DNA from: a virus
DNA length: 60,812 bases
Virus record (IMG/VR): IMGVR_UViG_3300019752_000008
Span: 1-60,812 of that record
Reading direction: 5' to 3' (one strand)
The translations under genes were made by a program, and so were the position numbers. The notes under the pieces were generated by a model. It worked only from the letters and a program-made list of their open reading frames with translations. It made no database searches and was not told the origin of the DNA. This document shows positions 1 to 60,812 of this stretch, piece by piece; within the stretch, counting starts at the first letter, position 1; each line of letters opens with the position of its first letter.

Positions 1-43
1 CATATACCGCTCCTTGAAAACCTTTGGCTCCTGAGTTTCCTAA
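1..43. repeat. Terminal direct repeat (copy at 60770-60812)
   Basis: Bases 1-43 are identical to 60770-60812. Removing one copy keeps the fibre reading frame open across the junction, whereas simply abutting the ends would break it. This supports a circular or circularly permuted molecule of about 60,769 bp. The overlap lies inside a 147-bp tandem repeat, so it could also be an assembly join that lost or gained repeat copies. Confidence 0.85.
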
Positions 44-748
44 TGATAAATCTATGTAGGTTACTGAATTGTCTGTAGTGTCTAGTATGGCTGTTATACC
101 ATGATGTACGCCATTATTATCTGGCACATAATACACATATCTGCCGTCATATACCGCTCCTTGAAAACCTTTGGCTCCTGAGTTACCTGCACTTACTGGT
201 CTTTCAGACTGATTAATTAGATTTCTATATCGTATAGAACCATATTTTTTTAAACTCGCTACTCCATCAAGAGAAGTTTTAAAGTCACTTTTTTTTGCAT
301 TATGTCTTGAATTTATCAAATCCGTTTCAGACACTCCACTTTCAGCCCAATCTTCATTATCCTCTGATGGTTCAGAAGTTGTCACATCTGCCAAGTTTAC
401 ATTTAGTATCCATATTTTGTTTTTATGCTTTGCACTTGCAGGCTTATTTAATACTCCCACAAGTGACGAATATAGTCCTTTGTAATGAGCAGATGACAAT
501 GCAACATTTGCTGAATCTTCTGCCTTTATTGCATTTTCATTAACTTCTTCTATTGCTGGATTCATTTTTCCTATTGTATGATTAATTTCATCTACTGCAT
601 CATTAAATTCCCCCGCCCTTTTAGGGAACCCATCTTCTGATGCGAAATGCTGTATGTTTTCTGGTTGATTTTTTGAACCTACCACTATTTCTTTTCCTGC
701 TTCTGTAGGACTTACTGTTGTCGTTATTACTGGTATCTCTTCTGCCAT
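1..748 (-). CDS. Tail fibre with tandem repeats, N-terminal part
   Basis: The start is the ATG at 748, behind AAGGAT. The frame is open to base 1 and continues, after the 43-bp overlap, into 60812-60363, giving about 384 residues. Roughly the first 190 residues are non-repetitive and contain a helical stretch (around residues 45-80). Then a 49-residue repeat begins, rich in Gly, Tyr and Val with a YDGRYVYYVP core and a DTTDNSV segment. The position downstream of the tape measure and tail-tip genes fits a receptor-binding fibre. The repeat resembles beta-propeller or beta-solenoid type repeats, which is inference. Confidence 0.75.
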   Translation of the reverse strand, partial: MAEEIPVITTTVSPTEAGKEIVVGSKNQPENIQHFASEDGFPKRAGEFNDAVDEINHTIGKMNPAIEEVNENAIKAEDSANVALSSAHYKGLYSSLVGVLNKPASAKHKNKIWILNVNLADVTTSEPSEDNEDWAESGVSETDLINSRHNAKKSDFKTSLDGVASLKKYGSIRYRNLINQSERPVSAGNSGAKGFQGAVYDGRYVYYVPDNNGVHHGITAILDTTDNSVTYIDLSLGNSGAKGFQGAVY

Positions 749-752
749 TTTT

Positions 753-1937
753 TTATCCTTCTGTAAATTCTCTTACATCTATTTGTATATTTGATTTTGT
801 GCTATTTGACGTAAGTGTTGGAGTTGCTCTCGTTACTGCACCATACAAAACAAGAGATTGAAATACTGGGTCGTCCGTATTTTCCCCTATTGCTAGTATT
901 CTTCTATTTATTATTTTAGCCGTTACTTCTGAGTACAAGTCATACTTCGGTGTGTCTATAAATATATCCAGTTGCATAGTTCTCCATACTCTTGTCGGGT
1001 CACCCTCTCCATCAAGGACTATCTCTCCACTGTCAAGTTTTATTATCTCAGAGTCCGTCTCAGTTGGTGTAGGGACTCCATCTTTCGAGACTCCACCATC
1101 CGCAAATCTTCCAACTAAAATCTCTCCTACCTCTGGCAACTCAGCGACATTATTGACTGTCATTTTAACTATCACTTCACCTAAATAGTAAAAATCTGGG
1201 GTAAATATAACTTTCTTATTGTATTTTGGATCTTCCAATGATGAATCGAACCACTCTCTAAAACTTGTAAAGTCCAACATTATGGAGCTTTGCGTTTCTG
1301 CTACTATTTCTACATCATCTGATTTTCTTCTTATTTCTATTTTTATAGTTTCTGCTTTCACATTATACAAAACAAAAGAACTCACATTTTTTGTCTCAAA
1401 CTCTTGCCAAAACGATGTTGCGTTTTTGGATGAAGTTTTATTTATTGCTTTTGCTACAGATGCTGTTCTATTTGAAGCACCTAAATCTTTCCATTTTAGG
1501 GTTGATTCTGTTGGAATATAATAGTCGTGTCTCAGCGAAAAATCTGTCACTTCATCGAAATGTTGTGGTTGAGCATGATCTTCGTCTATAAAACTTATGG
1601 TTCCCGTGAATTTTGAAATATAGTATTTTTCACTAGACACAACATAAACTGTTGTTTCACCGCTTACGATAGGTACAGCACTTCCATCGTCTGTCGTGTC
1701 AGTTAAGGTGGTTGTATTATAGTTATTTTGTGGGTCTGCATCATTCCATATGTAGATTACTAGCTTTTTTGTGCTTGCTTTTGACTGATAAACCCTATCG
1801 TTATATTGCCTTACTACACCCGCACCGCTTATCGTTTCCGACCTACTCCAAGGTGTATTTGTAGTGCCGTCTGCATTTTCATACTCTCCTATATTGCTAT
1901 TTGATATTGTCAAGTCATAAGGAATCAAATATCTCAT
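753..1937 (-). CDS. Tail-tip or baseplate-type structural protein, unknown family
   Basis: A 394-residue protein whose start overlaps the tape-measure stop (TAATG). It is rich in beta-prone Thr, Ser, Val and Ile residues and has no signal peptide or membrane segment. I do not recognise a domain. Its place between the tape measure and the repeat-bearing fibre is where distal tail and fibre-attachment proteins lie in siphophages, so a tail-tip role is inferred from position only. Confidence 0.6.
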   Translation of the reverse strand: MRYLIPYDLTISNSNIGEYENADGTTNTPWSRSETISGAGVVRQYNDRVYQSKASTKKLVIYIWNDADPQNNYNTTTLTDTTDDGSAVPIVSGETTVYVVSSEKYYISKFTGTISFIDEDHAQPQHFDEVTDFSLRHDYYIPTESTLKWKDLGASNRTASVAKAINKTSSKNATSFWQEFETKNVSSFVLYNVKAETIKIEIRRKSDDVEIVAETQSSIMLDFTSFREWFDSSLEDPKYNKKVIFTPDFYYLGEVIVKMTVNNVAELPEVGEILVGRFADGGVSKDGVPTPTETDSEIIKLDSGEIVLDGEGDPTRVWRTMQLDIFIDTPKYDLYSEVTAKIINRRILAIGENTDDPVFQSLVLYGAVTRATPTLTSNSTKSNIQIDVREFTEG

Positions 1938-4900
1938 TATGCAACTACCTTTGTTCTGAATGGTCTTGATGTTTTCGCACTGTCCAATATTCCATTTATG
2001 GATTTAGATATATTTTCAACACTTGCAAGTCTTGCATCAATTCTTCTTAATTCCACAATTATATCTTTATTATTATTTGATGTCAAATTGTTTGTATATA
2101 TTCTATTTTCTCTTGCTGTTAATACTCTTTCGTCTTTATGAAGTTCTGCTCTGTATCCATCAAATGGTACATTTGCTAGACCGCTGTAGTGTGACCCATC
2201 TAGTGCTTTGTATCCTGCTTCTTCTAAATACCATCTTGCATTTTCTAACAGATTTTCTACCTGAGCTTCGGAATATTGATACCCTCCTAATTCTTTTATT
2301 CCGTCTGCATATGCTTTCCATGCACTCAATTCTGTATTTAATCCGCCATGAAAATCTTCTATACTATCCAATATTTCTTGATTCAGCATACTGGAATCAA
2401 ATGTACCACTCGTGTATGCACTTGTATAGAAGCCCATATGTTCTTTCATGCTCTTAAACCCCTCATCTGCGTAAGCAGTCATGAAGTCTTTTAATGCTTC
2501 TAAATTCCAAAACCTTCCCTCTTCTTGAAGCTTTGAAGCATCCATGTATTTTAACAACTCATCAAAATTCATATACTTTTTTGCATAATCTTCATATCCT
2601 ACTAGATTTGCATTTAATATGTCTCTATAATCTTCAAAAGTATCACTCATAAAATCTTCGTCTTGCAATGCTCCTGACTTTGCAAAACCTTCAAAATCTC
2701 CAGATGATATTAAATTATTCCAATTTGATATCATATCTACTGTTTTTATTTCTTGTGGGATTTCCCCCATAGATGTAAAAAATTCTATGATATTTTTATA
2801 ACCTACATTATTTGCGGACGATAAATCTGTTAAAAAGTCTGTAGTATTTACTGTTTCTAGCGATAAATATGCTAAGTTTACTCTTAAATCTTCTAGCTCT
2901 TTTGAAAATGTAGATGCTGATTCTGCCTGAAATGATTGTCTAAATGCTATCTCATCTGCTGTAGACAACAGACCACCTGCTTTAAAATCTGAAAATTCTA
3001 GCGTAGAATCTTGTGTAAGTTTTTCAGCTATTGTTCTGTTGTATTCTGCCATATTTTTAGATAATTCAGTAAGTACACCATCTGTTGATACATCTATATC
3101 TTGCCCTGATGCTGTTACGATTTGAGCTTTTAGTATTTGGTTGTCAAAATTCAACTCATTTTGCAAATATGAAAGTTCATTTACTAGCTCGCCTGTGATT
3201 TGCGTGTTGTCGCCTATATTTGCATTTTGTATATTTGTAGATAGTCCTTGAATATCTCCTATAAGTGCTTGAAGTCTTCTTGATTCTGTATCTGTTAAGT
3301 CTCCATCTTTAGCAAGTAACAACTCAGTTTCTGCTTTTTTAGCCCAAAAAGTTTGTATCAATACATCTTGAGCATCTGCACTGTCCGAAGCCCCTAATAA
3401 ACTTGCTATCGTATCATCTATAGAATTTATCATGTTGTCGAAAGTATTTGACAAGTTTCTGACTGCATCTATTGCAGTATTGAAAAATCCTAATTGTTCT
3501 TCTTGATATTTTTCTCTTAGGGAAGCCAATTCTAAAGCATTATCTCTTTCGTCATCTAAAAGTGATTTTGCTTGGTCTGAAAGTTCTGCGAATCCATCTG
3601 AAAGAAGCAATACTCTTCCATACAGCTCTTGTCCTGCCTCTGTTGAGATATCTATACCTTCTACTAGGTCTTTAAATCCGTTTGATCCTACTGGCATTGC
3701 TAAATTTAGTTTTTTAAACTCATTATTCATTTTTTGTGTAGATAATACTAGTTTGTCGTTATCATTTATAAAGTTTTCATAGTAGTTTGACATAGCATCT
3801 GATAACTCTTCAAGTCCTCCTGCTCCTAAAAGCATTTGAGATGTTAGATAAGTTGCATCCTGACCCATAAGAGATAGTTGATCTCTTAAATCATTAAACG
3901 CTTCATATGTCTCAAACACATCTTCTGCTGATGTGTTTATCATGTCTATCATTTGAACTACTGAGTTGTTTGCACCATATACTGATTCGTCATATTTTAT
4001 AATTGACTGTGTAAGTGCCTCTATCGAAACTACACCTTGTTTATTTACTATGTCAAGATATTCTGCATCTTCAAAATCATATCCTAGTCTATTTATAAAA
4101 TATTCAGCCTGCTCCATACCTGCTGAAACTCTTGTTAGCGTCTCAAACATACCCTCGCCTATCTTTTGGAAAGACTCTAAAACAGGAAAAGCCTCAAGTG
4201 CCATCTCGTCCCCTACTTTTCCAAATATGTTAGTTAAAGTTTCTTGTATCTCCTCGCCTGTTTTACCTTTTAGAGATATTTTTCCAAGTTCCACATAGAA
4301 GTCTGAAAGTTCTGCTTTTACATCTTCTGTTGCTACGTCTAATGCTCCACCTGATGTAATTACCGTGTCATATAATGATCCAAGCACTAACTCGAATTGT
4401 CTTTTTGTTTCTCTTTCTAAACCTCTTAGCTGAGTATTATAAATATTTGTTACTGAATCAGAACCAAACCATCCGCCGTCTTTTTCTATTCTAGTTAATA
4501 TTGTTTGATACGATTTACCTTGTAGATTTCCTATAGCTGCCTCTATTAGTTGAGATTGAAATGTAAGTCCTGCATCTGCTAATGTTCTTGATGTTGATGA
4601 TCCTCCCCCAAACAACCCTCCAAGTATTGTATTTGTTATTCCTCCTGTTAAGTCATTAAAGATATCTCCCGCTTGAGATATTGTTCCTAAAAATGGTGAT
4701 ATCTTATCTATTGTCCCCCATATCTTTTCTACTGTCAAATCTTGACCTGTAGAACTCTCAAAACCTACGTATCCTTCACCTACTGCAAACCCTGCTGCTT
4801 TTAAAATATTCGCTGATAGTCCACCTATTTTTTTATCTATAGATGCTAAGTGGTCTGCCATTTGCGAAGTAAGTCTATGTTGTGGCACTGCCATATCTTC

Positions 4901-7900
4901 TAGTATAGACAGTGAGTTCGATATAGATTCACTTGCTTGGTCTGAGTCACCTAGTACTGAACCTGTGCCTATATTTGCTACTTGTGAAGCGTGTGCATCG
5001 TATGATGATGATACTGATGTTGTTCCTGCTCCAAACGCTATCCCTGCTTGAGACAGTGTTGTTGCTACCATTGCAGCTACTGCTATTGCTCTTGGTATTG
5101 CTGTATATACATCACCGCTTGACATCTGATGTACTACTGCTGTTGCACCTTCAACTACTGCAAGTGCTGATTGAACCGCTTGCAGTCCTGCTGCTTCTCG
5201 ACTGCCTTGTTCAAATAAAGCTGATGATGCACCTGCTATTTGACCTATCATTTTAAGTTCGTTTTCTTTGCCTTCTACTTTATCTCTTTGATACTGTGCT
5301 GTTATATCCGCAAAGCTCATTAGTACTTGTGCTTCTTTTTTTATACCTGAATCAGATGATGATATGATTGAGTTCATATCATTTATATCATCTATTATTT
5401 TATCCATTCCTTCTAGTTTTATTTTTATAGGATCGATTCTTATTTTTTTAAACTCTGACTCTATTTTATTTATCCATTTCAAAAGGTCATTTTCTTGATC
5501 TGAGCCTTCATATATATCAAACAGTCCTGCGAACATTTCTCCTCTTGTTTCTGGACTCATACCGAACGTGTCTATATCTCTTGTTATATTTGCCACAGAT
5601 TGAGACTTAGCTATACTTTTTTCTATTTTGTCAAAATTATCAGCAAGACTTAAACTTTCTTTATTAGACTTTGCTAATTCTTTAGACATGGTTTCAAATT
5701 TAGTAATTATATTATCTGGGTCTGCTTCCTGTGCGGATATTCTCTCTGCTTCCATTTCATCTCTGAAATCTTTTAGTGTTTTTTTCTTTTTATCAGCGGT
5801 TTCTTTATTTATTTTTGCAATGTCTTTTTGTAGCTCTTTGATAAGTTCTAAAGCTTCTATTTGCTCTTTTTTGTATTCCTTTTTAGACTCTTTATCTGAC
5901 GATTGAAGTATTGCTTTGTCCGTATCAGATATAAACTTTCTTACTTTAGCTATCTCTTGATCTATCTTCCATATCTCGCCTTTTCTTTCTATAGTGGCTT
6001 CTTCGATTTTTTTTCTTACATCGTCATCAAATCCGATTGAAGCTTCCAGTTGTGTTTTCTTTTTAAGTGCCTTTACTCTTTTGTTTGCCTCTTCTATTTG
6101 CTCAGGAACATTATTTATTCTGTCTTGTATCTCGTCAAAGGCTTTATTATATGCACTTATATTTTCTATATGAGTCTGAATAAAAGACTTTTCAAGAGTG
6201 CCATATCTATCATATCCTTTCGTGATGACATCTGTAGATACTTTTATTCTATCACTTATGCTTTGCCTTTCACTTATCAGGTCGTCTCTCGAAGCACCTT
6301 TTTTATATTCTGATACTAAACTTTTTGACCAGTCTACTTTTCTTTCTTCTTGTATTGCAGTTTTATAATCATGAAATTCTTTTAATAAAACAATAACTCC
6401 TGTAATTCCAGCAGCCCATAATGTAAAAGGATTAGGAAAAGGATTTATAGCTGAAAACACATCTTTTATTTTATCTATTTTTCTTACTTTTTTTAGTGTT
6501 CCATCCGCGTTTTTGCCTGCTAGTTCCCAATATCCTGCAAATGTTTTTACACCATCTACTGCTCTTGACCCTATCTCGAACCCTGCTCTTGTTGCTTGAA
6601 AACCTTTATATGCTACAAACATCTCTATTAGTGTTTTAACATAAGGCTCTGCATCTTTTACAAACTGATATGCACTTCTAAAAGTATCTCTTATCTCTGC
6701 ACCATTTTCTTTTAGTATTTGCAACAACTCTTTTGCGGAATCTTTAATATCATCAAAAAGAGGTTTTGCAGAATCCATCATTAGCTCTTGCCACTCTGCT
6801 TTTAGCTTATCCATTGCTCTTTGATAGGTGTCTATATGTTTAAGATTCTCAAACATTTTAAGTCTATCTTTCATTACGTTATAAACTGCACCCACGCTAT
6901 CTTCTGCGTTTTTCTTTGCGTCTTTTATTGCTTTGTTTGCTTGTGTCGGAGTTCCAAATAATAATATTGCAAGTTTTGAATCTCTTGATACGTCTCCCGA
7001 AAATAACGATCTTGCTTCCTCTAATACTAGCTCTGCATTCATTCCTACTGCACTACCCATATTTGTAAGCGATGATGTTATTTCTATTGTGTTATCTATG
7101 ATATCTTGAGTTGTTTTACCAAACCCTTGACCCATCTTTAAAGCGAATCCTATTGACTGTTGAAATACACTTGAAAGCTCTGGAAAGGTTGCTGATGTCT
7201 CTTTTGCAGCATCTTTTAAGTCTAGCATTGTTTTTTGCGAAAGCGAAAGCGAAGCATTAAATCTATCAGTTCCGTTTCCTACTTCGCCTTGGCTATCTAC
7301 AAGTTTTGTATTTGTTGCTATAAGTGCGGCAAGACCAAATGAATTATTTTCTATAGTTTTGTTAAGCTCAACACCCATTCCAATAGTAGCACGATATGCA
7401 CTTACCAGTGCGTATATTCCTATTGCTAAAGTTTCCACTTGTCTTAAATGTCTTACTAATGTATTTGTTGCACTACCCGTAGCTTTTGAGTGTGCCTTTT
7501 GTGCTAAAGTTGCCTCTTTTAGCCTAGCTTTTTCTTTTTCTAGTGCAGTAGCGTATTTTTCTCCCCCTATAGCTCCTGCTTTTTTCATAGTGTTTAGTTT
7601 TTTTACTGCTGAATTATAATTATTTGTTGCTGTTGTGTTTTCGTATAACCGTTGATATTCTTCTTTTAGTGATTTTTTATTTAGTTCTGTTTCTTCTCTG
7701 GCTTTTCTTTTTGCTATTGTTTCTTTATTTAGTGATTGTATTTTTTCTTTTTGTAGCTTTTCAAGAGTGTTTGATGCCTCTTTTTCTATTTGTATTTGCT
7801 TGTCTAGCAGTGTTTCTGCTTCTGCTATTTGATTTTGTTTTGTTTTAAGTTCGCTATTTGCGAAACTTCTAATTTTATTGTTTTTTTCTTTTAATTGGTC

Positions 7901-8440
7901 TAACTCTTGTTTTATTGCCTGTTCTTGTTTTGCGTAAGTTGTTCTAATTCTGCTTGCATCTATTGCTAATAAATCTGATGTTAGTTTTTCTTTTTGTGCA
8001 ATAATCCTTTCGTTTAATTTTTTACTTTGTTCTATATCTGAAACTAAAGACGTAGATGGCATTGCTCCTGATGCTGTTGAAACTTTGTGTTGTTTCATAA
8101 GTGATTCCATCTTTTGATGATTCTTTAATTCTAGACTTTCTATTTGTTGAAGCTGTATTTTTTTGTTGTTAACTTGCTTATTAAGCTCTGTTTTTTGAGC
8201 CTTTGTGTATCCTGAAAGTGTAGTTGATAGTGTAAGTATATCTTTTCTTCTGTTGTTTGTTAATTCTTTTAAAGCAGACGTTAAATCTCTTTCGGATTTC
8301 TCCATAGTTTTATTATCTGCTTTAAAAGTATCAGCAGTTTTTTGATGGACAGACCTGTACTCTTCAAGTGTTTTACTTATTGCTTTTATATCTTTTGTTG
8401 CTAGGTCTTTTACTTTTAGCGTTGTGGTTATATCTGCCAT
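1937..8440 (-). CDS. Tail tape measure protein
   Basis: This is the largest gene, 2167 residues. It sets tail length in long-tailed phages and threads the tail lumen. The N-terminal 350 residues are Lys/Glu/Gln-rich coiled coil. Hydrophobic segments follow, for example near residues 335-365 and 680-700. A long Ala/Gly/Ser-rich stretch lies around residues 1090-1200. The start is the ATG at 8440, overlapping the stop of the chaperone gene (TGATG); an upstream TTG at 8443 is less likely. Two tail chaperone frames precede it, the usual context. At about 2.1 kaa the predicted tail would be long. Confidence 0.92.
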   Translation of the reverse strand: MADITTTLKVKDLATKDIKAISKTLEEYRSVHQKTADTFKADNKTMEKSERDLTSALKELTNNRRKDILTLSTTLSGYTKAQKTELNKQVNNKKIQLQQIESLELKNHQKMESLMKQHKVSTASGAMPSTSLVSDIEQSKKLNERIIAQKEKLTSDLLAIDASRIRTTYAKQEQAIKQELDQLKEKNNKIRSFANSELKTKQNQIAEAETLLDKQIQIEKEASNTLEKLQKEKIQSLNKETIAKRKAREETELNKKSLKEEYQRLYENTTATNNYNSAVKKLNTMKKAGAIGGEKYATALEKEKARLKEATLAQKAHSKATGSATNTLVRHLRQVETLAIGIYALVSAYRATIGMGVELNKTIENNSFGLAALIATNTKLVDSQGEVGNGTDRFNASLSLSQKTMLDLKDAAKETSATFPELSSVFQQSIGFALKMGQGFGKTTQDIIDNTIEITSSLTNMGSAVGMNAELVLEEARSLFSGDVSRDSKLAILLFGTPTQANKAIKDAKKNAEDSVGAVYNVMKDRLKMFENLKHIDTYQRAMDKLKAEWQELMMDSAKPLFDDIKDSAKELLQILKENGAEIRDTFRSAYQFVKDAEPYVKTLIEMFVAYKGFQATRAGFEIGSRAVDGVKTFAGYWELAGKNADGTLKKVRKIDKIKDVFSAINPFPNPFTLWAAGITGVIVLLKEFHDYKTAIQEERKVDWSKSLVSEYKKGASRDDLISERQSISDRIKVSTDVITKGYDRYGTLEKSFIQTHIENISAYNKAFDEIQDRINNVPEQIEEANKRVKALKKKTQLEASIGFDDDVRKKIEEATIERKGEIWKIDQEIAKVRKFISDTDKAILQSSDKESKKEYKKEQIEALELIKELQKDIAKINKETADKKKKTLKDFRDEMEAERISAQEADPDNIITKFETMSKELAKSNKESLSLADNFDKIEKSIAKSQSVANITRDIDTFGMSPETRGEMFAGLFDIYEGSDQENDLLKWINKIESEFKKIRIDPIKIKLEGMDKIIDDINDMNSIISSSDSGIKKEAQVLMSFADITAQYQRDKVEGKENELKMIGQIAGASSALFEQGSREAAGLQAVQSALAVVEGATAVVHQMSSGDVYTAIPRAIAVAAMVATTLSQAGIAFGAGTTSVSSSYDAHASQVANIGTGSVLGDSDQASESISNSLSILEDMAVPQHRLTSQMADHLASIDKKIGGLSANILKAAGFAVGEGYVGFESSTGQDLTVEKIWGTIDKISPFLGTISQAGDIFNDLTGGITNTILGGLFGGGSSTSRTLADAGLTFQSQLIEAAIGNLQGKSYQTILTRIEKDGGWFGSDSVTNIYNTQLRGLERETKRQFELVLGSLYDTVITSGGALDVATEDVKAELSDFYVELGKISLKGKTGEEIQETLTNIFGKVGDEMALEAFPVLESFQKIGEGMFETLTRVSAGMEQAEYFINRLGYDFEDAEYLDIVNKQGVVSIEALTQSIIKYDESVYGANNSVVQMIDMINTSAEDVFETYEAFNDLRDQLSLMGQDATYLTSQMLLGAGGLEELSDAMSNYYENFINDNDKLVLSTQKMNNEFKKLNLAMPVGSNGFKDLVEGIDISTEAGQELYGRVLLLSDGFAELSDQAKSLLDDERDNALELASLREKYQEEQLGFFNTAIDAVRNLSNTFDNMINSIDDTIASLLGASDSADAQDVLIQTFWAKKAETELLLAKDGDLTDTESRRLQALIGDIQGLSTNIQNANIGDNTQITGELVNELSYLQNELNFDNQILKAQIVTASGQDIDVSTDGVLTELSKNMAEYNRTIAEKLTQDSTLEFSDFKAGGLLSTADEIAFRQSFQAESASTFSKELEDLRVNLAYLSLETVNTTDFLTDLSSANNVGYKNIIEFFTSMGEIPQEIKTVDMISNWNNLISSGDFEGFAKSGALQDEDFMSDTFEDYRDILNANLVGYEDYAKKYMNFDELLKYMDASKLQEEGRFWNLEALKDFMTAYADEGFKSMKEHMGFYTSAYTSGTFDSSMLNQEILDSIEDFHGGLNTELSAWKAYADGIKELGGYQYSEAQVENLLENARWYLEEAGYKALDGSHYSGLANVPFDGYRAELHKDERVLTARENRIYTNNLTSNNNKDIIVELRRIDARLASVENISKSINGILDSAKTSRPFRTKVVA

Positions 8441-8880
8441 CAATCTTCCTTTTTATTATTGTAATATTCACTTAGACATTCATCTAAGTATTCTATTGCC
8501 CATCTTATATCATCTAGGTCTGTGAGTTCCATAAATTCATCTTTGTAGTTCAAATAAGACAGATTTATTTCCGCCCTATCTAATCCAGCAAACCCCATCA
8601 TTGAACTTTTAAATTTACTTGATGCTTTGCTTATGAAAAACATAGCTTCTTGTGATTTTAGCTGTGTTGGGATTGGTGGTGAAGAATCTTCAAGCCTCTT
8701 ATTGAATCTTTCAAGTTCTTCACCTTTTAATCTTTTTCTTTTTCTATCTGCTGTTTTACTTAGTCCAGCATATATGTTTATATTCTCACTTGATTTCCAT
8801 TCTATATAAAGGGCTAGTTCTTTTCCAGATAAGTGCTCTGTCTTGAAAGTGCTTTGTCTACAAAAAGAGACTTCTCCCAT
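8440..8880 (-). CDS. Tail assembly chaperone, frameshift extension (GT-type)
   Basis: A 146-codon frame that overlaps the preceding chaperone gene by 67 nt in the -1 frame. Its ATG at 8880 has no Shine-Dalgarno sequence, and its first 20 or so codons lie wholly inside the upstream gene. It is therefore more likely translated as a -1 frameshift fusion, as in lambda G-GT. The unique part is charged and helical. It stops at the tape-measure ATG. Confidence 0.7.
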   Translation of the reverse strand: MGEVSFCRQSTFKTEHLSGKELALYIEWKSSENINIYAGLSKTADRKRKRLKGEELERFNKRLEDSSPPIPTQLKSQEAMFFISKASSKFKSSMMGFAGLDRAEINLSYLNYKDEFMELTDLDDIRWAIEYLDECLSEYYNNKKED

Positions 8881-9344
8881 TCTGTAAGAGCATTATAGTC
8901 ATCACTATCTTTTACCCCATAAAACTCTGCTAGTTTATCTGCCTTCTCAGAAGTAGATAAATCTTTTAAATCACCTAATGTTGTAAAATCTCTTGCTTTT
9001 AATTTTGTAATCATTTTATTGTTATCATAAAAATCCAAGTCTTTAGATTTGTTTGTATCTAAGTCTATAAGGTGAGTGATTTTTCTTGCTACAAGCAGTG
9101 CAAATTCCATATAAATCTCTGGATTGTTTTCTCTCTCATCTAAATCCATATCTAGTAATTTTGGGTCAACAAAATCACATATCATATTTATTCCAAATCC
9201 TGTAGAAACTTTATCAGCCTCATCACCTGTATCAATACCAACTATACTAAGTATAATTGATGGTGTATTTTCATCTGGTCTATTTGTTACTGTTTTGTAC
9301 GCTTCTCTCATCTCTTTTGGGAATTTTTTTAATTCTTTTAACAT
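8814..9344 (-). CDS. Tail assembly chaperone (G-type)
   Basis: A 176-residue acidic protein just downstream of the tail tube gene and upstream of the tape measure, the standard place for the chaperone that coats the tape measure during tail assembly. The ATG at 9344 is preceded by two copies of an AAAGGAT ribosome site. I see no catalytic motif; the assignment rests on position, size and the overlapping -1 frame. Confidence 0.72.
   Translation of the reverse strand: MLKELKKFPKEMREAYKTVTNRPDENTPSIILSIVGIDTGDEADKVSTGFGINMICDFVDPKLLDMDLDERENNPEIYMEFALLVARKITHLIDLDTNKSKDLDFYDNNKMITKLKARDFTTLGDLKDLSTSEKADKLAEFYGVKDSDDYNALTEWEKSLFVDKALSRQSTYLEKN
8817..8826 (-). other. Candidate -1 frameshift site in tail chaperone genes
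   Basis: Near the end of the G-type frame the zero-frame codons are CTG GAA AAG AAC TAG. Slipping back one base at A-AAG enters the GT frame two codons before the stop, joining the two chaperone parts. This is not a canonical X-XXY-YYZ heptamer (GGAAAAG), so the exact slip point is uncertain. Confidence 0.45.
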
Positions 9345-9345
9345 T

Positions 9346-9389
9346 TTTTTATCCTTTTATTTATTTGTTTTTATCCTTTTATTTATTTG
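9346..9389 (-). repeat. Perfect 22-bp tandem duplication containing an RBS
   Basis: Two adjacent identical 22-bp units (9346-9367 and 9368-9389), each containing AAAGGAT when read on the minus strand, lie directly before the chaperone ATG. The nearer copy is the working ribosome site. Behind them a GTGGGG/CCCCAC dyad and an ACACT/AGTGT hairpin fill the gap to the tail tube gene. Confidence 0.9.
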
Positions 9390-9447
9390 TTTTACACTAT
9401 AAAGTGTGGGGTACAAATACGGTGGATTTACCAAACCCCACTACTTT

Positions 9448-10650
9448 TTACTTAAAAGCTACTGCTGTTGAGTGACCTTCGTACTGCAATGCACTTCCAT
9501 CACCTGCCTTGTATTCTGCTGCATATGTAGGTGCTAACATTACTGTTTCATTTGAAAAGTCTGGCTCATCTTTTGACAATTTAATATGAGGTAGTTTATA
9601 CTCTAAATACTCACCATTACCCATATCCATAGTTACTACCGCTTCTTGAGTTGTTACTCCATCCATTTGACCAAAGATTACTGCATCGAACATTGCGTCT
9701 ACACTCCCCGTTACGGTTCTTTTTCCTGAGTATATACACTTAGTGTTATTTCCATTGTCTTTAGATAGTAAATTCTTGCTTTCTACGCTGTTATCAATAG
9801 TCATAGAGAATGATGATACGTAATCAGACGTTGCACCATTTAAAGTAAAGTCAATATCGCTTTGCTTAATATATACTCCATTTTCAAGTTCAAGTTTTGA
9901 ATTTCCTATGATTGTTTCAAAGTCTTTATAAGCAGAATCTATTGTTCCATCTGACTTAATGTTTGTCTCAGATATTGCACCAACAACAGCCAAGTCTGTT
10001 TTCATCATACTTGCATCTTTTGCGAATGTATATGCAGCTGAACCACAAACACAGTCTAGTTTTCTAAAGTAGTATGTATCCGCTGAACATTCTGCTGTTA
10101 CTTTTACCTCAATAGCAAATCTTGTTTGACATTGCTCAATACCACCAGTAGTTTTATTAATAACTGCTTTTCTTACTTTCCATACAATTTCATTGTCAAC
10201 TATAGTATCTCCGTCTGCAAGAGATGTTGTATCTGGTGCTGTTGCCCCGCTTGTTCCAGTACCAACTATCGAATCAACCACTAGGTCATCTGTTGCAGGT
10301 GTTGTTCCATGCACTACTTGTCCTACCGTATATACAGTAGAAGCACCCCATGTATCACTTGTTAAGTCAACTGTTGTCCCTGAACCAATCGCTATCTCAT
10401 TTACAAATGCCATAAGTGCATATTGCATATTAAAAGAGATATTTCCTGCAATATCTTCGATACCTGATAGAAAACTACCTGTTGGCTCTCCACCTGCTGA
10501 AAGTGAATCTATATCAATAAATGATTCACTTGCTTTTACATTACAGCTTGCTGCTGGTAGTGTAAACCATTTTGGATTTGAGTTTAGTTCCCCTAATGTT
10601 GACTGAACCGAAATTCTTATCTCGTCCGCTCTAAATGTTTTTGCTGCCAT
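9448..10650 (-). CDS. Major tail tube protein
   Basis: A 400-residue protein rich in Thr, Ser, Gly and Val, suited to a beta-sandwich tube subunit. It sits directly before the chaperone and tape-measure genes, where lambda V lies. The central region (about residues 90-160) is a Thr/Asp/Gly-rich insertion that could be a surface Ig-like or variable domain. The ATG at 10650 abuts the stop of a 45-codon gene. The alternative is another abundant virion protein, but order and size favour tail tube. Confidence 0.75.
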   Translation of the reverse strand: MAAKTFRADEIRISVQSTLGELNSNPKWFTLPAASCNVKASESFIDIDSLSAGGEPTGSFLSGIEDIAGNISFNMQYALMAFVNEIAIGSGTTVDLTSDTWGASTVYTVGQVVHGTTPATDDLVVDSIVGTGTSGATAPDTTSLADGDTIVDNEIVWKVRKAVINKTTGGIEQCQTRFAIEVKVTAECSADTYYFRKLDCVCGSAAYTFAKDASMMKTDLAVVGAISETNIKSDGTIDSAYKDFETIIGNSKLELENGVYIKQSDIDFTLNGATSDYVSSFSMTIDNSVESKNLLSKDNGNNTKCIYSGKRTVTGSVDAMFDAVIFGQMDGVTTQEAVVTMDMGNGEYLEYKLPHIKLSKDEPDFSNETVMLAPTYAAEYKAGDGSALQYEGHSTAVAFK

Positions 10651-10788
10651 CTATTTTTCCTTCTTTTCATATTTTGCTATTTTTCTTGACACTAAGTCAT
10701 CCGCTGTATCTTTGTGAACTTTTAATGGATCACCTTTTTTATATTCTTTTCCGTTTATCTTATGGCTTTTTAAAAAAATTATTGACAT
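10651..10788 (-). CDS. Small basic protein, 45 aa, head-tail region
   Basis: A compact ORF between the tail terminator-like and tail tube genes. Its ATG at 10788 has a good GAGGT ribosome site and its TAG is adjacent to the next ATG. It is Lys-rich and ends in a helix of the kind seen in small phage proteins with an A..LV..K.A pattern. Function unknown. Confidence 0.7.
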   Translation of the reverse strand: MSIIFLKSHKINGKEYKKGDPLKVHKDTADDLVSRKIAKYEKKEK

Positions 10789-10795
10789 TTTTACC

Positions 10796-11272
10796 TCACT
10801 TTTTTATTGGAACTACTGTCTCTAATGTGAGTTGCAAAGTTCCCTTAAATTCATTCAATCCTATTTGTACTTCATCTGGTCTAAATAGTTCTTGAACCAC
10901 TGGAATACAAATATTTGCTTTGTCTTGTATTCTTTTTGATACTAAAGTAGCCCACTCAGATAATCTGAAATAATCCTTGTACTCTACTGTATCGCCATCC
11001 ACTACCTCGACAATTTCATCTACCTCAAATGAGAAGTCTATATCTATCTGAATAGTGTTCATGTGTTTTTTGTTTTGACCAATATCATTTATAAAAATAT
11101 ACGGTCTACTATAGTTGCTTTTATTTATCGCTACTTGGTTTGAAACAGTTGGTTTTGACCCAAAATGTGTTAAAGCATATTGAGTTACTGGGTTTGTTTC
11201 CACTGTAGCCACTTCAAAGCTTCTTAAGGCTTCTTTTATTGCTAAACATATTTTATATGAGTCTATTGTCAT
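10796..11272 (-). CDS. Tail terminator or completion-like protein
   Basis: A 158-residue protein in the slot of lambda U or HK97-type tail completion genes, between a gp10-like protein and the tail tube. The start overlaps the upstream stop (ATGA). It begins with a helix followed by strands rich in Val, Thr and Ile, compatible with the small alpha/beta fold of tail terminators. No direct motif is visible, so the call rests on order and size. Confidence 0.55.
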   Translation of the reverse strand: MTIDSYKICLAIKEALRSFEVATVETNPVTQYALTHFGSKPTVSNQVAINKSNYSRPYIFINDIGQNKKHMNTIQIDIDFSFEVDEIVEVVDGDTVEYKDYFRLSEWATLVSKRIQDKANICIPVVQELFRPDEVQIGLNEFKGTLQLTLETVVPIKK

Positions 11273-11991
11273 ACTGCTATCCTTGTAGGTTTTACTACTA
11301 TGCTATTTGCTGCTTTTTGTATTTGAGAATCGTGTAATTTTTTTATCGTTGCAAGTGCATCAGTTCTGCTATTTTGTCTTGCTCTTTTTACGAAAAATCT
11401 ACCCTCAAATTCGATCGTTGTTGGCACTTGCTTCCAATTTCTGAAATAATAAGTGCCTTTTTTTGTTTTTGTAACAGTATTAGCTAAAGCTCTTCTTTGT
11501 TTTCCTGAAAGATTTCTCTTTTCGCCTTGGTCAAGCTTTGTTAATATTGCTAAAGTTTCTTTAGATGTGGCAGTTTGCCTTTTTCCAAAAGCACCTACGT
11601 CTACACCATTTTTGTAATCTCTTGGCTGAAATGATTTGTGACCACCACCAACTACTGCATATAAGCCTGTTAAATGTGGTGGAACATAAAAAGTCACATG
11701 GTCTTTTATGTTTCCATGTCTCTTTTTGCTACTGATAATCTTTTTACCAGTTCTATCGCTATGCTTGTCACCAAACCTATCTTTTCTATCATTTAAAGAA
11801 ACATAACCTTTGCCATTTAAACTTGCTCTACCCCACTCTGATGGAGTCTCTTTTGCAATCTCTATTTTGTACTGTTTTGCTACTTTTGCTGATGCCTGTT
11901 GCAGTCCTTGTTTTACTAAGCCTAAACTTCTTTTACTCAGTTCAAGCATAAAGTCAGTACCTTCGTCCATAAAATCCATTCTAGTTTTCAT
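11269..11991 (-). CDS. HK97 gp10-like neck or minor tail protein
   Basis: A 240-residue basic protein with an N-terminal helix, then an Arg/Lys-rich central part with many Gly and His residues. Length, charge and position between head-completion and tail-terminator genes match the gp10/lambda Z family that joins head and tail. The start overlaps the upstream stop by four bases. Confidence 0.55.
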   Translation of the reverse strand: MKTRMDFMDEGTDFMLELSKRSLGLVKQGLQQASAKVAKQYKIEIAKETPSEWGRASLNGKGYVSLNDRKDRFGDKHSDRTGKKIISSKKRHGNIKDHVTFYVPPHLTGLYAVVGGGHKSFQPRDYKNGVDVGAFGKRQTATSKETLAILTKLDQGEKRNLSGKQRRALANTVTKTKKGTYYFRNWKQVPTTIEFEGRFFVKRARQNSRTDALATIKKLHDSQIQKAANSIVVKPTRIAV

Positions 11992-12371
11992 AGATGAAAC
12001 TTTTTATTTGGCATTGGTATTGATTGACTATTTGCGGTGCATACAAGTACTAATTCTACATCTTCATCTTCTGCTGTCACTACATACCAAATCTTACCAT
12101 CATAAGAAATAGTATCATTCTTTTTAGCTGACTTGTTTAGAAATTCTAATTTGTCATCAATAGTGATATGCCTTGATATTATAAATTCTCTTGCATCGTG
12201 CAAAATCTCATCTTCTACCTTGTAGTTTTTAAGAGATTTTGTAGTTGCAAAAGTATTTGTAACCTCAGTTATTGATGAATTTGTTCTGTGTTGATATATA
12301 ATAGAAGGTGCAATTGCAGTACTTGATAGTGCTACAATACTTTGCATTTGTTCTATTATATTATCTAGCAT
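11988..12371 (-). CDS. Head completion / head-tail adaptor protein
   Basis: A 127-residue protein starting at the stop of the upstream gene. The second half reads as a small beta-barrel (alternating hydrophobic residues, YDGKIWYVV), as in lambda FII-type or HK97 stopper proteins. The assignment rests on position between capsid and neck genes. Confidence 0.5.
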   Translation of the reverse strand: MLDNIIEQMQSIVALSSTAIAPSIIYQHRTNSSITEVTNTFATTKSLKNYKVEDEILHDAREFIISRHITIDDKLEFLNKSAKKNDTISYDGKIWYVVTAEDEDVELVLVCTANSQSIPMPNKKFHL

Positions 12372-12865
12372 TACTTAGTCTCTGCAAGTTTCGCTTTTAA
12401 AGTATCTAGCTTCCATTTTACAGAAGCACCTTGAACACCTTTAGCTTGAAGCTTTTCAACTAGTGTTCTTTTTTCTTCAAGTTCGTCATCTGTTCCACGT
12501 GGAACATCTGGTGTCTCTTCTTTTTTTTGAACTTCCTTAGTCTCTTCTTTTTCTTCTAAGATCTCCTCTTGTTTTGCTCTTACCATATCTTCCAATACAG
12601 ACTGAGAAATAGAATCATCAAAGTTTATATCAAGGTCTGTTGCAATTTTAGCGAGGTCACTATCTATGTTTTTTACATTTTCAGTAGCTGATATAATTAT
12701 CCCTGCCTTTACTCTGTTTTTGAATTTTTTTGTTTCTTTAATCCAAATATGACCACCTCTTCTTAGTTCTGCATCTGAGTACATTCTGTTGTTTATTTGA
12801 GAAATAAAGGTATTTTCATCTGTTTTTTTCCCCACAAACTTTACCCTTTTTTTAAAAACTATCAT
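12371..12865 (-). CDS. Capsid-adjacent protein with SAP/HeH-like C-terminus
   Basis: A 164-residue protein with an AAAGGAT ribosome site. The N-terminal half is basic, the middle is a Glu/Lys-rich helix, and the last 35 residues (LVEKLQAKG then a K.D.L.AKL helix) resemble a SAP or HeH-type helix-extension-helix nucleic acid-binding motif often found in phage head-tail connector proteins. A perfect parS-like palindrome (12491-12506) lies inside the coding sequence. Confidence 0.5.
   Translation of the reverse strand: MIVFKKRVKFVGKKTDENTFISQINNRMYSDAELRRGGHIWIKETKKFKNRVKAGIIISATENVKNIDSDLAKIATDLDINFDDSISQSVLEDMVRAKQEEILEEKEETKEVQKKEETPDVPRGTDDELEEKRTLVEKLQAKGVQGASVKWKLDTLKAKLAETK
12491..12506. 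promoter_or_regulatory. parS-like palindrome TGTTCCACGTGGAACA
   Basis: A perfect 16-bp palindrome that differs from the chromosomal parS consensus (TGTTTCACGTGAAACA) at one base per arm. Related sites lie at 26226-26240, 38730-38745 and 43491-43506. No ParA or ParB gene is recognised here. Confidence 0.45.
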
Positions 12866-12905
12866 TGTTATCCTTTCTATTTGTTTTTATGATTAAGAGA
12901 CGCTT

Positions 12906-13898
12906 TTACACATCTCTTGTTTCAAACATATTTGCTCTCATTATTTGAGTACCAAGCACCTGCATAGTGTATGCAACTGATGCAATTTCATTTTTAATAT
13001 CAAATCCCCAATCAGTTTTGCTTCCTTGAAGCCCTGCTCTTTTTGGAGAGTTTGGAATCTCCAAAGAGATATAGTTTTTGGCAAAAACTCCAATCATCAT
13101 AACCTTGTAAGTTGCACCGTTTCCATCCTGAGGAGTAATTAAATCCATTCCAGCATCTTCTTCAAAAGTTACTTTGTAACCATTTTTTGTAACCCAATAC
13201 TTAATAACTTCAAGAACTGTTTTGTTTTCCATAGGATTACCCGTAGTATTTACAAACTCTTTTGTCATCAACACTCTCATAGTCACAGTAGGAATTTTTA
13301 CTGTCACATTTAATGCACTTGGATTTATTGGTCTAACAGACGTGTCATCATTTATAGAATCATAATATCCAGTAATAAATTCTTTTAAATCTTCAAGAAT
13401 ATCCGCCGCTGTATTTGCAGAATATATCCCTGTAAGAGATGACGAATCATGCACTACTTGTGGATTTGTTACAAGCCCGTAGATTCCTTGGTTTAAATAT
13501 TTTCCTACATTTCCGTACACCATATCATCAAGAGCATAATACTGTTGATACATTAAGGCTTTTAAATCATCTTTTACTTGTGTCTCTTGATCTTTACCTA
13601 CTAGATTATCTAACAGTGACAATACAATTTGACCTTGAGTGATTCCTCCTGTTTTAACATCTAGCGTTGCAGACTTTGTGCTTCCTATAATTGGTATATT
13701 GTTGTTTGCATTTAAGCTAGATAGCTCAATGTCTCCATGGATCGCTTGACTTTCTGTTGTATTTTTAAGTTTTTGTCTCCAATCTTTCGACTCATTTATA
13801 ATACCTTTAAGCATAGTAGGAGTGTATACACTGCTATCTTGGCTTACCTCTGTTTTAATCCCATTTTCGTTAGCTAATACGACTTTTTTAAAATCCAT
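12906..13898 (-). CDS. Major capsid protein
   Basis: A 330-residue protein in the lambda E position, after the protease and decoration genes. An N-terminal arm, a central stretch with many Asn, Thr and Ile residues and a C-terminal strand/helix region are consistent with an HK97-fold shell protein of the DUF2184-like group. AAGGATGG precedes the ATG at 13898. Confidence comes from order, size and the neighbouring decoration protein. Confidence 0.78.
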   Translation of the reverse strand: MDFKKVVLANENGIKTEVSQDSSVYTPTMLKGIINESKDWRQKLKNTTESQAIHGDIELSSLNANNNIPIIGSTKSATLDVKTGGITQGQIVLSLLDNLVGKDQETQVKDDLKALMYQQYYALDDMVYGNVGKYLNQGIYGLVTNPQVVHDSSSLTGIYSANTAADILEDLKEFITGYYDSINDDTSVRPINPSALNVTVKIPTVTMRVLMTKEFVNTTGNPMENKTVLEVIKYWVTKNGYKVTFEEDAGMDLITPQDGNGATYKVMMIGVFAKNYISLEIPNSPKRAGLQGSKTDWGFDIKNEIASVAYTMQVLGTQIMRANMFETRDV

Positions 13899-13910
13899 AT
13901 CTTACCATCC

Positions 13911-14480
13911 TTACTTAATATTCATTATGATGAAATTTTCACCAAGAGCGTCTGAATCTGCACCCCATGTAAGTCCTGTCAAAACAAGTGCTTCATCTGC
14001 AACTGCTGTTTTCCCAAAACCACCTAAAACTTTTCCTGTTGGAACATCTACATTTGCAACTCTTAAAGTTACTGGGTCACCTGCTACTACTGCTTCTTCT
14101 GAGATAGCTCCCATATATCCAACTACCATAATTCCTTGCACAGTGTTTTCTTCTGCGAACCATATGTCATCTCTACCTACTGGTGAAGCTAGTGTTGGCA
14201 TAGGTACTGCACCACTTAGCTCATAATCTTCTCTTGCGATTTCAAATGCCTTCAGAATCCCAACAAACTTGTTAGCTTCATCTGACGTAGCACCATTTCC
14301 AAGCAAGTTGCCTCTATCTGGTACTTGAACCTCTTGGTCGCCTACTCTTATAACTCCTCTACCAAAAGATGTGTCTGATGCTATAATCATGTGATTCTCT
14401 ATTAGCTGACCATCCCATTTTTTAGCAAGATATCCCTCTCTTGCTTTTTTTGTAGTTATTCTTGGTGTTTTAATTGCCAT
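13911..14480 (-). CDS. Head decoration / capsid cement protein
   Basis: A 189-residue protein rich in Val, Gly and Ala. Its C-terminal part is typical of small capsid-stabilising beta-barrel proteins: a GDPVTLRV segment, then GKVLGGF and a predicted terminal strand. It lies exactly between protease and major capsid, as lambda D does. The start overlaps the protease stop (TAATG). Confidence 0.7.
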   Translation of the reverse strand: MAIKTPRITTKKAREGYLAKKWDGQLIENHMIIASDTSFGRGVIRVGDQEVQVPDRGNLLGNGATSDEANKFVGILKAFEIAREDYELSGAVPMPTLASPVGRDDIWFAEENTVQGIMVVGYMGAISEEAVVAGDPVTLRVANVDVPTGKVLGGFGKTAVADEALVLTGLTWGADSDALGENFIIMNIK

Positions 14481-15616
14481 TATTCATTTCCTCCTATTCC
14501 TGTATCTTGATTATTTTCGTATTCTGAATAATCATCACCGCTATCTCTATGATTCTGACCACCTTGCGGTGCAGAACTTGCCAAAGTTGCTTTCAATAAA
14601 GCATTTTCAAAACTTGCTTTGTCAAAAGTACCATCATTTAATAATTTAACTGTACCTAAAACTGTTTCTTTATCTGTTGCACTCATTGCTGAGTATGTAG
14701 AGTCAGTTGCCATTTTTAGAACAGTTTTCATGCTATCATTTGCTGAAACCATTGCTTTTTCAAATGCTAAGCCATTATCTTTTAATTTTTGTTCAAAAGT
14801 TGATGATTGATTAGATAATTTTGTTATCTCATCTGTCTTCAATTTTAGTGCCACCTCATCCACTGCTCCTGCTGATTGCAAGATAAGTGCCTTGTCTGTA
14901 CTGTTTGCTGTTGATATGAAGTTGATCACGTCTGCCAATTTTACTTCCATATTTTCTTCCTTTTGTTGAATTTGGTTTAAACCTTCGAGGATTTGCGTTA
15001 TATCCTCTCTTGTATTGTCGTCCTTTTTATAATTTCTAAGACACTGTTCTGAATTTCTAGCATCACACGCTGTTTTTTGTTGCTTGAAATTTAATATTGT
15101 CTCTTTCTTGGATGAACTTACATCTTTTCCAGACTCTCTAATTTCCGTTGCAAATCCCTTGTCTAGTATTTCTTTCCCAAAAAACCATGTCTCATCATCT
15201 AGTTCTTTTTCAATCTCTGAACTATCTCTGCCTGATACTTTTGCATATTCTCTCATAGCAATATCCGTAACACTTCTTAGTAATTCTGAATTTTTGGACA
15301 TAACTCTATAATCGCCCCAAGCTCCTTTAGAAGCATTGTGTATCATATATGTAGAGTTGTCGTATACTATTCTATTTTTACCCGCTAAAAATATGTAGCT
15401 AGATATAGAAATAGCTTGACTCATTATTACTGTTGTAATCTCACCTTTTGTGTAATTTTTAAGAAGATTAAAAATTCTTACTCCCTCAAAAACGTCACCA
15501 CCATCTGATGATATCTCTACAGTGATATCTCCACTTGCTGACTTTAATTTTCTGTCTATACTGTCAGCACTTATTCCATACCAAGGTGATATATCATCAT
15601 CTATCAGTATTCTCAT
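14480..15616 (-). CDS. ClpP-like prohead protease with scaffold-like C-terminus
   Basis: A 378-residue protein. Residues 1-165 match the phage ClpP-type head maturation protease: a DISSDGGDVFEG-like strand near 35-45, candidate nucleophile Ser70 in a SQAISISSY stretch, His93 in YMIHNAS, and an acidic/ETWF region near 140-145. Residues 220-345 are Ala/Lys/Asp-rich helix ending in a Gly/Asp/Asn tail, as expected for a fused scaffold domain (compare lambda C and Nu3). It would trim scaffold and capsid inside the prohead. Confidence 0.88.
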   Translation of the reverse strand: MRILIDDDISPWYGISADSIDRKLKSASGDITVEISSDGGDVFEGVRIFNLLKNYTKGEITTVIMSQAISISSYIFLAGKNRIVYDNSTYMIHNASKGAWGDYRVMSKNSELLRSVTDIAMREYAKVSGRDSSEIEKELDDETWFFGKEILDKGFATEIRESGKDVSSSKKETILNFKQQKTACDARNSEQCLRNYKKDDNTREDITQILEGLNQIQQKEENMEVKLADVINFISTANSTDKALILQSAGAVDEVALKLKTDEITKLSNQSSTFEQKLKDNGLAFEKAMVSANDSMKTVLKMATDSTYSAMSATDKETVLGTVKLLNDGTFDKASFENALLKATLASSAPQGGQNHRDSGDDYSEYENNQDTGIGGNE

Positions 15617-17190
15617 TATTTTTCAACCTCCTTATCTTTGGTTTCTGAAACTTCAACATCTATGACAGTTTCATCTAAAACTATATTATTGTTTTCATCA
15701 AGCTTGAATCTCATTCCCAATTCTGCACCCTTTTCATTTACTTCTTTGAGTTTTTTTATTATTTTTTCCAACTCTTCTAGTTCTTTTAGTTTTGCCCTAG
15801 TATTGTTTTCTATTACAGTATCATAATCATTTCCTAGTTGAAGTGCTGACTGATAAGGGTCTATAGTTTTATTTGCTAAGTTTAATTTTCTAGCATTTGC
15901 AGATTTTACTTCATCTAGCTCTGTTTTAGTCCCAAGCGTTATTTGATACTGATAGTAATATTTGTATTTATCATCATAAAAATCATCTGTACTTATTCCC
16001 CAATTTGAATAGTTTGTAAGTATAAAATTATTTATAATATCATCTACAAGTTTATTTATAAGATTGTTTCTCTCTATTCCAAATCTTGTTTCATTTTCTT
16101 GTTTTTGGGCTTTTACTACTGCAAATACTGCTTTTCCTTCGCCTTTCAAGATTGTATTGTTTGATATATTGAAGTTTGATGCTATTACATTGTCGTGATT
16201 ATCTAAAAATGAATTATATGTAGAGTCTCTGTTGCCTTTATTTAATACATTTAGCTCTTCATCTAGTCCAATATATGCAGTTGGACTATTTGACTGGTCT
16301 TCTGTGCTAAAGTCAGTAATGCTTGCAAACTCATTAGTATTAAATCTACTTTTCCACCAAGCATCTTGTTTTTCTCTTAGTGGTTTAATGAGTGGTGTTT
16401 TATGCACAAACTGAGACTTTGCTGTTTTGCTTGCTGTCTGAAGCTCTGTATCAGTGTACGTCATAGTGTTTTGAATTGTTGATATTACTCCACTAAGTTG
16501 TGATATACCTCTTTTTTGGTTTATTCTTAAGTGAGGATTGAAGTATAGCGTATATTGACCTTCTTTATAAAAAATAGAGTTTGCTTTCTCTTGACTGTCA
16601 TATACCCATATTCCTATATGTTCCTCGTAGTCTCCAAGCTCTATACCGCCAACTATTGCGTTTTTTGTTTTGTTGTTTTTTTCATCGTACTCAGCATGTC
16701 TATCTTTGCTTATATCTATCATTGATGTTTCTACTAACTTAGTAGTATATTTGAACTTTTTAGACGGGTCAAATATGTGAAGTAACAATACTTCTCCTTC
16801 TGTTCCTTTTTCTGCTCTGACTACTTGTCTTAAAGTATCAACAAAGTGAGACATTTTATCTGCTGAAAAAAACTCTTTTTTACAAAACAGTTTCCAATCT
16901 TTTTCAGCTTTATCGTTCTTTTTTCTATCCAAAATACCTTTTTTGTCTTTAAATTTAAACTGAACATCTCCATCTATTCCTACAACACCAGCTTCAAATG
17001 TTTGAATAATCGCCTGTATTGAACTGATGTTTGCATTCATATATCTTGTTTTATCTGTTAATGTTGTCTTTTCATCTATTATTGAGTTTATATCTTTGTT
17101 TTCTGCATCTGCTGCTTGTGCTTTTGCACCTAGTGTTGCAGATTGAAGATAATTTGCTGTTGATCTACTTAAATATAATGGAGTATTCAT
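15616..17190 (-). CDS. Portal protein (lambda gpB-type)
   Basis: A 524-residue protein forming the dodecameric DNA gate at one capsid vertex. The central part has the conserved RGISQL segment (about residues 235-240) followed by a helix of the TDTEL type. Lambda-family portals carry the same pattern. The C-terminal 100 residues are coiled coil and acidic. The stop overlaps the protease start and the start overlaps the gpW-like stop, so the three genes are translationally coupled. Confidence 0.85.
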   Translation of the reverse strand: MNTPLYLSRSTANYLQSATLGAKAQAADAENKDINSIIDEKTTLTDKTRYMNANISSIQAIIQTFEAGVVGIDGDVQFKFKDKKGILDRKKNDKAEKDWKLFCKKEFFSADKMSHFVDTLRQVVRAEKGTEGEVLLLHIFDPSKKFKYTTKLVETSMIDISKDRHAEYDEKNNKTKNAIVGGIELGDYEEHIGIWVYDSQEKANSIFYKEGQYTLYFNPHLRINQKRGISQLSGVISTIQNTMTYTDTELQTASKTAKSQFVHKTPLIKPLREKQDAWWKSRFNTNEFASITDFSTEDQSNSPTAYIGLDEELNVLNKGNRDSTYNSFLDNHDNVIASNFNISNNTILKGEGKAVFAVVKAQKQENETRFGIERNNLINKLVDDIINNFILTNYSNWGISTDDFYDDKYKYYYQYQITLGTKTELDEVKSANARKLNLANKTIDPYQSALQLGNDYDTVIENNTRAKLKELEELEKIIKKLKEVNEKGAELGMRFKLDENNNIVLDETVIDVEVSETKDKEVEK

Positions 17191-17390
17191 TAGATATCCT
17201 CCATTCTAAAAAGTGTGTTTTTTTCTTCATTTAATAGTTTTTGCAGCTGAGGAAGTGTTGCTTTTTCTAGCCTTGTAGTTCCTTGCTCAAACTTGTGTAC
17301 ACCGCCTGTAGCTCTTGCTTGAGATACTGCTGTTTTCAATGCAGTTATTAAATCTTTTTGTTCTTGGATTTCTTCTTTTGTGTAAGCCAT
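17190..17390 (-). CDS. gpW-like head-tail joining protein
   Basis: A 66-residue protein starting MAYTKEEI at 17390. Two helices separated by a short Gly-containing turn, with an N-terminal pattern close to lambda gpW-type proteins, and it precedes the portal gene as W precedes B. A longer reading from a TTG at 17417 lacks a proper ribosome site. Confidence 0.7.
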   Translation of the reverse strand: MAYTKEEIQEQKDLITALKTAVSQARATGGVHKFEQGTTRLEKATLPQLQKLLNEEKNTLFRMEDI

Positions 17391-17563
17391 TATTCGATAA
17401 TAAATAATGCTAAACAAAACAAGGAGAGTAATTTTATATCTAGCATTATATTCCTTTTAAAAGTGTGATTTCAACTTTTGTTAGTATTTGCCTATCTTGT
17501 TGTGCAAGTGGTCTTGATGGTTGTATTTTATATATTTTAATATTAAATCTTGCTTACGTGATA

Positions 17564-17569
17564 TATAAT
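17564..17569 (+). promoter_or_regulatory. -10 element TATAAT for the inverted structural gene
   Basis: TATAAT lies 28 bp upstream of the plus-strand gene at 17598, with a TG upstream in the T/A-rich context used by extended -10 promoters. No clear -35 is seen at 17 bp. It would let the inserted gene be expressed independently of the surrounding operon. Confidence 0.5.
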
Positions 17570-17597
17570 GTTGTATTTAAATTTTAAGGAATGAAAA

Positions 17598-18353
17598 ATG
17601 ACAGAATATAAACATGAACTAGCAATGGGTAGAGTTTCAGGTAAGTTTGTAAAAGGCAAATACGGTCTTAATTCAGATGTAGATACTGGGGGATGGGAAG
17701 TTATCTGGAATGGTGGTGGGTCAGAATATACAGGATTTAACGCTGTCGAAGCACAGACTTTTAGACTTGCATCTTCTAATGATGAAGATAAGCCAAGCGG
17801 TACTGGTCTTGGATACATTCGTATGTTCTATTTGGATGAAAACTATAATCCACAAGTAGCAGACGTTGAACTTAATGGGCTTACACCTGTTGTCACTACT
17901 TTTTCAGGAATTAGATGTGATACACTAAAAGGAATTGCAAATAGCGAAGAAAATAGCAAACGTAAAAACCTTGGGGAAATTACAGTTTCTCAATCTGTTG
18001 ATACTGCCAATGTTTTTGCAGTAGTTCCTATCGAGCATAATTCTACTATGATATCTTGCTACACTGTTCCTGCTGGACATACTGCACTTATGGAAGATTT
18101 GTATGCTTTCTTCTCTGGACAAAATAGAGGAGTAGCACAAGTTAGGCTAAAAATAAGAGAATACGGCAGTGTTCCTATTGTTGCAGGACAAGGGTCTATC
18201 TTAGCAGATGGTACGAGCTTCATACATAGAGATTTAGAATATTTCTCATCTCCTATCCCTGAAAAAACTGATATATGGATAGAGGCTAATGCTGATACTA
18301 ATAATTTATCTATAACAAGTGGATTCACTTTGGTCGTAGAAAAAAACAGATAA
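17598..18353 (+). CDS. Virion structural protein (head fibre/decoration-like), inverted
   Basis: A 251-residue protein with an AAGGA ribosome site, on the plus strand between gpW-like and terminase genes that are both on the minus strand. The N-terminal part (GKYGLNSDVDTGGWEVIWNG) followed by Ser/Thr-rich strands and a GTGLGYIRM segment resembles a family of virion structural proteins, possibly head fibres, known from many marine and environmental phages. No catalytic motif. Its orientation and own promoter suggest acquisition as a separate cassette. Confidence 0.65.
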   Translation: MTEYKHELAMGRVSGKFVKGKYGLNSDVDTGGWEVIWNGGGSEYTGFNAVEAQTFRLASSNDEDKPSGTGLGYIRMFYLDENYNPQVADVELNGLTPVVTTFSGIRCDTLKGIANSEENSKRKNLGEITVSQSVDTANVFAVVPIEHNSTMISCYTVPAGHTALMEDLYAFFSGQNRGVAQVRLKIREYGSVPIVAGQGSILADGTSFIHRDLEYFSSPIPEKTDIWIEANADTNNLSITSGFTLVVEKNR

Positions 18354-18358
18354 TATTG

Positions 18359-18391
18359 TTGAGTGGCAAGTTTTTAACTTGCTCACTTCAA
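18359..18391. terminator. Hairpin between converging genes
   Basis: CAAGTT-TTT-AACTTG with GTG/CAC flanks forms a hairpin between the end of the plus-strand structural gene and the end of the terminase gene. It has no T-run on the plus side, so terminator function is uncertain. Confidence 0.4.
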
Positions 18392-18402
18392 TGCCTAGCT
18401 AT

Positions 18403-20454
18403 CTAAAAGTGGTCATTTTCTGATACATTTGGTGTGTGATATTGGACATTTTTACTATCCATTAGTCTTATTTCTCTTTTTGTTAACTCTCTTGGTTTTT
18501 CTACTAGATGATAACTTAACGAGTGCCATCTAGTAACACTTGAAACAATACAGTCATACAAGTCATTTCTTACTGATTCGTTTATCTTTTGATAAGATTT
18601 GAAATTATCTGTTTTTCCTGTTTCTGGATTCGTATGATATATATAATGTTCAGATGTCATCATTCTTTCAAAGTCTTCTCTTTTTGATGATATATTTTTC
18701 TCTATCCTCTCGTCAAATAGTCTCACGGGCTTATTGTTTATCCAAAACATTCTTTCTTTATAAAGTTGCGATTCTTCAAACCCTACTTCGCCGTCATCAT
18801 GTTTAATCCTTTCTATACTTCTATTTATCATATCTGTAAGTTCTAGTTTTGCTTGAAGATTGTTTATTTTCAGTATCTTTGTAGTTGTTCCTTTTATAGT
18901 TCTAAAATCAAACATGGGTATCATTTTTTGACCACTTTCTCCCTCTGAAGCATATATATAATCTGGTCGCCCCACCTCTTTGTCTATTAATTGTACCCAC
19001 TCAAGAACCAGCTTTGTTCTTTCTTTTACACCTCTACTATCTATTGTTACGTGATCTACATATCTTATTTGACCATGCCTATCTGTGAGTAGTTTTTTTC
19101 TTATGATGTCAAGCTCTTCAAAGGATTCTGCTCTTCCATAGTCCACTACATTACATATTGACCCGTATTGCCATGCTGTTATAGTAAACCAAAAATGCGT
19201 AAGCTGAGTATCAATGTCCATAAATATTTTATATGTATCATCTGGTATTATGTTCTCTTCAAGCCCGTTTGATATTCTTAATATATCACTCTTTTTAACA
19301 GTTTCCTTTATCTCTTCTTCGTATGGTTCGTTGTAGTATCCTTCAAAGTGTTCTTTTAGTGCATCTCTTCTTAGTGCAGGGTCTTTTAGAACTATAGCTT
19401 CTAAATAAGATGTTGCGATATCTTCAAAACTTAAAAAATAAGACAAAAACGAATTTGCACTAAAGCCTACTGTTTTAGGGTCTTTTTTGTTTCCTTTAAC
19501 TATCCATTCTATTTTATTTTCTTTTATTTGCATATCTTTTTGTTCGCTAGTTATTGATTCACCACATGAATTACATTCGTAGTATGCTAAACTTTGAGCC
19601 AATGGGATATATTTTTCCGACATTATCTCATCTGTAAATGTATCGTCATCATATCCATAAGTGTCTTTAAACTCTCCTATTTCCATTATTCTAAATTGAG
19701 TCCATACCACTTCTATCAAGTCTGAGCAATGAGGGCAATACATCCCTAGAAAGTTTTTTTGTTCACAACTATTAAAACTCTGGGTAATTGTTCCGTTTTT
19801 GGTCTTCTTTGTTGATGCAATCACCATCATTGCACCAACTTTTAGAAATGTTTTTGCTCTTTGCCATAAAGGAGCTATTGCAGCTAATCCGTCTATTTCA
19901 TCTGCTTCATCTACAAGTATAAGTTTTGCTGTAATAGACTTTTTATCATCATCTACTTTTGACCCAATAAGAAATGTGTGTGACCCTCCGTGCGACAATT
20001 CACCTATTTTGTTAGCACTCCTGTTTTCTTCTATCCTTGCTTCTTCTATCATGTTTCTCAAATGAGGACTTACATTTATGTGGGAATCTATCTTTGCTTT
20101 TTGGTATTTAGAGACTAATTTGTCTTTACTTATCATCCATACACAATCTTTACCGTCCATCTTTGCATTTTTTGCAAAAATTATAAACAGAACTGTAGTT
20201 TTTGCCATTTGAGAAGCAAACATTAGTGTTATTTTTTGCGTTCTTCCGTTATCCACTGATTCTAATACTTTTATTAAATGTGGCGTTAAATAAAAACTTA
20301 TCAATTCTCTTGCATTAAATGGAGAATTTGATGGTAGATGCACATACTTCTCTGCGAATTCCTTAAGACTTATGGATTTAGCCCATTTAAGCATCCTAGT
20401 AATTATAGGTATATTTGATAATAGTTCTTTTCTTCTTTTTTTTGAAATTTTCAA
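18403..20454 (-). CDS. terL: Terminase large subunit (lambda gpA family)
   Basis: A 683-residue packaging motor. A Walker A-like segment lies at residues 80-87 (ASQMAKTT), Walker B at 178-183 (LILVDE), and a coupling motif near 212-216 (IASTK). CPHC (240-243) and a later CNSCG form a candidate zinc site. The nuclease half has FMDIDTQ, VTIDSRG and a late DLYDC acidic cluster. Length fits the GpA family (about 640-690). The apparent start is TTG at 20454, with GAGGT upstream; an ATG 20 codons later is the alternative. Confidence 0.9.
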   Translation of the reverse strand: MKISKKRRKELLSNIPIITRMLKWAKSISLKEFAEKYVHLPSNSPFNARELISFYLTPHLIKVLESVDNGRTQKITLMFASQMAKTTVLFIIFAKNAKMDGKDCVWMISKDKLVSKYQKAKIDSHINVSPHLRNMIEEARIEENRSANKIGELSHGGSHTFLIGSKVDDDKKSITAKLILVDEADEIDGLAAIAPLWQRAKTFLKVGAMMVIASTKKTKNGTITQSFNSCEQKNFLGMYCPHCSDLIEVVWTQFRIMEIGEFKDTYGYDDDTFTDEIMSEKYIPLAQSLAYYECNSCGESITSEQKDMQIKENKIEWIVKGNKKDPKTVGFSANSFLSYFLSFEDIATSYLEAIVLKDPALRRDALKEHFEGYYNEPYEEEIKETVKKSDILRISNGLEENIIPDDTYKIFMDIDTQLTHFWFTITAWQYGSICNVVDYGRAESFEELDIIRKKLLTDRHGQIRYVDHVTIDSRGVKERTKLVLEWVQLIDKEVGRPDYIYASEGESGQKMIPMFDFRTIKGTTTKILKINNLQAKLELTDMINRSIERIKHDDGEVGFEESQLYKERMFWINNKPVRLFDERIEKNISSKREDFERMMTSEHYIYHTNPETGKTDNFKSYQKINESVRNDLYDCIVSSVTRWHSLSYHLVEKPRELTKREIRLMDSKNVQYHTPNVSENDHF

Positions 20455-20456
20455 GT

Positions 20457-20633
20457 CTAGTATCTGACCTCTGTTTCTTTAAGTGAATCTTTCCTTGTCT
20501 TCTTCTGGTTCTCTTTTTCGTCTGCTATTCTGCCCCATCCTTTTCGATACCCTTTCATTGAAAACCCAAATCCTATCATAAATATAGTCACGGTATATGC
20601 TATAAATCCGATTACATATAAAATTGTCTCCAT
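20457..20633 (-). CDS. Single-pass membrane protein, 58 aa
   Basis: It begins at the ATG at 20633 behind GGTGGAG. Residues 1-25 are a hydrophobic membrane helix and the rest is Lys/Arg/Glu-rich. The gene lies between packaging genes, within the same operon. Function unknown. Confidence 0.65.
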   Translation of the reverse strand: METILYVIGFIAYTVTIFMIGFGFSMKGYRKGWGRIADEKENQKKTRKDSLKETEVRY

Positions 20634-20634
20634 C

Positions 20635-20964
20635 TTAAAACTCCACCTTTTTCCCATCTGTTTTCATCATAGAGTATCTAAACTCTTTATCTTCATGTAA
20701 TTTTACCATAAGGTTTTTATATTTTATCTCTAACATCCTTATCTTTAGTACATTTTCCACACTTTCTTTTATATCATCATTGCCTTCCAACGTTTTAGCT
20801 ATCATTCCATCTAAAAGTATATTCTTAACTACGTCTGTATCAATATATTTATCTGATAGTCCTTCTTTTATTGTTTTCTTATGGTTTTCCACTACATTTT
20901 GCACCCATAAGAATTGTGTATCTATTTTCGCAAATTTTTCTGCTAGTTTTATGTCTATTATCAT
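20635..20964 (-). CDS. Hypothetical helical protein, 109 aa
   Basis: A mostly helical, Lys/Asp/Glu-rich protein coupled to its neighbours by spacings of one or two bases. No recognised motif. It is probably co-expressed with the DUF1064 and terminase genes. Confidence 0.6.
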   Translation of the reverse strand: MIIDIKLAEKFAKIDTQFLWVQNVVENHKKTIKEGLSDKYIDTDVVKNILLDGMIAKTLEGNDDIKESVENVLKIRMLEIKYKNLMVKLHEDKEFRYSMMKTDGKKVEF

Positions 20965-20965
20965 T

Positions 20966-21364
20966 TTAAAACTCCTTTTCAGTCCATCTCTTCGTCTTAT
21001 CCCTTGTATTTATACCCACATACTCGTCACTATATCTAGCTAAAAACATCTTTTGTCTCATTCTTGTAGGTTCAGTGAGCATGCCTTTTGCATCATCTGC
21101 TACAAATTCCCATCCATCATCTGTTTTACGCTCATATACAAAGTCAATCGTGTATGTGATAGGTTGTTTTTTCTTGCCTTTATGTGTAAATCCATCAAAT
21201 ACTACAAAGTTTTTTTGAAGCGTTAGGTTTCTTATTTTTCCTGCTCTCAACATTAAATATAAGTAGTCGTACCTTCTTGCCTCTAGTTTACTATCAAACT
21301 CTACCCATTCTTCGTTTATTCTCCTGAGGTCTTTTTCATTTTTGTGTTTATTTTGTTTTTTCAC
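20966..21364 (-). CDS. DUF1064-like nuclease-fold protein
   Basis: A 132-residue protein with the DUF1064 pattern: FDSKLEARRYDYL near residues 23-35, an LQ.NF strand, an IDFVYER strand and a later VADDAKG segment. The Glu, Asp and Lys positions suit a PD-(D/E)XK-type nuclease or a related phage packaging accessory. It starts with GTG directly after the upstream TAA. In many phages this family sits near terminase genes, as here. Confidence 0.75.
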   Translation of the reverse strand: MKKQNKHKNEKDLRRINEEWVEFDSKLEARRYDYLYLMLRAGKIRNLTLQKNFVVFDGFTHKGKKKQPITYTIDFVYERKTDDGWEFVADDAKGMLTEPTRMRQKMFLARYSDEYVGINTRDKTKRWTEKEF

Positions 21365-21817
21365 TTAACTAGAAGCCCATTTTTTTAATGCTCCAAAGTT
21401 TTTAACCCACCATTTGCCTATGCTTCTTTTTATCTTAATCTCTAAAGTCTTAAGCCAACTCATATTTTGTTTTTTAACTACCAATACTATATTTGAATCT
21501 TTAAATGTTTTTGCACGTTCTATTACGCCTTGAGGTGCTTTGCAATTATCCATTATAATATTTTTCACAGATATGACTTTCATTTTTGTATACTCATCGT
21601 TACTATATACTATTATTCTTGCACCATTATTTAATGTTAAAGTATTTCTTGTTACATCTTTTACGTCAAATTTACATACTAGTTTTTGTCTTATTAATTC
21701 TCCTATTTTATTCGCTTTAAAATCTGACACAAATAACACAGTCTCTTTTTTATCTGTTATTTTCTTAATTATTTCTATTGCTTTTGTTGTTTTATATTTG
21801 GCTTCTATTGTTATCAT
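21365..21817 (-). CDS. Hypothetical protein, 150 aa, terminase region
   Basis: AAAAGGAT precedes the ATG at 21817. Alternating strands and helices (TVLFVSDF, NIIMDNC, IVLVV) suggest a small alpha/beta or Rossmann-like fold reminiscent of a degenerate ATPase, but no Walker A is present. The C-terminal 30 residues are basic with several Trp. Function unknown. Confidence 0.6.
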   Translation of the reverse strand: MITIEAKYKTTKAIEIIKKITDKKETVLFVSDFKANKIGELIRQKLVCKFDVKDVTRNTLTLNNGARIIVYSNDEYTKMKVISVKNIIMDNCKAPQGVIERAKTFKDSNIVLVVKKQNMSWLKTLEIKIKRSIGKWWVKNFGALKKWASS

Positions 21818-21828
21818 TTGCTATCCTT

Positions 21829-22575
21829 TTATTCTATAATTTCGACATCTTCTATATCTTCATAATTACTCTTCATCATATCAAAAAACTCTATCATAGT
21901 ATCTGTGTCTACTTCTTTGAAAAGTGTTCTTGTAGAGTGTTTATACATAGTATCAAAATACGAGTCTGCTACTTCTTTGAGTTGCTTTATACCCTCTTCT
22001 TTTAGTTTTGGATCAACTATATTTTTTTCTATAAGTTTTTCTAGTTGAGCCAGAGGAAGTTGATCCCTCATTCCTGTGATATTATTATGAATAATCGCCA
22101 TAAACTCACTCATGAGCGTATCAAGTTCTCCTACTACTATATACTTCTTCTCTTCTACTTGTTGCTTATGTGACTTAGCTATAATATCTTCTGCAATTTT
22201 TAGTGCATCAAGAAATTCTGCTCCGCCTTGAGTTTTTGCTATTATATTTAAATGCACTCTATTTTTAAGATTTATTTTGCTTACATCAAGTCCACCTATA
22301 GTTGTATCTTCTATTGGTAAGTTATCTGATGGTGGAGCTACACTTACCTCTCTACCTTTTGGATTGAATTTATCCTTTAGTGTTTTCTTAAACTCTAAAA
22401 CCTGCACAAAGTCATAGAACTTAGCCTTTTCTCCATATACCTCAACTTCTTCTGGGAATCCGTCTTTTTTTTTCCACGATGTTACTGTTGATTTTCCTAC
22501 TGAAAAGTATTTTTGTATTCCTTCTGATGATATTAATAGTCTTTGCTTGTCTATGAAAGTTTTTTGTTCTAGCAT
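21829..22575 (-). CDS. terS: Terminase small subunit-like DNA-recognition protein
   Basis: A 248-residue protein. Residues 10-45 form a winged helix-turn-helix of the Nu1/terminase small type (I..YFSVGKSTVTSWKKKDGFP). A helical oligomerisation region of about 100 residues follows. It lies upstream of the large subunit in the same operon, as expected. A general DNA-binding regulator is the alternative, but length and context favour the packaging recognition subunit. Confidence 0.75.
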   Translation of the reverse strand: MLEQKTFIDKQRLLISSEGIQKYFSVGKSTVTSWKKKDGFPEEVEVYGEKAKFYDFVQVLEFKKTLKDKFNPKGREVSVAPPSDNLPIEDTTIGGLDVSKINLKNRVHLNIIAKTQGGAEFLDALKIAEDIIAKSHKQQVEEKKYIVVGELDTLMSEFMAIIHNNITGMRDQLPLAQLEKLIEKNIVDPKLKEEGIKQLKEVADSYFDTMYKHSTRTLFKEVDTDTMIEFFDMMKSNYEDIEDVEIIE

Positions 22576-22579
22576 ATTT

Positions 22580-22780
22580 TTAAAATCCTTGAATGCAAGG
22601 TTTTATACTTATCTCATATGCTACCATCTGTCCCCCTGCAATTAAAGATACATGGTTATTTTCTATCTCTGCATTAAAGTAAAAATCTTCTTTATGTTTC
22701 TCGCCTAACTCTAGTAGTATTTTAGATATTTTTTGCTCTGCTTGTTTTATATCCTCTTTAACTTCTTTTATGTCTATCAT
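22580..22780 (-). CDS. Hypothetical protein, 66 aa
   Basis: A small Lys/Glu-rich helix followed by two strands. The ATG follows an AAAAGGA-type site and the stop is four bases before the terminase small subunit start. Not recognised. Confidence 0.6.
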   Translation of the reverse strand: MIDIKEVKEDIKQAEQKISKILLELGEKHKEDFYFNAEIENNHVSLIAGGQMVAYEISIKPCIQGF

Positions 22781-22800
22781 TTTCTGTCCTTTTGTAGTAT

Positions 22801-22965
22801 CTATACTATTTTATTAAATCCAAAAACTATTATATTCATTAGTGTTAATGGAAACACAATAAAAATAGCAATAATTTCAGCGTCATCCTTCTCTGTAAAG
22901 AAAATTACAAAAAGCACAAAAAATATATCAAAATATACTGTTGCAACAGTTTGTAATGTATACAT
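22801..22965 (-). CDS. Two-helix membrane protein, 54 aa
   Basis: It has an AAAGGATGAGAT ribosome site and runs to a TAG at 22801. Two hydrophobic segments (about residues 9-23 and 30-50) flank a TEKDD turn, giving a membrane hairpin. It lies at the head of the late operon. A small holin-like or antiholin-like role is possible but not shown. Confidence 0.6.
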   Translation of the reverse strand: MYTLQTVATVYFDIFFVLFVIFFTEKDDAEIIAIFIVFPLTLMNIIVFGFNKIV

Positions 22966-22969
22966 TATC

Positions 22970-23212
22970 TCATCCTTTTATTTTGGCAGATAATCTTACC
23001 TGATCCACTATATCTTCAATCGTTAAATTTGACTCTTCCAATATCTTCTTTATAAATGTTCCATATATTAGTATCTCATAGAAGTTGAAGTTGCTTATTC
23101 TTCTATACGTCTTGTAGAATCCACTCCACTCTTTGCCTATCCTTGACGATATCTCTTTAGGGGTGGTGCTTAGTTTAGACTCTAACTCTTCAAATGCTGT
23201 TTTATCTTCCAT
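22970..23212 (-). CDS. First gene of the late operon, 80 aa, unknown
   Basis: GAGGT precedes the ATG. An acidic N-terminus is followed by aromatic residues and a helical end. It is the first gene downstream of the operator repeats at 23280-23360, so it is directly exposed to the control of the late region. No family recognised. Confidence 0.6.
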   Translation of the reverse strand: MEDKTAFEELESKLSTTPKEISSRIGKEWSGFYKTYRRISNFNFYEILIYGTFIKKILEESNLTIEDIVDQVRLSAKIKG

Positions 23213-23279
23213 TTTTGACCTCTATGGTTGTTTTTATTTCCAAATAATATCACTAAAAGTCTTAATTTTTCCTTACTTT

Positions 23280-23360
23280 TTGGTATATTTGCCAATATAG
23301 TCATACTAGTTGTTTTGTATCTCTTTTTTTGGCATATTTGACTATTTGGTGTATTTGCCA
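23280..23360. promoter_or_regulatory. Three operator-like repeats, consensus TTGGYRTATTTGMCA
   Basis: Copies lie at 23280-23295, 23329-23342 and 23346-23360. The first is close to a palindrome (TTGG...CCAA). They stand between the divergent late (minus) and early (plus) operons, where a phage repressor or activator would act. The binding protein is unknown. Confidence 0.6.
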
Positions 23361-23479
23361 TTATTTACTATATTATTATTGTTCACTCAGTTCAAACCTA
23401 TTTAAAAAATTTTGTTCTGAGGAAAGTGACGGGGCTTCGAACACCCTTATCTTAAGTTTCGTTTCAATATAGTACCTTT

Positions 23480-23500
23480 TCCTTTTTAAAAGGAACTAAA
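23480..23500. terminator. CCTTTT-T-AAAAGG hairpin in the control region
   Basis: A short perfect dyad between the operators and the early promoter. A second CCTTTT/AAAAGG dyad lies at 23611-23629 in the early leader. Either could attenuate transcription, but no strong T-run follows. Confidence 0.3.
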
Positions 23501-23534
23501 AAATACAATTTCTTTCATATTTGATACAAAATAC

Positions 23535-23563
23535 TTGACATTGGTTTGTAATTCATATATAAT
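23535..23563 (+). promoter_or_regulatory. Consensus sigma70 early promoter
   Basis: TTGACA at 23535-23540, a 17-bp spacer, then TATAAT at 23558-23563. Both hexamers are perfect and the spacing is ideal. Transcription would begin near 23570 and drive the plus-strand early genes from 23641. Confidence 0.9.
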
Positions 23564-23640
23564 TACAGTACAAAAAGAGATTAAAACATCTTGACCCCTC
23601 AAAATAACGGCTTCACCTTTTTAAATCAAAAGGCTTAATT

Positions 23641-23847
23641 ATGAAAAACATTATTGAAAGACTATTACTTATAACAACTGTTGCTATTGTGCTTATCTTT
23701 CTAGTTATGGCAGGTGTTAGCCCTACTGCTCCATTAGAGATTAAAGAAATATTTATTAATATACTGTTATTTGGTATAGCTATTTGGCTTTTGCTTATAG
23801 TTTTGTTTCATAGTGACTTTATAAACAAAAATGTAATACACAGATAA
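23641..23847 (+). CDS. Two-helix membrane protein, 68 aa, first early gene
   Basis: It is the first gene behind the strong early promoter. Two long hydrophobic segments (about 7-25 and 38-57) are joined by a PTAPLEIKE loop, a membrane hairpin with a short cytoplasmic C-terminus. Being first and strongly transcribed suggests a host-takeover or superinfection role, which is inference. Confidence 0.7.
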   Translation: MKNIIERLLLITTVAIVLIFLVMAGVSPTAPLEIKEIFINILLFGIAIWLLLIVLFHSDFINKNVIHR

Positions 23848-23890
23848 ATAAATTCATAGAGTACTTACATGAAGTATTCTATGAATTTAT
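23848..23890 (+). terminator. 19-bp stem hairpin after the first early gene
   Basis: ATAAATTCATAG... pairs with its inverse over 19 bp with one G-U, loop ACATG. No T-run follows, so it is better read as an RNA-processing or mRNA-stability hairpin than a terminator. Confidence 0.65.
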
Positions 23891-23952
23891 AGAGGTTAGT
23901 TATAGCTATGTTTATAGTTAGAGAATAAGAAAAAACAAGGATAAAGACAAAA

Positions 23953-24609
23953 ATGCAAGAAGTATTAAAAGATTTAAATAGCAAATTAGGCGAATTAGTT
24001 GGAAGCGGTAAAACTTTAGATAGTAAAGAATGTAAAGAAGTATTAAAAGGTATTAAAGCATTAAAAGATAAAGAGACTTTTCTTATTGATACATTTGGTA
24101 AAGATATAGATATATTTGATACCTTTGTATCAATCAAAGATGCTAACTTTGATTATATTATGGATTTTGCTACTAAAGATATACTTTTGGATATGTTTTT
24201 ACATAATGGTAACGGATTCTATGCAGATAAAAGCGAAATACCGAGGGGTTATACTAATCAAAAGCTAGGGAATAAGTTAGGGCATTTTAAACTTTCTTTT
24301 GATGATTATTTCGGATTAAGTATTGATGGTAAAATTAAATATAAAGATACATTCTTGGGGGTATGGATTAAAATAAAAGACTCTAAGCAATTATTCCATA
24401 TTTCTGGAGATAGAACAGATTTCAGAGGTGGGTACAAAATAGATAATTGTAAACTTCATACCCGTGATTTACAATTTAATAGCGATTTTAAATCTATAAG
24501 ATGGGGTCGAGGATCAGACACTTCTTATAATAGTTTTTGCAAATATCCAACAACAACAACGCTTAAGGAGTGGCTAAAATTAAACAAAGAAGTTTTAACA
24601 CAACATTAG
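23953..24609 (+). CDS. Hypothetical early protein, 218 aa
   Basis: A Lys/Asp-rich protein with a helical N-terminal third and a C-terminal region rich in Phe, Gly and Tyr. No domain recognised. It lies between two strong hairpins, suggesting a separately processed transcript. Confidence 0.65.
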   Translation: MQEVLKDLNSKLGELVGSGKTLDSKECKEVLKGIKALKDKETFLIDTFGKDIDIFDTFVSIKDANFDYIMDFATKDILLDMFLHNGNGFYADKSEIPRGYTNQKLGNKLGHFKLSFDDYFGLSIDGKIKYKDTFLGVWIKIKDSKQLFHISGDRTDFRGGYKIDNCKLHTRDLQFNSDFKSIRWGRGSDTSYNSFCKYPTTTTLKEWLKLNKEVLTQH

Positions 24610-24636
24610 AATAGTAATTAATAGTTACTATTCTTA
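24609..24636 (+). terminator. 10-bp perfect intercistronic hairpin
   Basis: AGAATAGTAA and TTACTATTCT pair perfectly around a 7-nt loop, just after the preceding stop. A/T-rich sequence follows without a pure T-run. Confidence 0.55.
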
Positions 24637-24657
24637 AAAAATAAAAAAGGAAACAAA

Positions 24658-24918
24658 ATGCAAGTAATACAAGCACAAACAATAGCTTTTAAATTATTAA
24701 AAGACAAGATCAAAATAACGGATACAAGATTTAAACAAAGTAAATCTATAAAATTTAATACGGATGATAACTTTAAAACATTTATAGAAAATTGGATGAA
24801 AGAAAAAAGTAAAAGAACAACACTTAATATACTTAGCTATTCATGTATAAATGATGATCTTTATCATTTTCATGTTAATTTCGGAGATAGTGGAGAATTT
24901 AACAATATATTTCTTTAA
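24658..24918 (+). CDS. Hypothetical early protein, 86 aa
   Basis: AAAAAGGA ribosome site. A basic N-terminal half and an acidic/aromatic end. Not recognised. Confidence 0.6.
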   Translation: MQVIQAQTIAFKLLKDKIKITDTRFKQSKSIKFNTDDNFKTFIENWMKEKSKRTTLNILSYSCINDDLYHFHVNFGDSGEFNNIFL

Positions 24919-24962
24919 ACTGTATTATCTTTAGTACAGTTTATGAAAGTATATTTCATATA
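24919..24962 (+). terminator. Two tandem hairpins
   Basis: AAACTGTA/TACAGTTT (8 bp) is followed at once by TATGAAA/TTTCATA (7 bp). Another intercistronic structured stretch in the early operon. Confidence 0.5.
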
Positions 24963-24986
24963 CAAAAAATTTAAAAGGTGGATATT

Positions 24987-25172
24987 ATGGATGAGATTCT
25001 AGAAAGTATAGAAAATGGTCAAAGAAAACAAGCATTTGAACAAATGAAAGATAACAATATATCTTTAGAAGAGGTATTGCACGAGCTTAAAAATTATGGA
25101 GATATGGACGAGATGATAACAATGATCAAAATTGCTTTTAGTACTGGATACATTACGAGTGAATTTGAATAG
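24987..25172 (+). CDS. Small acidic helical protein, 61 aa
   Basis: The start is the ATG at 24987, behind AAAAGGTGG; an in-frame GTG nine bases upstream is inside that ribosome site. Rich in Glu, Asp and Met, with an EEVLHELKNYGDMDEM helix. Unknown. The next 160 bases hold only short frames (one possible 22-residue membrane peptide near 25237) and no convincing gene. Confidence 0.6.
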   Translation: MDEILESIENGQRKQAFEQMKDNNISLEEVLHELKNYGDMDEMITMIKIAFSTGYITSEFE

Positions 25173-25338
25173 GGAGGTTAATAATTCTTATGATTATGAA
25201 GATATAAGATGTGATTTAAAAATAGGTTCTTAAGTTTTGGTTAGCTCTTATTTTTTTATAGGAGCTATAGCCACATTATTTTTAGTTTATTTATGTGCTT
25301 TTTGAGTATATAAATTAGTTAAAATCAAAGGGGAAATT

Positions 25339-25476
25339 ATGAAAAAGTTCACAGGTAAACGGTTAAAAGAGTTGGAATTATTTCGATCTCATCATGTGGG
25401 ATTCAAGAAAAAAAGTATTTTTCAACGGATTAAAAACAATAGAATTAGTCTATATGACTTTAAAATAGCTAAGTAG
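25339..25476 (+). CDS. Small basic protein, 45 aa
   Basis: A strong AAAGGGG ribosome site before the ATG. Very rich in Lys and Arg, possibly nucleic-acid binding. Unknown. Confidence 0.6.
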   Translation: MKKFTGKRLKELELFRSHHVGFKKKSIFQRIKNNRISLYDFKIAK

Positions 25477-25494
25477 ATCAATTAAAGGGTTTTC

Positions 25495-25617
25495 ATGGTT
25501 AGAATAGTAAGAAGATACGGTTATAATTTTCTAGAGGTTGATAGTAGTAAATATACTTTTAAAAATAATAGGTATGCTTTTATAAGTAAAAAAGACTTAT
25601 ATAAGCATAAAAAATAG
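25495..25617 (+). CDS. Small basic protein, 40 aa
   Basis: AAAGGG ribosome site, ATG at 25495 and TAG at 25615. Rich in Arg, Lys and Tyr. Unknown. Confidence 0.5.
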   Translation: MVRIVRRYGYNFLEVDSSKYTFKNNRYAFISKKDLYKHKK

Positions 25618-25637
25618 TTAAAATTAAAGGGGATAAA

Positions 25638-25853
25638 ATGGAAAAAGTAATAACATTAAAGTTTTTAGATGGTGTAAAAGCAGAAGTTAAGTCAGATGGT
25701 AGCGTTGAGATAAGTTTCAATACTAATGACACTAAGAGGGATTTATGGCTTAATCAAATTGATATTTGGAGTAAAACAAACGATAAATTAAAAGAATGTG
25801 GGTATTTAAGGCTTGAAAATAATGATAGACTTAAATTAGTAAAGAATAGATAG
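25638..25853 (+). CDS. Hypothetical early protein, 71 aa
   Basis: AAAGGGG ribosome site. The N-terminal 30 residues are beta-prone (ITLKFLDGVKAEV) and a helix follows. Unknown. Confidence 0.6.
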   Translation: MEKVITLKFLDGVKAEVKSDGSVEISFNTNDTKRDLWLNQIDIWSKTNDKLKECGYLRLENNDRLKLVKNR

Positions 25854-25916
25854 TTAAGTTATAAAATAAATATATCCCTTTTTAACCTATTGGGATTTTA
25901 AAAGAAAGGTAGAGTT

Positions 25917-26138
25917 ATGGCAAATATGGAGAATTTGAAAGTAGGAACAAAAGTAAAAGTAAGTGAACAACAAAAAAAGGATAATTATTATTGCATGAAT
26001 TGGGTACATGATGATTTAATTATTACTCATACTCACAAAGATAATGAGGGTATAGGATTGCTTTATAGTTTTGATAGTATTTCAAGTGATCGTGAAATTA
26101 CATGTAGCTTGTACGGTTGGGAACTGGAGTTAATTTAG
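25917..26138 (+). CDS. Small beta-rich protein, 73 aa
   Basis: GAAAGG ribosome site. The pattern (LKVGTKVKVS near the start and a WELELI end) suggests a small SH3-like or OB-like barrel. Unknown function. Confidence 0.55.
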   Translation: MANMENLKVGTKVKVSEQQKKDNYYCMNWVHDDLIITHTHKDNEGIGLLYSFDSISSDREITCSLYGWELELI

Positions 26139-26225
26139 TCACGTTTAGAGGTAGTAGCATACCCCATCATTTTTTTAGATTTTTTTATGGATTCTTTGAA
26201 TTTATATATAAGCTTAGAGGTTGGT

Positions 26226-26240
26226 TGTTCCATGTGGAAT
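26226..26240. promoter_or_regulatory. parS-like site TGTTCCATGTGGAAT
   Basis: An imperfect member of the GTTCCAC..GGAAC group, in the gap before the gene at 26268. It is the only one of the four that is intergenic. Confidence 0.35.
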
Positions 26241-26267
26241 TTGAAAATTTTTACTGAGGAGTAAATT

Positions 26268-26969
26268 ATGTTAGAAAATGTTACATTAGAAGAGTTGAGA
26301 GAAAATGCAAAAAGAGTTTATCCAGCTAGCTTAAAAGAAGTAAAAGCAAATAAGTATAAAGTGAATGGATATGATGGATATTTATTATTAGATGATACTA
26401 AGGATAATAAAGTACCACAATTATTTTATTGTGGAAAATGGAGGGAGAATACTATTCACCTACAAGAAGATCAAAAAGCTATAGTAGAAGCTCCCATCAA
26501 TTTTTCCAAAAATATACAAGAAAAGAAAGTCACGATAGATACTCATGTTTACACTTTATCTAAGCATAGAGATGATGTCTTTTCTATGCTAGTATATAGA
26601 TTAAAAGATGGTATTAATGAGGGCTATGACAAAAGAGGAACTCTAAACGATATAATACAAGATTTTCCTATCACTAAAGATAATATACATCTTTATTATG
26701 AGTTTATGAGTGATGAAGATAAAAACGCTCATATTGAACTTATTGATGGTATTCTTTACAGTAGATTATATATAGTTATTACTGATAAGTTAAAAATTGA
26801 AAACTTTTCAAGATTCTTAAATAAGACATATGGTAAAGATACTGCATCTTTTATTGCTTATGATTTCTTTGGAGTAAAAGACACATTAAAACCTATAGAT
26901 GAGTATATAGAAGAGATAAAAGCATCTATTGAGTATAAAGAGTATATAGCAAATAAGTCTATACAGTAG
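26268..26969 (+). CDS. Hypothetical early protein, 233 aa
   Basis: GAGGAG ribosome site. A soluble mixed alpha/beta protein with a Lys/Glu-rich C-terminal helix. No signal peptide, cysteine cluster or catalytic motif seen. One of the larger unknown genes of the early operon. A hairpin (AAAAGTG/CACTTTT) follows it at about 26983-27014. Confidence 0.65.
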   Translation: MLENVTLEELRENAKRVYPASLKEVKANKYKVNGYDGYLLLDDTKDNKVPQLFYCGKWRENTIHLQEDQKAIVEAPINFSKNIQEKKVTIDTHVYTLSKHRDDVFSMLVYRLKDGINEGYDKRGTLNDIIQDFPITKDNIHLYYEFMSDEDKNAHIELIDGILYSRLYIVITDKLKIENFSRFLNKTYGKDTASFIAYDFFGVKDTLKPIDEYIEEIKASIEYKEYIANKSIQ

Positions 26970-27044
26970 AACACAAAAATGTTAAAAGTGTGTAGTAGTG
27001 TATACCACCACTTTTGGAAAAATTAGAAATTAAAAGGAAAAATT

Positions 27045-27314
27045 ATGATATATGGGAAAGAAGATATAATACAAGGATTGAGTGAGTTAATTATAGATAG
27101 TGATATGCTACAAGTTAATATATTTGAAGATGGAAAATATCTAATATTAGAAAAAGAAGTAATTAAGCAAAGTGATTTAATATCTTATTTTGAAAATTTA
27201 GATTTTAAAACTAATGGTGGGCAAGATATATTTGAATTTTGTATAATTTACAAAAATAAAGATTTAACTATACAAATATCCGAATTAGAAACAGTTGATA
27301 AGCTAGATATATAG
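27045..27314 (+). CDS. Hypothetical acidic early protein, 89 aa
   Basis: AAAAGGA ribosome site. Acidic, with alternating strand and helix. Could be a DNA-mimic-like host-interaction protein by charge alone, but no homology is claimed. Confidence 0.6.
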   Translation: MIYGKEDIIQGLSELIIDSDMLQVNIFEDGKYLILEKEVIKQSDLISYFENLDFKTNGGQDIFEFCIIYKNKDLTIQISELETVDKLDI

Positions 27315-27332
27315 TAAGTAGAAAGCATCTAC

Positions 27333-27393
27333 TAAATAAACCTTAGTAGATGTAGCACGAAAATTTGATAGTAAGACTATCGACCAATTTTTT
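27333..27393 (+). terminator. Two hairpins plus ACCAATTTTTT leader
   Basis: CATCTACTAA/TTAGTAGATG (10 bp perfect) is followed by GATAGT-AAG-ACTATC and then GACCAATTTTTTT. The second is terminator-like. The same ACCAATTTTT tail follows unrelated hairpins near 28109, 31388 and 31411. Confidence 0.6.
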
Positions 27394-27406
27394 TAAAGGA
27401 AAAACT

Positions 27407-27589
27407 ATGAATTTAGGTAAATATTTTTTAAACAATGCGATTGAAAACAACAAGAAGGTTAGGGAAGGTAAAATCTCCAATAATCTATCCAAAGATGAAC
27501 TTAAAGCCTATAATACTGGTGAAATACCTAACAGTCCAAACTACAAAAAAAGAGGTAAGATAGAAAGTCTTAAAGAAAGAACACAATAG
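27407..27589 (+). CDS. Small basic protein, 60 aa
   Basis: The start is the ATG at 27407 behind AAAGGA; a longer frame from 27365 would begin inside the terminator-like hairpin. Asn- and Lys-rich. Unknown. Confidence 0.6.
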   Translation: MNLGKYFLNNAIENNKKVREGKISNNLSKDELKAYNTGEIPNSPNYKKRGKIESLKERTQ

Positions 27590-27653
27590 AAGGGAATATT
27601 ATGCAAAAGTTACTACTAGAATTAGCAACAATTTTTTAAAAAAAGGATAAGTT

Positions 27654-27899
27654 ATGTGTATGATTACAGACAATAGTGACATGAAAAAGATAAAGAATAC
27701 TAAGCATTTAGAGATAGTTCAACACAATCGTATCTTAGGAGTGTTTTATGATGTTTCCTACGGGTTATATTATGTTTCTAAGCTTGATATGCACTTGAAC
27801 CCTTTAAGGCTATATGATGGCTCTAAAGAGCAGATTGATAAGTTCTGGAAATTATATATAACTAAGTGTAAATTAGATTGGAGTTTACTAGATGACTAA
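27654..27899 (+). CDS. Hypothetical early protein, 81 aa
   Basis: AAAAGGAT ribosome site. Aromatic and basic, with a C-terminal W-rich end. It overlaps the next gene by 8 nt. Unknown. Confidence 0.55.
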   Translation: MCMITDNSDMKKIKNTKHLEIVQHNRILGVFYDVSYGLYYVSKLDMHLNPLRLYDGSKEQIDKFWKLYITKCKLDWSLLDD

Positions 27900-28062
27900 A
27901 TTTACAAAGCCCGAAAAAAGAACAGGATTAAAAGTTGTTAAGAAAAGTTGTGTTGAAAGCTTAAACACTGATACACAAAAATTGAGACATAAAAAAAGAG
28001 TTAATTGTTGGGATGCGATAGTAGATCGTGCCTTAAGTTTTGAAAATGATAAAGAAGGATAA
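27892..28062 (+). CDS. Small basic protein, 56 aa
   Basis: The ATG at 27892 overlaps the end of the preceding gene, with GGAG nine bases upstream. Two Cys, many Lys and Arg, and an AIVDRALSFE helix at the end. Unknown. Confidence 0.55.
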   Translation: MTKFTKPEKRTGLKVVKKSCVESLNTDTQKLRHKKRVNCWDAIVDRALSFENDKEG

Positions 28063-28081
28063 AAAACGTAGATGATACGCA

Positions 28082-28120
28082 AATGGTGATAAAGTTCTAG
28101 CATGGGCTTCACCAATTTTT
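28082..28120 (+). terminator. Hairpin with CACCAATTTTTT tail
   Basis: AAATGGTGA pairs with TCACCAATTT (one bulge), enclosing AGC/GCT, followed by a T-run. A good intrinsic terminator and one member of the repeated CACCAATTTTT group. Confidence 0.6.
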
Positions 28121-28145
28121 TAAAAACAAACAAAGGATAAATAAA

Positions 28146-28427
28146 ATGGATAGCAATTACAAACATGTAAATTTTCTAAGAAAATATAATTTTACTGAAA
28201 ATCAAAGGACATTAAAGATAGCAAGAGAGCTGAGTAATAAAGAGGAACTTACACTATACAATTTTATATATAGCACTTTGAAACAGGAGCAGATAAGTGA
28301 AATGAGCAATACTAATTCGCTTTATTTAACAAGACTAAAAAAAAGAAATGCTTTTATATTTGAGTCCATCAAAGAGAAATGTGTGAGATTAATAATTAAA
28401 GATTTAGAAGGAGTAAATCATGAATAA
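28146..28427 (+). CDS. Hypothetical helical protein, 93 aa
   Basis: AAAGGAT ribosome site. A basic helical protein that overlaps the ligase-like gene by 8 nt, so the two are probably translated together. Unknown. Confidence 0.55.
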   Translation: MDSNYKHVNFLRKYNFTENQRTLKIARELSNKEELTLYNFIYSTLKQEQISEMSNTNSLYLTRLKKRNAFIFESIKEKCVRLIIKDLEGVNHE

Positions 28428-29205
28428 ATTTATAAAACAATGCAAGGCTACAGATGCAGATAAGTTAAGTATTAGTGGCAATACTATGGTTTTAGTTAGC
28501 AAAAAGTATTATGGTGTATATATTCAGATACACAAAACTGGGAAAAATGTAACCTTTTATACTTCAGGCGGTAAAGAATTTACATGCAAACTAGGGGTTA
28601 ATTTTCAAGAGCTGCCTTTTGATTTCAAGATAGAAACAGAATATATCATTAATGAAGGTAAGTTTAATATTTTAGAGCTTGCACAAGCAGATAATGAGAT
28701 CAAAAAGGTTGTAAAAGATAATTCTTTTAATCTTACTGGAAAATTTATGATATTTGATAGTATTGAGTTTGAGCAAAATGCAAGACATAGACTTGATGAT
28801 CTTCAATGTTTTCATTTTGGAGATCGCGATATTTTCCAAGTGGTAGAAAATATTTACGTGCCTTATTCTTTTTGCAAAGAGGAACTTATTAGAGTTCAAG
28901 GAGAAGGATATGAGGGCTTAGTTGCGAAAAAACCTAGCCATATGCACATAGAGGGTAAAAAATCTACTGATTCGTTTAAAATTAAACCTTACTATTCTGT
29001 AGATATACCAATCACAAGTGTTGTTAAAAAAATGCTTTGGTGCACTGATAAAGAAGGTAGAATTGCCAAAGTTTCAGTAGGAAAAGATGTATTGGAATTT
29101 GCCAAAGTTGGTGATATTGTAGAGGTAAAATATGAACAGATACACAAAACTTATGTCCAAGCTGTTTATATTCGGCATAGATTTGATAAAATGGAGGTAA
29201 ATTGA
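28420..29205 (+). CDS. ATP-dependent DNA ligase-like nucleotidyltransferase
   Basis: A 261-residue protein. Candidate motif I is at K29-Y30-Y31-G32 (family pattern KxDG), motif IV at residues 162-170 (EGYEGLVAK), motif V at 187-189 (KIK), and an OB-like C-terminal end (VGDIVEVKY then a strand). Minimal phage and viral ligases are of similar size. It would seal nicks during replication or repair. The Asp of motif I is replaced by Tyr, so activity is uncertain. An RNA ligase is the alternative. Confidence 0.75.
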   Translation: MNKFIKQCKATDADKLSISGNTMVLVSKKYYGVYIQIHKTGKNVTFYTSGGKEFTCKLGVNFQELPFDFKIETEYIINEGKFNILELAQADNEIKKVVKDNSFNLTGKFMIFDSIEFEQNARHRLDDLQCFHFGDRDIFQVVENIYVPYSFCKEELIRVQGEGYEGLVAKKPSHMHIEGKKSTDSFKIKPYYSVDIPITSVVKKMLWCTDKEGRIAKVSVGKDVLEFAKVGDIVEVKYEQIHKTYVQAVYIRHRFDKMEVN

Positions 29206-29206
29206 T

Positions 29207-29263
29207 ATGTTAAGCATTGGTGCAACAATATTGTTAGTTGGTTTAGTTATGGGCATTATTTAA
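29207..29263 (+). CDS. 18-residue membrane peptide
   Basis: ATG at 29207, TAA at 29261, with a strong GGAGGT ribosome site. Almost the entire peptide is a hydrophobic helix. The ribosome site is the main argument that it is real. Confidence 0.45.
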   Translation: MLSIGATILLVGLVMGII

Positions 29264-29274
29264 AAGGATATGCT

Positions 29275-29493
29275 GTGAAAATATTAAAAAATGTAGGTTT
29301 GCTGATGGTATATATCCCGTTTAATTATGCGGACGAGATACAGGCTATAAAAAATGAAATTATAGAAGAAGTTACATCTATGCAAAATTCTATTTATAGG
29401 CAAACAAAACAGATTGAAAAATCTCAAGCTATGATTAGTGAGTATAGATTAAAAATTGATGAACTAGAAGACAAATTAAAGGATAAAAAATGA
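29275..29493 (+). CDS. Coiled-coil protein with short hydrophobic N-terminus, 72 aa
   Basis: GTG start behind AAAAGGAT. Residues 1-18 are hydrophobic and could be a short signal or anchor ending near YA-DE; the rest is coiled coil. A spanin-like layout, but it lies in the early operon, so the role is open. Confidence 0.5.
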   Translation: MKILKNVGLLMVYIPFNYADEIQAIKNEIIEEVTSMQNSIYRQTKQIEKSQAMISEYRLKIDELEDKLKDKK

Positions 29494-30590
29494 TATGTAA
29501 AAACTGTAAAAAACAAAATAGTTGCAACATAAAAGACAATGTAGTTGCAAGAGGGTTGCCAATATTTAGCTGTAGTGAAAAAGTTATAGTAGATAGTGCC
29601 ACATCTTCTTCTAGTAGGTTTAAACCTAATGTTAAGTTTGCTATACCTACTGATGCAGACATAAATAAGTTAGTTAAAATTTTAGGGAAAAATGTATTAT
29701 GGTTTGGGTTTTGGTATACTTCTGTTAAAGGTGATAGTTTACATAAAGTAGATGGTGGTAGAGTTTTTGACTTTAACGCTTTTGAAAAACTACAAATTCC
29801 AGAAGTATCTATATATGAAGCTATACCAGAATTAGTTCCTAAAGAGATGAGGTATGATAAAGAAACTGATAGTTTGGTTCAAGATATACCTGATGATGCT
29901 GAAAGTTCTGTTGGATGGGTAGAAAGAAATGTTATTCCATTCTTACCGTCTCTTCCTTCTTATAACAAAAACCTTAAAAAGTACAAAAAAGCTTTTATTG
30001 ATTCTTTAAAAGATGAAATTTATTGTAAAGGTATTTCAAATACAGAAATACATGATACTAGTGTATTAGATATCTTTGAAGACAAAAAGCATAATGGATT
30101 TTACTATTTTAATAAAGATGGCGTAAAAACTTATATTGCTAGAAAGTATTTTACTAAAGTTTTGGACAACAAAAATAAGTTGCAAAAAGATTTTGATGAC
30201 ATTCATGGGCTTGATACTCTTTCTTATTTGATGAGTTCTTCAACTGGTAAAACAAACTCTCTTTCTCTTGATATGTTAAGACTTGTATCTGATTTAACAG
30301 AAGAGCCACATACTACTGACTCTAGCAATGTTTTAGAAAAGTTTTGCACTGGTTATTTTGATGATTTTGAAAAGGACACGATCACTTTTTCTAACACTGC
30401 GTTTAGTATCGATGTTTTAACTTCACAAATAGTTGATGTTGTTGTTTCAAAAGATGCTTATACTATCAATGAAATAAATAATGATATCCTAATTGCAGGA
30501 AAGTTATCAGACGAAAATGTGTTGGCTTTACACAAGGCAAATATTAGTATTTTCTACACAGATGGAGAAGGATTTATAAACCATGAGTAA
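29490..30590 (+). CDS. Hypothetical protein with N-terminal Cys cluster, 366 aa
   Basis: It starts at the end of the upstream gene (ATGA). Residues 3-28 hold four Cys in a C..C.....C and later C pattern, suggesting a metal site. The body is soluble and Lys/Asp-rich, with a Ser-rich stretch around residue 40 and again near 245. No domain recognised. The next gene starts inside its last codons. Confidence 0.65.
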   Translation: MICKNCKKQNSCNIKDNVVARGLPIFSCSEKVIVDSATSSSSRFKPNVKFAIPTDADINKLVKILGKNVLWFGFWYTSVKGDSLHKVDGGRVFDFNAFEKLQIPEVSIYEAIPELVPKEMRYDKETDSLVQDIPDDAESSVGWVERNVIPFLPSLPSYNKNLKKYKKAFIDSLKDEIYCKGISNTEIHDTSVLDIFEDKKHNGFYYFNKDGVKTYIARKYFTKVLDNKNKLQKDFDDIHGLDTLSYLMSSSTGKTNSLSLDMLRLVSDLTEEPHTTDSSNVLEKFCTGYFDDFEKDTITFSNTAFSIDVLTSQIVDVVVSKDAYTINEINNDILIAGKLSDENVLALHKANISIFYTDGEGFINHE

Positions 30591-30774
30591 TGAAGTAAAA
30601 TATCTTATAGTCCAACCTAATGGGCTAGAAGATTTAGCGATAATAAAAAAGTGCAAAAGTAGAAATGAAGTTATAAGATTTCATTCTAAAAATGCAGATG
30701 CAAAATATCCAGAGCAGGACTTATTTGTAGTTCCTGCTACTAGTTTGGATGATTTTGTTAAGAAAAATATTTAA
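30583..30774 (+). CDS. Hypothetical protein, 63 aa
   Basis: GGAGAAGG precedes the ATG, which overlaps the upstream stop by 8 nt. A small alpha/beta protein (KYLIVQPNG then a helix). Unknown. Confidence 0.55.
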   Translation: MSNEVKYLIVQPNGLEDLAIIKKCKSRNEVIRFHSKNADAKYPEQDLFVVPATSLDDFVKKNI

Positions 30775-30783
30775 GGAGATGTC

Positions 30784-31086
30784 ATGGAGCATATTCAATT
30801 TATATCAAAACTTGACCATAATGTTGCAAACAGTAGTGTTTTTAAATTTAGCTTTAATGTGATTGATTTTCTTATGTTATCTTTTGAAGAAACGGACAAT
30901 CTCGAAACATTAGAATACAATCAAAATGCTTTGAAACTAACTATAAATGAATTTGTAAAAACCTGTAATATTAAAAAATATTCAGTTAAAAATGGTGTTA
31001 TTTATCATAATAAAAAAGCAACACTCTATCAAAGAGGTTATATGACTGGATTCATAACTTCTTTTTTTGCATTCGGTGGAATTTAG
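30784..31086 (+). CDS. Hypothetical protein, 100 aa
   Basis: AAGGAG ribosome site. Mixed hydrophobic and basic residues with a C-terminal FFAFGGI end. Unknown. Confidence 0.55.
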   Translation: MEHIQFISKLDHNVANSSVFKFSFNVIDFLMLSFEETDNLETLEYNQNALKLTINEFVKTCNIKKYSVKNGVIYHNKKATLYQRGYMTGFITSFFAFGGI

Positions 31087-31087
31087 A

Positions 31088-31348
31088 ATGAACTACTTGG
31101 ATATTAAAACTAGAGTTTTAGAATGCATGAAAGACAATACAGGTTATAGACCAAGCGATATTGGTTATTTCGTGTTTGGTGTTTGGAAAAACGAAAGTCT
31201 AGGTATTCCATACAGTCCTCAGGCTCATGCACTAATGATTGGAAAATACTTAAAAAAGATGAAAGATGAAAAATTATTGATTCAAACACTTGATTATTCA
31301 GAAACAGGCAGACCATTTAGGTGGTTTAAATTAATAAAAAAGCTATAG
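31088..31348 (+). CDS. Winged-helix-like DNA-binding protein, 86 aa
   Basis: The start is the ATG at 31088 behind GGTGG. The pattern of a helical first half, then ALMIGKYLKKMKDEKL and a TGRPFRW wing, resembles a small winged helix-turn-helix of the type seen in phage replication or regulation proteins. Inference from pattern only. Confidence 0.55.
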   Translation: MNYLDIKTRVLECMKDNTGYRPSDIGYFVFGVWKNESLGIPYSPQAHALMIGKYLKKMKDEKLLIQTLDYSETGRPFRWFKLIKKL

Positions 31349-31359
31349 CCTTTAGATGA

Positions 31360-31429
31360 TGTGGCAAAATCCATAGTAGCCACGTCCACCAATTTTTTGC
31401 AAAGCCATAGTAGGCTTTGCCACCAATTT
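31360..31429 (+). terminator. Two tandem hairpins with CACCAATTTTT tails
   Basis: GTGGC/GCCAC and GCAAAGCC/GGCTTTGC hairpins each have a CATAGTA-containing loop and end in CCACCAATTTTT. They look like duplicated intrinsic terminators. Confidence 0.65.
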
Positions 31430-31455
31430 TTACAAAACAAATAAAGGAGAATGCT

Positions 31456-31623
31456 ATGACTTATGTTTTGCCACCCACTCTAAGAAATGACTTTTTTGAT
31501 TTAAATACTATGTTTAAAACGCACGGATTTAAACCTCAAAAAAATAAAAGAAAGACTAAAAAGATACTTAAGAAAATTAAATATCTAGCTATAGATACGA
31601 CTGTACATACAAAAACAATTTAG
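31456..31623 (+). CDS. Small basic protein, 55 aa, last early gene
   Basis: The start is the ATG at 31456 behind AAAGGAG; it follows two terminator-like hairpins. The C-terminal half is very Lys-rich. Unknown. Confidence 0.5.
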   Translation: MTYVLPPTLRNDFFDLNTMFKTHGFKPQKNKRKTKKILKKIKYLAIDTTVHTKTI

Positions 31624-31653
31624 GATTTAATTGCTCTTTTTTTTATGCACTAT

Positions 31654-31686
31654 TAAGTATATTTGAAAGTTTTTAATGTTATCATC
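31654..31686 (+). promoter_or_regulatory. Candidate promoter for the small RNA
   Basis: A T-rich stretch and an extended -10 (TGTTATCAT, 31678-31686 region) precede GGGGCTG by one or two bases. No consensus -35. Typical of T-rich promoters but weak evidence alone. Confidence 0.4.
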
Positions 31687-31783
31687 GGGGCTGAAAAATG
31701 CTTCGGCAAGTCGCAAGACAAATTTCTGGGTTGGTCTTTCTGATAGACTATTTTAGCTACTCTTAACGGAGTAGCTTTTTTTA
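31687..31783 (+). ncRNA. Candidate structured small RNA, about 97 nt
   Basis: No ORF fits this unusually structured and GC-richer stretch. It contains TGC-TTCG-GCA (UUCG tetraloop), directly followed by GTC-GCAA-GAC (GNRA tetraloop), then TGGTCT/AGACTA (6 bp with one G-U), and ends in a strong terminator. The segment is flanked by a 17-bp direct repeat (31638-31654 and 31776-31793). It sits between two converging operons. No known RNA family recognised. Confidence 0.55.
31755..31783 (+). terminator. Intrinsic terminator AGCTACTC/GAGTAGCT plus T-run
   Basis: AGCTACT pairs with AGTAGCT around a short loop, followed by seven T. It ends the candidate small RNA. Confidence 0.8.
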
Positions 31784-32098
31784 TGCACTATTTAAAATCA
31801 AATATACTATGGAGATACTCACCACAATATATAGTATTGGATACCCTACTTTTAAGAACTTTCCTAAGATGCTATGTTCGTAGTATCTGTGGCAAAAACT
31901 GCATAGAGTTATTAAATCTTTCAGTTTCTCCTTGTAATAGCCCCTATACTTTCCATGATGCATATGAAGATTCTTTTTTGACCCACAAGAGGTGCAAGTG
32001 TAGTTATCTCTTTTCAGGACTGCTTCTCGTAGTTTTAGCCAGTATGGTTCTTTTAGGTATTTTTGATAGGAGAGTTTGGCATGGTTTTTATTTTTCAC
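31781..32098 (-). CDS. HNH endonuclease-like protein with C-terminal membrane helix
   Basis: A 105-residue protein. The HNH zinc-type core has CTSCG at about residues 35-39, HMHH near 45-48 and CSFCH near 66-70. Residues 83-105 are a hydrophobic helix (ILYIVVSISIVYLIL), unusual for an HNH nuclease. It is the last gene of the minus-strand early operon, overlapping the upstream gene by one base. A membrane-held nuclease in superinfection exclusion is possible but speculative. Confidence 0.75.
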   Translation of the reverse strand: MKNKNHAKLSYQKYLKEPYWLKLREAVLKRDNYTCTSCGSKKNLHMHHGKYRGYYKEKLKDLITLCSFCHRYYEHSILGKFLKVGYPILYIVVSISIVYLILNSA

Positions 32099-32370
32099 TA
32101 CACTACTTCTTTGTTCACTTTTTTATTCAAAACTATCATTTGATTTATAAACTCTTTTTTTGCATATTCTTCATATGTTATTTTTCTTCCAAATATTATA
32201 TCTATAAAGCTCCATTCATTTTCGTATATACGGAAAAATAACAACCATCTATCTATTTTATTATCTTTAAACTCTATCTGGTATTTATTACGTTCTCCAT
32301 CAATTTTTACTAGTCTATATTTCTCTTTGTATTGCTCTTTAAATTGTTCGTATTCTTCATGTATTGTCAT
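32098..32370 (-). CDS. Hypothetical protein, 90 aa
   Basis: It ends at the HNH gene start. Rich in Lys, Glu and Tyr, with a WLLFFRIYENEW hydrophobic stretch. Unknown. Confidence 0.55.
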   Translation of the reverse strand: MTIHEEYEQFKEQYKEKYRLVKIDGERNKYQIEFKDNKIDRWLLFFRIYENEWSFIDIIFGRKITYEEYAKKEFINQMIVLNKKVNKEVV

Positions 32371-32373
32371 CTC

Positions 32374-32598
32374 TTATCCTTCTATTGGATTATTTTTTAT
32401 CCACTCGTAAGCCATGTTTACATTCTTTTTCTTAGATACAGCTCTTCCAAATGTTTTTACAGGTTTTGCATTTTCATTATCTTTCATAATATCTTCTATT
32501 GTGTAAATTTCTGCAAATCCCCATCCTGATACTGCCATTCCGCTTGCTATTATATATCCTAAGTCGTATGCCTTTTGCTCTATCTTTTTTATTTTCAT
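32374..32598 (-). CDS. Hypothetical protein, 74 aa
   Basis: The start overlaps the upstream stop (ATGA). The middle is Gly/Ala-rich and the C-terminus basic. Unknown. Confidence 0.55.
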   Translation of the reverse strand: MKIKKIEQKAYDLGYIIASGMAVSGWGFAEIYTIEDIMKDNENAKPVKTFGRAVSKKKNVNMAYEWIKNNPIEG

Positions 32599-32732
32599 CT
32601 TTTATTCTCCAATTTATACCAAGGGTACTTTTTATTAAATTCGTATATCAAAACTAGATGCTTATATGCTCTATCTTTGAATGATTTTGCTACTGCATCT
32701 CTTCTTGTATCGTCTTGTGATTTATTTGACAT
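32595..32732 (-). CDS. Small basic protein, 45 aa
   Basis: AAAGGAT ribosome site, ATG at 32732, and the TGA overlaps the next ATG. A charged helix ending in YPWYKLE. Unknown. Confidence 0.55.
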   Translation of the reverse strand: MSNKSQDDTRRDAVAKSFKDRAYKHLVLIYEFNKKYPWYKLENKR

Positions 32733-32739
32733 TCTTTTT

Positions 32740-32823
32740 TATCCTTTATATATTATTATTATCCCTACACATACAGATAGTATGTATAGAGTTGCTATTG
32801 TTAGTTTTTGTGCGTTAGTTATA
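32740..32823 (-). CDS. Possible 27-residue membrane peptide
   Basis: The frame is open and mostly hydrophobic, but the only start is a non-standard ATT after the upstream TAA. Listed because it fills an otherwise empty gap in a tightly packed operon. Confidence 0.25.
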
Positions 32824-33139
32824 ATTTAGAAGCACTCACTAATTTTTCATATCCTTGCTCCCATGCAGGACAATCATTATCCTCGTATTCTTTTAACCAG
32901 TGAGGCACTACTACATCATTACTACATATATGTTGGTCATCTATTCTTTCGTAAACACATGAATAGCAACTTTGATTATTTTTTATTACTGTAGTTGTAT
33001 TCAATATGTCATATTTCTTAAATTGTTCGAATAAATATTGCGATAAAAATCTATATTTAAATAGCATCTTTAATATTTTTACTGTATCGTTTTTATACAT
33101 AGCACTTATAAACTGTCTTTTTAACTTACTATTCATCAT
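32819..33139 (-). CDS. Hypothetical Cys-containing protein, 106 aa
   Basis: The start overlaps the upstream stop (ATGA). An N-terminal basic helix, then SCYSC and a later CSN and CPAW, possible metal ligands. Unknown. Confidence 0.55.
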   Translation of the reverse strand: MMNSKLKRQFISAMYKNDTVKILKMLFKYRFLSQYLFEQFKKYDILNTTTVIKNNQSCYSCVYERIDDQHICSNDVVVPHWLKEYEDNDCPAWEQGYEKLVSASKL

Positions 33140-33825
33140 CTTCTCCTTGTTATTATATTTGTTGGCTCTAGTGTGCCACTGTACGGCTCTATTTTATTAT
33201 CAAACGGCTTTATATGGCTAGTGACTTTTCCTTTTTTAAGGTGTGCTTGTATCATCTTTTCACTGTCTGACAACTCTTTGCTTTTTGCTTCTCTTGCTTT
33301 TTGTTCTTTTGCCATCTTCTCTATTTTTTCTATAGTCGTCAGTTTTCTTTCAGGCTTTTTTTCTTCAAAAAGTTTTGGCTCTTCTTTTATCACTTCTACT
33401 TTTTTAGGCTTCTTTGGTGGTGTTTTTTTAGGGGCTTGTTTTTTAACTTCCTTTTTTGATGTAGCTTTTTTTGGCTTTGGCTTTACGTAAGTTTTTTCTT
33501 TTATTTTTCTATTTCTTTCTCTATTATATTCTAGTGTACAGGGATAGCAAGTGTATGTTTTTCCTAATTTTTCTGTACCATCTTTTGTTTTGTATTTTTT
33601 ATAATGCGTGTTTTCTTCTGTGAGTGGCTTTTCGCATTTGTTGCAAATATTTTCCTTTTCTTTTGTTTGCCGAAAACTTAATTGGTATTTATTGTAGCAA
33701 GGTCTGCACTTATTTCTTAATTTTTCAATATCATTTTTTACTGATACTATTGACTTGTTTTCTTCCGTTATTGGATTTGGACAGTCTTTACAGATGTCTC
33801 CGATTTCTATTTTCTTTTTAGTCAT
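33136..33825 (-). CDS. Double zinc-ribbon protein with Lys/Pro-rich linker, 229 aa
   Basis: Two CxxC...CxxC modules: C12/C15 with C40/C43, and C61/C64 with C92/C95. A Lys/Pro-rich linker (residues 110-150) of histone-tail character follows, then a helical end. This suggests nucleic-acid binding, perhaps on host or phage DNA. The start overlaps the upstream gene by one base. Confidence 0.65.
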   Translation of the reverse strand: MTKKKIEIGDICKDCPNPITEENKSIVSVKNDIEKLRNKCRPCYNKYQLSFRQTKEKENICNKCEKPLTEENTHYKKYKTKDGTEKLGKTYTCYPCTLEYNRERNRKIKEKTYVKPKPKKATSKKEVKKQAPKKTPPKKPKKVEVIKEEPKLFEEKKPERKLTTIEKIEKMAKEQKAREAKSKELSDSEKMIQAHLKKGKVTSHIKPFDNKIEPYSGTLEPTNIITRRR

Positions 33826-34082
33826 TAAGTAGTCCTTTTTATATTTTCTATTTTTCCATGATCCACGACAATATGCTCACTTTTCACAAAAATGCTCATC
33901 ATGTACCACCCGCTATCAATAGCAATAAATGGTCTTGCGTAAAATATTTTAAATCCTATTTTTATAAACTTTGGAGCTAACATAAAAGATGTATCTCTAG
34001 AAATATCTAGTTTATATTTTTTGTTTATTTCTCTCATACAGTATGACCAATAGTTGTCTTTATATAAATCAATCTTGCTCAC
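33825..34082 (-). CDS. Hypothetical protein, 85 aa
   Basis: A basic N-terminal part and a hydrophobic centre (FYARPFIAIDSGWYMM). Unknown. It directly follows the KilA-N gene. Confidence 0.55.
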   Translation of the reverse strand: MSKIDLYKDNYWSYCMREINKKYKLDISRDTSFMLAPKFIKIGFKIFYARPFIAIDSGWYMMSIFVKSEHIVVDHGKIENIKRTT

Positions 34083-34083
34083 A

Positions 34084-34821
34084 CTATACTCCTATTTTTT
34101 CTTTTAGTGTTTCGTAGTCTGTAACACCAGCATATTTTATATATCCAAATAAGTCCAGCTCTGTTTCATCAATTTTTTTTAATATTTCTTTCGGGAGAAT
34201 GTCTCTCAGTTCTGCCTCTTTGCTTATATTGTTATCTTTTTTATATTTAGCTCCGCTCATTCCTAGTGCCTTCATATTTATAAGCGTTGATATGTTTTGA
34301 TATGCAAATTTTTTAGCATTATCACTTTCTTGACTTGGAATATAAGTATCTTTTATTGCTTCTGCAAGTGGAATGAAGTGTATTTTAGTGTTGGAACGCT
34401 CTATCTTAAGTTCATTTGAATGAGTGATTAATTTCTCTATAAAGTCATCCATCATTATTTCAAAGTCCATATCAATCCATCTTAAAAAATGTAAAATTAC
34501 TTTTGAATGTATCCATGTTCCAGAGTTGTATTTTCCTCTGACTGTTTTTGTTAGTTTTAAATATGTAGTTTTTCCCATATTTAAAAGCTCTTCTTTTTTC
34601 CGAATATATTCTTTTGTCGATTCTCTTCTCATATACTCATTTATATTTTTGCTATACATTTTTGCTATTTGAGTAGCATTGAAAAATGCACTGTCTGAAT
34701 TTATTGGCTCTTTAAGTAATTGCTTTATATCTATTTCTAGCTCACCTTTTGGTGTTTTCAATGATAAGAATTTGCTACTTAAAGTAACTTTTGAGAAATC
34801 TGTTGTTATAATACTTTCCAT
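34084..34821 (-). CDS. KilA-N domain antirepressor-type protein
   Basis: A 245-residue protein. A KilA-N DNA-binding domain spans about residues 40-125 (FFNATQIAKMYSKNINEYMRR, then GTWIHSKVILHFLRWIDMDF). This family includes phage antirepressors and transcription factors. The start is the ATG at 34821, with AAGGAG seven bases upstream; an in-frame ATG at 34848 would read through the ribosome site. A dyad in the leader can cover that site. Confidence 0.82.
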   Translation of the reverse strand: MESIITTDFSKVTLSSKFLSLKTPKGELEIDIKQLLKEPINSDSAFFNATQIAKMYSKNINEYMRRESTKEYIRKKEELLNMGKTTYLKLTKTVRGKYNSGTWIHSKVILHFLRWIDMDFEIMMDDFIEKLITHSNELKIERSNTKIHFIPLAEAIKDTYIPSQESDNAKKFAYQNISTLINMKALGMSGAKYKKDNNISKEAELRDILPKEILKKIDETELDLFGYIKYAGVTDYETLKEKIGV

Positions 34822-34879
34822 AAGTATCTCCTTTGTATTTTGTTTCAATCTAATTGTACATTAGAGATACTTAAAGTAT
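34822..34879 (-). promoter_or_regulatory. Possible RNA switch covering the KilA-N ribosome site
   Basis: On the minus strand, AAGTATCTC (34872-34864) can pair with GAGATACTT (34830-34822), nine perfect pairs that bury part of AAGGAG. The same AAGTAT can instead pair with ATACTT just upstream (34879-34874), a mutually exclusive hairpin. The upstream dyad might also be a protein operator, since AAGTAT/ATACTT recurs at 49174-49187. Confidence 0.5.
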
Positions 34880-34885
34880 TCTTGC

Positions 34886-35083
34886 TTACAATTCACTCCA
34901 CCCTAAAACATATTTCTCCTCTATATATTCATTCTCAAAATAACACATATTCCACTTTCCTTCATACATATCTATCTGAGGATTTGCATATGCAAATTTA
35001 TTATCTGCACCGCTCCATTGAGCTACTCTTTTGCCTTCTTTTGTTTCTATAACTATTGGTCTGTTTTTTGGTATTTCTTTCAT
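34886..35083 (-). CDS. Hypothetical protein, 65 aa
   Basis: AAGGATAGCAAATG start region. Trp-containing, ending before the KilA-N leader. Unknown. Confidence 0.55.
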   Translation of the reverse strand: MKEIPKNRPIVIETKEGKRVAQWSGADNKFAYANPQIDMYEGKWNMCYFENEYIEEKYVLGWSEL

Positions 35084-35092
35084 TTGCTATCC

Positions 35093-35635
35093 TTAATACT
35101 TAACTTTACTTACGAATAATTCCGCTATATCATACTCGTGCTTCGGTCTTATTCCTTTAAGTTCCATGTTTTCGCATATTCCACCATATAACATTTCTGA
35201 GTCTTGGAAGTCTTGTACTATTTTGTATGGTTTAGCTTTTCTTTTTCTATCTATGCCTGCATCTATGAAAGCTACTGCTAGAAGTTCAAGATTTACTACT
35301 TTATCTGTATTTGATACGTAGTCTATAAATTTCACTATAGATTTTTCTACTTTTGCTTCTATGGCTCTTAAATCTCTATAGTCTATCATATTTAAAATTC
35401 TATCTCTTCTTGACGTTAGTTTGTCTAAAATCTTTCTAAATTTAGAATATAGTTTATGATTTTTATTTTTGTGTAGTGTTCTTATTTCTCCACAAACATT
35501 TTTCTCATTTATTGCTACATGAAACACTGATATTCCTACATTTATAAACACTGTATCCATTATAAAGTCTTTTCTTGCTTTGTCTGACGGATGAGTTATT
35601 TTTGTTGGTTTTGTTATATTGTATGGTATGCACAT
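35093..35635 (-). CDS. Hypothetical protein, 180 aa
   Basis: A basic, largely helical protein with no Cys cluster or membrane segment. Unknown. Possibly a small regulator or structural factor of the early region. Confidence 0.55.
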   Translation of the reverse strand: MCIPYNITKPTKITHPSDKARKDFIMDTVFINVGISVFHVAINEKNVCGEIRTLHKNKNHKLYSKFRKILDKLTSRRDRILNMIDYRDLRAIEAKVEKSIVKFIDYVSNTDKVVNLELLAVAFIDAGIDRKRKAKPYKIVQDFQDSEMLYGGICENMELKGIRPKHEYDIAELFVSKVKY

Positions 35636-35636
35636 A

Positions 35637-35933
35637 TTATTTTTTCTCCCAATTGTTGCAAAAAAACGATTCCCCTAGTGTTAATGTCTGCATTTTAATT
35701 TCTAGTTCTATTTCTTCATATGGCATTTGATTAGCCCATTCTTCTTCATTTACCACTTCCCTTAGTTCTTCTATAGGACATTCCACTGTTCTTTGAAGCT
35801 TGCAACTATTGCAACTCATCCCTTCTATCTGTTGTTTTAAATAAAAAAGACTTTGTAGTGCATTTACATTATATTCGTCTTTTTCTTCTATGTACTTTAT
35901 ATTTTTTTCTATATCTTCATGTATTGCTTTCAT
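35637..35933 (-). CDS. Hypothetical acidic protein with Cys cluster, 98 aa
   Basis: SCNSC in the middle and CP and CNN nearer the end could form one zinc site. Otherwise Glu-rich helical. Unknown. Confidence 0.55.
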   Translation of the reverse strand: MKAIHEDIEKNIKYIEEKDEYNVNALQSLFYLKQQIEGMSCNSCKLQRTVECPIEELREVVNEEEWANQMPYEEIELEIKMQTLTLGESFFCNNWEKK

Positions 35934-35935
35934 AT

Positions 35936-36343
35936 CTACTCTTTAACCTCAAAAACAATTTCAAAGCCATTTCTTGCCATCTCTATGAAGTATTTACAAT
36001 CCATTACTATATTATATTCTTCGCCCCTTGTTCCATCCAATTGATATCTCATAAACACTAAATAATCTTCTCTATGTTCATGTTCTATATCGTCTGGATA
36101 AGGAATAATGCAAAATTTGTTTACTAGACTAAGAGAGTCAATGTGCTCTTGCAGTTCTTCTCGATCTTTACTTTTTTCAAGTTTACAATACTCTAACTCT
36201 TCTTTTGCTATACACTTCACAATGCCTATATCACCAAGCCTTACATTTTCAAACAACTTACAGTAAATCTTCCATCTCTCATCTTCTTTTATACATATCT
36301 CGTTTATATATTCAAGACCTTCTTTCATTTGTTTTAAATTCAT
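35936..36343 (-). CDS. Hypothetical acidic protein, 135 aa
   Basis: A Glu/Lys-rich helical N-terminal part, then a beta-prone end. It overlaps the upstream gene by four bases. Unknown. Confidence 0.55.
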   Translation of the reverse strand: MNLKQMKEGLEYINEICIKEDERWKIYCKLFENVRLGDIGIVKCIAKEELEYCKLEKSKDREELQEHIDSLSLVNKFCIIPYPDDIEHEHREDYLVFMRYQLDGTRGEEYNIVMDCKYFIEMARNGFEIVFEVKE

Positions 36344-36603
36344 ATCAAATACTCCGTATCTTCATCTTTTGATTCAATCACTTCTATACACATAAGTTGA
36401 TTTGCTCTACCATTTGGATCAATATCAAATTCGTATTTATTGTCATCTTCATCCCTTAGTACTATTTTGTTTGGTTCATAATATGCAGTACATTTTATCT
36501 TGCCAGTTTCAGTTTCTATGCCTACTTCAATCTTAGCCATTTCATAGTCTAGTTTTACTTTATCATTTTCTCTTACTGTATCGTAGTTTTTATCAAATAT
36601 CAT
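36340..36603 (-). CDS. Hypothetical beta-rich protein, 87 aa
   Basis: Repeated strand patterns (KIKCTAYYEPNKIVLRDEDD) suggest a small barrel. Strongly acidic. Unknown. Confidence 0.55.
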   Translation of the reverse strand: MIFDKNYDTVRENDKVKLDYEMAKIEVGIETETGKIKCTAYYEPNKIVLRDEDDNKYEFDIDPNGRANQLMCIEVIESKDEDTEYLI

Positions 36604-36854
36604 TATATTCTCCCCATTAATTCAATCCAAAATTCTCTTGTATCGCACAAAATATAACTTTCGCATAAGCCATGTACATGTATATCTTCATCTATTACTT
36701 TAAAGCTAAGTTCTACTTCCTGATTGCTTGTAAAATGACCGTCAAAAATCACTTGCATTGTATTTTCTTCTATATTATAATCATACGCTAAATCATACGG
36801 GTCAATTTCATTTTCTATAAATCTTGTTATCTTTTCTATCTCTTCTTTATTCAT
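36603..36854 (-). CDS. Hypothetical acidic protein, 83 aa
   Basis: The start is the ATG at 36854, overlapping the stop of the zinc-ribbon gene. Asp/Glu-rich with strands. Unknown. Confidence 0.55.
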   Translation of the reverse strand: MNKEEIEKITRFIENEIDPYDLAYDYNIEENTMQVIFDGHFTSNQEVELSFKVIDEDIHVHGLCESYILCDTREFWIELMGRI

Positions 36855-36994
36855 TATCTCTTCTCTTCTTTTTCGCATTTGTCTGTAGCTTTTACTAGAC
36901 CTTTTGGTTGGTCTGGGTTTGTGCATATGTAGTTGTTTCCTATGTCTTTTTGTTTTGGTATCATTGAGCTTTTACAGTTTATACATTTTGTCAT
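36854..36994 (-). CDS. Zinc-ribbon miniprotein, 46 aa
   Basis: ATG at 36994, one base after the upstream TAG. C4/C7, C24 and C40 give a four-Cys site. A rubredoxin-like or ribbon fold is likely; target unknown. Confidence 0.6.
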   Translation of the reverse strand: MTKCINCKSSMIPKQKDIGNNYICTNPDQPKGLVKATDKCEKEEKR

Positions 36995-36995
36995 A

Positions 36996-37580
36996 CTATA
37001 TTCTTTCTAGTTCTATATAGGCTATATATTCGTTTCTTTCAATATCAAATTGCTTAAAGAATATTTTAAACAGTCCTATTCCCCATACTTTCATGATATC
37101 TTCAGTTGATAAACAATCTGCTTGCATTATCTTTATATCTTTTATTTTATATTTAAACCTGCTTGGTTTAAAAGTCATTGATTCTTTAGTATTCCAAATA
37201 AAATCATCCCTAGAGAAAGATTCACCGCTATCGAAGTAAACTAGCCCTTCTTCGTCAAAATCACAATCTATTAAAACATTGCCTTTTATCTCTACGTATT
37301 CTTCTTGCAAATACACAATATCATCCATCTGATAAGGCAACCCGATATACTCTAAAAACTCTTCCTTAGTGAAGTCTTGCCAACCACCACCCTCTTCCCT
37401 GATGCAATGATTACTTTTCTTATACCAATCATTTTCTGGCTCTATTCTTATAGCTTGTTCGCTTCTATCTCTGTAGTATTTGCAAGGATGTTCTATCTTC
37501 TCAATAAAAGCCATAGCACCATTTGTTATTAGTTCGTGTGTGGCTTTATTTACTTTTAGTGGTTTTGTATTATCGTTCAT
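36996..37580 (-). CDS. ASCH-like phage protein, paralogue 1
   Basis: A 194-residue protein. The order of a GAMAF...I strand, then IVYLQEEY, then SRFKYKIKDIKI and an ImkvWGIG-like end follows a widespread ASCH-related phage family in which the pattern is LW-VRE-W ... SR-L-I-V-R-dI ... GI. The biochemical role is unknown; ASCH domains bind RNA or modified nucleosides. A paralogue lies at 38718-39314. Confidence 0.6.
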   Translation of the reverse strand: MNDNTKPLKVNKATHELITNGAMAFIEKIEHPCKYYRDRSEQAIRIEPENDWYKKSNHCIREEGGGWQDFTKEEFLEYIGLPYQMDDIVYLQEEYVEIKGNVLIDCDFDEEGLVYFDSGESFSRDDFIWNTKESMTFKPSRFKYKIKDIKIMQADCLSTEDIMKVWGIGLFKIFFKQFDIERNEYIAYIELERI

Positions 37581-37947
37581 TTGTTTTTGCCTCGTACTGC
37601 ACTATTCCGCTTTTGTAACAACCTAGTCTTTCATTGAATTGTAAGATATTCCAAACAAAGTTGCTTTCTCTTTTTAATCCCCATTTTAGTTTATCCATTC
37701 TTCCAATCATTGACCAATAATCATTTTCTAATTCAAATACTTCTTTTGGGTTAAATCTATCACAGCTTATTGCATTACATAAAGGGAAGCATTTTAAATT
37801 TAATAATTTTTTATTTTCTCGACATTCATTCCATTCAACATTATCGTAATCTCCAAAATCTCTAAAATAATTAGAACAAGCTGAACATACCTTTTTATAC
37901 CATTTTGTTATTTTTATTTCATGTATTGGTTCTAAACTATTATCCAT
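37570..37947 (-). CDS. Cys-rich hypothetical protein, 125 aa
   Basis: CSAC near residue 20 with several later Cys (C, C, C, C within about 45 residues) suggests a metal site. Its end overlaps the ASCH-like gene. Unknown. Confidence 0.55.
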   Translation of the reverse strand: MDNSLEPIHEIKITKWYKKVCSACSNYFRDFGDYDNVEWNECRENKKLLNLKCFPLCNAISCDRFNPKEVFELENDYWSMIGRMDKLKWGLKRESNFVWNILQFNERLGCYKSGIVQYEAKTNER

Positions 37948-38035
37948 GTTTTATCCTTTGATGTATTATTGTAGCTATATGAGCTATTATTAGTTCTATT
38001 ATCAGTACTATTCCTAGTGCTGTTTCTAGTATCAT
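37940..38035 (-). CDS. 31-residue membrane protein
   Basis: ATG at 38035 with AGGT nine bases upstream; the TAA overlaps the next start. Residues 3-24 are a membrane helix and the tail is basic. Probably a real tiny membrane peptide. Confidence 0.5.
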   Translation of the reverse strand: MILETALGIVLIIELIIAHIATIIHQRIKHG

Positions 38036-38397
38036 TTTTGTATACCTGTTATTTTTATGTTGTAGTCTTCTATATCGTTTCTTTTTACTTCGCACCACAT
38101 TTTACTATTAAAATCTACTATTATTCTAAACTGATTGTGTTCTCTATTGTATATGCACACTCCCTTGGTTGTTTTACTCCCGCCTCTTCCATCTTCCTGA
38201 AGAGATGCAAATATTGGATTGTTTTCACTGTCTATCATATCATTAAAGTGTATTGACCTTGTTTCAGGTTCACATTCTATCCATAGGTCGCCTTTAAGCA
38301 GATATAGCATATCTCCTATCCATTTTATACTGTTGCTTATTACGTACTTTTCTGAGTATACGTGCTTTGCTCTGTGCAGTTCTTTATTAATAATCAT
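38032..38397 (-). CDS. Hypothetical protein, 121 aa
   Basis: A basic beta-rich protein with Trp residues spaced through the sequence. It overlaps the upstream gene by 11 nt. Unknown. Confidence 0.55.
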   Translation of the reverse strand: MIINKELHRAKHVYSEKYVISNSIKWIGDMLYLLKGDLWIECEPETRSIHFNDMIDSENNPIFASLQEDGRGGSKTTKGVCIYNREHNQFRIIVDFNSKMWCEVKRNDIEDYNIKITGIQK

Positions 38398-38716
38398 TTA
38401 ACATCTCCTTTACTTTTTTTACTATATTCTTGTCATGCTCTTTAGGCATTGATCTTTTAGATTTATATACTGGCTTAATTAGTCCTGTCGTATCTGTTCT
38501 TGTATCATTATAACTAACTGCGTGTATTGCACCTATAGTTACGTGCTTAAAGTTTGGAGGTATTTTATCTAGCTCACATATTACTTTATGTTGAAATGCT
38601 TGTTTTATTCTTAAGTTTTTCTCATCCAAGTATGTCTTTAAATCCTCTAATTTAGTTGCTATAATATTATATGTTCCCATATCTGTTGCTACGTTGTATT
38701 TTTTAAACTTTGCCAT
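38387..38716 (-). CDS. Hypothetical basic protein, 109 aa
   Basis: Strand-rich N-terminus and a Lys-rich end. Unknown. Confidence 0.55.
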   Translation of the reverse strand: MAKFKKYNVATDMGTYNIIATKLEDLKTYLDEKNLRIKQAFQHKVICELDKIPPNFKHVTIGAIHAVSYNDTRTDTTGLIKPVYKSKRSMPKEHDKNIVKKVKEMLNDY

Positions 38717-38717
38717 C

Positions 38718-39314
38718 TTATTCTCCTATTGTTCCACATGGAACATTTGTTTTTACTTCTATTAAAAATATGTAGTCGTTATCATCGTATGTTCTGTTTA
38801 TGTTTTGTTCTTCTAATTGGGTGTTGTAATATTTATAGAACATTAATCCATTATTAAATAAAAATTCTTTAGGTATAATATCTCCTACAATTCTCCATGA
38901 TTCTTTTGCTGTTATGTCACGTACTCTAACAACACGAACATCTATACACTCACTTAAAGAGTATCTGCTTTGTTCTTTTGTCATTTTTGAAGCTGATTGA
39001 TAGATTTCATCTTTAAAGTGTTCATTATTATCTCCTTTATATATTATACTGTACACTTTACCTGATGGATAAGTTACCTCTAAAAACTCTTCTTTTACAT
39101 ATATATCTTTATCGCCTTTATCTATTGGAAATTTAACCTGTGCAGTACTATTGTCTCTCTTATCTATAAACCAACCGCAATAATCATCTATATCGTAATC
39201 TATAAAATCCAACTTCATCCCGTCTGGAATACATATAGGAACTACAAACATCGTTGCACCATTTTCTAGTGCTTCTATTTGTATTGGTGTAAATTCTATG
39301 CTTTTTTTTTTCAT
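38718..39314 (-). CDS. ASCH-like phage protein, paralogue 2
   Basis: A 198-residue protein. An IQIEALENGATMFV strand region, DIYVKEEFLE, then SRYSLSECIDVRVVRVRDI and a GDIIPKE end follow the same pattern as the paralogue at 36996-37580 and the phage ASCH-related family. A parS-like palindrome (38730-38745) lies in its last codons (NVPCGT). Confidence 0.65.
   Translation of the reverse strand: MKKKSIEFTPIQIEALENGATMFVVPICIPDGMKLDFIDYDIDDYCGWFIDKRDNSTAQVKFPIDKGDKDIYVKEEFLEVTYPSGKVYSIIYKGDNNEHFKDEIYQSASKMTKEQSRYSLSECIDVRVVRVRDITAKESWRIVGDIIPKEFLFNNGLMFYKYYNTQLEEQNINRTYDDNDYIFLIEVKTNVPCGTIGE
38730..38745. promoter_or_regulatory. parS-like site TGTTCCACATGGAACA
   Basis: Perfect seven-base arms in the same group as 12491-12506. 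It lies at the 3' end of a gene and encodes VPCGT. Confidence 0.4.
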
Positions 39315-39324
39315 GTGTTATCCT

Positions 39325-39513
39325 TTAATAATTTTCTGCAATATATTCTGCAACTTGTTTAAAACTTCTGTCTTTTAGTTTTTCGTATCTTAAATGATTA
39401 TATACAGTAACTACATTTATTAATGATTCTGTTGCTATCTGATAAGCATCCATCTCTTTGCCGTTGTATTTTTTCCTTAAATATTTTTCTATTCTAGTTG
39501 CCTGACACATCAC
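39325..39513 (-). CDS. Small helix-turn-helix-like protein, 62 aa
   Basis: The pattern of a first helix, then YQIATESLINVVTVYNHLRYEKL, is that of a short helix-turn-helix regulator. The stop is 11 bases before the ASCH-like gene. Confidence 0.55.
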   Translation of the reverse strand: MMCQATRIEKYLRKKYNGKEMDAYQIATESLINVVTVYNHLRYEKLKDRSFKQVAEYIAENY

Positions 39514-40280
39514 ATCTCACCGCATTCCACTAGTTTTCCATCTTCTAGCTTATACCAAGCATTTTCTTTTATATTTTTTCCATCAACAAAAGCACTTGCA
39601 AAATCTATAATATTCAAGTTATTGTCTCTTTCTATTAGTGTTATTACTGTTCCTATCTTTGCTTTTACTATACTTTTATTTTCAGCAACTACTATACTGT
39701 TATTCCCTGATGATATTTTTGCATTATATCCTGATGATATTGTTGCATAATCTTCTGATGATATTTTTGCATTATATCCTGATGATATTTTTGCATTATA
39801 TCCTGATGATATTGTTGCATTATATCCTGATGATATTGAGTCTTTTAAATTGTTTTTTATCCATTTTTTCAAATTTAACACACTTAACTTCAAATCAAAA
39901 TTAAATTTAACATTCATACTTGTATCAAAATCGAAAATGTCAAACTTATCCCACAATCTCATATCATCTTTATTTTTCAATTTATTAATATCTTCTTTAT
40001 AAAAATACTTATCATTGTAAAGTTTTCCGAAATCAAAATCATTTTTTAAATCTTCAATATTTACATATCCAATATTTTTCATCTCATTGTCTCCGACTTT
40101 CATCCCTACTTCTTCAAGAAATGCTACAACGTAAGATATATATTTAGGGTTTATATTTCCGTTTCCTTTGCCTTTTATTTGTTGATTTTCTTCCATTGTG
40201 CAATGTGGCACATTATCCTTGTCTCTTAAAGAATATATATCAGTTTCTGTCCCAAAATATGAGGCTACACAATGTCTCAT
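39510..40280 (-). CDS. PcfJ-like domain protein with beta repeats, C-terminal part
   Basis: The frame starts in translation at MRHCVASYFG, but is open further upstream to about 40,390. MRHCVASY, then IYSLRD and a KGKGN segment match the PcfJ-like family core. The C-terminal part carries a repeated SSGYNAKI octapeptide. The missing N-terminus is the frame at 40378-40638, one base out of register across an A8 run, so an intact gene would span 40638-39510 (about 375 residues). Confidence 0.65.
   Translation of the reverse strand: MRHCVASYFGTETDIYSLRDKDNVPHCTMEENQQIKGKGNGNINPKYISYVVAFLEEVGMKVGDNEMKNIGYVNIEDLKNDFDFGKLYNDKYFYKEDINKLKNKDDMRLWDKFDIFDFDTSMNVKFNFDLKLSVLNLKKWIKNNLKDSISSGYNATISSGYNAKISSGYNAKISSEDYATISSGYNAKISSGNNSIVVAENKSIVKAKIGTVITLIERDNNLNIIDFASAFVDGKNIKENAWYKLEDGKLVECGEM
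39705..39840 (-). repeat. 24-bp tandem repeat, about 5.7 copies
   Basis: A TCCTGATGATATT.TTGCAT unit, 24 bp, repeats inside the PcfJ-like gene and encodes SSGYNAKI-type octapeptides. Repeat number can change without altering frame. Confidence 0.85.
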
Positions 40281-40377
40281 TAAAAACCCTTCTCTCTTAA
40301 ACGCATTTTCTCCGACTAGTTTAACAATTTTGAAACCATCTTTGAAATCTTTTATTATTTCAATATCTGATTCAGTC

Positions 40378-40638
40378 TCACTTATTTTGATTCCTTTTTT
40401 TTATTAAAGATTTGTTCCATTTTTCTGTATTCTTTTTTGCTTCGCTATAAGACATTTTTTTAAGTCTTTTTGGAGCATCTTCTGAAATAAGATAATCAAT
40501 GATATGCTCTATTTCTGTTTGATTTTCTAAATTTTTTGTTCCATATTTACCTATGTAATTCTTTAAATTAGTGTTAATCCATTTTAACACTTCCTCTCTT
40601 GCACTTAAATGTTTTGCATACCCTATATATTTGTCCAT
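40378..40638 (-). CDS. PcfJ-like gene, N-terminal part before frameshift
   Basis: AGGAG ribosome site before the ATG at 40638. 86 residues, basic and helical, ending after an AAAAAAAA run (40395-40402). Skipping one A joins it to the frame of 39510-40280. On its own it has no recognised domain. Confidence 0.6.
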   Translation of the reverse strand: MDKYIGYAKHLSAREEVLKWINTNLKNYIGKYGTKNLENQTEIEHIIDYLISEDAPKRLKKMSYSEAKKNTEKWNKSLIKKRNQNK

Positions 40639-40953
40639 TTTATTCTCCTATTTTTTTAAATTCACACAAAACTACCTATTCCTTTATCGAATATCTACGG
40701 ATTAAACATTCGCTATATAAATTAAATAATAATATATAACATCAAAGTTATAATTCAGACTATAGGGCTAGGATACTTTACCTTTCTTCTCCTATAGAAT
40801 ATGATTCTAGGCAGTTCTCTATGAACTTGTGATAAAAGTATGACGTATTTAAACTTAAATTTGTATTAATTTTATTAGTACATTGTATTTAATTTGTATT
40901 TAAGCAATATTTATTTATACTTCTTTTATAACTTTACAAAGGAGGTTTACTTT
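40639..40953. promoter_or_regulatory. Divergent control region
   Basis: A 315-bp gap between divergent operons, very A/T-rich. It holds a 21-bp dyad (TGTATTAAT...ATTAGTACA, 40860-40881), two ATTTGTATT direct repeats, and candidate A/T-rich -10 sites on both strands, but no consensus promoter. The ribbon-helix-helix protein encoded next is a plausible binder. Confidence 0.5.
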
Positions 40954-41118
40954 ATGTCAAATATGACTACTATTACTATACGGATAGATAAGGAAATTAA
41001 AGAGAAGATTGAAAAAGCTTGTAAGATTGACAGTGGCAACACTTTAACAAGATTTATGACTATTGCTTCATCTGAAAAAGCAGATGAGTTTATTAAAAAA
41101 GAAGAGAAAGGAAAATAG
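40954..41118 (+). CDS. Ribbon-helix-helix regulator, 54 aa
   Basis: The start is the ATG at 40954 with AAAGGAGG. The TTITIRIDKEIKEKIE start is typical of Arc/CopG/MetJ-type strands followed by a helix. It is the first gene of the recombination operon and probably regulates the region upstream of itself. Confidence 0.75.
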   Translation: MSNMTTITIRIDKEIKEKIEKACKIDSGNTLTRFMTIASSEKADEFIKKEEKGK

Positions 41119-42489
41119 ATGAGTAAAGAACTAACAACTGTAGAAAACGAAACTGGTGTGTTGGATTCAATACAAAACCTAGATAGTCTTAGTGCTATTA
41201 TAGAAAAAGAAAAAGATATTAAAGCAAGTGCTTCTGTATATCTCAATGGTGATGAATTCAATTTTATCGTAACAGAAAATAATGCAAGTGACGCAACAAC
41301 TAAGATTGCAGATATTAATAAGACTAAAAAGTCTTTTAAAGAGATGATTAAGCCTATCATAGATAAAGAATCTTCTGATATTCAGAAAGTGGAAAGTTTA
41401 GCAAAAGATATTGTTGATATGATGACCGCTAAATACAACAATAGAAAAGATGAGATATCGCAAGCACTTGAAAAAACTTTTATTGCACGTGAGAATTGGA
41501 TAAAAGAATATTTTATAAAACTAATAAGCAAGTGTATTATAGATATTGATATTAAATCTTTTGAGTCTTGTTGTAAAGCAAACAGAAACAAAACAACTTG
41601 GAAACTAAATGCAGATGGCACACCAAATAAAACTGCACTTGATAAAATAACAGCAGAGTTTGACACTATTGCCAATCCTTTGATTGAAGCAAAACTTGAG
41701 AAAGATAGAAAGGATGAAGAGTTAAGAGTTTTAAACGAGCAGAAACAAAAAGAAGAATTATTTTTATATAATCAACTTAAAGACATCAAGACTAGCGGGA
41801 CTGATGATGAGTTAAACAATTCTCTTGAAAAACTTAAGGATATTGACTCTAATATTGATACTTTATATACTTCTATTGCTACAGAAGCCAAAAGACAAGT
41901 TTCAAACATAATGGCTTTTGTAAACAATGGTCTTGAAACTAATAAAAAACACAGAGAAGATGTTGCTAGAAAAGAGGAAGAGTTAAGATTGAAAGAAGAG
42001 GAAAAGATTAAAGAGCAATTTGAGCCACGTTGGACTGAAAACAAAATCAGAAGTATTTTTGAAAAGCCTTATGGTCAAATGAATTTGTCTCTCGAAGATG
42101 CAGGTATGCACATGGACACAATCTCTAGCTATAACTTTGAACAGTTTGGAGACTTAAAGCAATTTGCTATAAATATTGCTAATCGTCAGATTTCTATTCT
42201 TGATAAGATTAGATATGCTATTGAAAAAAGACTTGAAAGTGAAGGTGAAAAAACTCCTGCACCAAAAACGGATGAGGGATATACTATATATAATATTCTA
42301 GTTACTTTAAAAGGTAATGAATTTGTAAATAGTCAATATATTGCAGCCCTTGAAAGTTCTACTAATATTTTATCATTAAAAATCAAAGACCCATATGGAA
42401 TAGATGAAGAGCAAGTTAAAACTCTAGCTAGAAACAAAATACTTAGTGATAGATGTGATGATGCTATTGAAAGTATTGAGGTTATTTAG
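41119..42489 (+). CDS. DUF1351-like protein, 456 aa
   Basis: A Lys/Glu-rich, largely coiled-coil protein. The N-terminal region (KKSFKEMIKPIIDKE near residue 80) and overall pattern match the DUF1351 group, found beside phage recombination genes. It follows the regulator without a gap. Function unknown; a recombination or DNA-end accessory role is suggested by context. Confidence 0.65.
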   Translation: MSKELTTVENETGVLDSIQNLDSLSAIIEKEKDIKASASVYLNGDEFNFIVTENNASDATTKIADINKTKKSFKEMIKPIIDKESSDIQKVESLAKDIVDMMTAKYNNRKDEISQALEKTFIARENWIKEYFIKLISKCIIDIDIKSFESCCKANRNKTTWKLNADGTPNKTALDKITAEFDTIANPLIEAKLEKDRKDEELRVLNEQKQKEELFLYNQLKDIKTSGTDDELNNSLEKLKDIDSNIDTLYTSIATEAKRQVSNIMAFVNNGLETNKKHREDVARKEEELRLKEEEKIKEQFEPRWTENKIRSIFEKPYGQMNLSLEDAGMHMDTISSYNFEQFGDLKQFAINIANRQISILDKIRYAIEKRLESEGEKTPAPKTDEGYTIYNILVTLKGNEFVNSQYIAALESSTNILSLKIKDPYGIDEEQVKTLARNKILSDRCDDAIESIEVI

Positions 42490-42894
42490 ATGAAGGATTA
42501 TGCTATATGGGATGAAGACCATAAGAAATGGATTGATTTGTCTAAAAATCAAATAGTTTTAAACTTGTGTAATGGCGGTCTTAAAGGTCTTTTTGGTGGT
42601 GATGGATATATGTCTTCTTGGAAGCTGTTCGAAGGCATAGGACTGAAAGATATAAACGATAAGCCTATATATGCTGATAGTAGTATTTTTGAGTTTGATT
42701 ATTTTGGAGATATTTTAACTGGATATTTTACATATGATAAAAAGTACCTATCTTTTCTTATTAGAATATTAACAATAGGTGAGTGTGCAGTAATGAGTTT
42801 CGCAGATAAAGTCTGGAATAATTCAATTAAAAATTTTAAAATCATAGACACTATACAAGAAAATAGTATGGGTCTTATAAAGGATAATATATGA
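42490..42894 (+). CDS. YopX-like protein, 134 aa
   Basis: The pattern of W/K-rich N-terminus, IGLKDINDKPIYADS in the middle and an FKIIDTIQEN end matches the YopX family, whose role is unknown. It lies in the recombination operon and overlaps the next gene by four bases. Confidence 0.7.
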   Translation: MKDYAIWDEDHKKWIDLSKNQIVLNLCNGGLKGLFGGDGYMSSWKLFEGIGLKDINDKPIYADSSIFEFDYFGDILTGYFTYDKKYLSFLIRILTIGECAVMSFADKVWNNSIKNFKIIDTIQENSMGLIKDNI

Positions 42895-43082
42895 CAGCAA
42901 GAGAGTTAATAAAAGAACTTATTAGTCTAAAAGATATAGATAAGGAAATAAAACTTTACAGCTTAATTGATACTGAAAATATTGATAAAGATGTGTCACA
43001 ATTTGAATTTGTAAGTGATAGCATTGACGAAATTGACGAAGTTGATGAGCAAGGCGTTATTTATATTGTAGGGAGTTATTGA
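42891..43082 (+). CDS. Small acidic protein, 63 aa
   Basis: Overlaps the YopX-like gene by 4 nt. Rich in Asp, Glu and Ile; possibly a helix with an acidic tail. Unknown. Confidence 0.55.
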   Translation: MTARELIKELISLKDIDKEIKLYSLIDTENIDKDVSQFEFVSDSIDEIDEVDEQGVIYIVGSY

Positions 43083-43083
43083 T

Positions 43084-44016
43084 ATGATGACTATAACAGA
43101 TGATGACCTAAATGAAGTAAATATGTTTTCAAATGGGGATTTGGAGCAGATATCAGAGCATGAAGAAAAACATGATAATTTATTTGATGAATCTGATATT
43201 ATAAACACTAAAGATGCAAAAGAAGGTATTTTTTACGATATGCTAAATAGTGACTATCATGAGGCAGATGGTATTAGCTCAACGCAGTTTAAAGATTTAG
43301 ACTTGAGTGTTGCTGTTTTTGACAACAGACGATATTTTCAAACTACCAAAGGTTGCTTCAATATCGGGGATTGCAACCATGTCTTTCTTTTGGAGCCACA
43401 TAAAAAACATATCTTTATTGAATCTACTACTGCTACTTTTGATACAAAAGCCACTAAGCAGATGATAGGGGACAATCCAGACAATGTAATTGTTCCACAA
43501 GGAACACTAGAGGTTGCAGATGAAAGAGCTAAAAAAGTTAAACTTATTTTTGGAAAGTATTTAAATAGTTCAAAAATGGAGGTTAGTATTTTAGTATATT
43601 GTGAAGAAACTCAAATGTATCATAAGTGCAGAACTGATATCTGGATGCAAGAGCAAGGGATAATCTTAGACTATAAAACTTCTAAAGAAGATACTCCTGT
43701 TGGATTCATAAATACTATTGAAAAATATGACTATGATTTATCTGCTGCATGGTATATAGATACTGTAAATATGGCTATAGAAAAGTTTAAACTTCCTTTT
43801 CCTAAAGTTACTCAGTTTGGTTGGATAGTTAGCCCAAATATTGCACCCCATAAGCCTTATGGTGTTTTTTGTAGTGATGAACTTGCAGAAAATGGTCGTG
43901 CCAAATACGCTAATCTTTTAGATAAACTAATGTCTGTTAGACGTGGTGAAGAAGAAAATTTATTCAAAACTGCATTTAGTAGAGAATATATAAACGATCT
44001 TAATAAGGATTTTTAG
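43084..44016 (+). CDS. RecE-like PD-(D/E)XK exonuclease
   Basis: A 310-residue protein. GDCNHVFLLEP (H99), E166 with D185 (CRTDIW) and the D196-Y-K198 motif give the nuclease site of the DUF3799/RecE-type family. It would resect DNA ends so that the ERF protein encoded next can anneal strands. A parS-like site lies at 43491-43506 inside it. ATG at 43084. Confidence 0.82.
   Translation: MMTITDDDLNEVNMFSNGDLEQISEHEEKHDNLFDESDIINTKDAKEGIFYDMLNSDYHEADGISSTQFKDLDLSVAVFDNRRYFQTTKGCFNIGDCNHVFLLEPHKKHIFIESTTATFDTKATKQMIGDNPDNVIVPQGTLEVADERAKKVKLIFGKYLNSSKMEVSILVYCEETQMYHKCRTDIWMQEQGIILDYKTSKEDTPVGFINTIEKYDYDLSAAWYIDTVNMAIEKFKLPFPKVTQFGWIVSPNIAPHKPYGVFCSDELAENGRAKYANLLDKLMSVRRGEEENLFKTAFSREYINDLNKDF
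43491..43506. promoter_or_regulatory. parS-like site TGTTCCACAAGGAACA
   Basis: Seven-base arms with an AA centre, encoding VPQGT in the exonuclease. Weakest case for function in the group because coding may explain it. Confidence 0.3.
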
Positions 44017-44607
44017 ATGGATAATAAAAAAATTATTGGCATATTGGTCAAGATTCAATCTGAATTAAAAGTTAAGAAGAATCAGTTTAATGATTTTGGT
44101 GGATACAAGTATAGAAGTGCAGAAGATATATTAGAAGCACTCAAGCCTATTCTTAAAAAACATGATTGTGTTGTCCTAATAACAGATGAGATTAAGCAAG
44201 TAGGTGAAAGATACTATATCGAGGCTACCGCATCCCTTGAAAACGACCAAGGCAGTGTATCTTCCAAAGGGATAGCAAGAGAACAGCTATCTTTAAAAGG
44301 AATGACAGAAGCACAGATTACAGGAGCTTGCTCTAGTTATGCTAGAAAGTATGCACTTAATGGTCTGTTTGCTATTGATGATGCGGTTGACGATGACAGT
44401 AACAACATCGGTGACCCCGAACAGCCTAAAAGTTTCGATATAAAAGAACTTGAAAAACTTATAACTAAGACTTCTTCTAGTAAGCTAAAACTGTGTAATG
44501 CTTACGGAATAAATAAGTTGGATGATATTTATGACCCTAACTTATTTAATGAAATCAAGAGAGTTTTAGAACTTAAACTTTCTAAGCTAGAACAACAAAT
44601 AAAATAG
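44017..44607 (+). CDS. erf: ERF-family single-strand annealing protein
   Basis: A 196-residue protein. The GGYKYRSAEDILEALKPIL start and a QITGACSSYARKYAL segment near residue 110 are the ERF superfamily signature. It pairs with the preceding exonuclease for recombination or recircularisation of phage DNA. It follows the exonuclease stop directly. Confidence 0.88.
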   Translation: MDNKKIIGILVKIQSELKVKKNQFNDFGGYKYRSAEDILEALKPILKKHDCVVLITDEIKQVGERYYIEATASLENDQGSVSSKGIAREQLSLKGMTEAQITGACSSYARKYALNGLFAIDDAVDDDSNNIGDPEQPKSFDIKELEKLITKTSSSKLKLCNAYGINKLDDIYDPNLFNEIKRVLELKLSKLEQQIK

Positions 44608-44643
44608 CATAGTATAAATATACTGTGAAAAGAAGGGTCAAAT

Positions 44644-44943
44644 ATGAAAATACTTATTTTAAATTTAAAAGCAGAGTATTTTAACGAAATAAAAGAAGGT
44701 AAGAAGCCTTATGAATATAGACTGTATAATGAATATTGGAAAAAAAGACTTGTTAATAGAGAATATGATGAAGTTCACTTTAAACTTGGTTATCCTAGAA
44801 ATGATGAAAGTCATAAAATAATTAAAAAAGAATATTTAGGATGGGAGCTAAGAGGTATCAGACATAATCATTTTAATAATACAGGTGCAACAGATAGACA
44901 AGTAGATGTGTTCGCAATAAGGACATATGGAAAAATAGCATAG
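44644..44943 (+). CDS. ASCH domain protein, 99 aa
   Basis: LNLKAEYFNEIKEGKKPYEYRLYN at the start is the characteristic ASCH pattern (L.LK..Y...I..G.K..E.R). AAGAAGGG ribosome site. ASCH proteins bind RNA or nucleoside substrates; the specific role is unknown. Confidence 0.8.
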   Translation: MKILILNLKAEYFNEIKEGKKPYEYRLYNEYWKKRLVNREYDEVHFKLGYPRNDESHKIIKKEYLGWELRGIRHNHFNNTGATDRQVDVFAIRTYGKIA

Positions 44944-44968
44944 TATAAATATATGAAAGGATTAAAAT

Positions 44969-45160
44969 ATGACACAAATGATAGCATTTCAGTTTGATAA
45001 TAAAACATTTACTATAAATATAGAAAAAATTACAACTATTACATTTACTAAGGCAAATGAATTAACGATTGTCTTTGATAACGGTTATAGTTATGTAAAC
45101 AAAAAAGATAATGCAAAAACAATTTATCAAGGTCTCGCGAAGGCACTTGGAATAAAATAG
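44969..45160 (+). CDS. Hypothetical protein, 63 aa
   Basis: Beta-rich (QFDNKTFTINIEKI), basic C-terminus. GAAAGGA ribosome site. Unknown. Confidence 0.55.
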   Translation: MTQMIAFQFDNKTFTINIEKITTITFTKANELTIVFDNGYSYVNKKDNAKTIYQGLAKALGIK

Positions 45161-45184
45161 TATAGACATTATGAAAGGCAAGAG

Positions 45185-45649
45185 TTGAAAACAGGACTAT
45201 CAAAAGAACAACAACTAAAAAAGAACAAAGACCCCACAGAAAAGATACCGTGGGGTATGAGAAAAAGCAAAGGTGGTTTTGGTACTAAAAAGTATCATTT
45301 AAAAAAAAGAAGTGACAAGACTCAGAGTGAGAAGATTGAAAAGTCGAATCCTTTTTATGATTGGATTCATAATTCAGGTCAAGTTTGTGCTGTGTGTGGG
45401 TGTAGTGATATAGACATACACCATATCACAGACTTAAAAAATATAAAGGGTAAGCGTAGATCATGGGATAGAGTGATTGTCTTGTGCAAGGCACATCATA
45501 AAGGTGATAGTTTATATCACTATAATGGTAATGCTATACATGTATTAAGTAAAGAAAGGTTTTATGCTACTGTTATGAGCTTTGAAGAGATGATGAGACA
45601 TAGTGATAGTATATATGAAGAATATTTAAACTATAAGGAAATAAAATGA
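45185..45649 (+). CDS. HNH nuclease, Ref-like
   Basis: A 154-residue protein with a TTG start behind GAAAGG. CAVCGCSDIDIHHI followed by VLCKAHHKG is the zinc/HNH core; an extended basic N-terminus precedes it, as in Ref-type recombination nucleases. It lies in the recombination operon, which supports that reading. A general HNH protein is the alternative. Confidence 0.72.
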   Translation: MKTGLSKEQQLKKNKDPTEKIPWGMRKSKGGFGTKKYHLKKRSDKTQSEKIEKSNPFYDWIHNSGQVCAVCGCSDIDIHHITDLKNIKGKRRSWDRVIVLCKAHHKGDSLYHYNGNAIHVLSKERFYATVMSFEEMMRHSDSIYEEYLNYKEIK

Positions 45650-45858
45650 CAGATAGAGACTTAGAAAAAGCAAAAGAACTACAAATGAAAATCAAAAGAT
45701 TTACTGCTTGTAAAGATAACAACTTTCAAATTAAAATAGAAAATTGGACTGATGGAAATATTGAAGATAAGGATTTAAGACCAGAAACACAAGCAAAAAT
45801 GAAACAGCTTTTAATAGGCGAATTAGAGTTTTTAGAAAAAGAATTTGAAGAGATGTAA
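45646..45858 (+). CDS. Hypothetical protein, 70 aa
   Basis: The start overlaps the HNH gene stop (ATGA). Charged helices. Unknown. Confidence 0.55.
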   Translation: MTDRDLEKAKELQMKIKRFTACKDNNFQIKIENWTDGNIEDKDLRPETQAKMKQLLIGELEFLEKEFEEM

Positions 45859-45866
45859 ATAGGTGT

Positions 45867-45892
45867 CTCACTACATATAGATGTAGTGGGAT
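45867..45892 (+). terminator. 10-bp intercistronic hairpin
   Basis: TCTCACTACA pairs with TGTAGTGGGA around TATAGA (one U-G). No T-run, so likely RNA processing or partial attenuation before SSB. Confidence 0.55.
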
Positions 45893-45921
45893 TGGGAAGA
45901 TATATTAAAAAAGGAAACAAA

Positions 45922-46140
45922 ATGAAACTTAGTGAACTTCTTAGAGAATATGGGGATGACAATTATAAATTTCAAAGTTTAGACACTTCTGCTCTTGGGT
46001 TTGATGCAAAGAAAGCACATACAGAAATAAAATTTGGAACTACCGAGACTTTTCATGTCGATAAAACAGTAAAAATGGGGATAGTTATATGGCTAGATAG
46101 AGATAAAGTGCAACAAATTATGGATAATAAAAATGTATAA
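45922..46140 (+). CDS. Hypothetical protein upstream of SSB, 72 aa
   Basis: The start is the ATG at 45922 with AAAAGGA; a longer frame from 45886 begins in the hairpin. Overlaps the SSB gene by 8 nt. Unknown. Confidence 0.55.
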   Translation: MKLSELLREYGDDNYKFQSLDTSALGFDAKKAHTEIKFGTTETFHVDKTVKMGIVIWLDRDKVQQIMDNKNV

Positions 46141-46672
46141 CAAAGTGATTATGATAGGAAACCTAACAAGAGATATTGAACTTAAATATCTTCCAAGTGG
46201 AAGTGCAATTGCTAAAGGTGCAATTGCTACTAGCCACAAATATAAAACACAAACAGGTGAGCAAAAAGATGAAGTTTGTTTTCTTGATTTTACTGTATTT
46301 GGAAAAGGTGGGGAGATCTTAAATCAATATGTACGTAAAGGTTCTAAAGTTATGCTTGAAGGTAGACTTGCATTTGAGCAATGGCAAGCACAAGATGGTT
46401 CAAATAGAAGTAGACATGCATTAATTGTATCTGAATTTAAATTTTTAGATACTAAATCAGATAATGCACCACAAGCAGGTGGTCATCAACAGCCAAATCA
46501 ACAGATGCAAGGAAACCAACAATATCAACAAAACGTGCAACAAGGTCAGCAGATGATGGATAATCACTATAATCAGCCACAGCGACAGCAACAAAACAGT
46601 GGTATGCAACAAAACTCTTATGAGCAAAATATACCAACAATAGATATAAACTTAGATGAAATTCCATTTTAA
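46133..46672 (+). CDS. ssb: Single-stranded DNA-binding protein
   Basis: A 179-residue protein. The OB fold fills residues 1-105 (KVIMIGNLTRDIEL, KGSKVMLEGRL). A Gln/Asn-rich linker follows and the end is acidic with a terminal DEIPF, the tip that recruits partner proteins. Serves replication and the exonuclease/ERF pathway encoded just upstream. Confidence 0.95.
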   Translation: MYNKVIMIGNLTRDIELKYLPSGSAIAKGAIATSHKYKTQTGEQKDEVCFLDFTVFGKGGEILNQYVRKGSKVMLEGRLAFEQWQAQDGSNRSRHALIVSEFKFLDTKSDNAPQAGGHQQPNQQMQGNQQYQQNVQQGQQMMDNHYNQPQRQQQNSGMQQNSYEQNIPTIDINLDEIPF

Positions 46673-46802
46673 TTTTTTTAAACCTATAGAGTGGGGTTTT
46701 CATATTGAACTTGCTGATTATTCAAAAAGCGTAAAAGTATTCGTGAGTCAAGTTTTCGATAAAAGACCTATAAATAATCCAATACAAGGAAGATGTTATT
46801 AA
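46656..46802 (+). CDS. Possible 48-residue protein overlapping SSB end
   Basis: ATG at 46656 inside the SSB gene in another frame, TAA at 46800. Aromatic and basic. No strong ribosome site, so translation would rely on coupling. Confidence 0.35.
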   Translation: MKFHFNFFKPIEWGFHIELADYSKSVKVFVSQVFDKRPINNPIQGRCY

Positions 46803-46950
46803 AAACATTTTTCTTGACATATATCAATTTTTTATCGAATCTTTTTTGCTATAATTTTATATAACTTATCAAGAATCGGTGATAAAATAATTTTAAGTTT
46901 CGAATATATCATGTCTAATCAGGGATATGTGTTGGTATTGATAAGTTTTC
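46803..46950 (+). promoter_or_regulatory. Promoter and operator region before dUTPase
   Basis: TTTTTTGCTATAAT (extended -10 with T-run) at about 46841-46855 fits T-rich promoters. A TTATCA/TGATAA dyad with an 8-bp spacer (about 46867-46886) follows the expected start. The TTGACA at 46814 is 30 bp from TATAAT and not its -35. Confidence 0.55.
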
Positions 46951-46964
46951 AAAAAAGGACTGTT

Positions 46965-47072
46965 ATGAGAATAATTAAAATGAAAAGAATATATAAGTTG
47001 TTGAGGTTTTTATCTTTTAATGAACTTGACGATTTATATATTTTAATAAAAAGACAATATGGAGTAGAATAA
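46965..47072 (+). CDS. Small basic protein, 35 aa
   Basis: AAAAAAGGA ribosome site, ATG at 46965; its TAA overlaps the dUTPase ATG. A helical Lys/Arg/Leu-rich peptide. Unknown. Confidence 0.5.
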   Translation: MRIIKMKRIYKLLRFLSFNELDDLYILIKRQYGVE

Positions 47073-47671
47073 TGTTTAAAGCTGTAAATGGTGGTAAACT
47101 ACCAATGAAAGGTTCAGAATTTAGTGCTTGTGTAGATTTATATTCAAGAAAAAATGTTGTTATTGGTGCAGGCGAAACTGTTTTAGTTCCACTTGGCGTA
47201 AGTATAGATTTAGATAAATTGAAACAAATATCTGATAAAGATATGGAAAATACTTTTGGCATGTCTTTTGATGAGATACCAAAAATTGATGGGGATGAAG
47301 GAGATATTTACTTCGACAACTTTTTAAAGTCTCACCAATTAAACCTACATATAAGAAGCAGTATGAGTGCAAAGCACGGACTTATTATTGCAAATGGTAC
47401 TGGTGTTATTGATATGGATTATGATGGTGAGATTATTATTTGTTTACATAAGCCATGGGATGGGGAATATGCAAATCAAGACTTTTTAAATCAGCATGGC
47501 TTTCTCAAATGTGATGCTATCAAAAAGAAATATACAATTAAGAAAGGTGACAGGATAGCACAAATAAGTCTATCAGAACACAAGTCATATCTTTTCGATA
47601 TTGAAACTACAGATAAAAGAATTGGTGGGTTTGGCTCTACAGATGACCAAAAATCAAACACTAGCAACTAA
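47072..47671 (+). CDS. dut: dUTPase (dUTP diphosphatase)
   Basis: A 199-residue enzyme that hydrolyses dUTP to dUMP and pyrophosphate. The five trimeric dUTPase motifs are visible: SACVDLY, LHIRSSMSAKHGL, GTGVIDMDYDGEI, KGDRIAQI and a final RIGGFGST. An insert near residues 60-90 makes it longer than typical (about 150). Keeps uracil out of phage DNA. Confidence 0.9.
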   Translation: MFKAVNGGKLPMKGSEFSACVDLYSRKNVVIGAGETVLVPLGVSIDLDKLKQISDKDMENTFGMSFDEIPKIDGDEGDIYFDNFLKSHQLNLHIRSSMSAKHGLIIANGTGVIDMDYDGEIIICLHKPWDGEYANQDFLNQHGFLKCDAIKKKYTIKKGDRIAQISLSEHKSYLFDIETTDKRIGGFGSTDDQKSNTSN

Positions 47672-47708
47672 AATATTTAGAGCTACAAAAGCAAGGAAGT
47701 TAAAAAAT

Positions 47709-48005
47709 ATGGAACTAAATGATTTAGACATATCAGTATATACACCAAATACAAGTTTTAAAAATATCAAGATAACATATCATAAAGTTAACAATCAAGA
47801 CTGCTTTATGGTATGTGTTGATGATAAATTTTATCTTAGAAATTTTGGGGATGGAGTTTTAAAGTTTATACCTAGTAAAGAAATGGCTACTTTTTTTACA
47901 TCTAGTCCTAATAAGCCAAACTTAGTTCATAGGGCTACTGAGTGTTTAGGATTGATTCTAAGTGGTCAATTTCCAATTGAGGTGAATCTTGATAAAGCGA
48001 AATAG
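47709..48005 (+). CDS. Hypothetical protein, 98 aa
   Basis: AAGGAAG before the ATG at 47709 favours this start; an earlier in-frame ATG at 47643 overlaps the dUTPase end. A small alpha/beta protein. Unknown. Confidence 0.55.
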   Translation: MELNDLDISVYTPNTSFKNIKITYHKVNNQDCFMVCVDDKFYLRNFGDGVLKFIPSKEMATFFTSSPNKPNLVHRATECLGLILSGQFPIEVNLDKAK

Positions 48006-48141
48006 TGACTGTGAAAAATGTGTCCTTGAGTTTAAAGGACGACTAATAGAAGAAAAACATCCGATAACTGGTAAAGATATTGTTATTTGTGATAATTGTT
48101 GGGCTTTAATGTTGAGAGAGATTGATAAGGACAAAAAGTGA
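47989..48141 (+). CDS. Zinc-ribbon miniprotein, 50 aa
   Basis: TTG start directly behind GAGGTG; the TGA overlaps the next GTG. C8/C11 and C34/C37 form a clear zinc ribbon. It is encoded just before a methyltransferase and may be coupled to it. Confidence 0.6.
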   Translation: MIKRNSDCEKCVLEFKGRLIEEKHPITGKDIVICDNCWALMLREIDKDKK

Positions 48142-48758
48142 AAAAGAAATTTTTAAATCTATATGGCGGTATTGGTGGAAATGTAAAACTTTTAGATAGA
48201 AATGAGTTTAATATTACTACTGTTGAACTTGATGAAAATATAGCATCAGTTTATCGTGATATGTTTCCAAATGATACTTTAATTATAGGAGATGCACATC
48301 AATATTTATTAGAAAATTTTGATAAGTTTGATTTTATTTGGGCTAGCCCTCCTTGTCCTACTCATAGCAAACTTAGAACCTTAAACGAAAACAAAGTTTT
48401 TCCTGATATGAAACTGTATGAGGAAATTATTTTTTTAAAACACTGGTTTAAAGGAAAATATGTAGTGGAAAATGTAGAACCATATTACGATTATCTTATT
48501 AAGGCTACTAGAGTAATACATCGTCACCCCGTTTGGTGTAACTTTGAAATTTCAAATAAGCAATTTAAAAATCTTAAAACTTGCAAGATTGAAAACGAAA
48601 GGGAGTTTTTAGAAAAAGAATTTGGCTATGATCTTTCCAAATATAAAGGTATCGACAAAAGAAAAGTCTTGCGAAACTGTGTAGTTCCTGAACTTGGTAA
48701 ACATATAGTTGGATGTGCATTTGGCAAAAATACCATAGAAGAAGGTTACCTTTTTTAA
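48138..48758 (+). CDS. DNA cytosine-C5 methyltransferase
   Basis: A 206-residue protein with GTG start. An N-terminal SAM site (NLYGGIGGN, residues 7-15), catalytic Cys73 in SPPCPTHS and ENV at 111-113 are the core C5 motifs. It is short, so the target-recognition part is small. Likely protects phage DNA from host restriction. Confidence 0.85.
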   Translation: MKKKFLNLYGGIGGNVKLLDRNEFNITTVELDENIASVYRDMFPNDTLIIGDAHQYLLENFDKFDFIWASPPCPTHSKLRTLNENKVFPDMKLYEEIIFLKHWFKGKYVVENVEPYYDYLIKATRVIHRHPVWCNFEISNKQFKNLKTCKIENEREFLEKEFGYDLSKYKGIDKRKVLRNCVVPELGKHIVGCAFGKNTIEEGYLF

Positions 48759-48916
48759 TGAAAACCAAAAACGATAAAAACCCATCTAGTATATTTTGTG
48801 CCAATTGTGGCGATGAGCTCCCAAACTATACAGAATCTATAAAAAGAAGCTACTGCTACAAGAAAGAGTGCTGTGTTGCTAGAAAAGCAAATAATAAAAG
48901 AAAAAAGAGCAAGTAA
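48758..48916 (+). CDS. Zinc-finger miniprotein, 52 aa
   Basis: The ATG at 48758 overlaps the methyltransferase TAA. CANCG, a second Cys and CC near the end form a metal site, followed by a Lys/Arg-rich tail. Probably nucleic-acid binding. Confidence 0.6.
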   Translation: MKTKNDKNPSSIFCANCGDELPNYTESIKRSYCYKKECCVARKANNKRKKSK

Positions 48917-49011
48917 AATAATACTCACTCTTTTTCTGACTGTAAATTTAAAAATACCAAAGGATTAAGTAAGTATATCTTATTTTGTTTTTTTGTGTCA
49001 AGGAGAAAAAT

Positions 49012-49113
49012 ATGAGCGATTACAATTTTGAAGATGAAGGTAACAGAGAATTAAAAATAGCTATTGCAATAGTAGTTGTTTTTATATTTGTTATTAATGT
49101 GGTTTTTAGGTAG
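49012..49113 (+). CDS. 33-residue membrane protein
   Basis: AAGGAG ribosome site, ATG at 49012, TAG at 49111. An acidic N-terminus and one membrane helix. Likely a real tiny membrane peptide. Confidence 0.55.
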   Translation: MSDYNFEDEGNRELKIAIAIVVVFIFVINVVFR

Positions 49114-49141
49114 TGTTTTAAGTATGGCTTTATTTTTATGT

Positions 49142-49196
49142 TGCTATACTTTTATTTTAACGAGCAAAGTCTTAAGTATTTATACTTTTGTACTTT
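49142..49196 (+). promoter_or_regulatory. Extended -10 and operator-like dyad before RNA leader 1
   Basis: TGCTATACT (about 49143-49150) is a candidate extended -10. Directly downstream is a dyad, AAAGT...AAGTAT-TT-ATACTT...ACTTT (49166-49196), a good repressor operator at the start of transcription. Confidence 0.5.
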
Positions 49197-49214
49197 GTTA
49201 ATTTTTTTGAATTA

Positions 49215-49311
49215 CTTAGTAGGTGTCCAGCCGAAGTAGCCTTATCTCTTGATAGGGCATCTACTAAGGGATTTAAAAATGTAGACTTTGACTGGACACC
49301 AAAAATCTACA
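49215..49311 (+). ncRNA. Pseudoknot RNA leader 1 (before Rha-like gene)
   Basis: Helix A: CTTAGTAG (49215-49222) with CTACTAAG (49261-49268). Helix C: GCCTTATC (49239-49246) with GATAGGGC (49251-49258), UCUU loop. B: GTGTCCAG (49223-49230) with CTGGACAC (49292-49299), which crosses helix A and so makes a pseudoknot or antisense pairing. D: TGTAGA/TCTACA (49280-49311) presents the B target in its loop. The same plan with different bases occurs at 52290-52392. Confidence 0.8.
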
Positions 49312-49339
49312 CCTTAATTTTATTGTTCCGAAAGATACT

Positions 49340-49993
49340 ATGAAAAATATAGTGCAAGTTAGAGATGATAAACTTTTAGTGTCTATCAAAGATATTGCAA
49401 AGTTTAGTGGTGTAGAATATGAATCTACTCAAAGACTCGTGAGAAAGTCAAGAGATGAGTTCTTAGAACTTGGCTTAAGCATACCTAAAGAGTCGGATTT
49501 CAAATCCGTCTTATTTGATGAATATCAAGCTTCTTTTTTGATTACCCTTATGAAAAATACTCCTATTGTAAAAAGATTTAAGCTTGACTTGGTAAAACAG
49601 TTTAAAACATTAAACCTTGAGAGATGTGATAACAATAAAAAAGTTTTAGAATCAAAACAATACCAACTAAAACTATCTCAAAAAGAAACCGAAAAAGCTA
49701 AAAGACAAAAATATGCAACTGCTGGAGATGATGAGTTTTGTAATGTTCACAGATTTAGAATAGATCATGAACTTGACATATCAGATGAAGAACTAAACAA
49801 TATCTTTATAGATGAAAATATCCTTGGTCAAAAACTTGTGAATAGATATGTACCCTGCCCTACTGGTGAATTTTCTAAATATGATGGAACTTCTGTAGTT
49901 TTAAATATAAGAAAAATGCTAGATATTTGTGACAAGAGAAATATTAAGAAGATAGATGAAGAGTTGAATTTGTTTAATATGGAGCAATCATGA
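49340..49993 (+). CDS. Rha-family phage regulatory / antirepressor-type protein
   Basis: A 217-residue protein. An N-terminal helix-turn-helix-like part (SIKDIAKFSGVEYESTQRLV) and FLITLMKNTPIVKRFKLDLVKQF near residues 70-92 are the Rha-family pattern. It sits directly behind RNA leader 1. In-frame codons before the ATG (FIVPKDT) match the second antirepressor gene, so translation might begin upstream. Confidence 0.75.
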   Translation: MKNIVQVRDDKLLVSIKDIAKFSGVEYESTQRLVRKSRDEFLELGLSIPKESDFKSVLFDEYQASFLITLMKNTPIVKRFKLDLVKQFKTLNLERCDNNKKVLESKQYQLKLSQKETEKAKRQKYATAGDDEFCNVHRFRIDHELDISDEELNNIFIDENILGQKLVNRYVPCPTGEFSKYDGTSVVLNIRKMLDICDKRNIKKIDEELNLFNMEQS

Positions 49994-50190
49994 AAAAGAT
50001 ATTTAATCTAAGTGTTCTAGGATACGGATTCAAAATTAGCTACTTTGGTTATGATAAAAACGAAAACTACGATGGAAGTCTGAGCAAGTGGGGAATAGGT
50101 AAACATTGGTCAAAATGGAATAATCCTCATATAACTTTTTTTATTAATTATAGATGGCTTTGCTTTCATCTGTTATTAAATAGAGACTAA
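49990..50190 (+). CDS. Hypothetical aromatic protein, 66 aa
   Basis: The start overlaps the upstream stop (ATGA). Very rich in Trp, Tyr and Phe; one moderately hydrophobic stretch near the end. Unknown. Confidence 0.5.
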   Translation: MKKIFNLSVLGYGFKISYFGYDKNENYDGSLSKWGIGKHWSKWNNPHITFFINYRWLCFHLLLNRD

Positions 50191-50212
50191 ATTAATACAA
50201 AAGGAGACATAA

Positions 50213-50548
50213 ATGATAAATAAAGAATTAATAAAGCAAAGAAAAGAGCAATATGGCTCAAACTTTAAAGACATAGAAGACAAATGGAACGAATATCTAC
50301 AACAAAACAAAGGCTTAGAATATCTAGTAACCATAATGGATGTATGTAATCTTATGGCACTTATGAAAACTGCTAGAATAGAAGCTATTGAGTTAAAAAT
50401 ACAAGAACTTAATGAACTAGAAAAAGGTTCATCTAGGTGTACTGATAGGATATATGACAAACTTCAAGAGTCTTTGAAAGACAGTATTGAAGACAGGAGT
50501 AATTATCTTTGGATAGCTAATAATTTTAAAGAATATGAGGAGATGTAA
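50213..50548 (+). CDS. Hypothetical helical protein, 111 aa
   Basis: AAAGGAG ribosome site. Mostly charged helix. Unknown. Confidence 0.55.
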   Translation: MINKELIKQRKEQYGSNFKDIEDKWNEYLQQNKGLEYLVTIMDVCNLMALMKTARIEAIELKIQELNELEKGSSRCTDRIYDKLQESLKDSIEDRSNYLWIANNFKEYEEM

Positions 50549-50937
50549 TGAGCAAATGCAAACCACAAGGTATAAAAATAAAAGTAAGTGACTTTAAACA
50601 AGCACTTTTAAATAAAAAGTCAATTGATAGCAAACTATATATTCAACTAATTGAATCAACAATAGACAAAGTTCAAAAGCCCTCTATATTGAATCTTTGG
50701 AACTTATGGGGTGTAGAAGACAGAACAAGTATCGAAATAAACATTAACAAAGCTATCAAAAAATCTACAAATAAATTTATGATGTTCTATGATTTTGTAT
50801 CTATTGATTCTATTTATTGGGGAGAGCCAAACTTTAATTATTTTGAAGACCAATTGAAAATATGTGAAATTATACAAGATGAATTTATGTGGGTAGATAT
50901 GGATACTGCTGAGTTTGTTAGTAAGTATTGCGATTAG
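50548..50937 (+). CDS. Hypothetical protein, 129 aa
   Basis: Starts at the previous stop. Basic first half, acidic second half. Unknown; directly before a DNA methyltransferase. Confidence 0.55.
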   Translation: MSKCKPQGIKIKVSDFKQALLNKKSIDSKLYIQLIESTIDKVQKPSILNLWNLWGVEDRTSIEININKAIKKSTNKFMMFYDFVSIDSIYWGEPNFNYFEDQLKICEIIQDEFMWVDMDTAEFVSKYCD

Positions 50938-50949
50938 AAGGGTGTATGA

Positions 50950-51942
50950 ATGACAAATAAACCAATACATAAGTTAGGACTTCCTTATATGGGTAGCAAA
51001 AGAAAGTTAGCAAAACCAATAATTGATTATATATTAAAACATAATCTAAATACTAAATATTTTTATGATGTATTTGGCGGTGGCGGTGCCATGAGTTTAG
51101 AAGCTATTCAAAGACCCAAAATAAAAGAAGTTTTTTATAATGATTTTAATACAGGTATAACTGAGCTTTTAAAAAAACTTGCCAAAGATGGTGTAGTAGG
51201 TGAGATGTATAAGTGGATAGATAGAGATACTTTTAAAAAGCATAAAGATGATGATACTTGGTATGGTGGATATTTAGCTACTGTTTGGAGTTTTGGAAAT
51301 AATAAAGATAAAGGGTATCTGTACGGAGCAGATATAGAAGAGGACAAAAAACTACTCCATAAAATTATAGTTTTTTCTTGCCAAGACTCTCTTAATATTT
51401 TAAATAACAAATATAATATTGGTATAAATCTTAATAATGGTATTTTTAAAGAAGATGTCATCCAAAGAAGACTTAGAATTGTTTCGGAAATTAAATCCTT
51501 TATTTGCTCTGATAATAGCAATCCTCTGGTGCAACATCTTATTATGATAGAGTCTTTAACACGACTACAGAACCTACAGAACCTACAGAACCTACAGAAC
51601 CTACAGAACCTACAGATATCGAATCTAAGCTACGAAAAAGTAAACATAACTACTGATCCTAAAGAAACTATAATATTTCTTGATCCACCTTATATAGATA
51701 CTGCAAAATACACTAAAGGAATTTGCCATAAGGAACTTTATGATTGGATTGAGCAACTTACCGATAAAGGATATAAAGTTTATCTTACAAGCTACGAAAG
51801 TCCTTTAATATGTGTAAAAGAATTTAAACATAGAAGTACGCTATCTGCAACTGCTAACAATGAGGTAACCGAGAAACTATTTAGTAATTTTAAGGATGTT
51901 ATAGAGCCTGAAAAAGTTATGACACAGGGGAGTCTATTTTAA
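50950..51942 (+). CDS. DNA adenine-N6 methyltransferase (Dam/D12 class)
   Basis: A 330-residue protein. YMGSKRKL (residues 13-20), the SAM-binding DVFGGGG (40-46) and catalytic DPPY (245-248) are the D12-class motifs. A run of LQN tripeptides (206-222), coded by a 9-bp tandem repeat, sits between the two halves. Probably protects phage DNA against restriction or timing signals. Confidence 0.88.
   Translation: MTNKPIHKLGLPYMGSKRKLAKPIIDYILKHNLNTKYFYDVFGGGGAMSLEAIQRPKIKEVFYNDFNTGITELLKKLAKDGVVGEMYKWIDRDTFKKHKDDDTWYGGYLATVWSFGNNKDKGYLYGADIEEDKKLLHKIIVFSCQDSLNILNNKYNIGINLNNGIFKEDVIQRRLRIVSEIKSFICSDNSNPLVQHLIMIESLTRLQNLQNLQNLQNLQNLQISNLSYEKVNITTDPKETIIFLDPPYIDTAKYTKGICHKELYDWIEQLTDKGYKVYLTSYESPLICVKEFKHRSTLSATANNEVTEKLFSNFKDVIEPEKVMTQGSLF
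51565..51615 (+). repeat. 9-bp tandem repeat CTACAGAAC, about 5.7 copies
   Basis: Five full copies and a partial copy in the Dam-like gene, encoding (LQN)n. The 9-bp unit preserves frame, so copy number could vary freely. Confidence 0.9.
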
Positions 51943-52154
51943 TGCAAACAAAAACTAAAAGCTTTATAGAAGCTAATACAAATACATTTATAGGATTTAT
52001 TGTTTCTTATATACTAGCACTAACTGTTTTGCCTTTATATGGTGTAGAACAATCGTTTAGCGTAAGTCTTGAGATTACTTTGATATATACTGTTGCTTCA
52101 AGTGGAAGGAATTATTTTGTCAGAAGGTATTTTAATAAAAACCAAATAAACTAG
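51942..52154 (+). CDS. DUF7220-like membrane protein, 70 aa
   Basis: Two membrane segments and the ending pattern SSGRNYFVRRYFN are typical of a small phage membrane family often annotated DUF7220. Overlaps the methyltransferase stop (TAATG). Role unknown. A GC-richer hairpin at 52149-52182 follows and may terminate. Confidence 0.7.
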   Translation: MQTKTKSFIEANTNTFIGFIVSYILALTVLPLYGVEQSFSVSLEITLIYTVASSGRNYFVRRYFNKNQIN

Positions 52155-52248
52155 GCGACCGCACCATTGGAAACCTAGCTTAAAATATCTATCAAGGAGA
52201 TGTAAAATTATATCTAAAAACACCCATCATGTCAATATTTATTTTAAC

Positions 52249-52277
52249 TTGATTTTTTATTTTATTTATTGTATAAT
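52249..52277 (+). promoter_or_regulatory. Strong promoter for RNA leader 2
   Basis: TTGATT (52249-52254), a 17-bp T-rich spacer and TATAAT (52272-52277). Transcription would start about six bases before helix A of the RNA. Confidence 0.8.
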
Positions 52278-52289
52278 GGTTTTAATATT

Positions 52290-52392
52290 CTTAATGAGCG
52301 TCCAAACTCATCTATGCTCTAGCACTTGCTAGGGCGTTCATTAAGGTTATTAATTTTTATGATAGATAGTTTGGACGCATTCAATCATAAAA
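52290..52392 (+). ncRNA. Pseudoknot RNA leader 2 (before KilA-N gene)
   Basis: Helix A: CTTAATGA (52290-52297) with TCATTAAG (52338-52345). Helix C: GCTCTAGC (52316-52323) with GCTAGGGC (52328-52335), ACUU loop. B: GCGTCCAAACT (52298-52308) with AGTTTGGACGC (52368-52378). D: TTTTATGAT (52355-52363) with ATCATAAAA (52384-52392). Same order and spacing as leader 1, with compensatory changes in every helix. B sequence and AAGG next to A' could control translation of the antirepressor. Confidence 0.82.
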
Positions 52393-53099
52393 CCTTAAAA
52401 TTTATTGTTCCGAAAGAAAACATGAACGAACTTTCCAAAGTTTTTAATGGTACACCGATAAAGGTGCAAGAAACTAATGGTGAACTGTTTTTTGACATAA
52501 GTGGTGTATCTGGAAGATATAAGAAGAATATCACTGATTGGAAAAACAGCAAAGAAACCTTAAATTACATTGAAGAGTTAGAAAAATCTAATCCTTTAGA
52601 TTATATTAAGGTTATCAAAGAAAGAGGCTCGCAACCAAAAACATTTATTCATAAAAAATTACTTATGCTATTTGCAAGATTTATAAATGTTAAATTTGCT
52701 ATATGGTGTGATGAAATTATTGAGTCAATACTAATAGGTGAAAAATCTTTAATCAACAATCAGCTACTCATGAAAGAAACTCAACTTAAAAATGCACAAA
52801 AACAACTAAGTGAAGTATCTAAAAATAATATGAAAACATATAAAGATGGATTCATGTCTCTTAGAAAATATATAAAAGATAGAAACATTAAAATCAGTCA
52901 AGATTTAGCTATAGAAAAATTACTTGAAAATAAGATCATAGACTACAAAGAGGTTGTAATAAATAAGCAACAACTTATAGAATCTTACTACGGATATCAA
53001 GAAAGTGAAGGTACAGGTATAAAGTTTAATCCTCGTGCTTTAGATGAGTTGTTTGTTTATGAGAATGAAGCTAGTTTATTTGATATGGGAGAATCTTGA
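52359..53099 (+). CDS. KilA-N domain antirepressor-type protein
   Basis: A 246-residue protein. The KilA-N signature appears at about residues 80-130 (QPKTFIHKKLLMLFARFINVKFAIW). The C-terminal half is helical with a further DNA-binding-like part. The start is taken as the ATG at 52359, in the RNA leader's D helix; an ATG at 52422 (MNEL) aligns with the start of the Rha-like gene and is the alternative. A TTG further upstream is unlikely. Confidence 0.8.
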   Translation: MIDSLDAFNHKTLKFIVPKENMNELSKVFNGTPIKVQETNGELFFDISGVSGRYKKNITDWKNSKETLNYIEELEKSNPLDYIKVIKERGSQPKTFIHKKLLMLFARFINVKFAIWCDEIIESILIGEKSLINNQLLMKETQLKNAQKQLSEVSKNNMKTYKDGFMSLRKYIKDRNIKISQDLAIEKLLENKIIDYKEVVINKQQLIESYYGYQESEGTGIKFNPRALDELFVYENEASLFDMGES

Positions 53100-53929
53100 T
53101 GATTGATTTATATAAAGGTGACTGTTTAGAGGTTATGGATGAGCTTATAGCTAAAGGTGTAGTTGTAGATGCAATAATTACAGACCCACCTTATGGTACA
53201 ACTGCTTGTAAGTGGGATTCAGTTATACCTATGCCTGATATGTGGCTCAGACTAAATAAACTCATCAAATCAAATGGTGCAATAGTACTTTTTGGAAGTG
53301 AGCCTTTTAGTAGTACTTTAAGAATGAGTAATATTAAGAACTATAAGTATGATTGGATTTGGGAGAAACAATATGCCACTAACTTCATGGGAGCTAAAAA
53401 TGCACCATTGAAGTATCACGAGAATATATCTGTTTTTAGTAACAATAAGCACTTTTACAATGGGCAACAATATAAAGTTATTGAATTAGAAGAAATACAA
53501 AATATGGATAAAAAATCATTATTGTCTTTTTTTACAGATAGGCTTTATGATAGGTTTGCAAAAGTGGACAGAAGAAAAAATGTTAACAATATAGAAGATA
53601 GGGGGGAATGTCACTTAGGAAAAGTAAAACACACTAGAAAAATAGATGATGGTTTTAGAAATCCAAAAAGTGTTATTAAAATAAATGGAAGTAAAAATAA
53701 TAATGTACATCCAACACAAAAACCAGTAGCACTAATGGAATATCTAATAAAAACATATACAAATGAGGGTGAGTTAGTTTTAGACTTCACTATGGGTAGT
53801 GGAACGACGGGTGTAGCTTGTAAGAACTTAGGTCGTGACTTTATCGGTATAGAGATGAATGATAAGTATTTTGACATAGCGAAAAAGCGTATAGAAGATA
53901 CAGTAGTAGAGAAAGGGTTGATTGACTAA
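53099..53929 (+). CDS. DNA N6-adenine/N4-cytosine methyltransferase
   Basis: A 276-residue protein. DPPY at 29-32, HPTQKP near residue 205 and an LDFTMGSGTTG SAM site near 230 give the beta-class order. The start is the ATG at 53099 overlapping the KilA-N stop, with GGGAG upstream. The SAM motif has MGSG in place of the common FAGSG, yet is otherwise complete. Confidence 0.88.
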   Translation: MIDLYKGDCLEVMDELIAKGVVVDAIITDPPYGTTACKWDSVIPMPDMWLRLNKLIKSNGAIVLFGSEPFSSTLRMSNIKNYKYDWIWEKQYATNFMGAKNAPLKYHENISVFSNNKHFYNGQQYKVIELEEIQNMDKKSLLSFFTDRLYDRFAKVDRRKNVNNIEDRGECHLGKVKHTRKIDDGFRNPKSVIKINGSKNNNVHPTQKPVALMEYLIKTYTNEGELVLDFTMGSGTTGVACKNLGRDFIGIEMNDKYFDIAKKRIEDTVVEKGLID

Positions 53930-53964
53930 TAGCTAATCTAACAGTCAAATAACCACTACCAAAA

Positions 53965-54792
53965 ATGGATTCTAAAAACTCCAATACCATACTATTGTCA
54001 AAAAAATGGGATAGACTAAAGGCTATTAAAAAAGCTAATAAGTCTAAACTCCATGACTTTTATTATCTTAGAGATAAGAGCATATCTAGTGGATTAAAAC
54101 AATTAATGCTAACATTCACTTATAAAGATGACGATAAATACTTCAAGATGGATGTAATCAACCATATAAAGAATTATGTTACCAAACAGTTAAGAAACTA
54201 TGGTATTAAATATTATGCAACGATTGAAGTTGGAAGTGACTATGACAACCCTCATGCTCATTTTCAAATATACTATGATGATATATCAAAAATAAACCAC
54301 ATTAAAGATGCCACAGTTGAGCGATATGGTCTTTTCTCTGAATATAGTACTACTACTATACCTAAATGTAAAGATGTACGATATGACTATGTAGTAAAAG
54401 ACTATAAGATACAAGACGATAATCAATTGTTACTATTAGATGATGTTAAGAGGGACTATAGATCTAAACTACATAAGAACATAAGGTTTACATCGTTTAG
54501 CAAGGAAAAGTATTCTAAGGCTATTTATAAGAAAGCATATAGTCATGGAATACTTAAGCAAAATGTTGATTGGTTGATTGATAATTGTATAATTAGTAAG
54601 GATATTGAGGTTACTGATTATAGAGTTATTTATTGGTTTGAGATGATGGTTTATTATTATTTTCAGTCATTTAGTATAATAATAGAACTAGTAAGTATGT
54701 CTACGACATTGATGTCGGAGACATATGGAATTAAAAAAGCCACACATCAAACAAAACAAAAGATATGTTTTGAGATATATGGCTTTTCATAG
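53965..54792 (+). CDS. rep: HUH-type rolling-circle replication initiator (Rep)
   Basis: A 275-residue protein. Motif 1 is an LTFTY strand (49-53), motif 2 is PHAHF (H97 and H99), motif 3 is Y142-V-V-K145, the standard order for single-Tyr HUH endonucleases of plasmids and small phages. Such enzymes nick an origin and stay covalently bound. No helicase domain is attached. As the only replication initiator visible here, it may start replication of this phage. Confidence 0.72.
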   Translation: MDSKNSNTILLSKKWDRLKAIKKANKSKLHDFYYLRDKSISSGLKQLMLTFTYKDDDKYFKMDVINHIKNYVTKQLRNYGIKYYATIEVGSDYDNPHAHFQIYYDDISKINHIKDATVERYGLFSEYSTTTIPKCKDVRYDYVVKDYKIQDDNQLLLLDDVKRDYRSKLHKNIRFTSFSKEKYSKAIYKKAYSHGILKQNVDWLIDNCIISKDIEVTDYRVIYWFEMMVYYYFQSFSIIIELVSMSTTLMSETYGIKKATHQTKQKICFEIYGFS

Positions 54793-54939
54793 TGTGCGTC
54801 ACTAACAAACTGTAAGAGAATTATAGCGTAATTTTATAAAATTACTTCTATACGATGTAAACTTAACCTAAATGTAAAGATTTAAGTTTATTTTAATACA
54901 TTTATGTTAATATTTTAATATAACAAAAAAGGATATGAA
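54793..54939. promoter_or_regulatory. Dyad-rich gap after Rep, possible origin or operator
   Basis: An 18-bp palindrome GTAATTTTATAAAATTAC (about 54829-54846) and a TAAACTTAA/TTAAGTTTA inverted repeat (about 54856-54890) lie directly behind the Rep gene in A/T-rich DNA. Either an origin or a control site for the next genes. Confidence 0.4.
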
Positions 54940-55314
54940 ATGTTTTTAAATCAATCAGTTTATTACAATGATGGGATAGATACTTATCCTGTGGAAATTA
55001 AAAAGTGTAGCCCCAAGATGGTTTGGATCGATTTAGACGGACAAATCAAAAGAGTTAAAAAAACTAGTTGTCACTATCAAGAAACAGACGGCGGTTTTAT
55101 TTGTGTTGATAAGTTGGATAGGCTAATTTCTTGTAATAGTTCTAAAATCCCCGACTATACGATCATGAAAGATAGTGTTGTTAGCTGGCAAGGCTTTTCT
55201 TTTATTAAAGAAAGAAAAGCAACAGACGAGGATTATTCTATATATCCTCAAACTGTAGATAAGCGATATATTAGATGGTCTAATTGGACTAGTGAAGATG
55301 AAAAAGGACTATAG
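54940..55314 (+). CDS. Hypothetical protein, 124 aa
   Basis: AAAGGAT ribosome site. A beta-rich N-terminal half with PVEIKKCSPKMVWIDLDG pattern, like a small barrel. Unknown. Confidence 0.55.
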   Translation: MFLNQSVYYNDGIDTYPVEIKKCSPKMVWIDLDGQIKRVKKTSCHYQETDGGFICVDKLDRLISCNSSKIPDYTIMKDSVVSWQGFSFIKERKATDEDYSIYPQTVDKRYIRWSNWTSEDEKGL

Positions 55315-55315
55315 C

Positions 55316-55621
55316 ATGATATTTGAATATGTTACAAAAAAAGAAATTCCATCCGAAGTACTTGAAGCTATAGATATCTTAAGGGCTAAAAATAACTCTT
55401 CAAAGCTTGATTCTTTAAAGGGTACTAAAATACTGCTACATGAAAATCACAGTACTAAAAGTCATTTTATTCTATCTGGTGAATTACCTTGGAGCGGAAA
55501 TTATTTTGCTAATTTTACACTAAATTTAAAAGGTTTGCACTTGGAAACGAGTTGTCATATAAAGTTACTAAATCATATTAAACTTTATTACGATTTAAAG
55601 GATAAACATGACAAGAGATAA
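55316..55621 (+). CDS. Hypothetical protein, 101 aa
   Basis: The start is the ATG at 55316 behind AAAGGA; a start at 55292 lies inside the upstream gene. Mixed alpha/beta. Unknown. Confidence 0.55.
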   Translation: MIFEYVTKKEIPSEVLEAIDILRAKNNSSKLDSLKGTKILLHENHSTKSHFILSGELPWSGNYFANFTLNLKGLHLETSCHIKLLNHIKLYYDLKDKHDKR

Positions 55622-55823
55622 ATTTTACGAAAAATTAAAAGCAAACAATATATCAAGAAAAGAGTTTTTTACGAACTTGCTTGGTAAAAAAACTGATTGT
55701 ATAAGTAGATACGGGAAATATGGTGAAATACCTAAGTTGTATGATAGGATTCTAGAGCTTTATATTTTTAAAAAGAAGTATGATATTTTGCAAGAAATAT
55801 TAGTAAGAAAGGATACCGAATGA
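55608..55823 (+). CDS. Small helix-turn-helix-like protein, 71 aa
   Basis: An N-terminal LKANNISRKEFFTNLLGK helix pair and TDCISRYGKYGE recognition-like region suggest a short DNA-binding protein. Overlaps its upstream neighbour by 14 nt. Confidence 0.55.
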   Translation: MTRDKFYEKLKANNISRKEFFTNLLGKKTDCISRYGKYGEIPKLYDRILELYIFKKKYDILQEILVRKDTE

Positions 55824-56173
55824 GTGAAATAACAATAAGTAAAGAGTTAGTGAGTGAGGTTTTAAATATAAATTACGATTCTATAGATATTAGAAACAAT
55901 GTATTGTATATAACTTATAATGTTAAAAAATATTTCGATGGTAATGTAAAGGAAATCAACCTCTGCGAGTTCATACATAAGAACTGTAAAGAGTGGGCGT
56001 TAAACAAAGGGTTTTATTGGAGCATTAATTATGATTCAAAATACGTATGCGTAGAAATTCTAAAAGGAAGCATAAATAGAGAAGACGGAGAATGGAATCA
56101 ATCTATTTCTAAAACTGAAGAGGAAGCAATAATAAAAAATTGTGAATGGATACTAAAAAAACATAAAGGATAA
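55820..56173 (+). CDS. Hypothetical protein, 117 aa
   Basis: Overlaps the previous stop (ATGA). Soluble, with Trp and Asn in the second half. Unknown. Confidence 0.55.
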   Translation: MSEITISKELVSEVLNINYDSIDIRNNVLYITYNVKKYFDGNVKEINLCEFIHKNCKEWALNKGFYWSINYDSKYVCVEILKGSINREDGEWNQSISKTEEEAIIKNCEWILKKHKG

Positions 56174-56176
56174 AAA

Positions 56177-56269
56177 ATGAGTAGTTGTTGTGAAGCCAAA
56201 GTAGTTTGGTATAAAGGTGGGTATGTTTGTAGTTGTTGTGGTATGCCACATCGTAAAGTTTTGGAATGA
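56177..56269 (+). CDS. Zinc-ribbon miniprotein, 30 aa
   Basis: AAAGGAT ribosome site, ATG at 56177. CC near the start and CSCC later form a likely zinc site. Tiny but well started. Confidence 0.5.
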   Translation: MSSCCEAKVVWYKGGYVCSCCGMPHRKVLE

Positions 56270-56276
56270 TGAAATT

Positions 56277-56429
56277 ATGGAAGAAGAAATAAGCTATGAA
56301 GAGTTTTTATGTTTTTGTGAGCAATGGAACATAGAGCCTTTGGATGAAAGTTCTGATTGGGAACAACAATATAGAGACAATGTTGAATATATGCAAACAG
56401 GAGAAGGCTACCCTACTGGGTTAAGATAA
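56277..56429 (+). CDS. Small acidic protein, 50 aa
   Basis: The start is the ATG at 56277. Strongly Glu/Asp-rich; unknown. The longer frame through 56217 reads across the miniprotein gene and is unlikely. Confidence 0.5.
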   Translation: MEEEISYEEFLCFCEQWNIEPLDESSDWEQQYRDNVEYMQTGEGYPTGLR

Positions 56430-56458
56430 AATAGTATAGATACTACAAAAGGATAAAA

Positions 56459-57154
56459 GTGGAAAAGATTAAATTTCTAGAACTATATGCAGGAAGTGGA
56501 GGCATGGGTGATATTGCCCGTGCTTTAGGATATGAGGTTTTTAGTATAGATTGGGAGGATTATGAAAATGTTGACTTGCAAATGGATATCGCTAAGTTAA
56601 AGATTAGTGATTTACCTTGGATTCCTGATATTGTTCATATGAGTCCCGACTGTACAACATATAGTATTGCTGCTATTTCGACTCATAGAAATAAACATGA
56701 CAGAAGTGGAAAAACAGAATATGCAAAGCAATGTGACGCTACTAATTTGCATACTCAAAACCTGTTAAAAGAGTTGTTAATTTTAAATCCAAATTTGGTT
56801 TACTATATTGAAAATCCTAGAGGTGGTATGAGAAAGATGGATTTTATGGATTATTATCCTATTAGACATACGGTTTGGTATTGTCAGTATGGAGATGATA
56901 GAGCTAAGCCTACTGACATTTGGACTAACAATAAAGGCTGGATTCCTCGCCCTATGTGTCATAATAAGAAAAAAGATAAAGACGGTAATGTTATCCATCA
57001 TTGCCATCACGAGTCTGCTCCTAGAGGGTCTAAGACTGGAACTCAAGGGAAAAATTTGAGTTACGAAAGAAGTAAGATACCTCTTCAATTATGTGCTGAG
57101 ATTTTGATATCTCCCAGAATGCCCGTAGATAAAAAAGAAGGTGTCTTGTTTTGA
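56459..57154 (+). CDS. DNA cytosine-C5 methyltransferase-like, variant catalytic loop
   Basis: A 231-residue protein with GTG start and AAAGGAT. SAM site LELYAGSGG (residues 7-15), Cys65 in SPDCTTYS and ENP near 118-120 follow C5 methyltransferases, but the usual Pro-Cys is Asp-Cys. A His/Cys-rich stretch (about 165-190) may bind metal. It could be an active C5 enzyme of phage type or a diverged nucleobase-modifying relative. Confidence 0.75.
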   Translation: MEKIKFLELYAGSGGMGDIARALGYEVFSIDWEDYENVDLQMDIAKLKISDLPWIPDIVHMSPDCTTYSIAAISTHRNKHDRSGKTEYAKQCDATNLHTQNLLKELLILNPNLVYYIENPRGGMRKMDFMDYYPIRHTVWYCQYGDDRAKPTDIWTNNKGWIPRPMCHNKKKDKDGNVIHHCHHESAPRGSKTGTQGKNLSYERSKIPLQLCAEILISPRMPVDKKEGVLF

Positions 57155-57166
57155 CACTTCTTTTAT
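57141..57166. terminator. Bidirectional terminator between converging operons
   Basis: GAAGGTGTC and GACACTTC pair (one bulge) around a T-rich loop, followed by TTTTATTTTG. It separates the converging methyltransferase and endolysin genes. Confidence 0.7.
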
Positions 57167-57795
57167 TTTGACATCTCCAAGTGGGACATTCTATTGTCCC
57201 ATCCGCTTAAATATCTACCGTATTTGTCTGGATTTGATTTCCATAATTTTATATATATAGATTTCATATTTGATAACATTCTTGTTTCAAAGTGATACCC
57301 TTCGCTTTCTAGGCTAGTTATAAAATCTAGTCCATTCTTTGTTTTTTCACCATACGAGCCATCTATTGATGATAAGTTGCTAGGAAAGTTAAATATTACA
57401 CTCATTTCCAATAGAGCTTCTTGCACTGCTTTCCATGCGTTTTTAGGGCTATTTGTATACATAGAGTACATAGCTACTTGACATTCTTTTGGAAATAGTT
57501 CCATATGTGCATCTTTTAAAAAGTCTCTGTAGAACCCTTCTGCTAGTTGTTGCACACCATAAGCTGATTTCTCAACTAGACTATTTACTATTTTTATATC
57601 ATCATTATTCCACTCTTTTGTATCTTTGTCTATATCTAAACTTTCAGCTAACTCCACTATATACTGATACATTCTTGAATTTGGTTTTAGATATATACCA
57701 TATGGACAAGTTATGTCCTCTTCACCTTCATTTCGGTGAACTAGTTTACTTTCTACTTCACCTATGTATTTTACTACTTCTTTTATATCTTTCAT
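57163..57795 (-). CDS. Endolysin, GH108-like N-acetylmuramidase
   Basis: A 210-residue protein. An N-terminal acidic EG segment followed by PYGIY, then a SPKNAWKAVQEALLE region and GSYGEKTKNGLDF near the end follow the GH108 plus PG-binding_3 order (EGG..., W/A.K.LQ.AL..., DG..G..T..A). It would cut peptidoglycan at lysis. No signal peptide, so it likely needs the holin encoded upstream. ATG at 57795 behind AGGA; a GTG upstream is less likely. Confidence 0.65.
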   Translation of the reverse strand: MKDIKEVVKYIGEVESKLVHRNEGEEDITCPYGIYLKPNSRMYQYIVELAESLDIDKDTKEWNNDDIKIVNSLVEKSAYGVQQLAEGFYRDFLKDAHMELFPKECQVAMYSMYTNSPKNAWKAVQEALLEMSVIFNFPSNLSSIDGSYGEKTKNGLDFITSLESEGYHFETRMLSNMKSIYIKLWKSNPDKYGRYLSGWDNRMSHLEMSK

Positions 57796-57796
57796 T

Positions 57797-58066
57797 TTAT
57801 ATTCCTGCACTGTTTATTATTTTAAATTCGTAGCTTTTTTTAAGCATTTTAAACGACTCGTAGTATATTGAATTTTCCTCTATATGTAATTCTATTTCTC
57901 TTATCGCTTGTCCTATTTCATCCATAGTTAACAAAGGACTTATTAAAACTTGACCTACCTCTTCGATATACATTTCTTCAATCTTTTCTCTGGCACTTTT
58001 TGCATTATCTATCCTAGCTTGTTTAGCTACCATTCCATCTATTGCATCCTGCTCAAGTATTGGCAT
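57797..58066 (-). CDS. Hypothetical helical protein in lysis cassette, 89 aa
   Basis: The start is the ATG at 58066, after the holin-like stop; a longer frame reaches into that gene. Helical, Glu/Ile-rich, no signal peptide or membrane helix. Possibly an endolysin partner, by position only. Confidence 0.5.
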   Translation of the reverse strand: MPILEQDAIDGMVAKQARIDNAKSAREKIEEMYIEEVGQVLISPLLTMDEIGQAIREIELHIEENSIYYESFKMLKKSYEFKIINSAGI

Positions 58067-58070
58067 TGTG

Positions 58071-58625
58071 TTATATTCTTTTACTATCAGCTTCTGTTTT
58101 GCTTGATCCAAAATAGAATGCAAGAACATATCCAAGAGACAGTGTTAGTGAGTTGTTTATACCTACTATTACTGTTTGATTTAGTTCTTCCGTAGCTCCT
58201 ATAAGCATTGAAAACCATAGTCCAAAAGTAGATACTACTACAAAAATTGCTATTATACTGCCTGTATTTCTTACTAGCCAATCTTTTGATGACTGTAGAT
58301 TTACGTTCATTTTTCTTGATGAGTCTTTGTCTTTTAACACTTCTGATGTATTAAATTCATCATGACGATTATCTTCTTTTTTATTTTCAAGTGCTAATTT
58401 TTCTAATTCTATTTTATCACTTGATTCTAGCTCTTGAAGTTTTACTATCTGCTCATTTGTTAAGCCGTTTTTTTTCACATCTTCTGATGATAGGTCGATA
58501 CCTGTTTTTTTTGATACATAATCTATCGCTTTATCTGCTCCACCTTCTATTGCGTTTTTTACTACATTTAGTCCTTTGTCTGCTAACATTGAAGTTATTG
58601 CTGCTATTGCTCCTGCTATTATCAT
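58071..58625 (-). CDS. Holin-like membrane protein, 184 aa
   Basis: A hydrophobic N-terminus, a charged coiled middle, and two membrane segments in the C-terminal third (TGSIIAIFVVVSTFGLWFSML and SLTLSLGYVLAFYFG). Overall plan resembles the three-TM phage holins. It precedes the endolysin gene in the transcript. Confidence 0.65.
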   Translation of the reverse strand: MIIAGAIAAITSMLADKGLNVVKNAIEGGADKAIDYVSKKTGIDLSSEDVKKNGLTNEQIVKLQELESSDKIELEKLALENKKEDNRHDEFNTSEVLKDKDSSRKMNVNLQSSKDWLVRNTGSIIAIFVVVSTFGLWFSMLIGATEELNQTVIVGINNSLTLSLGYVLAFYFGSSKTEADSKRI

Positions 58626-58628
58626 CTA

Positions 58629-59102
58629 TTACCCTTTCTTTATTAATTCTATTGCTACTTTTACTAAGTCGTTAGCAATTCTTAGTTTTTTAAAAACATC
58701 ATCGTCACAGTCAGTTTCTTTTTTAACTATCATCTCTTCTATTTTATTATATATCTTTCCTATATCTATAATCGGTTTTTTTACTATAGATATACACTCT
58801 ATTCCTTCATAGTTACAAAGAAGATCACTGTATGCAGACATTATCACTATAGGTATTACTTTTATATGTTTTTTACTCATTACATATTCTATTAAATCTG
58901 ACCCTGTTCCAAATCCGTTTACTGTTGGCATATTAATATCCGTGATAAGCACATCAATGTTTTCTTTCTCTATAATATCCCTTGCTTCACTTCCATCATT
59001 TGCTCCAATTACTGTACAATACAACTTTTTAAGTTCTCTCTCTAAAGATAGCCTTACTATTGCTTCATCTTCTGCTATGAGTATCGTTAGATTCTTTTTC
59101 AT
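58629..59102 (-). CDS. CheY-like response regulator receiver protein
   Basis: A 157-residue receiver domain. Acidic pocket E11-D12, phospho-acceptor D55 in LITDINMP, S89 in VIMSAYS and K109 in KKP are the receiver signature. No output DNA-binding domain; a short helical C-terminal tail is present. It overlaps the upstream gene (ATGA) and lies between membrane and holin genes, so it is expressed late. Phosphorylation by a host histidine kinase and a link to host signalling or lysis timing are inference. Confidence 0.85.
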   Translation of the reverse strand: MKKNLTILIAEDEAIVRLSLERELKKLYCTVIGANDGSEARDIIEKENIDVLITDINMPTVNGFGTGSDLIEYVMSKKHIKVIPIVIMSAYSDLLCNYEGIECISIVKKPIIDIGKIYNKIEEMIVKKETDCDDDVFKKLRIANDLVKVAIELIKKG

Positions 59103-59452
59103 TTTAAAATCCATGTTAAAACCGCTGTTATCACTATAGACAACAATGTTCCAAAAATTGTAAGTATTTTAGTAATCTTTCCATAATCACTTCTCTCTAC
59201 AATTAATTTAACCTGATTCTCTAGCTTTTCTCTTGCTTCATCTGTATTTAGATACGCTTGAACCTCTTTTAAAGCTCTTTTTTTAAACTCATCATCTAGG
59301 TCATTGTTGTTTTTTATCAAGTCCAAAACTTCTTCTTTAAAGTTTTTTCTCCATTCCAAAAGCTCTTGATACTTTTCTTCTAGTCTTGGAACTTCGCTTG
59401 TGTTTTTGGATATTTCAGTTAGTATGTCAAGTAGTTTTTCATCTTCGTTCAT
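59099..59452 (-). CDS. Coiled-coil protein with C-terminal membrane helix, 117 aa
   Basis: Acidic coiled coil over residues 1-85 and one membrane helix at the C-terminus (ILTIFGTLLSIVITAVLTWIL). A layout like XhlA or spanin-related lysis proteins. Coupled to the outer-membrane-like gene upstream by one base. Confidence 0.6.
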   Translation of the reverse strand: MNEDEKLLDILTEISKNTSEVPRLEEKYQELLEWRKNFKEEVLDLIKNNNDLDDEFKKRALKEVQAYLNTDEAREKLENQVKLIVERSDYGKITKILTIFGTLLSIVITAVLTWILK

Positions 59453-59943
59453 TAGAACTCTTTCCTTAATCCAAATTTAGCCACGGACACTTTAGGTGTG
59501 ACCATCCCGTCCATGTAAAAATATTCTCCAAATCTAAGCCCTATAGTAGCTCCTACAGCTAAACCTGAATTTTTCTCACCTTCTTTGCATCTATGAAGAT
59601 TTATACCACCACAATATCCCTCTTGATATCCTATGTATCCTGTTGTGTTTATGGCTATTGTGTCGTTTATTTTATACTCTAGCTCGTGTACAGTGCCCCA
59701 GTATTCCGTTGGTGCTTCGTAAGAGTTTCGTTCCATCTTATAGTGCGACAAGCCGTAAGAGTAGTATTTGTTGTATCTTTTAAATATAGATATTCCTCTT
59801 CCTTTGTTATCAAAGCCTTCTAGGAGGTTCATGTCTTTTAATTTATCGCTATGTTTTGAATAACTAACTAAATCTTTTTTTACGTGATAATTACTTGCAA
59901 AACTTGATGCAATTATTCCGAATAATAAAATTAACTTTTTCAC
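59452..59943 (-). CDS. Outer-membrane beta-barrel-like exported protein
   Basis: GTG start overlapping the upstream stop. Residues 1-16 are a signal peptide (Lys-rich start, hydrophobic core, SFA cleavage). The mature part has alternating hydrophobic residues, two Cys close together and a C-terminal Phe, all features of a small outer-membrane barrel. In a phage lysis/fibre cassette this may alter the host surface. Confidence 0.6.
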   Translation of the reverse strand: MKKLILLFGIIASSFASNYHVKKDLVSYSKHSDKLKDMNLLEGFDNKGRGISIFKRYNKYYSYGLSHYKMERNSYEAPTEYWGTVHELEYKINDTIAINTTGYIGYQEGYCGGINLHRCKEGEKNSGLAVGATIGLRFGEYFYMDGMVTPKVSVAKFGLRKEF

Positions 59944-60335
59944 TTATCTAGCACCTCTATAGCTTCTAATCTTAACCTTGTTACTTCTTCAGGAACAGCA
60001 ATGCCTCTTTCAACTAATCTTTCTATATACCATCCAGTATCTGAAAGATACTTTTCTGCCTCTGTCCTTTTCTTTTTTAACTTCAGACTATTTATTCCTT
60101 CAGATATATCATCATTAGTCATTTTTGATATATCTTCTGTGAAAATACAACCCTCAATTTCAGTATTCTCTGAAATTAAGTGCAACTTTCTTTCACTTAT
60201 AATTTTTCTTTCACTCTCGTTTTCGCCTAAGCTTCTTACTTCAATTTTTTGTTGCAAATCTGGAAAATATGCTATCACCTCATCAAGGCTGTGTGCGTAC
60301 ATTAAAAATTCTTTCTCGGTATTATATATTTTCAT
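59940..60335 (-). CDS. Tail fibre assembly-like protein
   Basis: A 131-residue protein directly behind the fibre gene. The C-terminal LSDTGWYIERLVERGIAVPEEV pattern matches fibre-assembly chaperone ends (TDW...R..E.G..IP.E). GAAAGGA ribosome site. Confidence 0.65.
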   Translation of the reverse strand: MKIYNTEKEFLMYAHSLDEVIAYFPDLQQKIEVRSLGENESERKIISERKLHLISENTEIEGCIFTEDISKMTNDDISEGINSLKLKKKRTEAEKYLSDTGWYIERLVERGIAVPEEVTRLRLEAIEVLDK

Positions 60336-60362
60336 CCCTATTCCTTTCGTTGCCTATTTAAG

Positions 60363-60812
60363 TTACAGCCCGCTAATTGATACATAATTAGGTCTTTTAT
60401 TAATTGCTGTCAATATGGCTGTTATTCCATGATGTACCCCATTATTAAACGGCACATAATACACATATCTGCCGTCATATACCGCTCCTTGAAAACCTTT
60501 GGCTCCTGAGTTTCCTAATGATAAATCTATGTAGGCTACTGAATTGTCTGTAGTGTCTAGTATGGCTGTTATACCATGATATACCCCAGTGTAAAAAGGA
60601 ACATAATACACATATCTGCCGTCATATACCGCTCCTCTGAAACCCCTAGCATTTGAGTTTCCTAATGATAAATCTATGTAGGTTACTGAATTGTCTGTAG
60701 TGTCTAGTATGGCTGTTATTCCAAAATATGCCCCATTGTAATAAGGAACATAATACACATATCTGCCGTCATATACCGCTCCTTGAAAACCTTTGGCTCC
60801 TGAGTTTCCTAA
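60363..60812 (-). CDS. Tail fibre with tandem repeats, C-terminal part
   Basis: The continuation of the frame that starts at 748, in frame when the 43-bp end overlap is removed. It holds the remaining copies of the 49-residue repeat and ends at a TAA in 60363-60365 after a SISGL end. The repeats differ at the four residues after YYVP (NNGV, YTGV, YNGA), positions that could face the receptor. Confidence 0.75.
   Translation of the reverse strand, partial: LGNSGAKGFQGAVYDGRYVYYVPYYNGAYFGITAILDTTDNSVTYIDLSLGNSNARGFRGAVYDGRYVYYVPFYTGVYHGITAILDTTDNSVAYIDLSLGNSGAKGFQGAVYDGRYVYYVPFNNGVHHGITAILTAINKRPNYVSISGL

Follow-up and report, generated by a model that had tools for sequence, protein, structure and literature searches.

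We describe a stand-alone receiver domain encoded within a lysis cassette of a 60,812-base virus record (the window, by which we mean the whole stretch of DNA analysed), where its gene is translationally coupled to that of a membrane coiled-coil protein. Lone receivers hold the same position in several phages that infect the marine bacterium Alteromonas and are otherwise unrelated, a hint that in some phages the timing of lysis is linked to host signalling. Our reading, to which we give a probability of roughly one half, is that the receiver partners the coiled-coil protein, is switched by phosphorylation and so tunes lysis according to host kinases. Lysis timing is usually seen as a clock set by holin and antiholin, with few known inputs from host physiology, and to our knowledge no single-domain response regulator is known in a lysis operon. 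Phage-borne lone receivers as such are already known; the link to lysis, which we infer, would be surprising if true. The genes concerned are as follows.

60363-60812, minus strand: 3' part of a tail fibre gene with repeats of ~50 aa (5' part at 2-748)
59940-60335, minus strand: probable tail-fibre assembly chaperone, 131 aa, after the fibre gene (suggested by sequence pattern; weak phrog_27919 match)
59452-59943, minus strand: 163-aa protein with a signal-peptide-like N-terminus, possibly an outer-membrane beta-barrel (phrog_19183, E 7e-4)
59099-59452, minus strand: 117-aa charged coiled-coil-like protein with one C-terminal transmembrane (TM) segment, an XhlA-like layout
58629-59102, minus strand: stand-alone receiver domain, 157 aa (Pfam, active-site residues, PDB, AlphaFold)
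58071-58625, minus strand: holin-like membrane protein, 184 aa, with two TM segments and a hydrophobic N-terminus (phrog_1544, E 8.6e-10)
57797-58135, minus strand: 112-aa soluble protein with a TTG start, overlapping the preceding gene by 65 nt
57163-57810, minus strand: endolysin candidate whose C-terminal domain matches the NrS-4 lysozyme

The receiver ORF is listed as 58629-59114, and the ATG at 59102-59100, giving 157 aa, was preferred over the longer ORF's start at 59114 because it overlaps the TGA of the upstream gene (ATGA). The identity of the product as a receiver is far above chance expectation: Response_reg (PF00072) is matched with an E-value of 8e-15 and 55 bits (cut-off 30), a comparison with PDB sequences gave 82 distinct matches at E<=1e-3 with receivers at the top, and the AlphaFold model matches receiver-domain structures with a mean pLDDT of 63, being poor after residue 90. 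The complete receiver site claimed in a preliminary description of this DNA is indeed present, with E11, D12, D55, S89 and K109 all found where it had placed them. A four-residue insertion lies just after G63/F64, and nothing follows the domain except a predicted C-terminal helix (residues 135-156). The protein thus has both the fold, acidic pocket, phospho-Asp, Ser/Thr and Lys of a single-domain (CheY-type) response regulator and that class's lack of an output domain. CheY and Spo0F are likewise receiver domains alone with a full active site, but they are host-encoded and their kinases and targets are known. A DNA-binding regulator of the PhoB/OmpR type was rejected for the window gene, since Pfam detects no winged-helix output domain, and neither a kinase nor an HPt domain was found by Pfam among the 39 window proteins scanned. 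The divergent cREC receiver of jumbo phages is also a phage-encoded receiver-like domain, but it is linked with NAD/cyclic-nucleotide genes (PMC7824862), whereas the window gene gives a standard Response_reg match; its membership of cREC was rejected because the NAD/ADP-ribose enzyme neighbourhood is absent, its neighbours being lysis and tail genes.

That the lone receiver is coupled to a membrane coiled-coil gene inside a lysis cassette, as the preliminary description had it, is supported by the ATGA overlap and by the match of the endolysin candidate. The coil gene shares 1 nt with the gene before it and 4 nt with the receiver, and a gap of 3 nt separates the receiver from the holin-like gene. 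The charged helical region of the coil protein is 44% charged, with a marginal heptad signal (p about 0.07). Its layout of coil plus C-terminal TM segment is that of the XhlA type, but its sequence does not match that family: there was no phrog_937 match, and hhalign gave a probability of 1.5% to the coil of phages XX1924 and PB15. The lysis identity of the cassette is supported by the endolysin candidate, whose similarity to the Nitratiruptor phage NrS-4 lysozyme (37% over 60 aa, E 4e-7) is confined to the C-terminal domain, and by the two-TM holin-like protein, whose best relative (2e-5, 92% covered) is encoded directly before an annotated chitinase-type lytic enzyme. The NrS-4 lysozyme itself belongs to the endolysin family phrog_315, and the candidate has no Pfam match. 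The holin-like protein also gives a weak match to an annotated 3TM holin, and phrog_1544 is a family of unknown function. We note in passing that the product of 59452-59943, encoded between the fibre chaperone and the lysis genes, is beta-rich and might be an outer-membrane protein made by the phage.

All of these genes belong to a late block on the minus strand, which includes terminase (18403-20454), portal, protease, tape measure (1937-8443), fibre and chaperone, and continues through the signal-peptide protein, the coil-TM protein, the receiver, the holin-like protein and the 112-aa protein to the endolysin candidate. A 43-bp direct terminal repeat (1-43 and 60770-60812) lies inside the fibre repeats, and since overlapping the two ends restores a single fibre frame, a circular map is probable despite the classification of the record as linear. 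The record was probably broken within the repeated fibre gene, so its number of fibre repeats may be wrong. Single-sequence IMG/VR scans with the receiver, portal, terminase, two-TM protein and endolysin returned no close relatives, and one GTDB scan with the receiver returned only generic receivers at 25-42%. PF00072 was missing from all four terminase-related records (two of them fragments), from which we regard the receiver as an accessory gene. Similarity of the terminase and endolysin to those of Nitratiruptor phages, together with base composition, suggests a host in the Campylobacterota. No tRNA was found in the window, and there was no match to a plasmid Rep. The early region carries three DNA methyltransferase genes, at 48138-48758, 50950-51942 and 53096-53929 (classes C5, D12-type N6 and N6/N4); KilA-N proteins are encoded at 34084-34848 and 52326-53099, with no integrase among the proteins scanned; and the 456-aa product of 41119-42489 shows a weak match, below the cut-off, to the Colicin E5 ribonuclease domain (2e-4).

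Phages H4/4 and R8W were found by searching with E. coli CheY, and through them R9Y1-3, XX1924, PB15 and PT11-V19; V22 and A5 were reached through published papers. Many of the receiver matches from INPHARED lay in unannotated short or very large records that resembled host DNA, and these were left out. In H4/4 and R8W, in R9Y1-3, in XX1924 and PB15, in V22 and in A5, the receiver gene comes immediately after that of a small coiled-coil protein containing a hydrophobic segment and is adjoined by holin, spanin or endolysin genes, with exactly one receiver per phage. The gene order is fibre, class II holin, one-TM coil, receiver, two-TM protein and terminase in H4/4; TM-coil, receiver and GH108 endolysin in R9Y2; XhlA-type coil, receiver, DUF5675 or peptidase M15, and GTA_holin_3TM in XX1924 and PB15 (the scan for the last family covered XX1924, whose protein has a near-identical counterpart in PB15); and coil, receiver, Rz-like spanin (7e-6 and 3e-8) and two-TM protein in V22 and A5, followed in A5 by the annotated endolysin. 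IMG/VR relatives repeat the R9Y, H4/4, V22 and A5 arrangements, and in those of the V22/A5 type a lipoprotein-like ORF is nested in the Rz-like spanin. The preliminary description had called a lone receiver unusual for phages, which holds in general; the same placement nevertheless turns up again in Alteromonas phages, in at least five backbones whose receivers have intact sites and in one more whose site is degenerate.

The published copies have been read otherwise by their authors. V22 gp30 (a myovirus) and A5 gp11 (a schitovirus) were listed as CheY-like auxiliary genes of the host-recognition module (PMC7289586, PMC10579305). Like the window gene, they encode lone receivers of ~150 aa with an intact site, directly after a coil gene, downstream of fibre and chaperone and upstream of membrane lysis genes; unlike it, they belong to another receiver lineage and have the Rz-like spanin as their next neighbour. 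No receiver was found in P24, a phage said to have its recognition module in common with A5. The R8W copy was interpreted as PhoB acting at low phosphate (PMC8228385). We reject this reading for R8W and for its counterpart H4/4 gp44, as there is no DNA-binding domain and the 153 aa of gp44 are too short to fit one beside the receiver; both are lone receivers between one-TM coil and two-TM proteins and beside the holin, as in the window. XX1924 and PB15 share with the window a coil with a C-terminal TM segment, an ATGA overlap with the receiver, and a lysis enzyme and holin thereafter, but their coil belongs to the recognised XhlA/hemolysin family (phrog_937, 1e-12 and 2e-16). No report linking a phage receiver with lysis was found in the open-licence literature.

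The 8 aligned receivers all agree in the acidic pocket, phospho-Asp, Ser and Lys, while identity to the first row is only 21-43%. Loss of D55 in relatives had been proposed as a check on the earlier description; the phospho-Asp is kept in every Alteromonas receiver but that of PT11-V19, these being analogues of the window protein and not close homologues. The PT11-V19 receiver (L053:5998-6450) has lost the DxxMP phospho-Asp segment and the Lys, still overlaps its TM-coil gene, and offers a natural pseudo-receiver control. The junction between coil stop and receiver start is ATGA in the window, H4/4, R9Y2, XX1924 and PB15, whereas V22 and A5 have gaps of 1-2 nt. For PB15 this follows correction of the start of the response regulator (L052:5989-6387), whose annotated start seems 21 nt late; the upstream ATG gives MKKRVFVMDD and the overlap.

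In a phylogenetic tree all nine Alteromonas receivers fell in one group (97/88), with the window receiver outside it and nearer to the sampled bacterial receivers, although its exact placement among these is unsure, since they were gathered by similarity to the window protein and the branches are long. A separate origin of the window receiver is the better-supported reading of this tree, and because the Alteromonas group excludes it, the lysis-cassette position was probably reached at least twice, by repeated recruitment to the same slot. Position alone is weak evidence, as cargo genes are often found where a late operon ends, close to fibre and lysis genes. If the lysis cassette is taken as ~1/10 of phage genes, this rough positional argument is worth at most a factor of 100 with only two independent recruitments counted, and the case therefore also rests on the unvarying presence of a coil partner and on conservation of the active site.

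Under the mechanism we propose, the receiver would be made late, probably together with the holin-like protein and the endolysin, and the single-pass membrane coiled-coil protein to which it is translationally coupled would be its likely direct partner. Since the receiver has no DNA-binding or enzymatic output domain, action through protein contact would be expected. Phosphorylation of D55 by a host histidine kinase or by acetyl phosphate would change the alpha4-beta5-alpha5 face, and binding to the coil protein, and through it to the holin, would be switched such that lysis comes earlier or later according to the state of the host. Somewhat more tentatively, we suggest that coil and receiver form a module for phosphorelay-gated lysis in some tailed phages, one that would draw on different bacterial receivers, recruited on more than one occasion, and would have moved among unrelated phages. 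Several findings count against lysis tuning: the window coil has no detectable homology to the coils of R9Y and H4/4, which share a C-terminal motif, or to the XhlA-type coils of XX1924 and PB15; the hydrophobic segment of the V22 and A5 coil proteins is N-terminal and weak; PT11-V19 retains the pair despite the loss of its phospho-Asp, with the TM-coil and receiver facing a two-TM protein and DUF5675 on the other strand; and in at least one phage, the uncultured siphovirus ct7ZZ929 (L049:227-613), a lone receiver lies away from any annotated lysis gene.

The strongest rival, unlikely in our estimate yet the main alternative, is that the receiver is a decoy for host signalling, draining phosphate from host kinases or competing with host CheY or other regulators and so changing chemotaxis or stress responses in late infection. 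The cassette would then do no more than supply strong, late expression. A complete active site without an output domain, like that of CheY and Spo0F, fits a decoy, as does the published reading of the V22, A5 and R8W copies as auxiliary host-signalling genes (PMC7289586, PMC10579305, PMC8228385). What it leaves unexplained is the small coiled-coil membrane gene that precedes the receiver in every lysis-linked case, and a receiver lodged between lysis genes in six or more phage backbones.

Less probable still is that a host receiver was simply taken up as cargo where the late operon is permissive, its presence there having nothing specific to do with lysis. Its absence from the terminase relatives favours cargo, as does the window receiver's being closer to bacterial receivers in the sample than to those of Alteromonas phages. 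Against it speak the overlap with the upstream reading frame, the intact active site, the fact that receivers of two unrelated lineages occupy the same slot, and the way R9Y-type and V22/A5-type phages from separate samples have stably kept the gene. We consider it least probable of all that the receiver fold serves as a phosphorylation-independent adaptor, a scaffold for the coiled-coil lysis protein with a dispensable active site. PT11-V19, which keeps the pair with a receiver lacking phospho-Asp and Lys, favours this reading. Against it, no catalytic position is lost in any of the other receivers despite their low overall identity, a pattern not easily accounted for unless phosphorylation matters.

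If lysis tuning by the receiver is true, host signal transduction would be wired directly to the lysis decision by a receiver in the cassette, and the published PhoB and CheY auxiliary genes of Alteromonas phages would need re-interpretation. As the module is present in cultured phages, the idea is directly testable.

Two further phage response regulators came to light. In the Mu-like phage Komp_PAO1_1 the match was dropped, being a LuxR-type response regulator with an output domain encoded on the strand opposite the annotated gene (L047:4986-5771); the annotated minus-strand ORF there seems spurious, the plus strand encoding the regulator. Stenotrophomonas phage Bhz63 (L054:6001-7547) carries a PhoP-like response regulator beside a putative sensor kinase, perhaps a whole two-component system.
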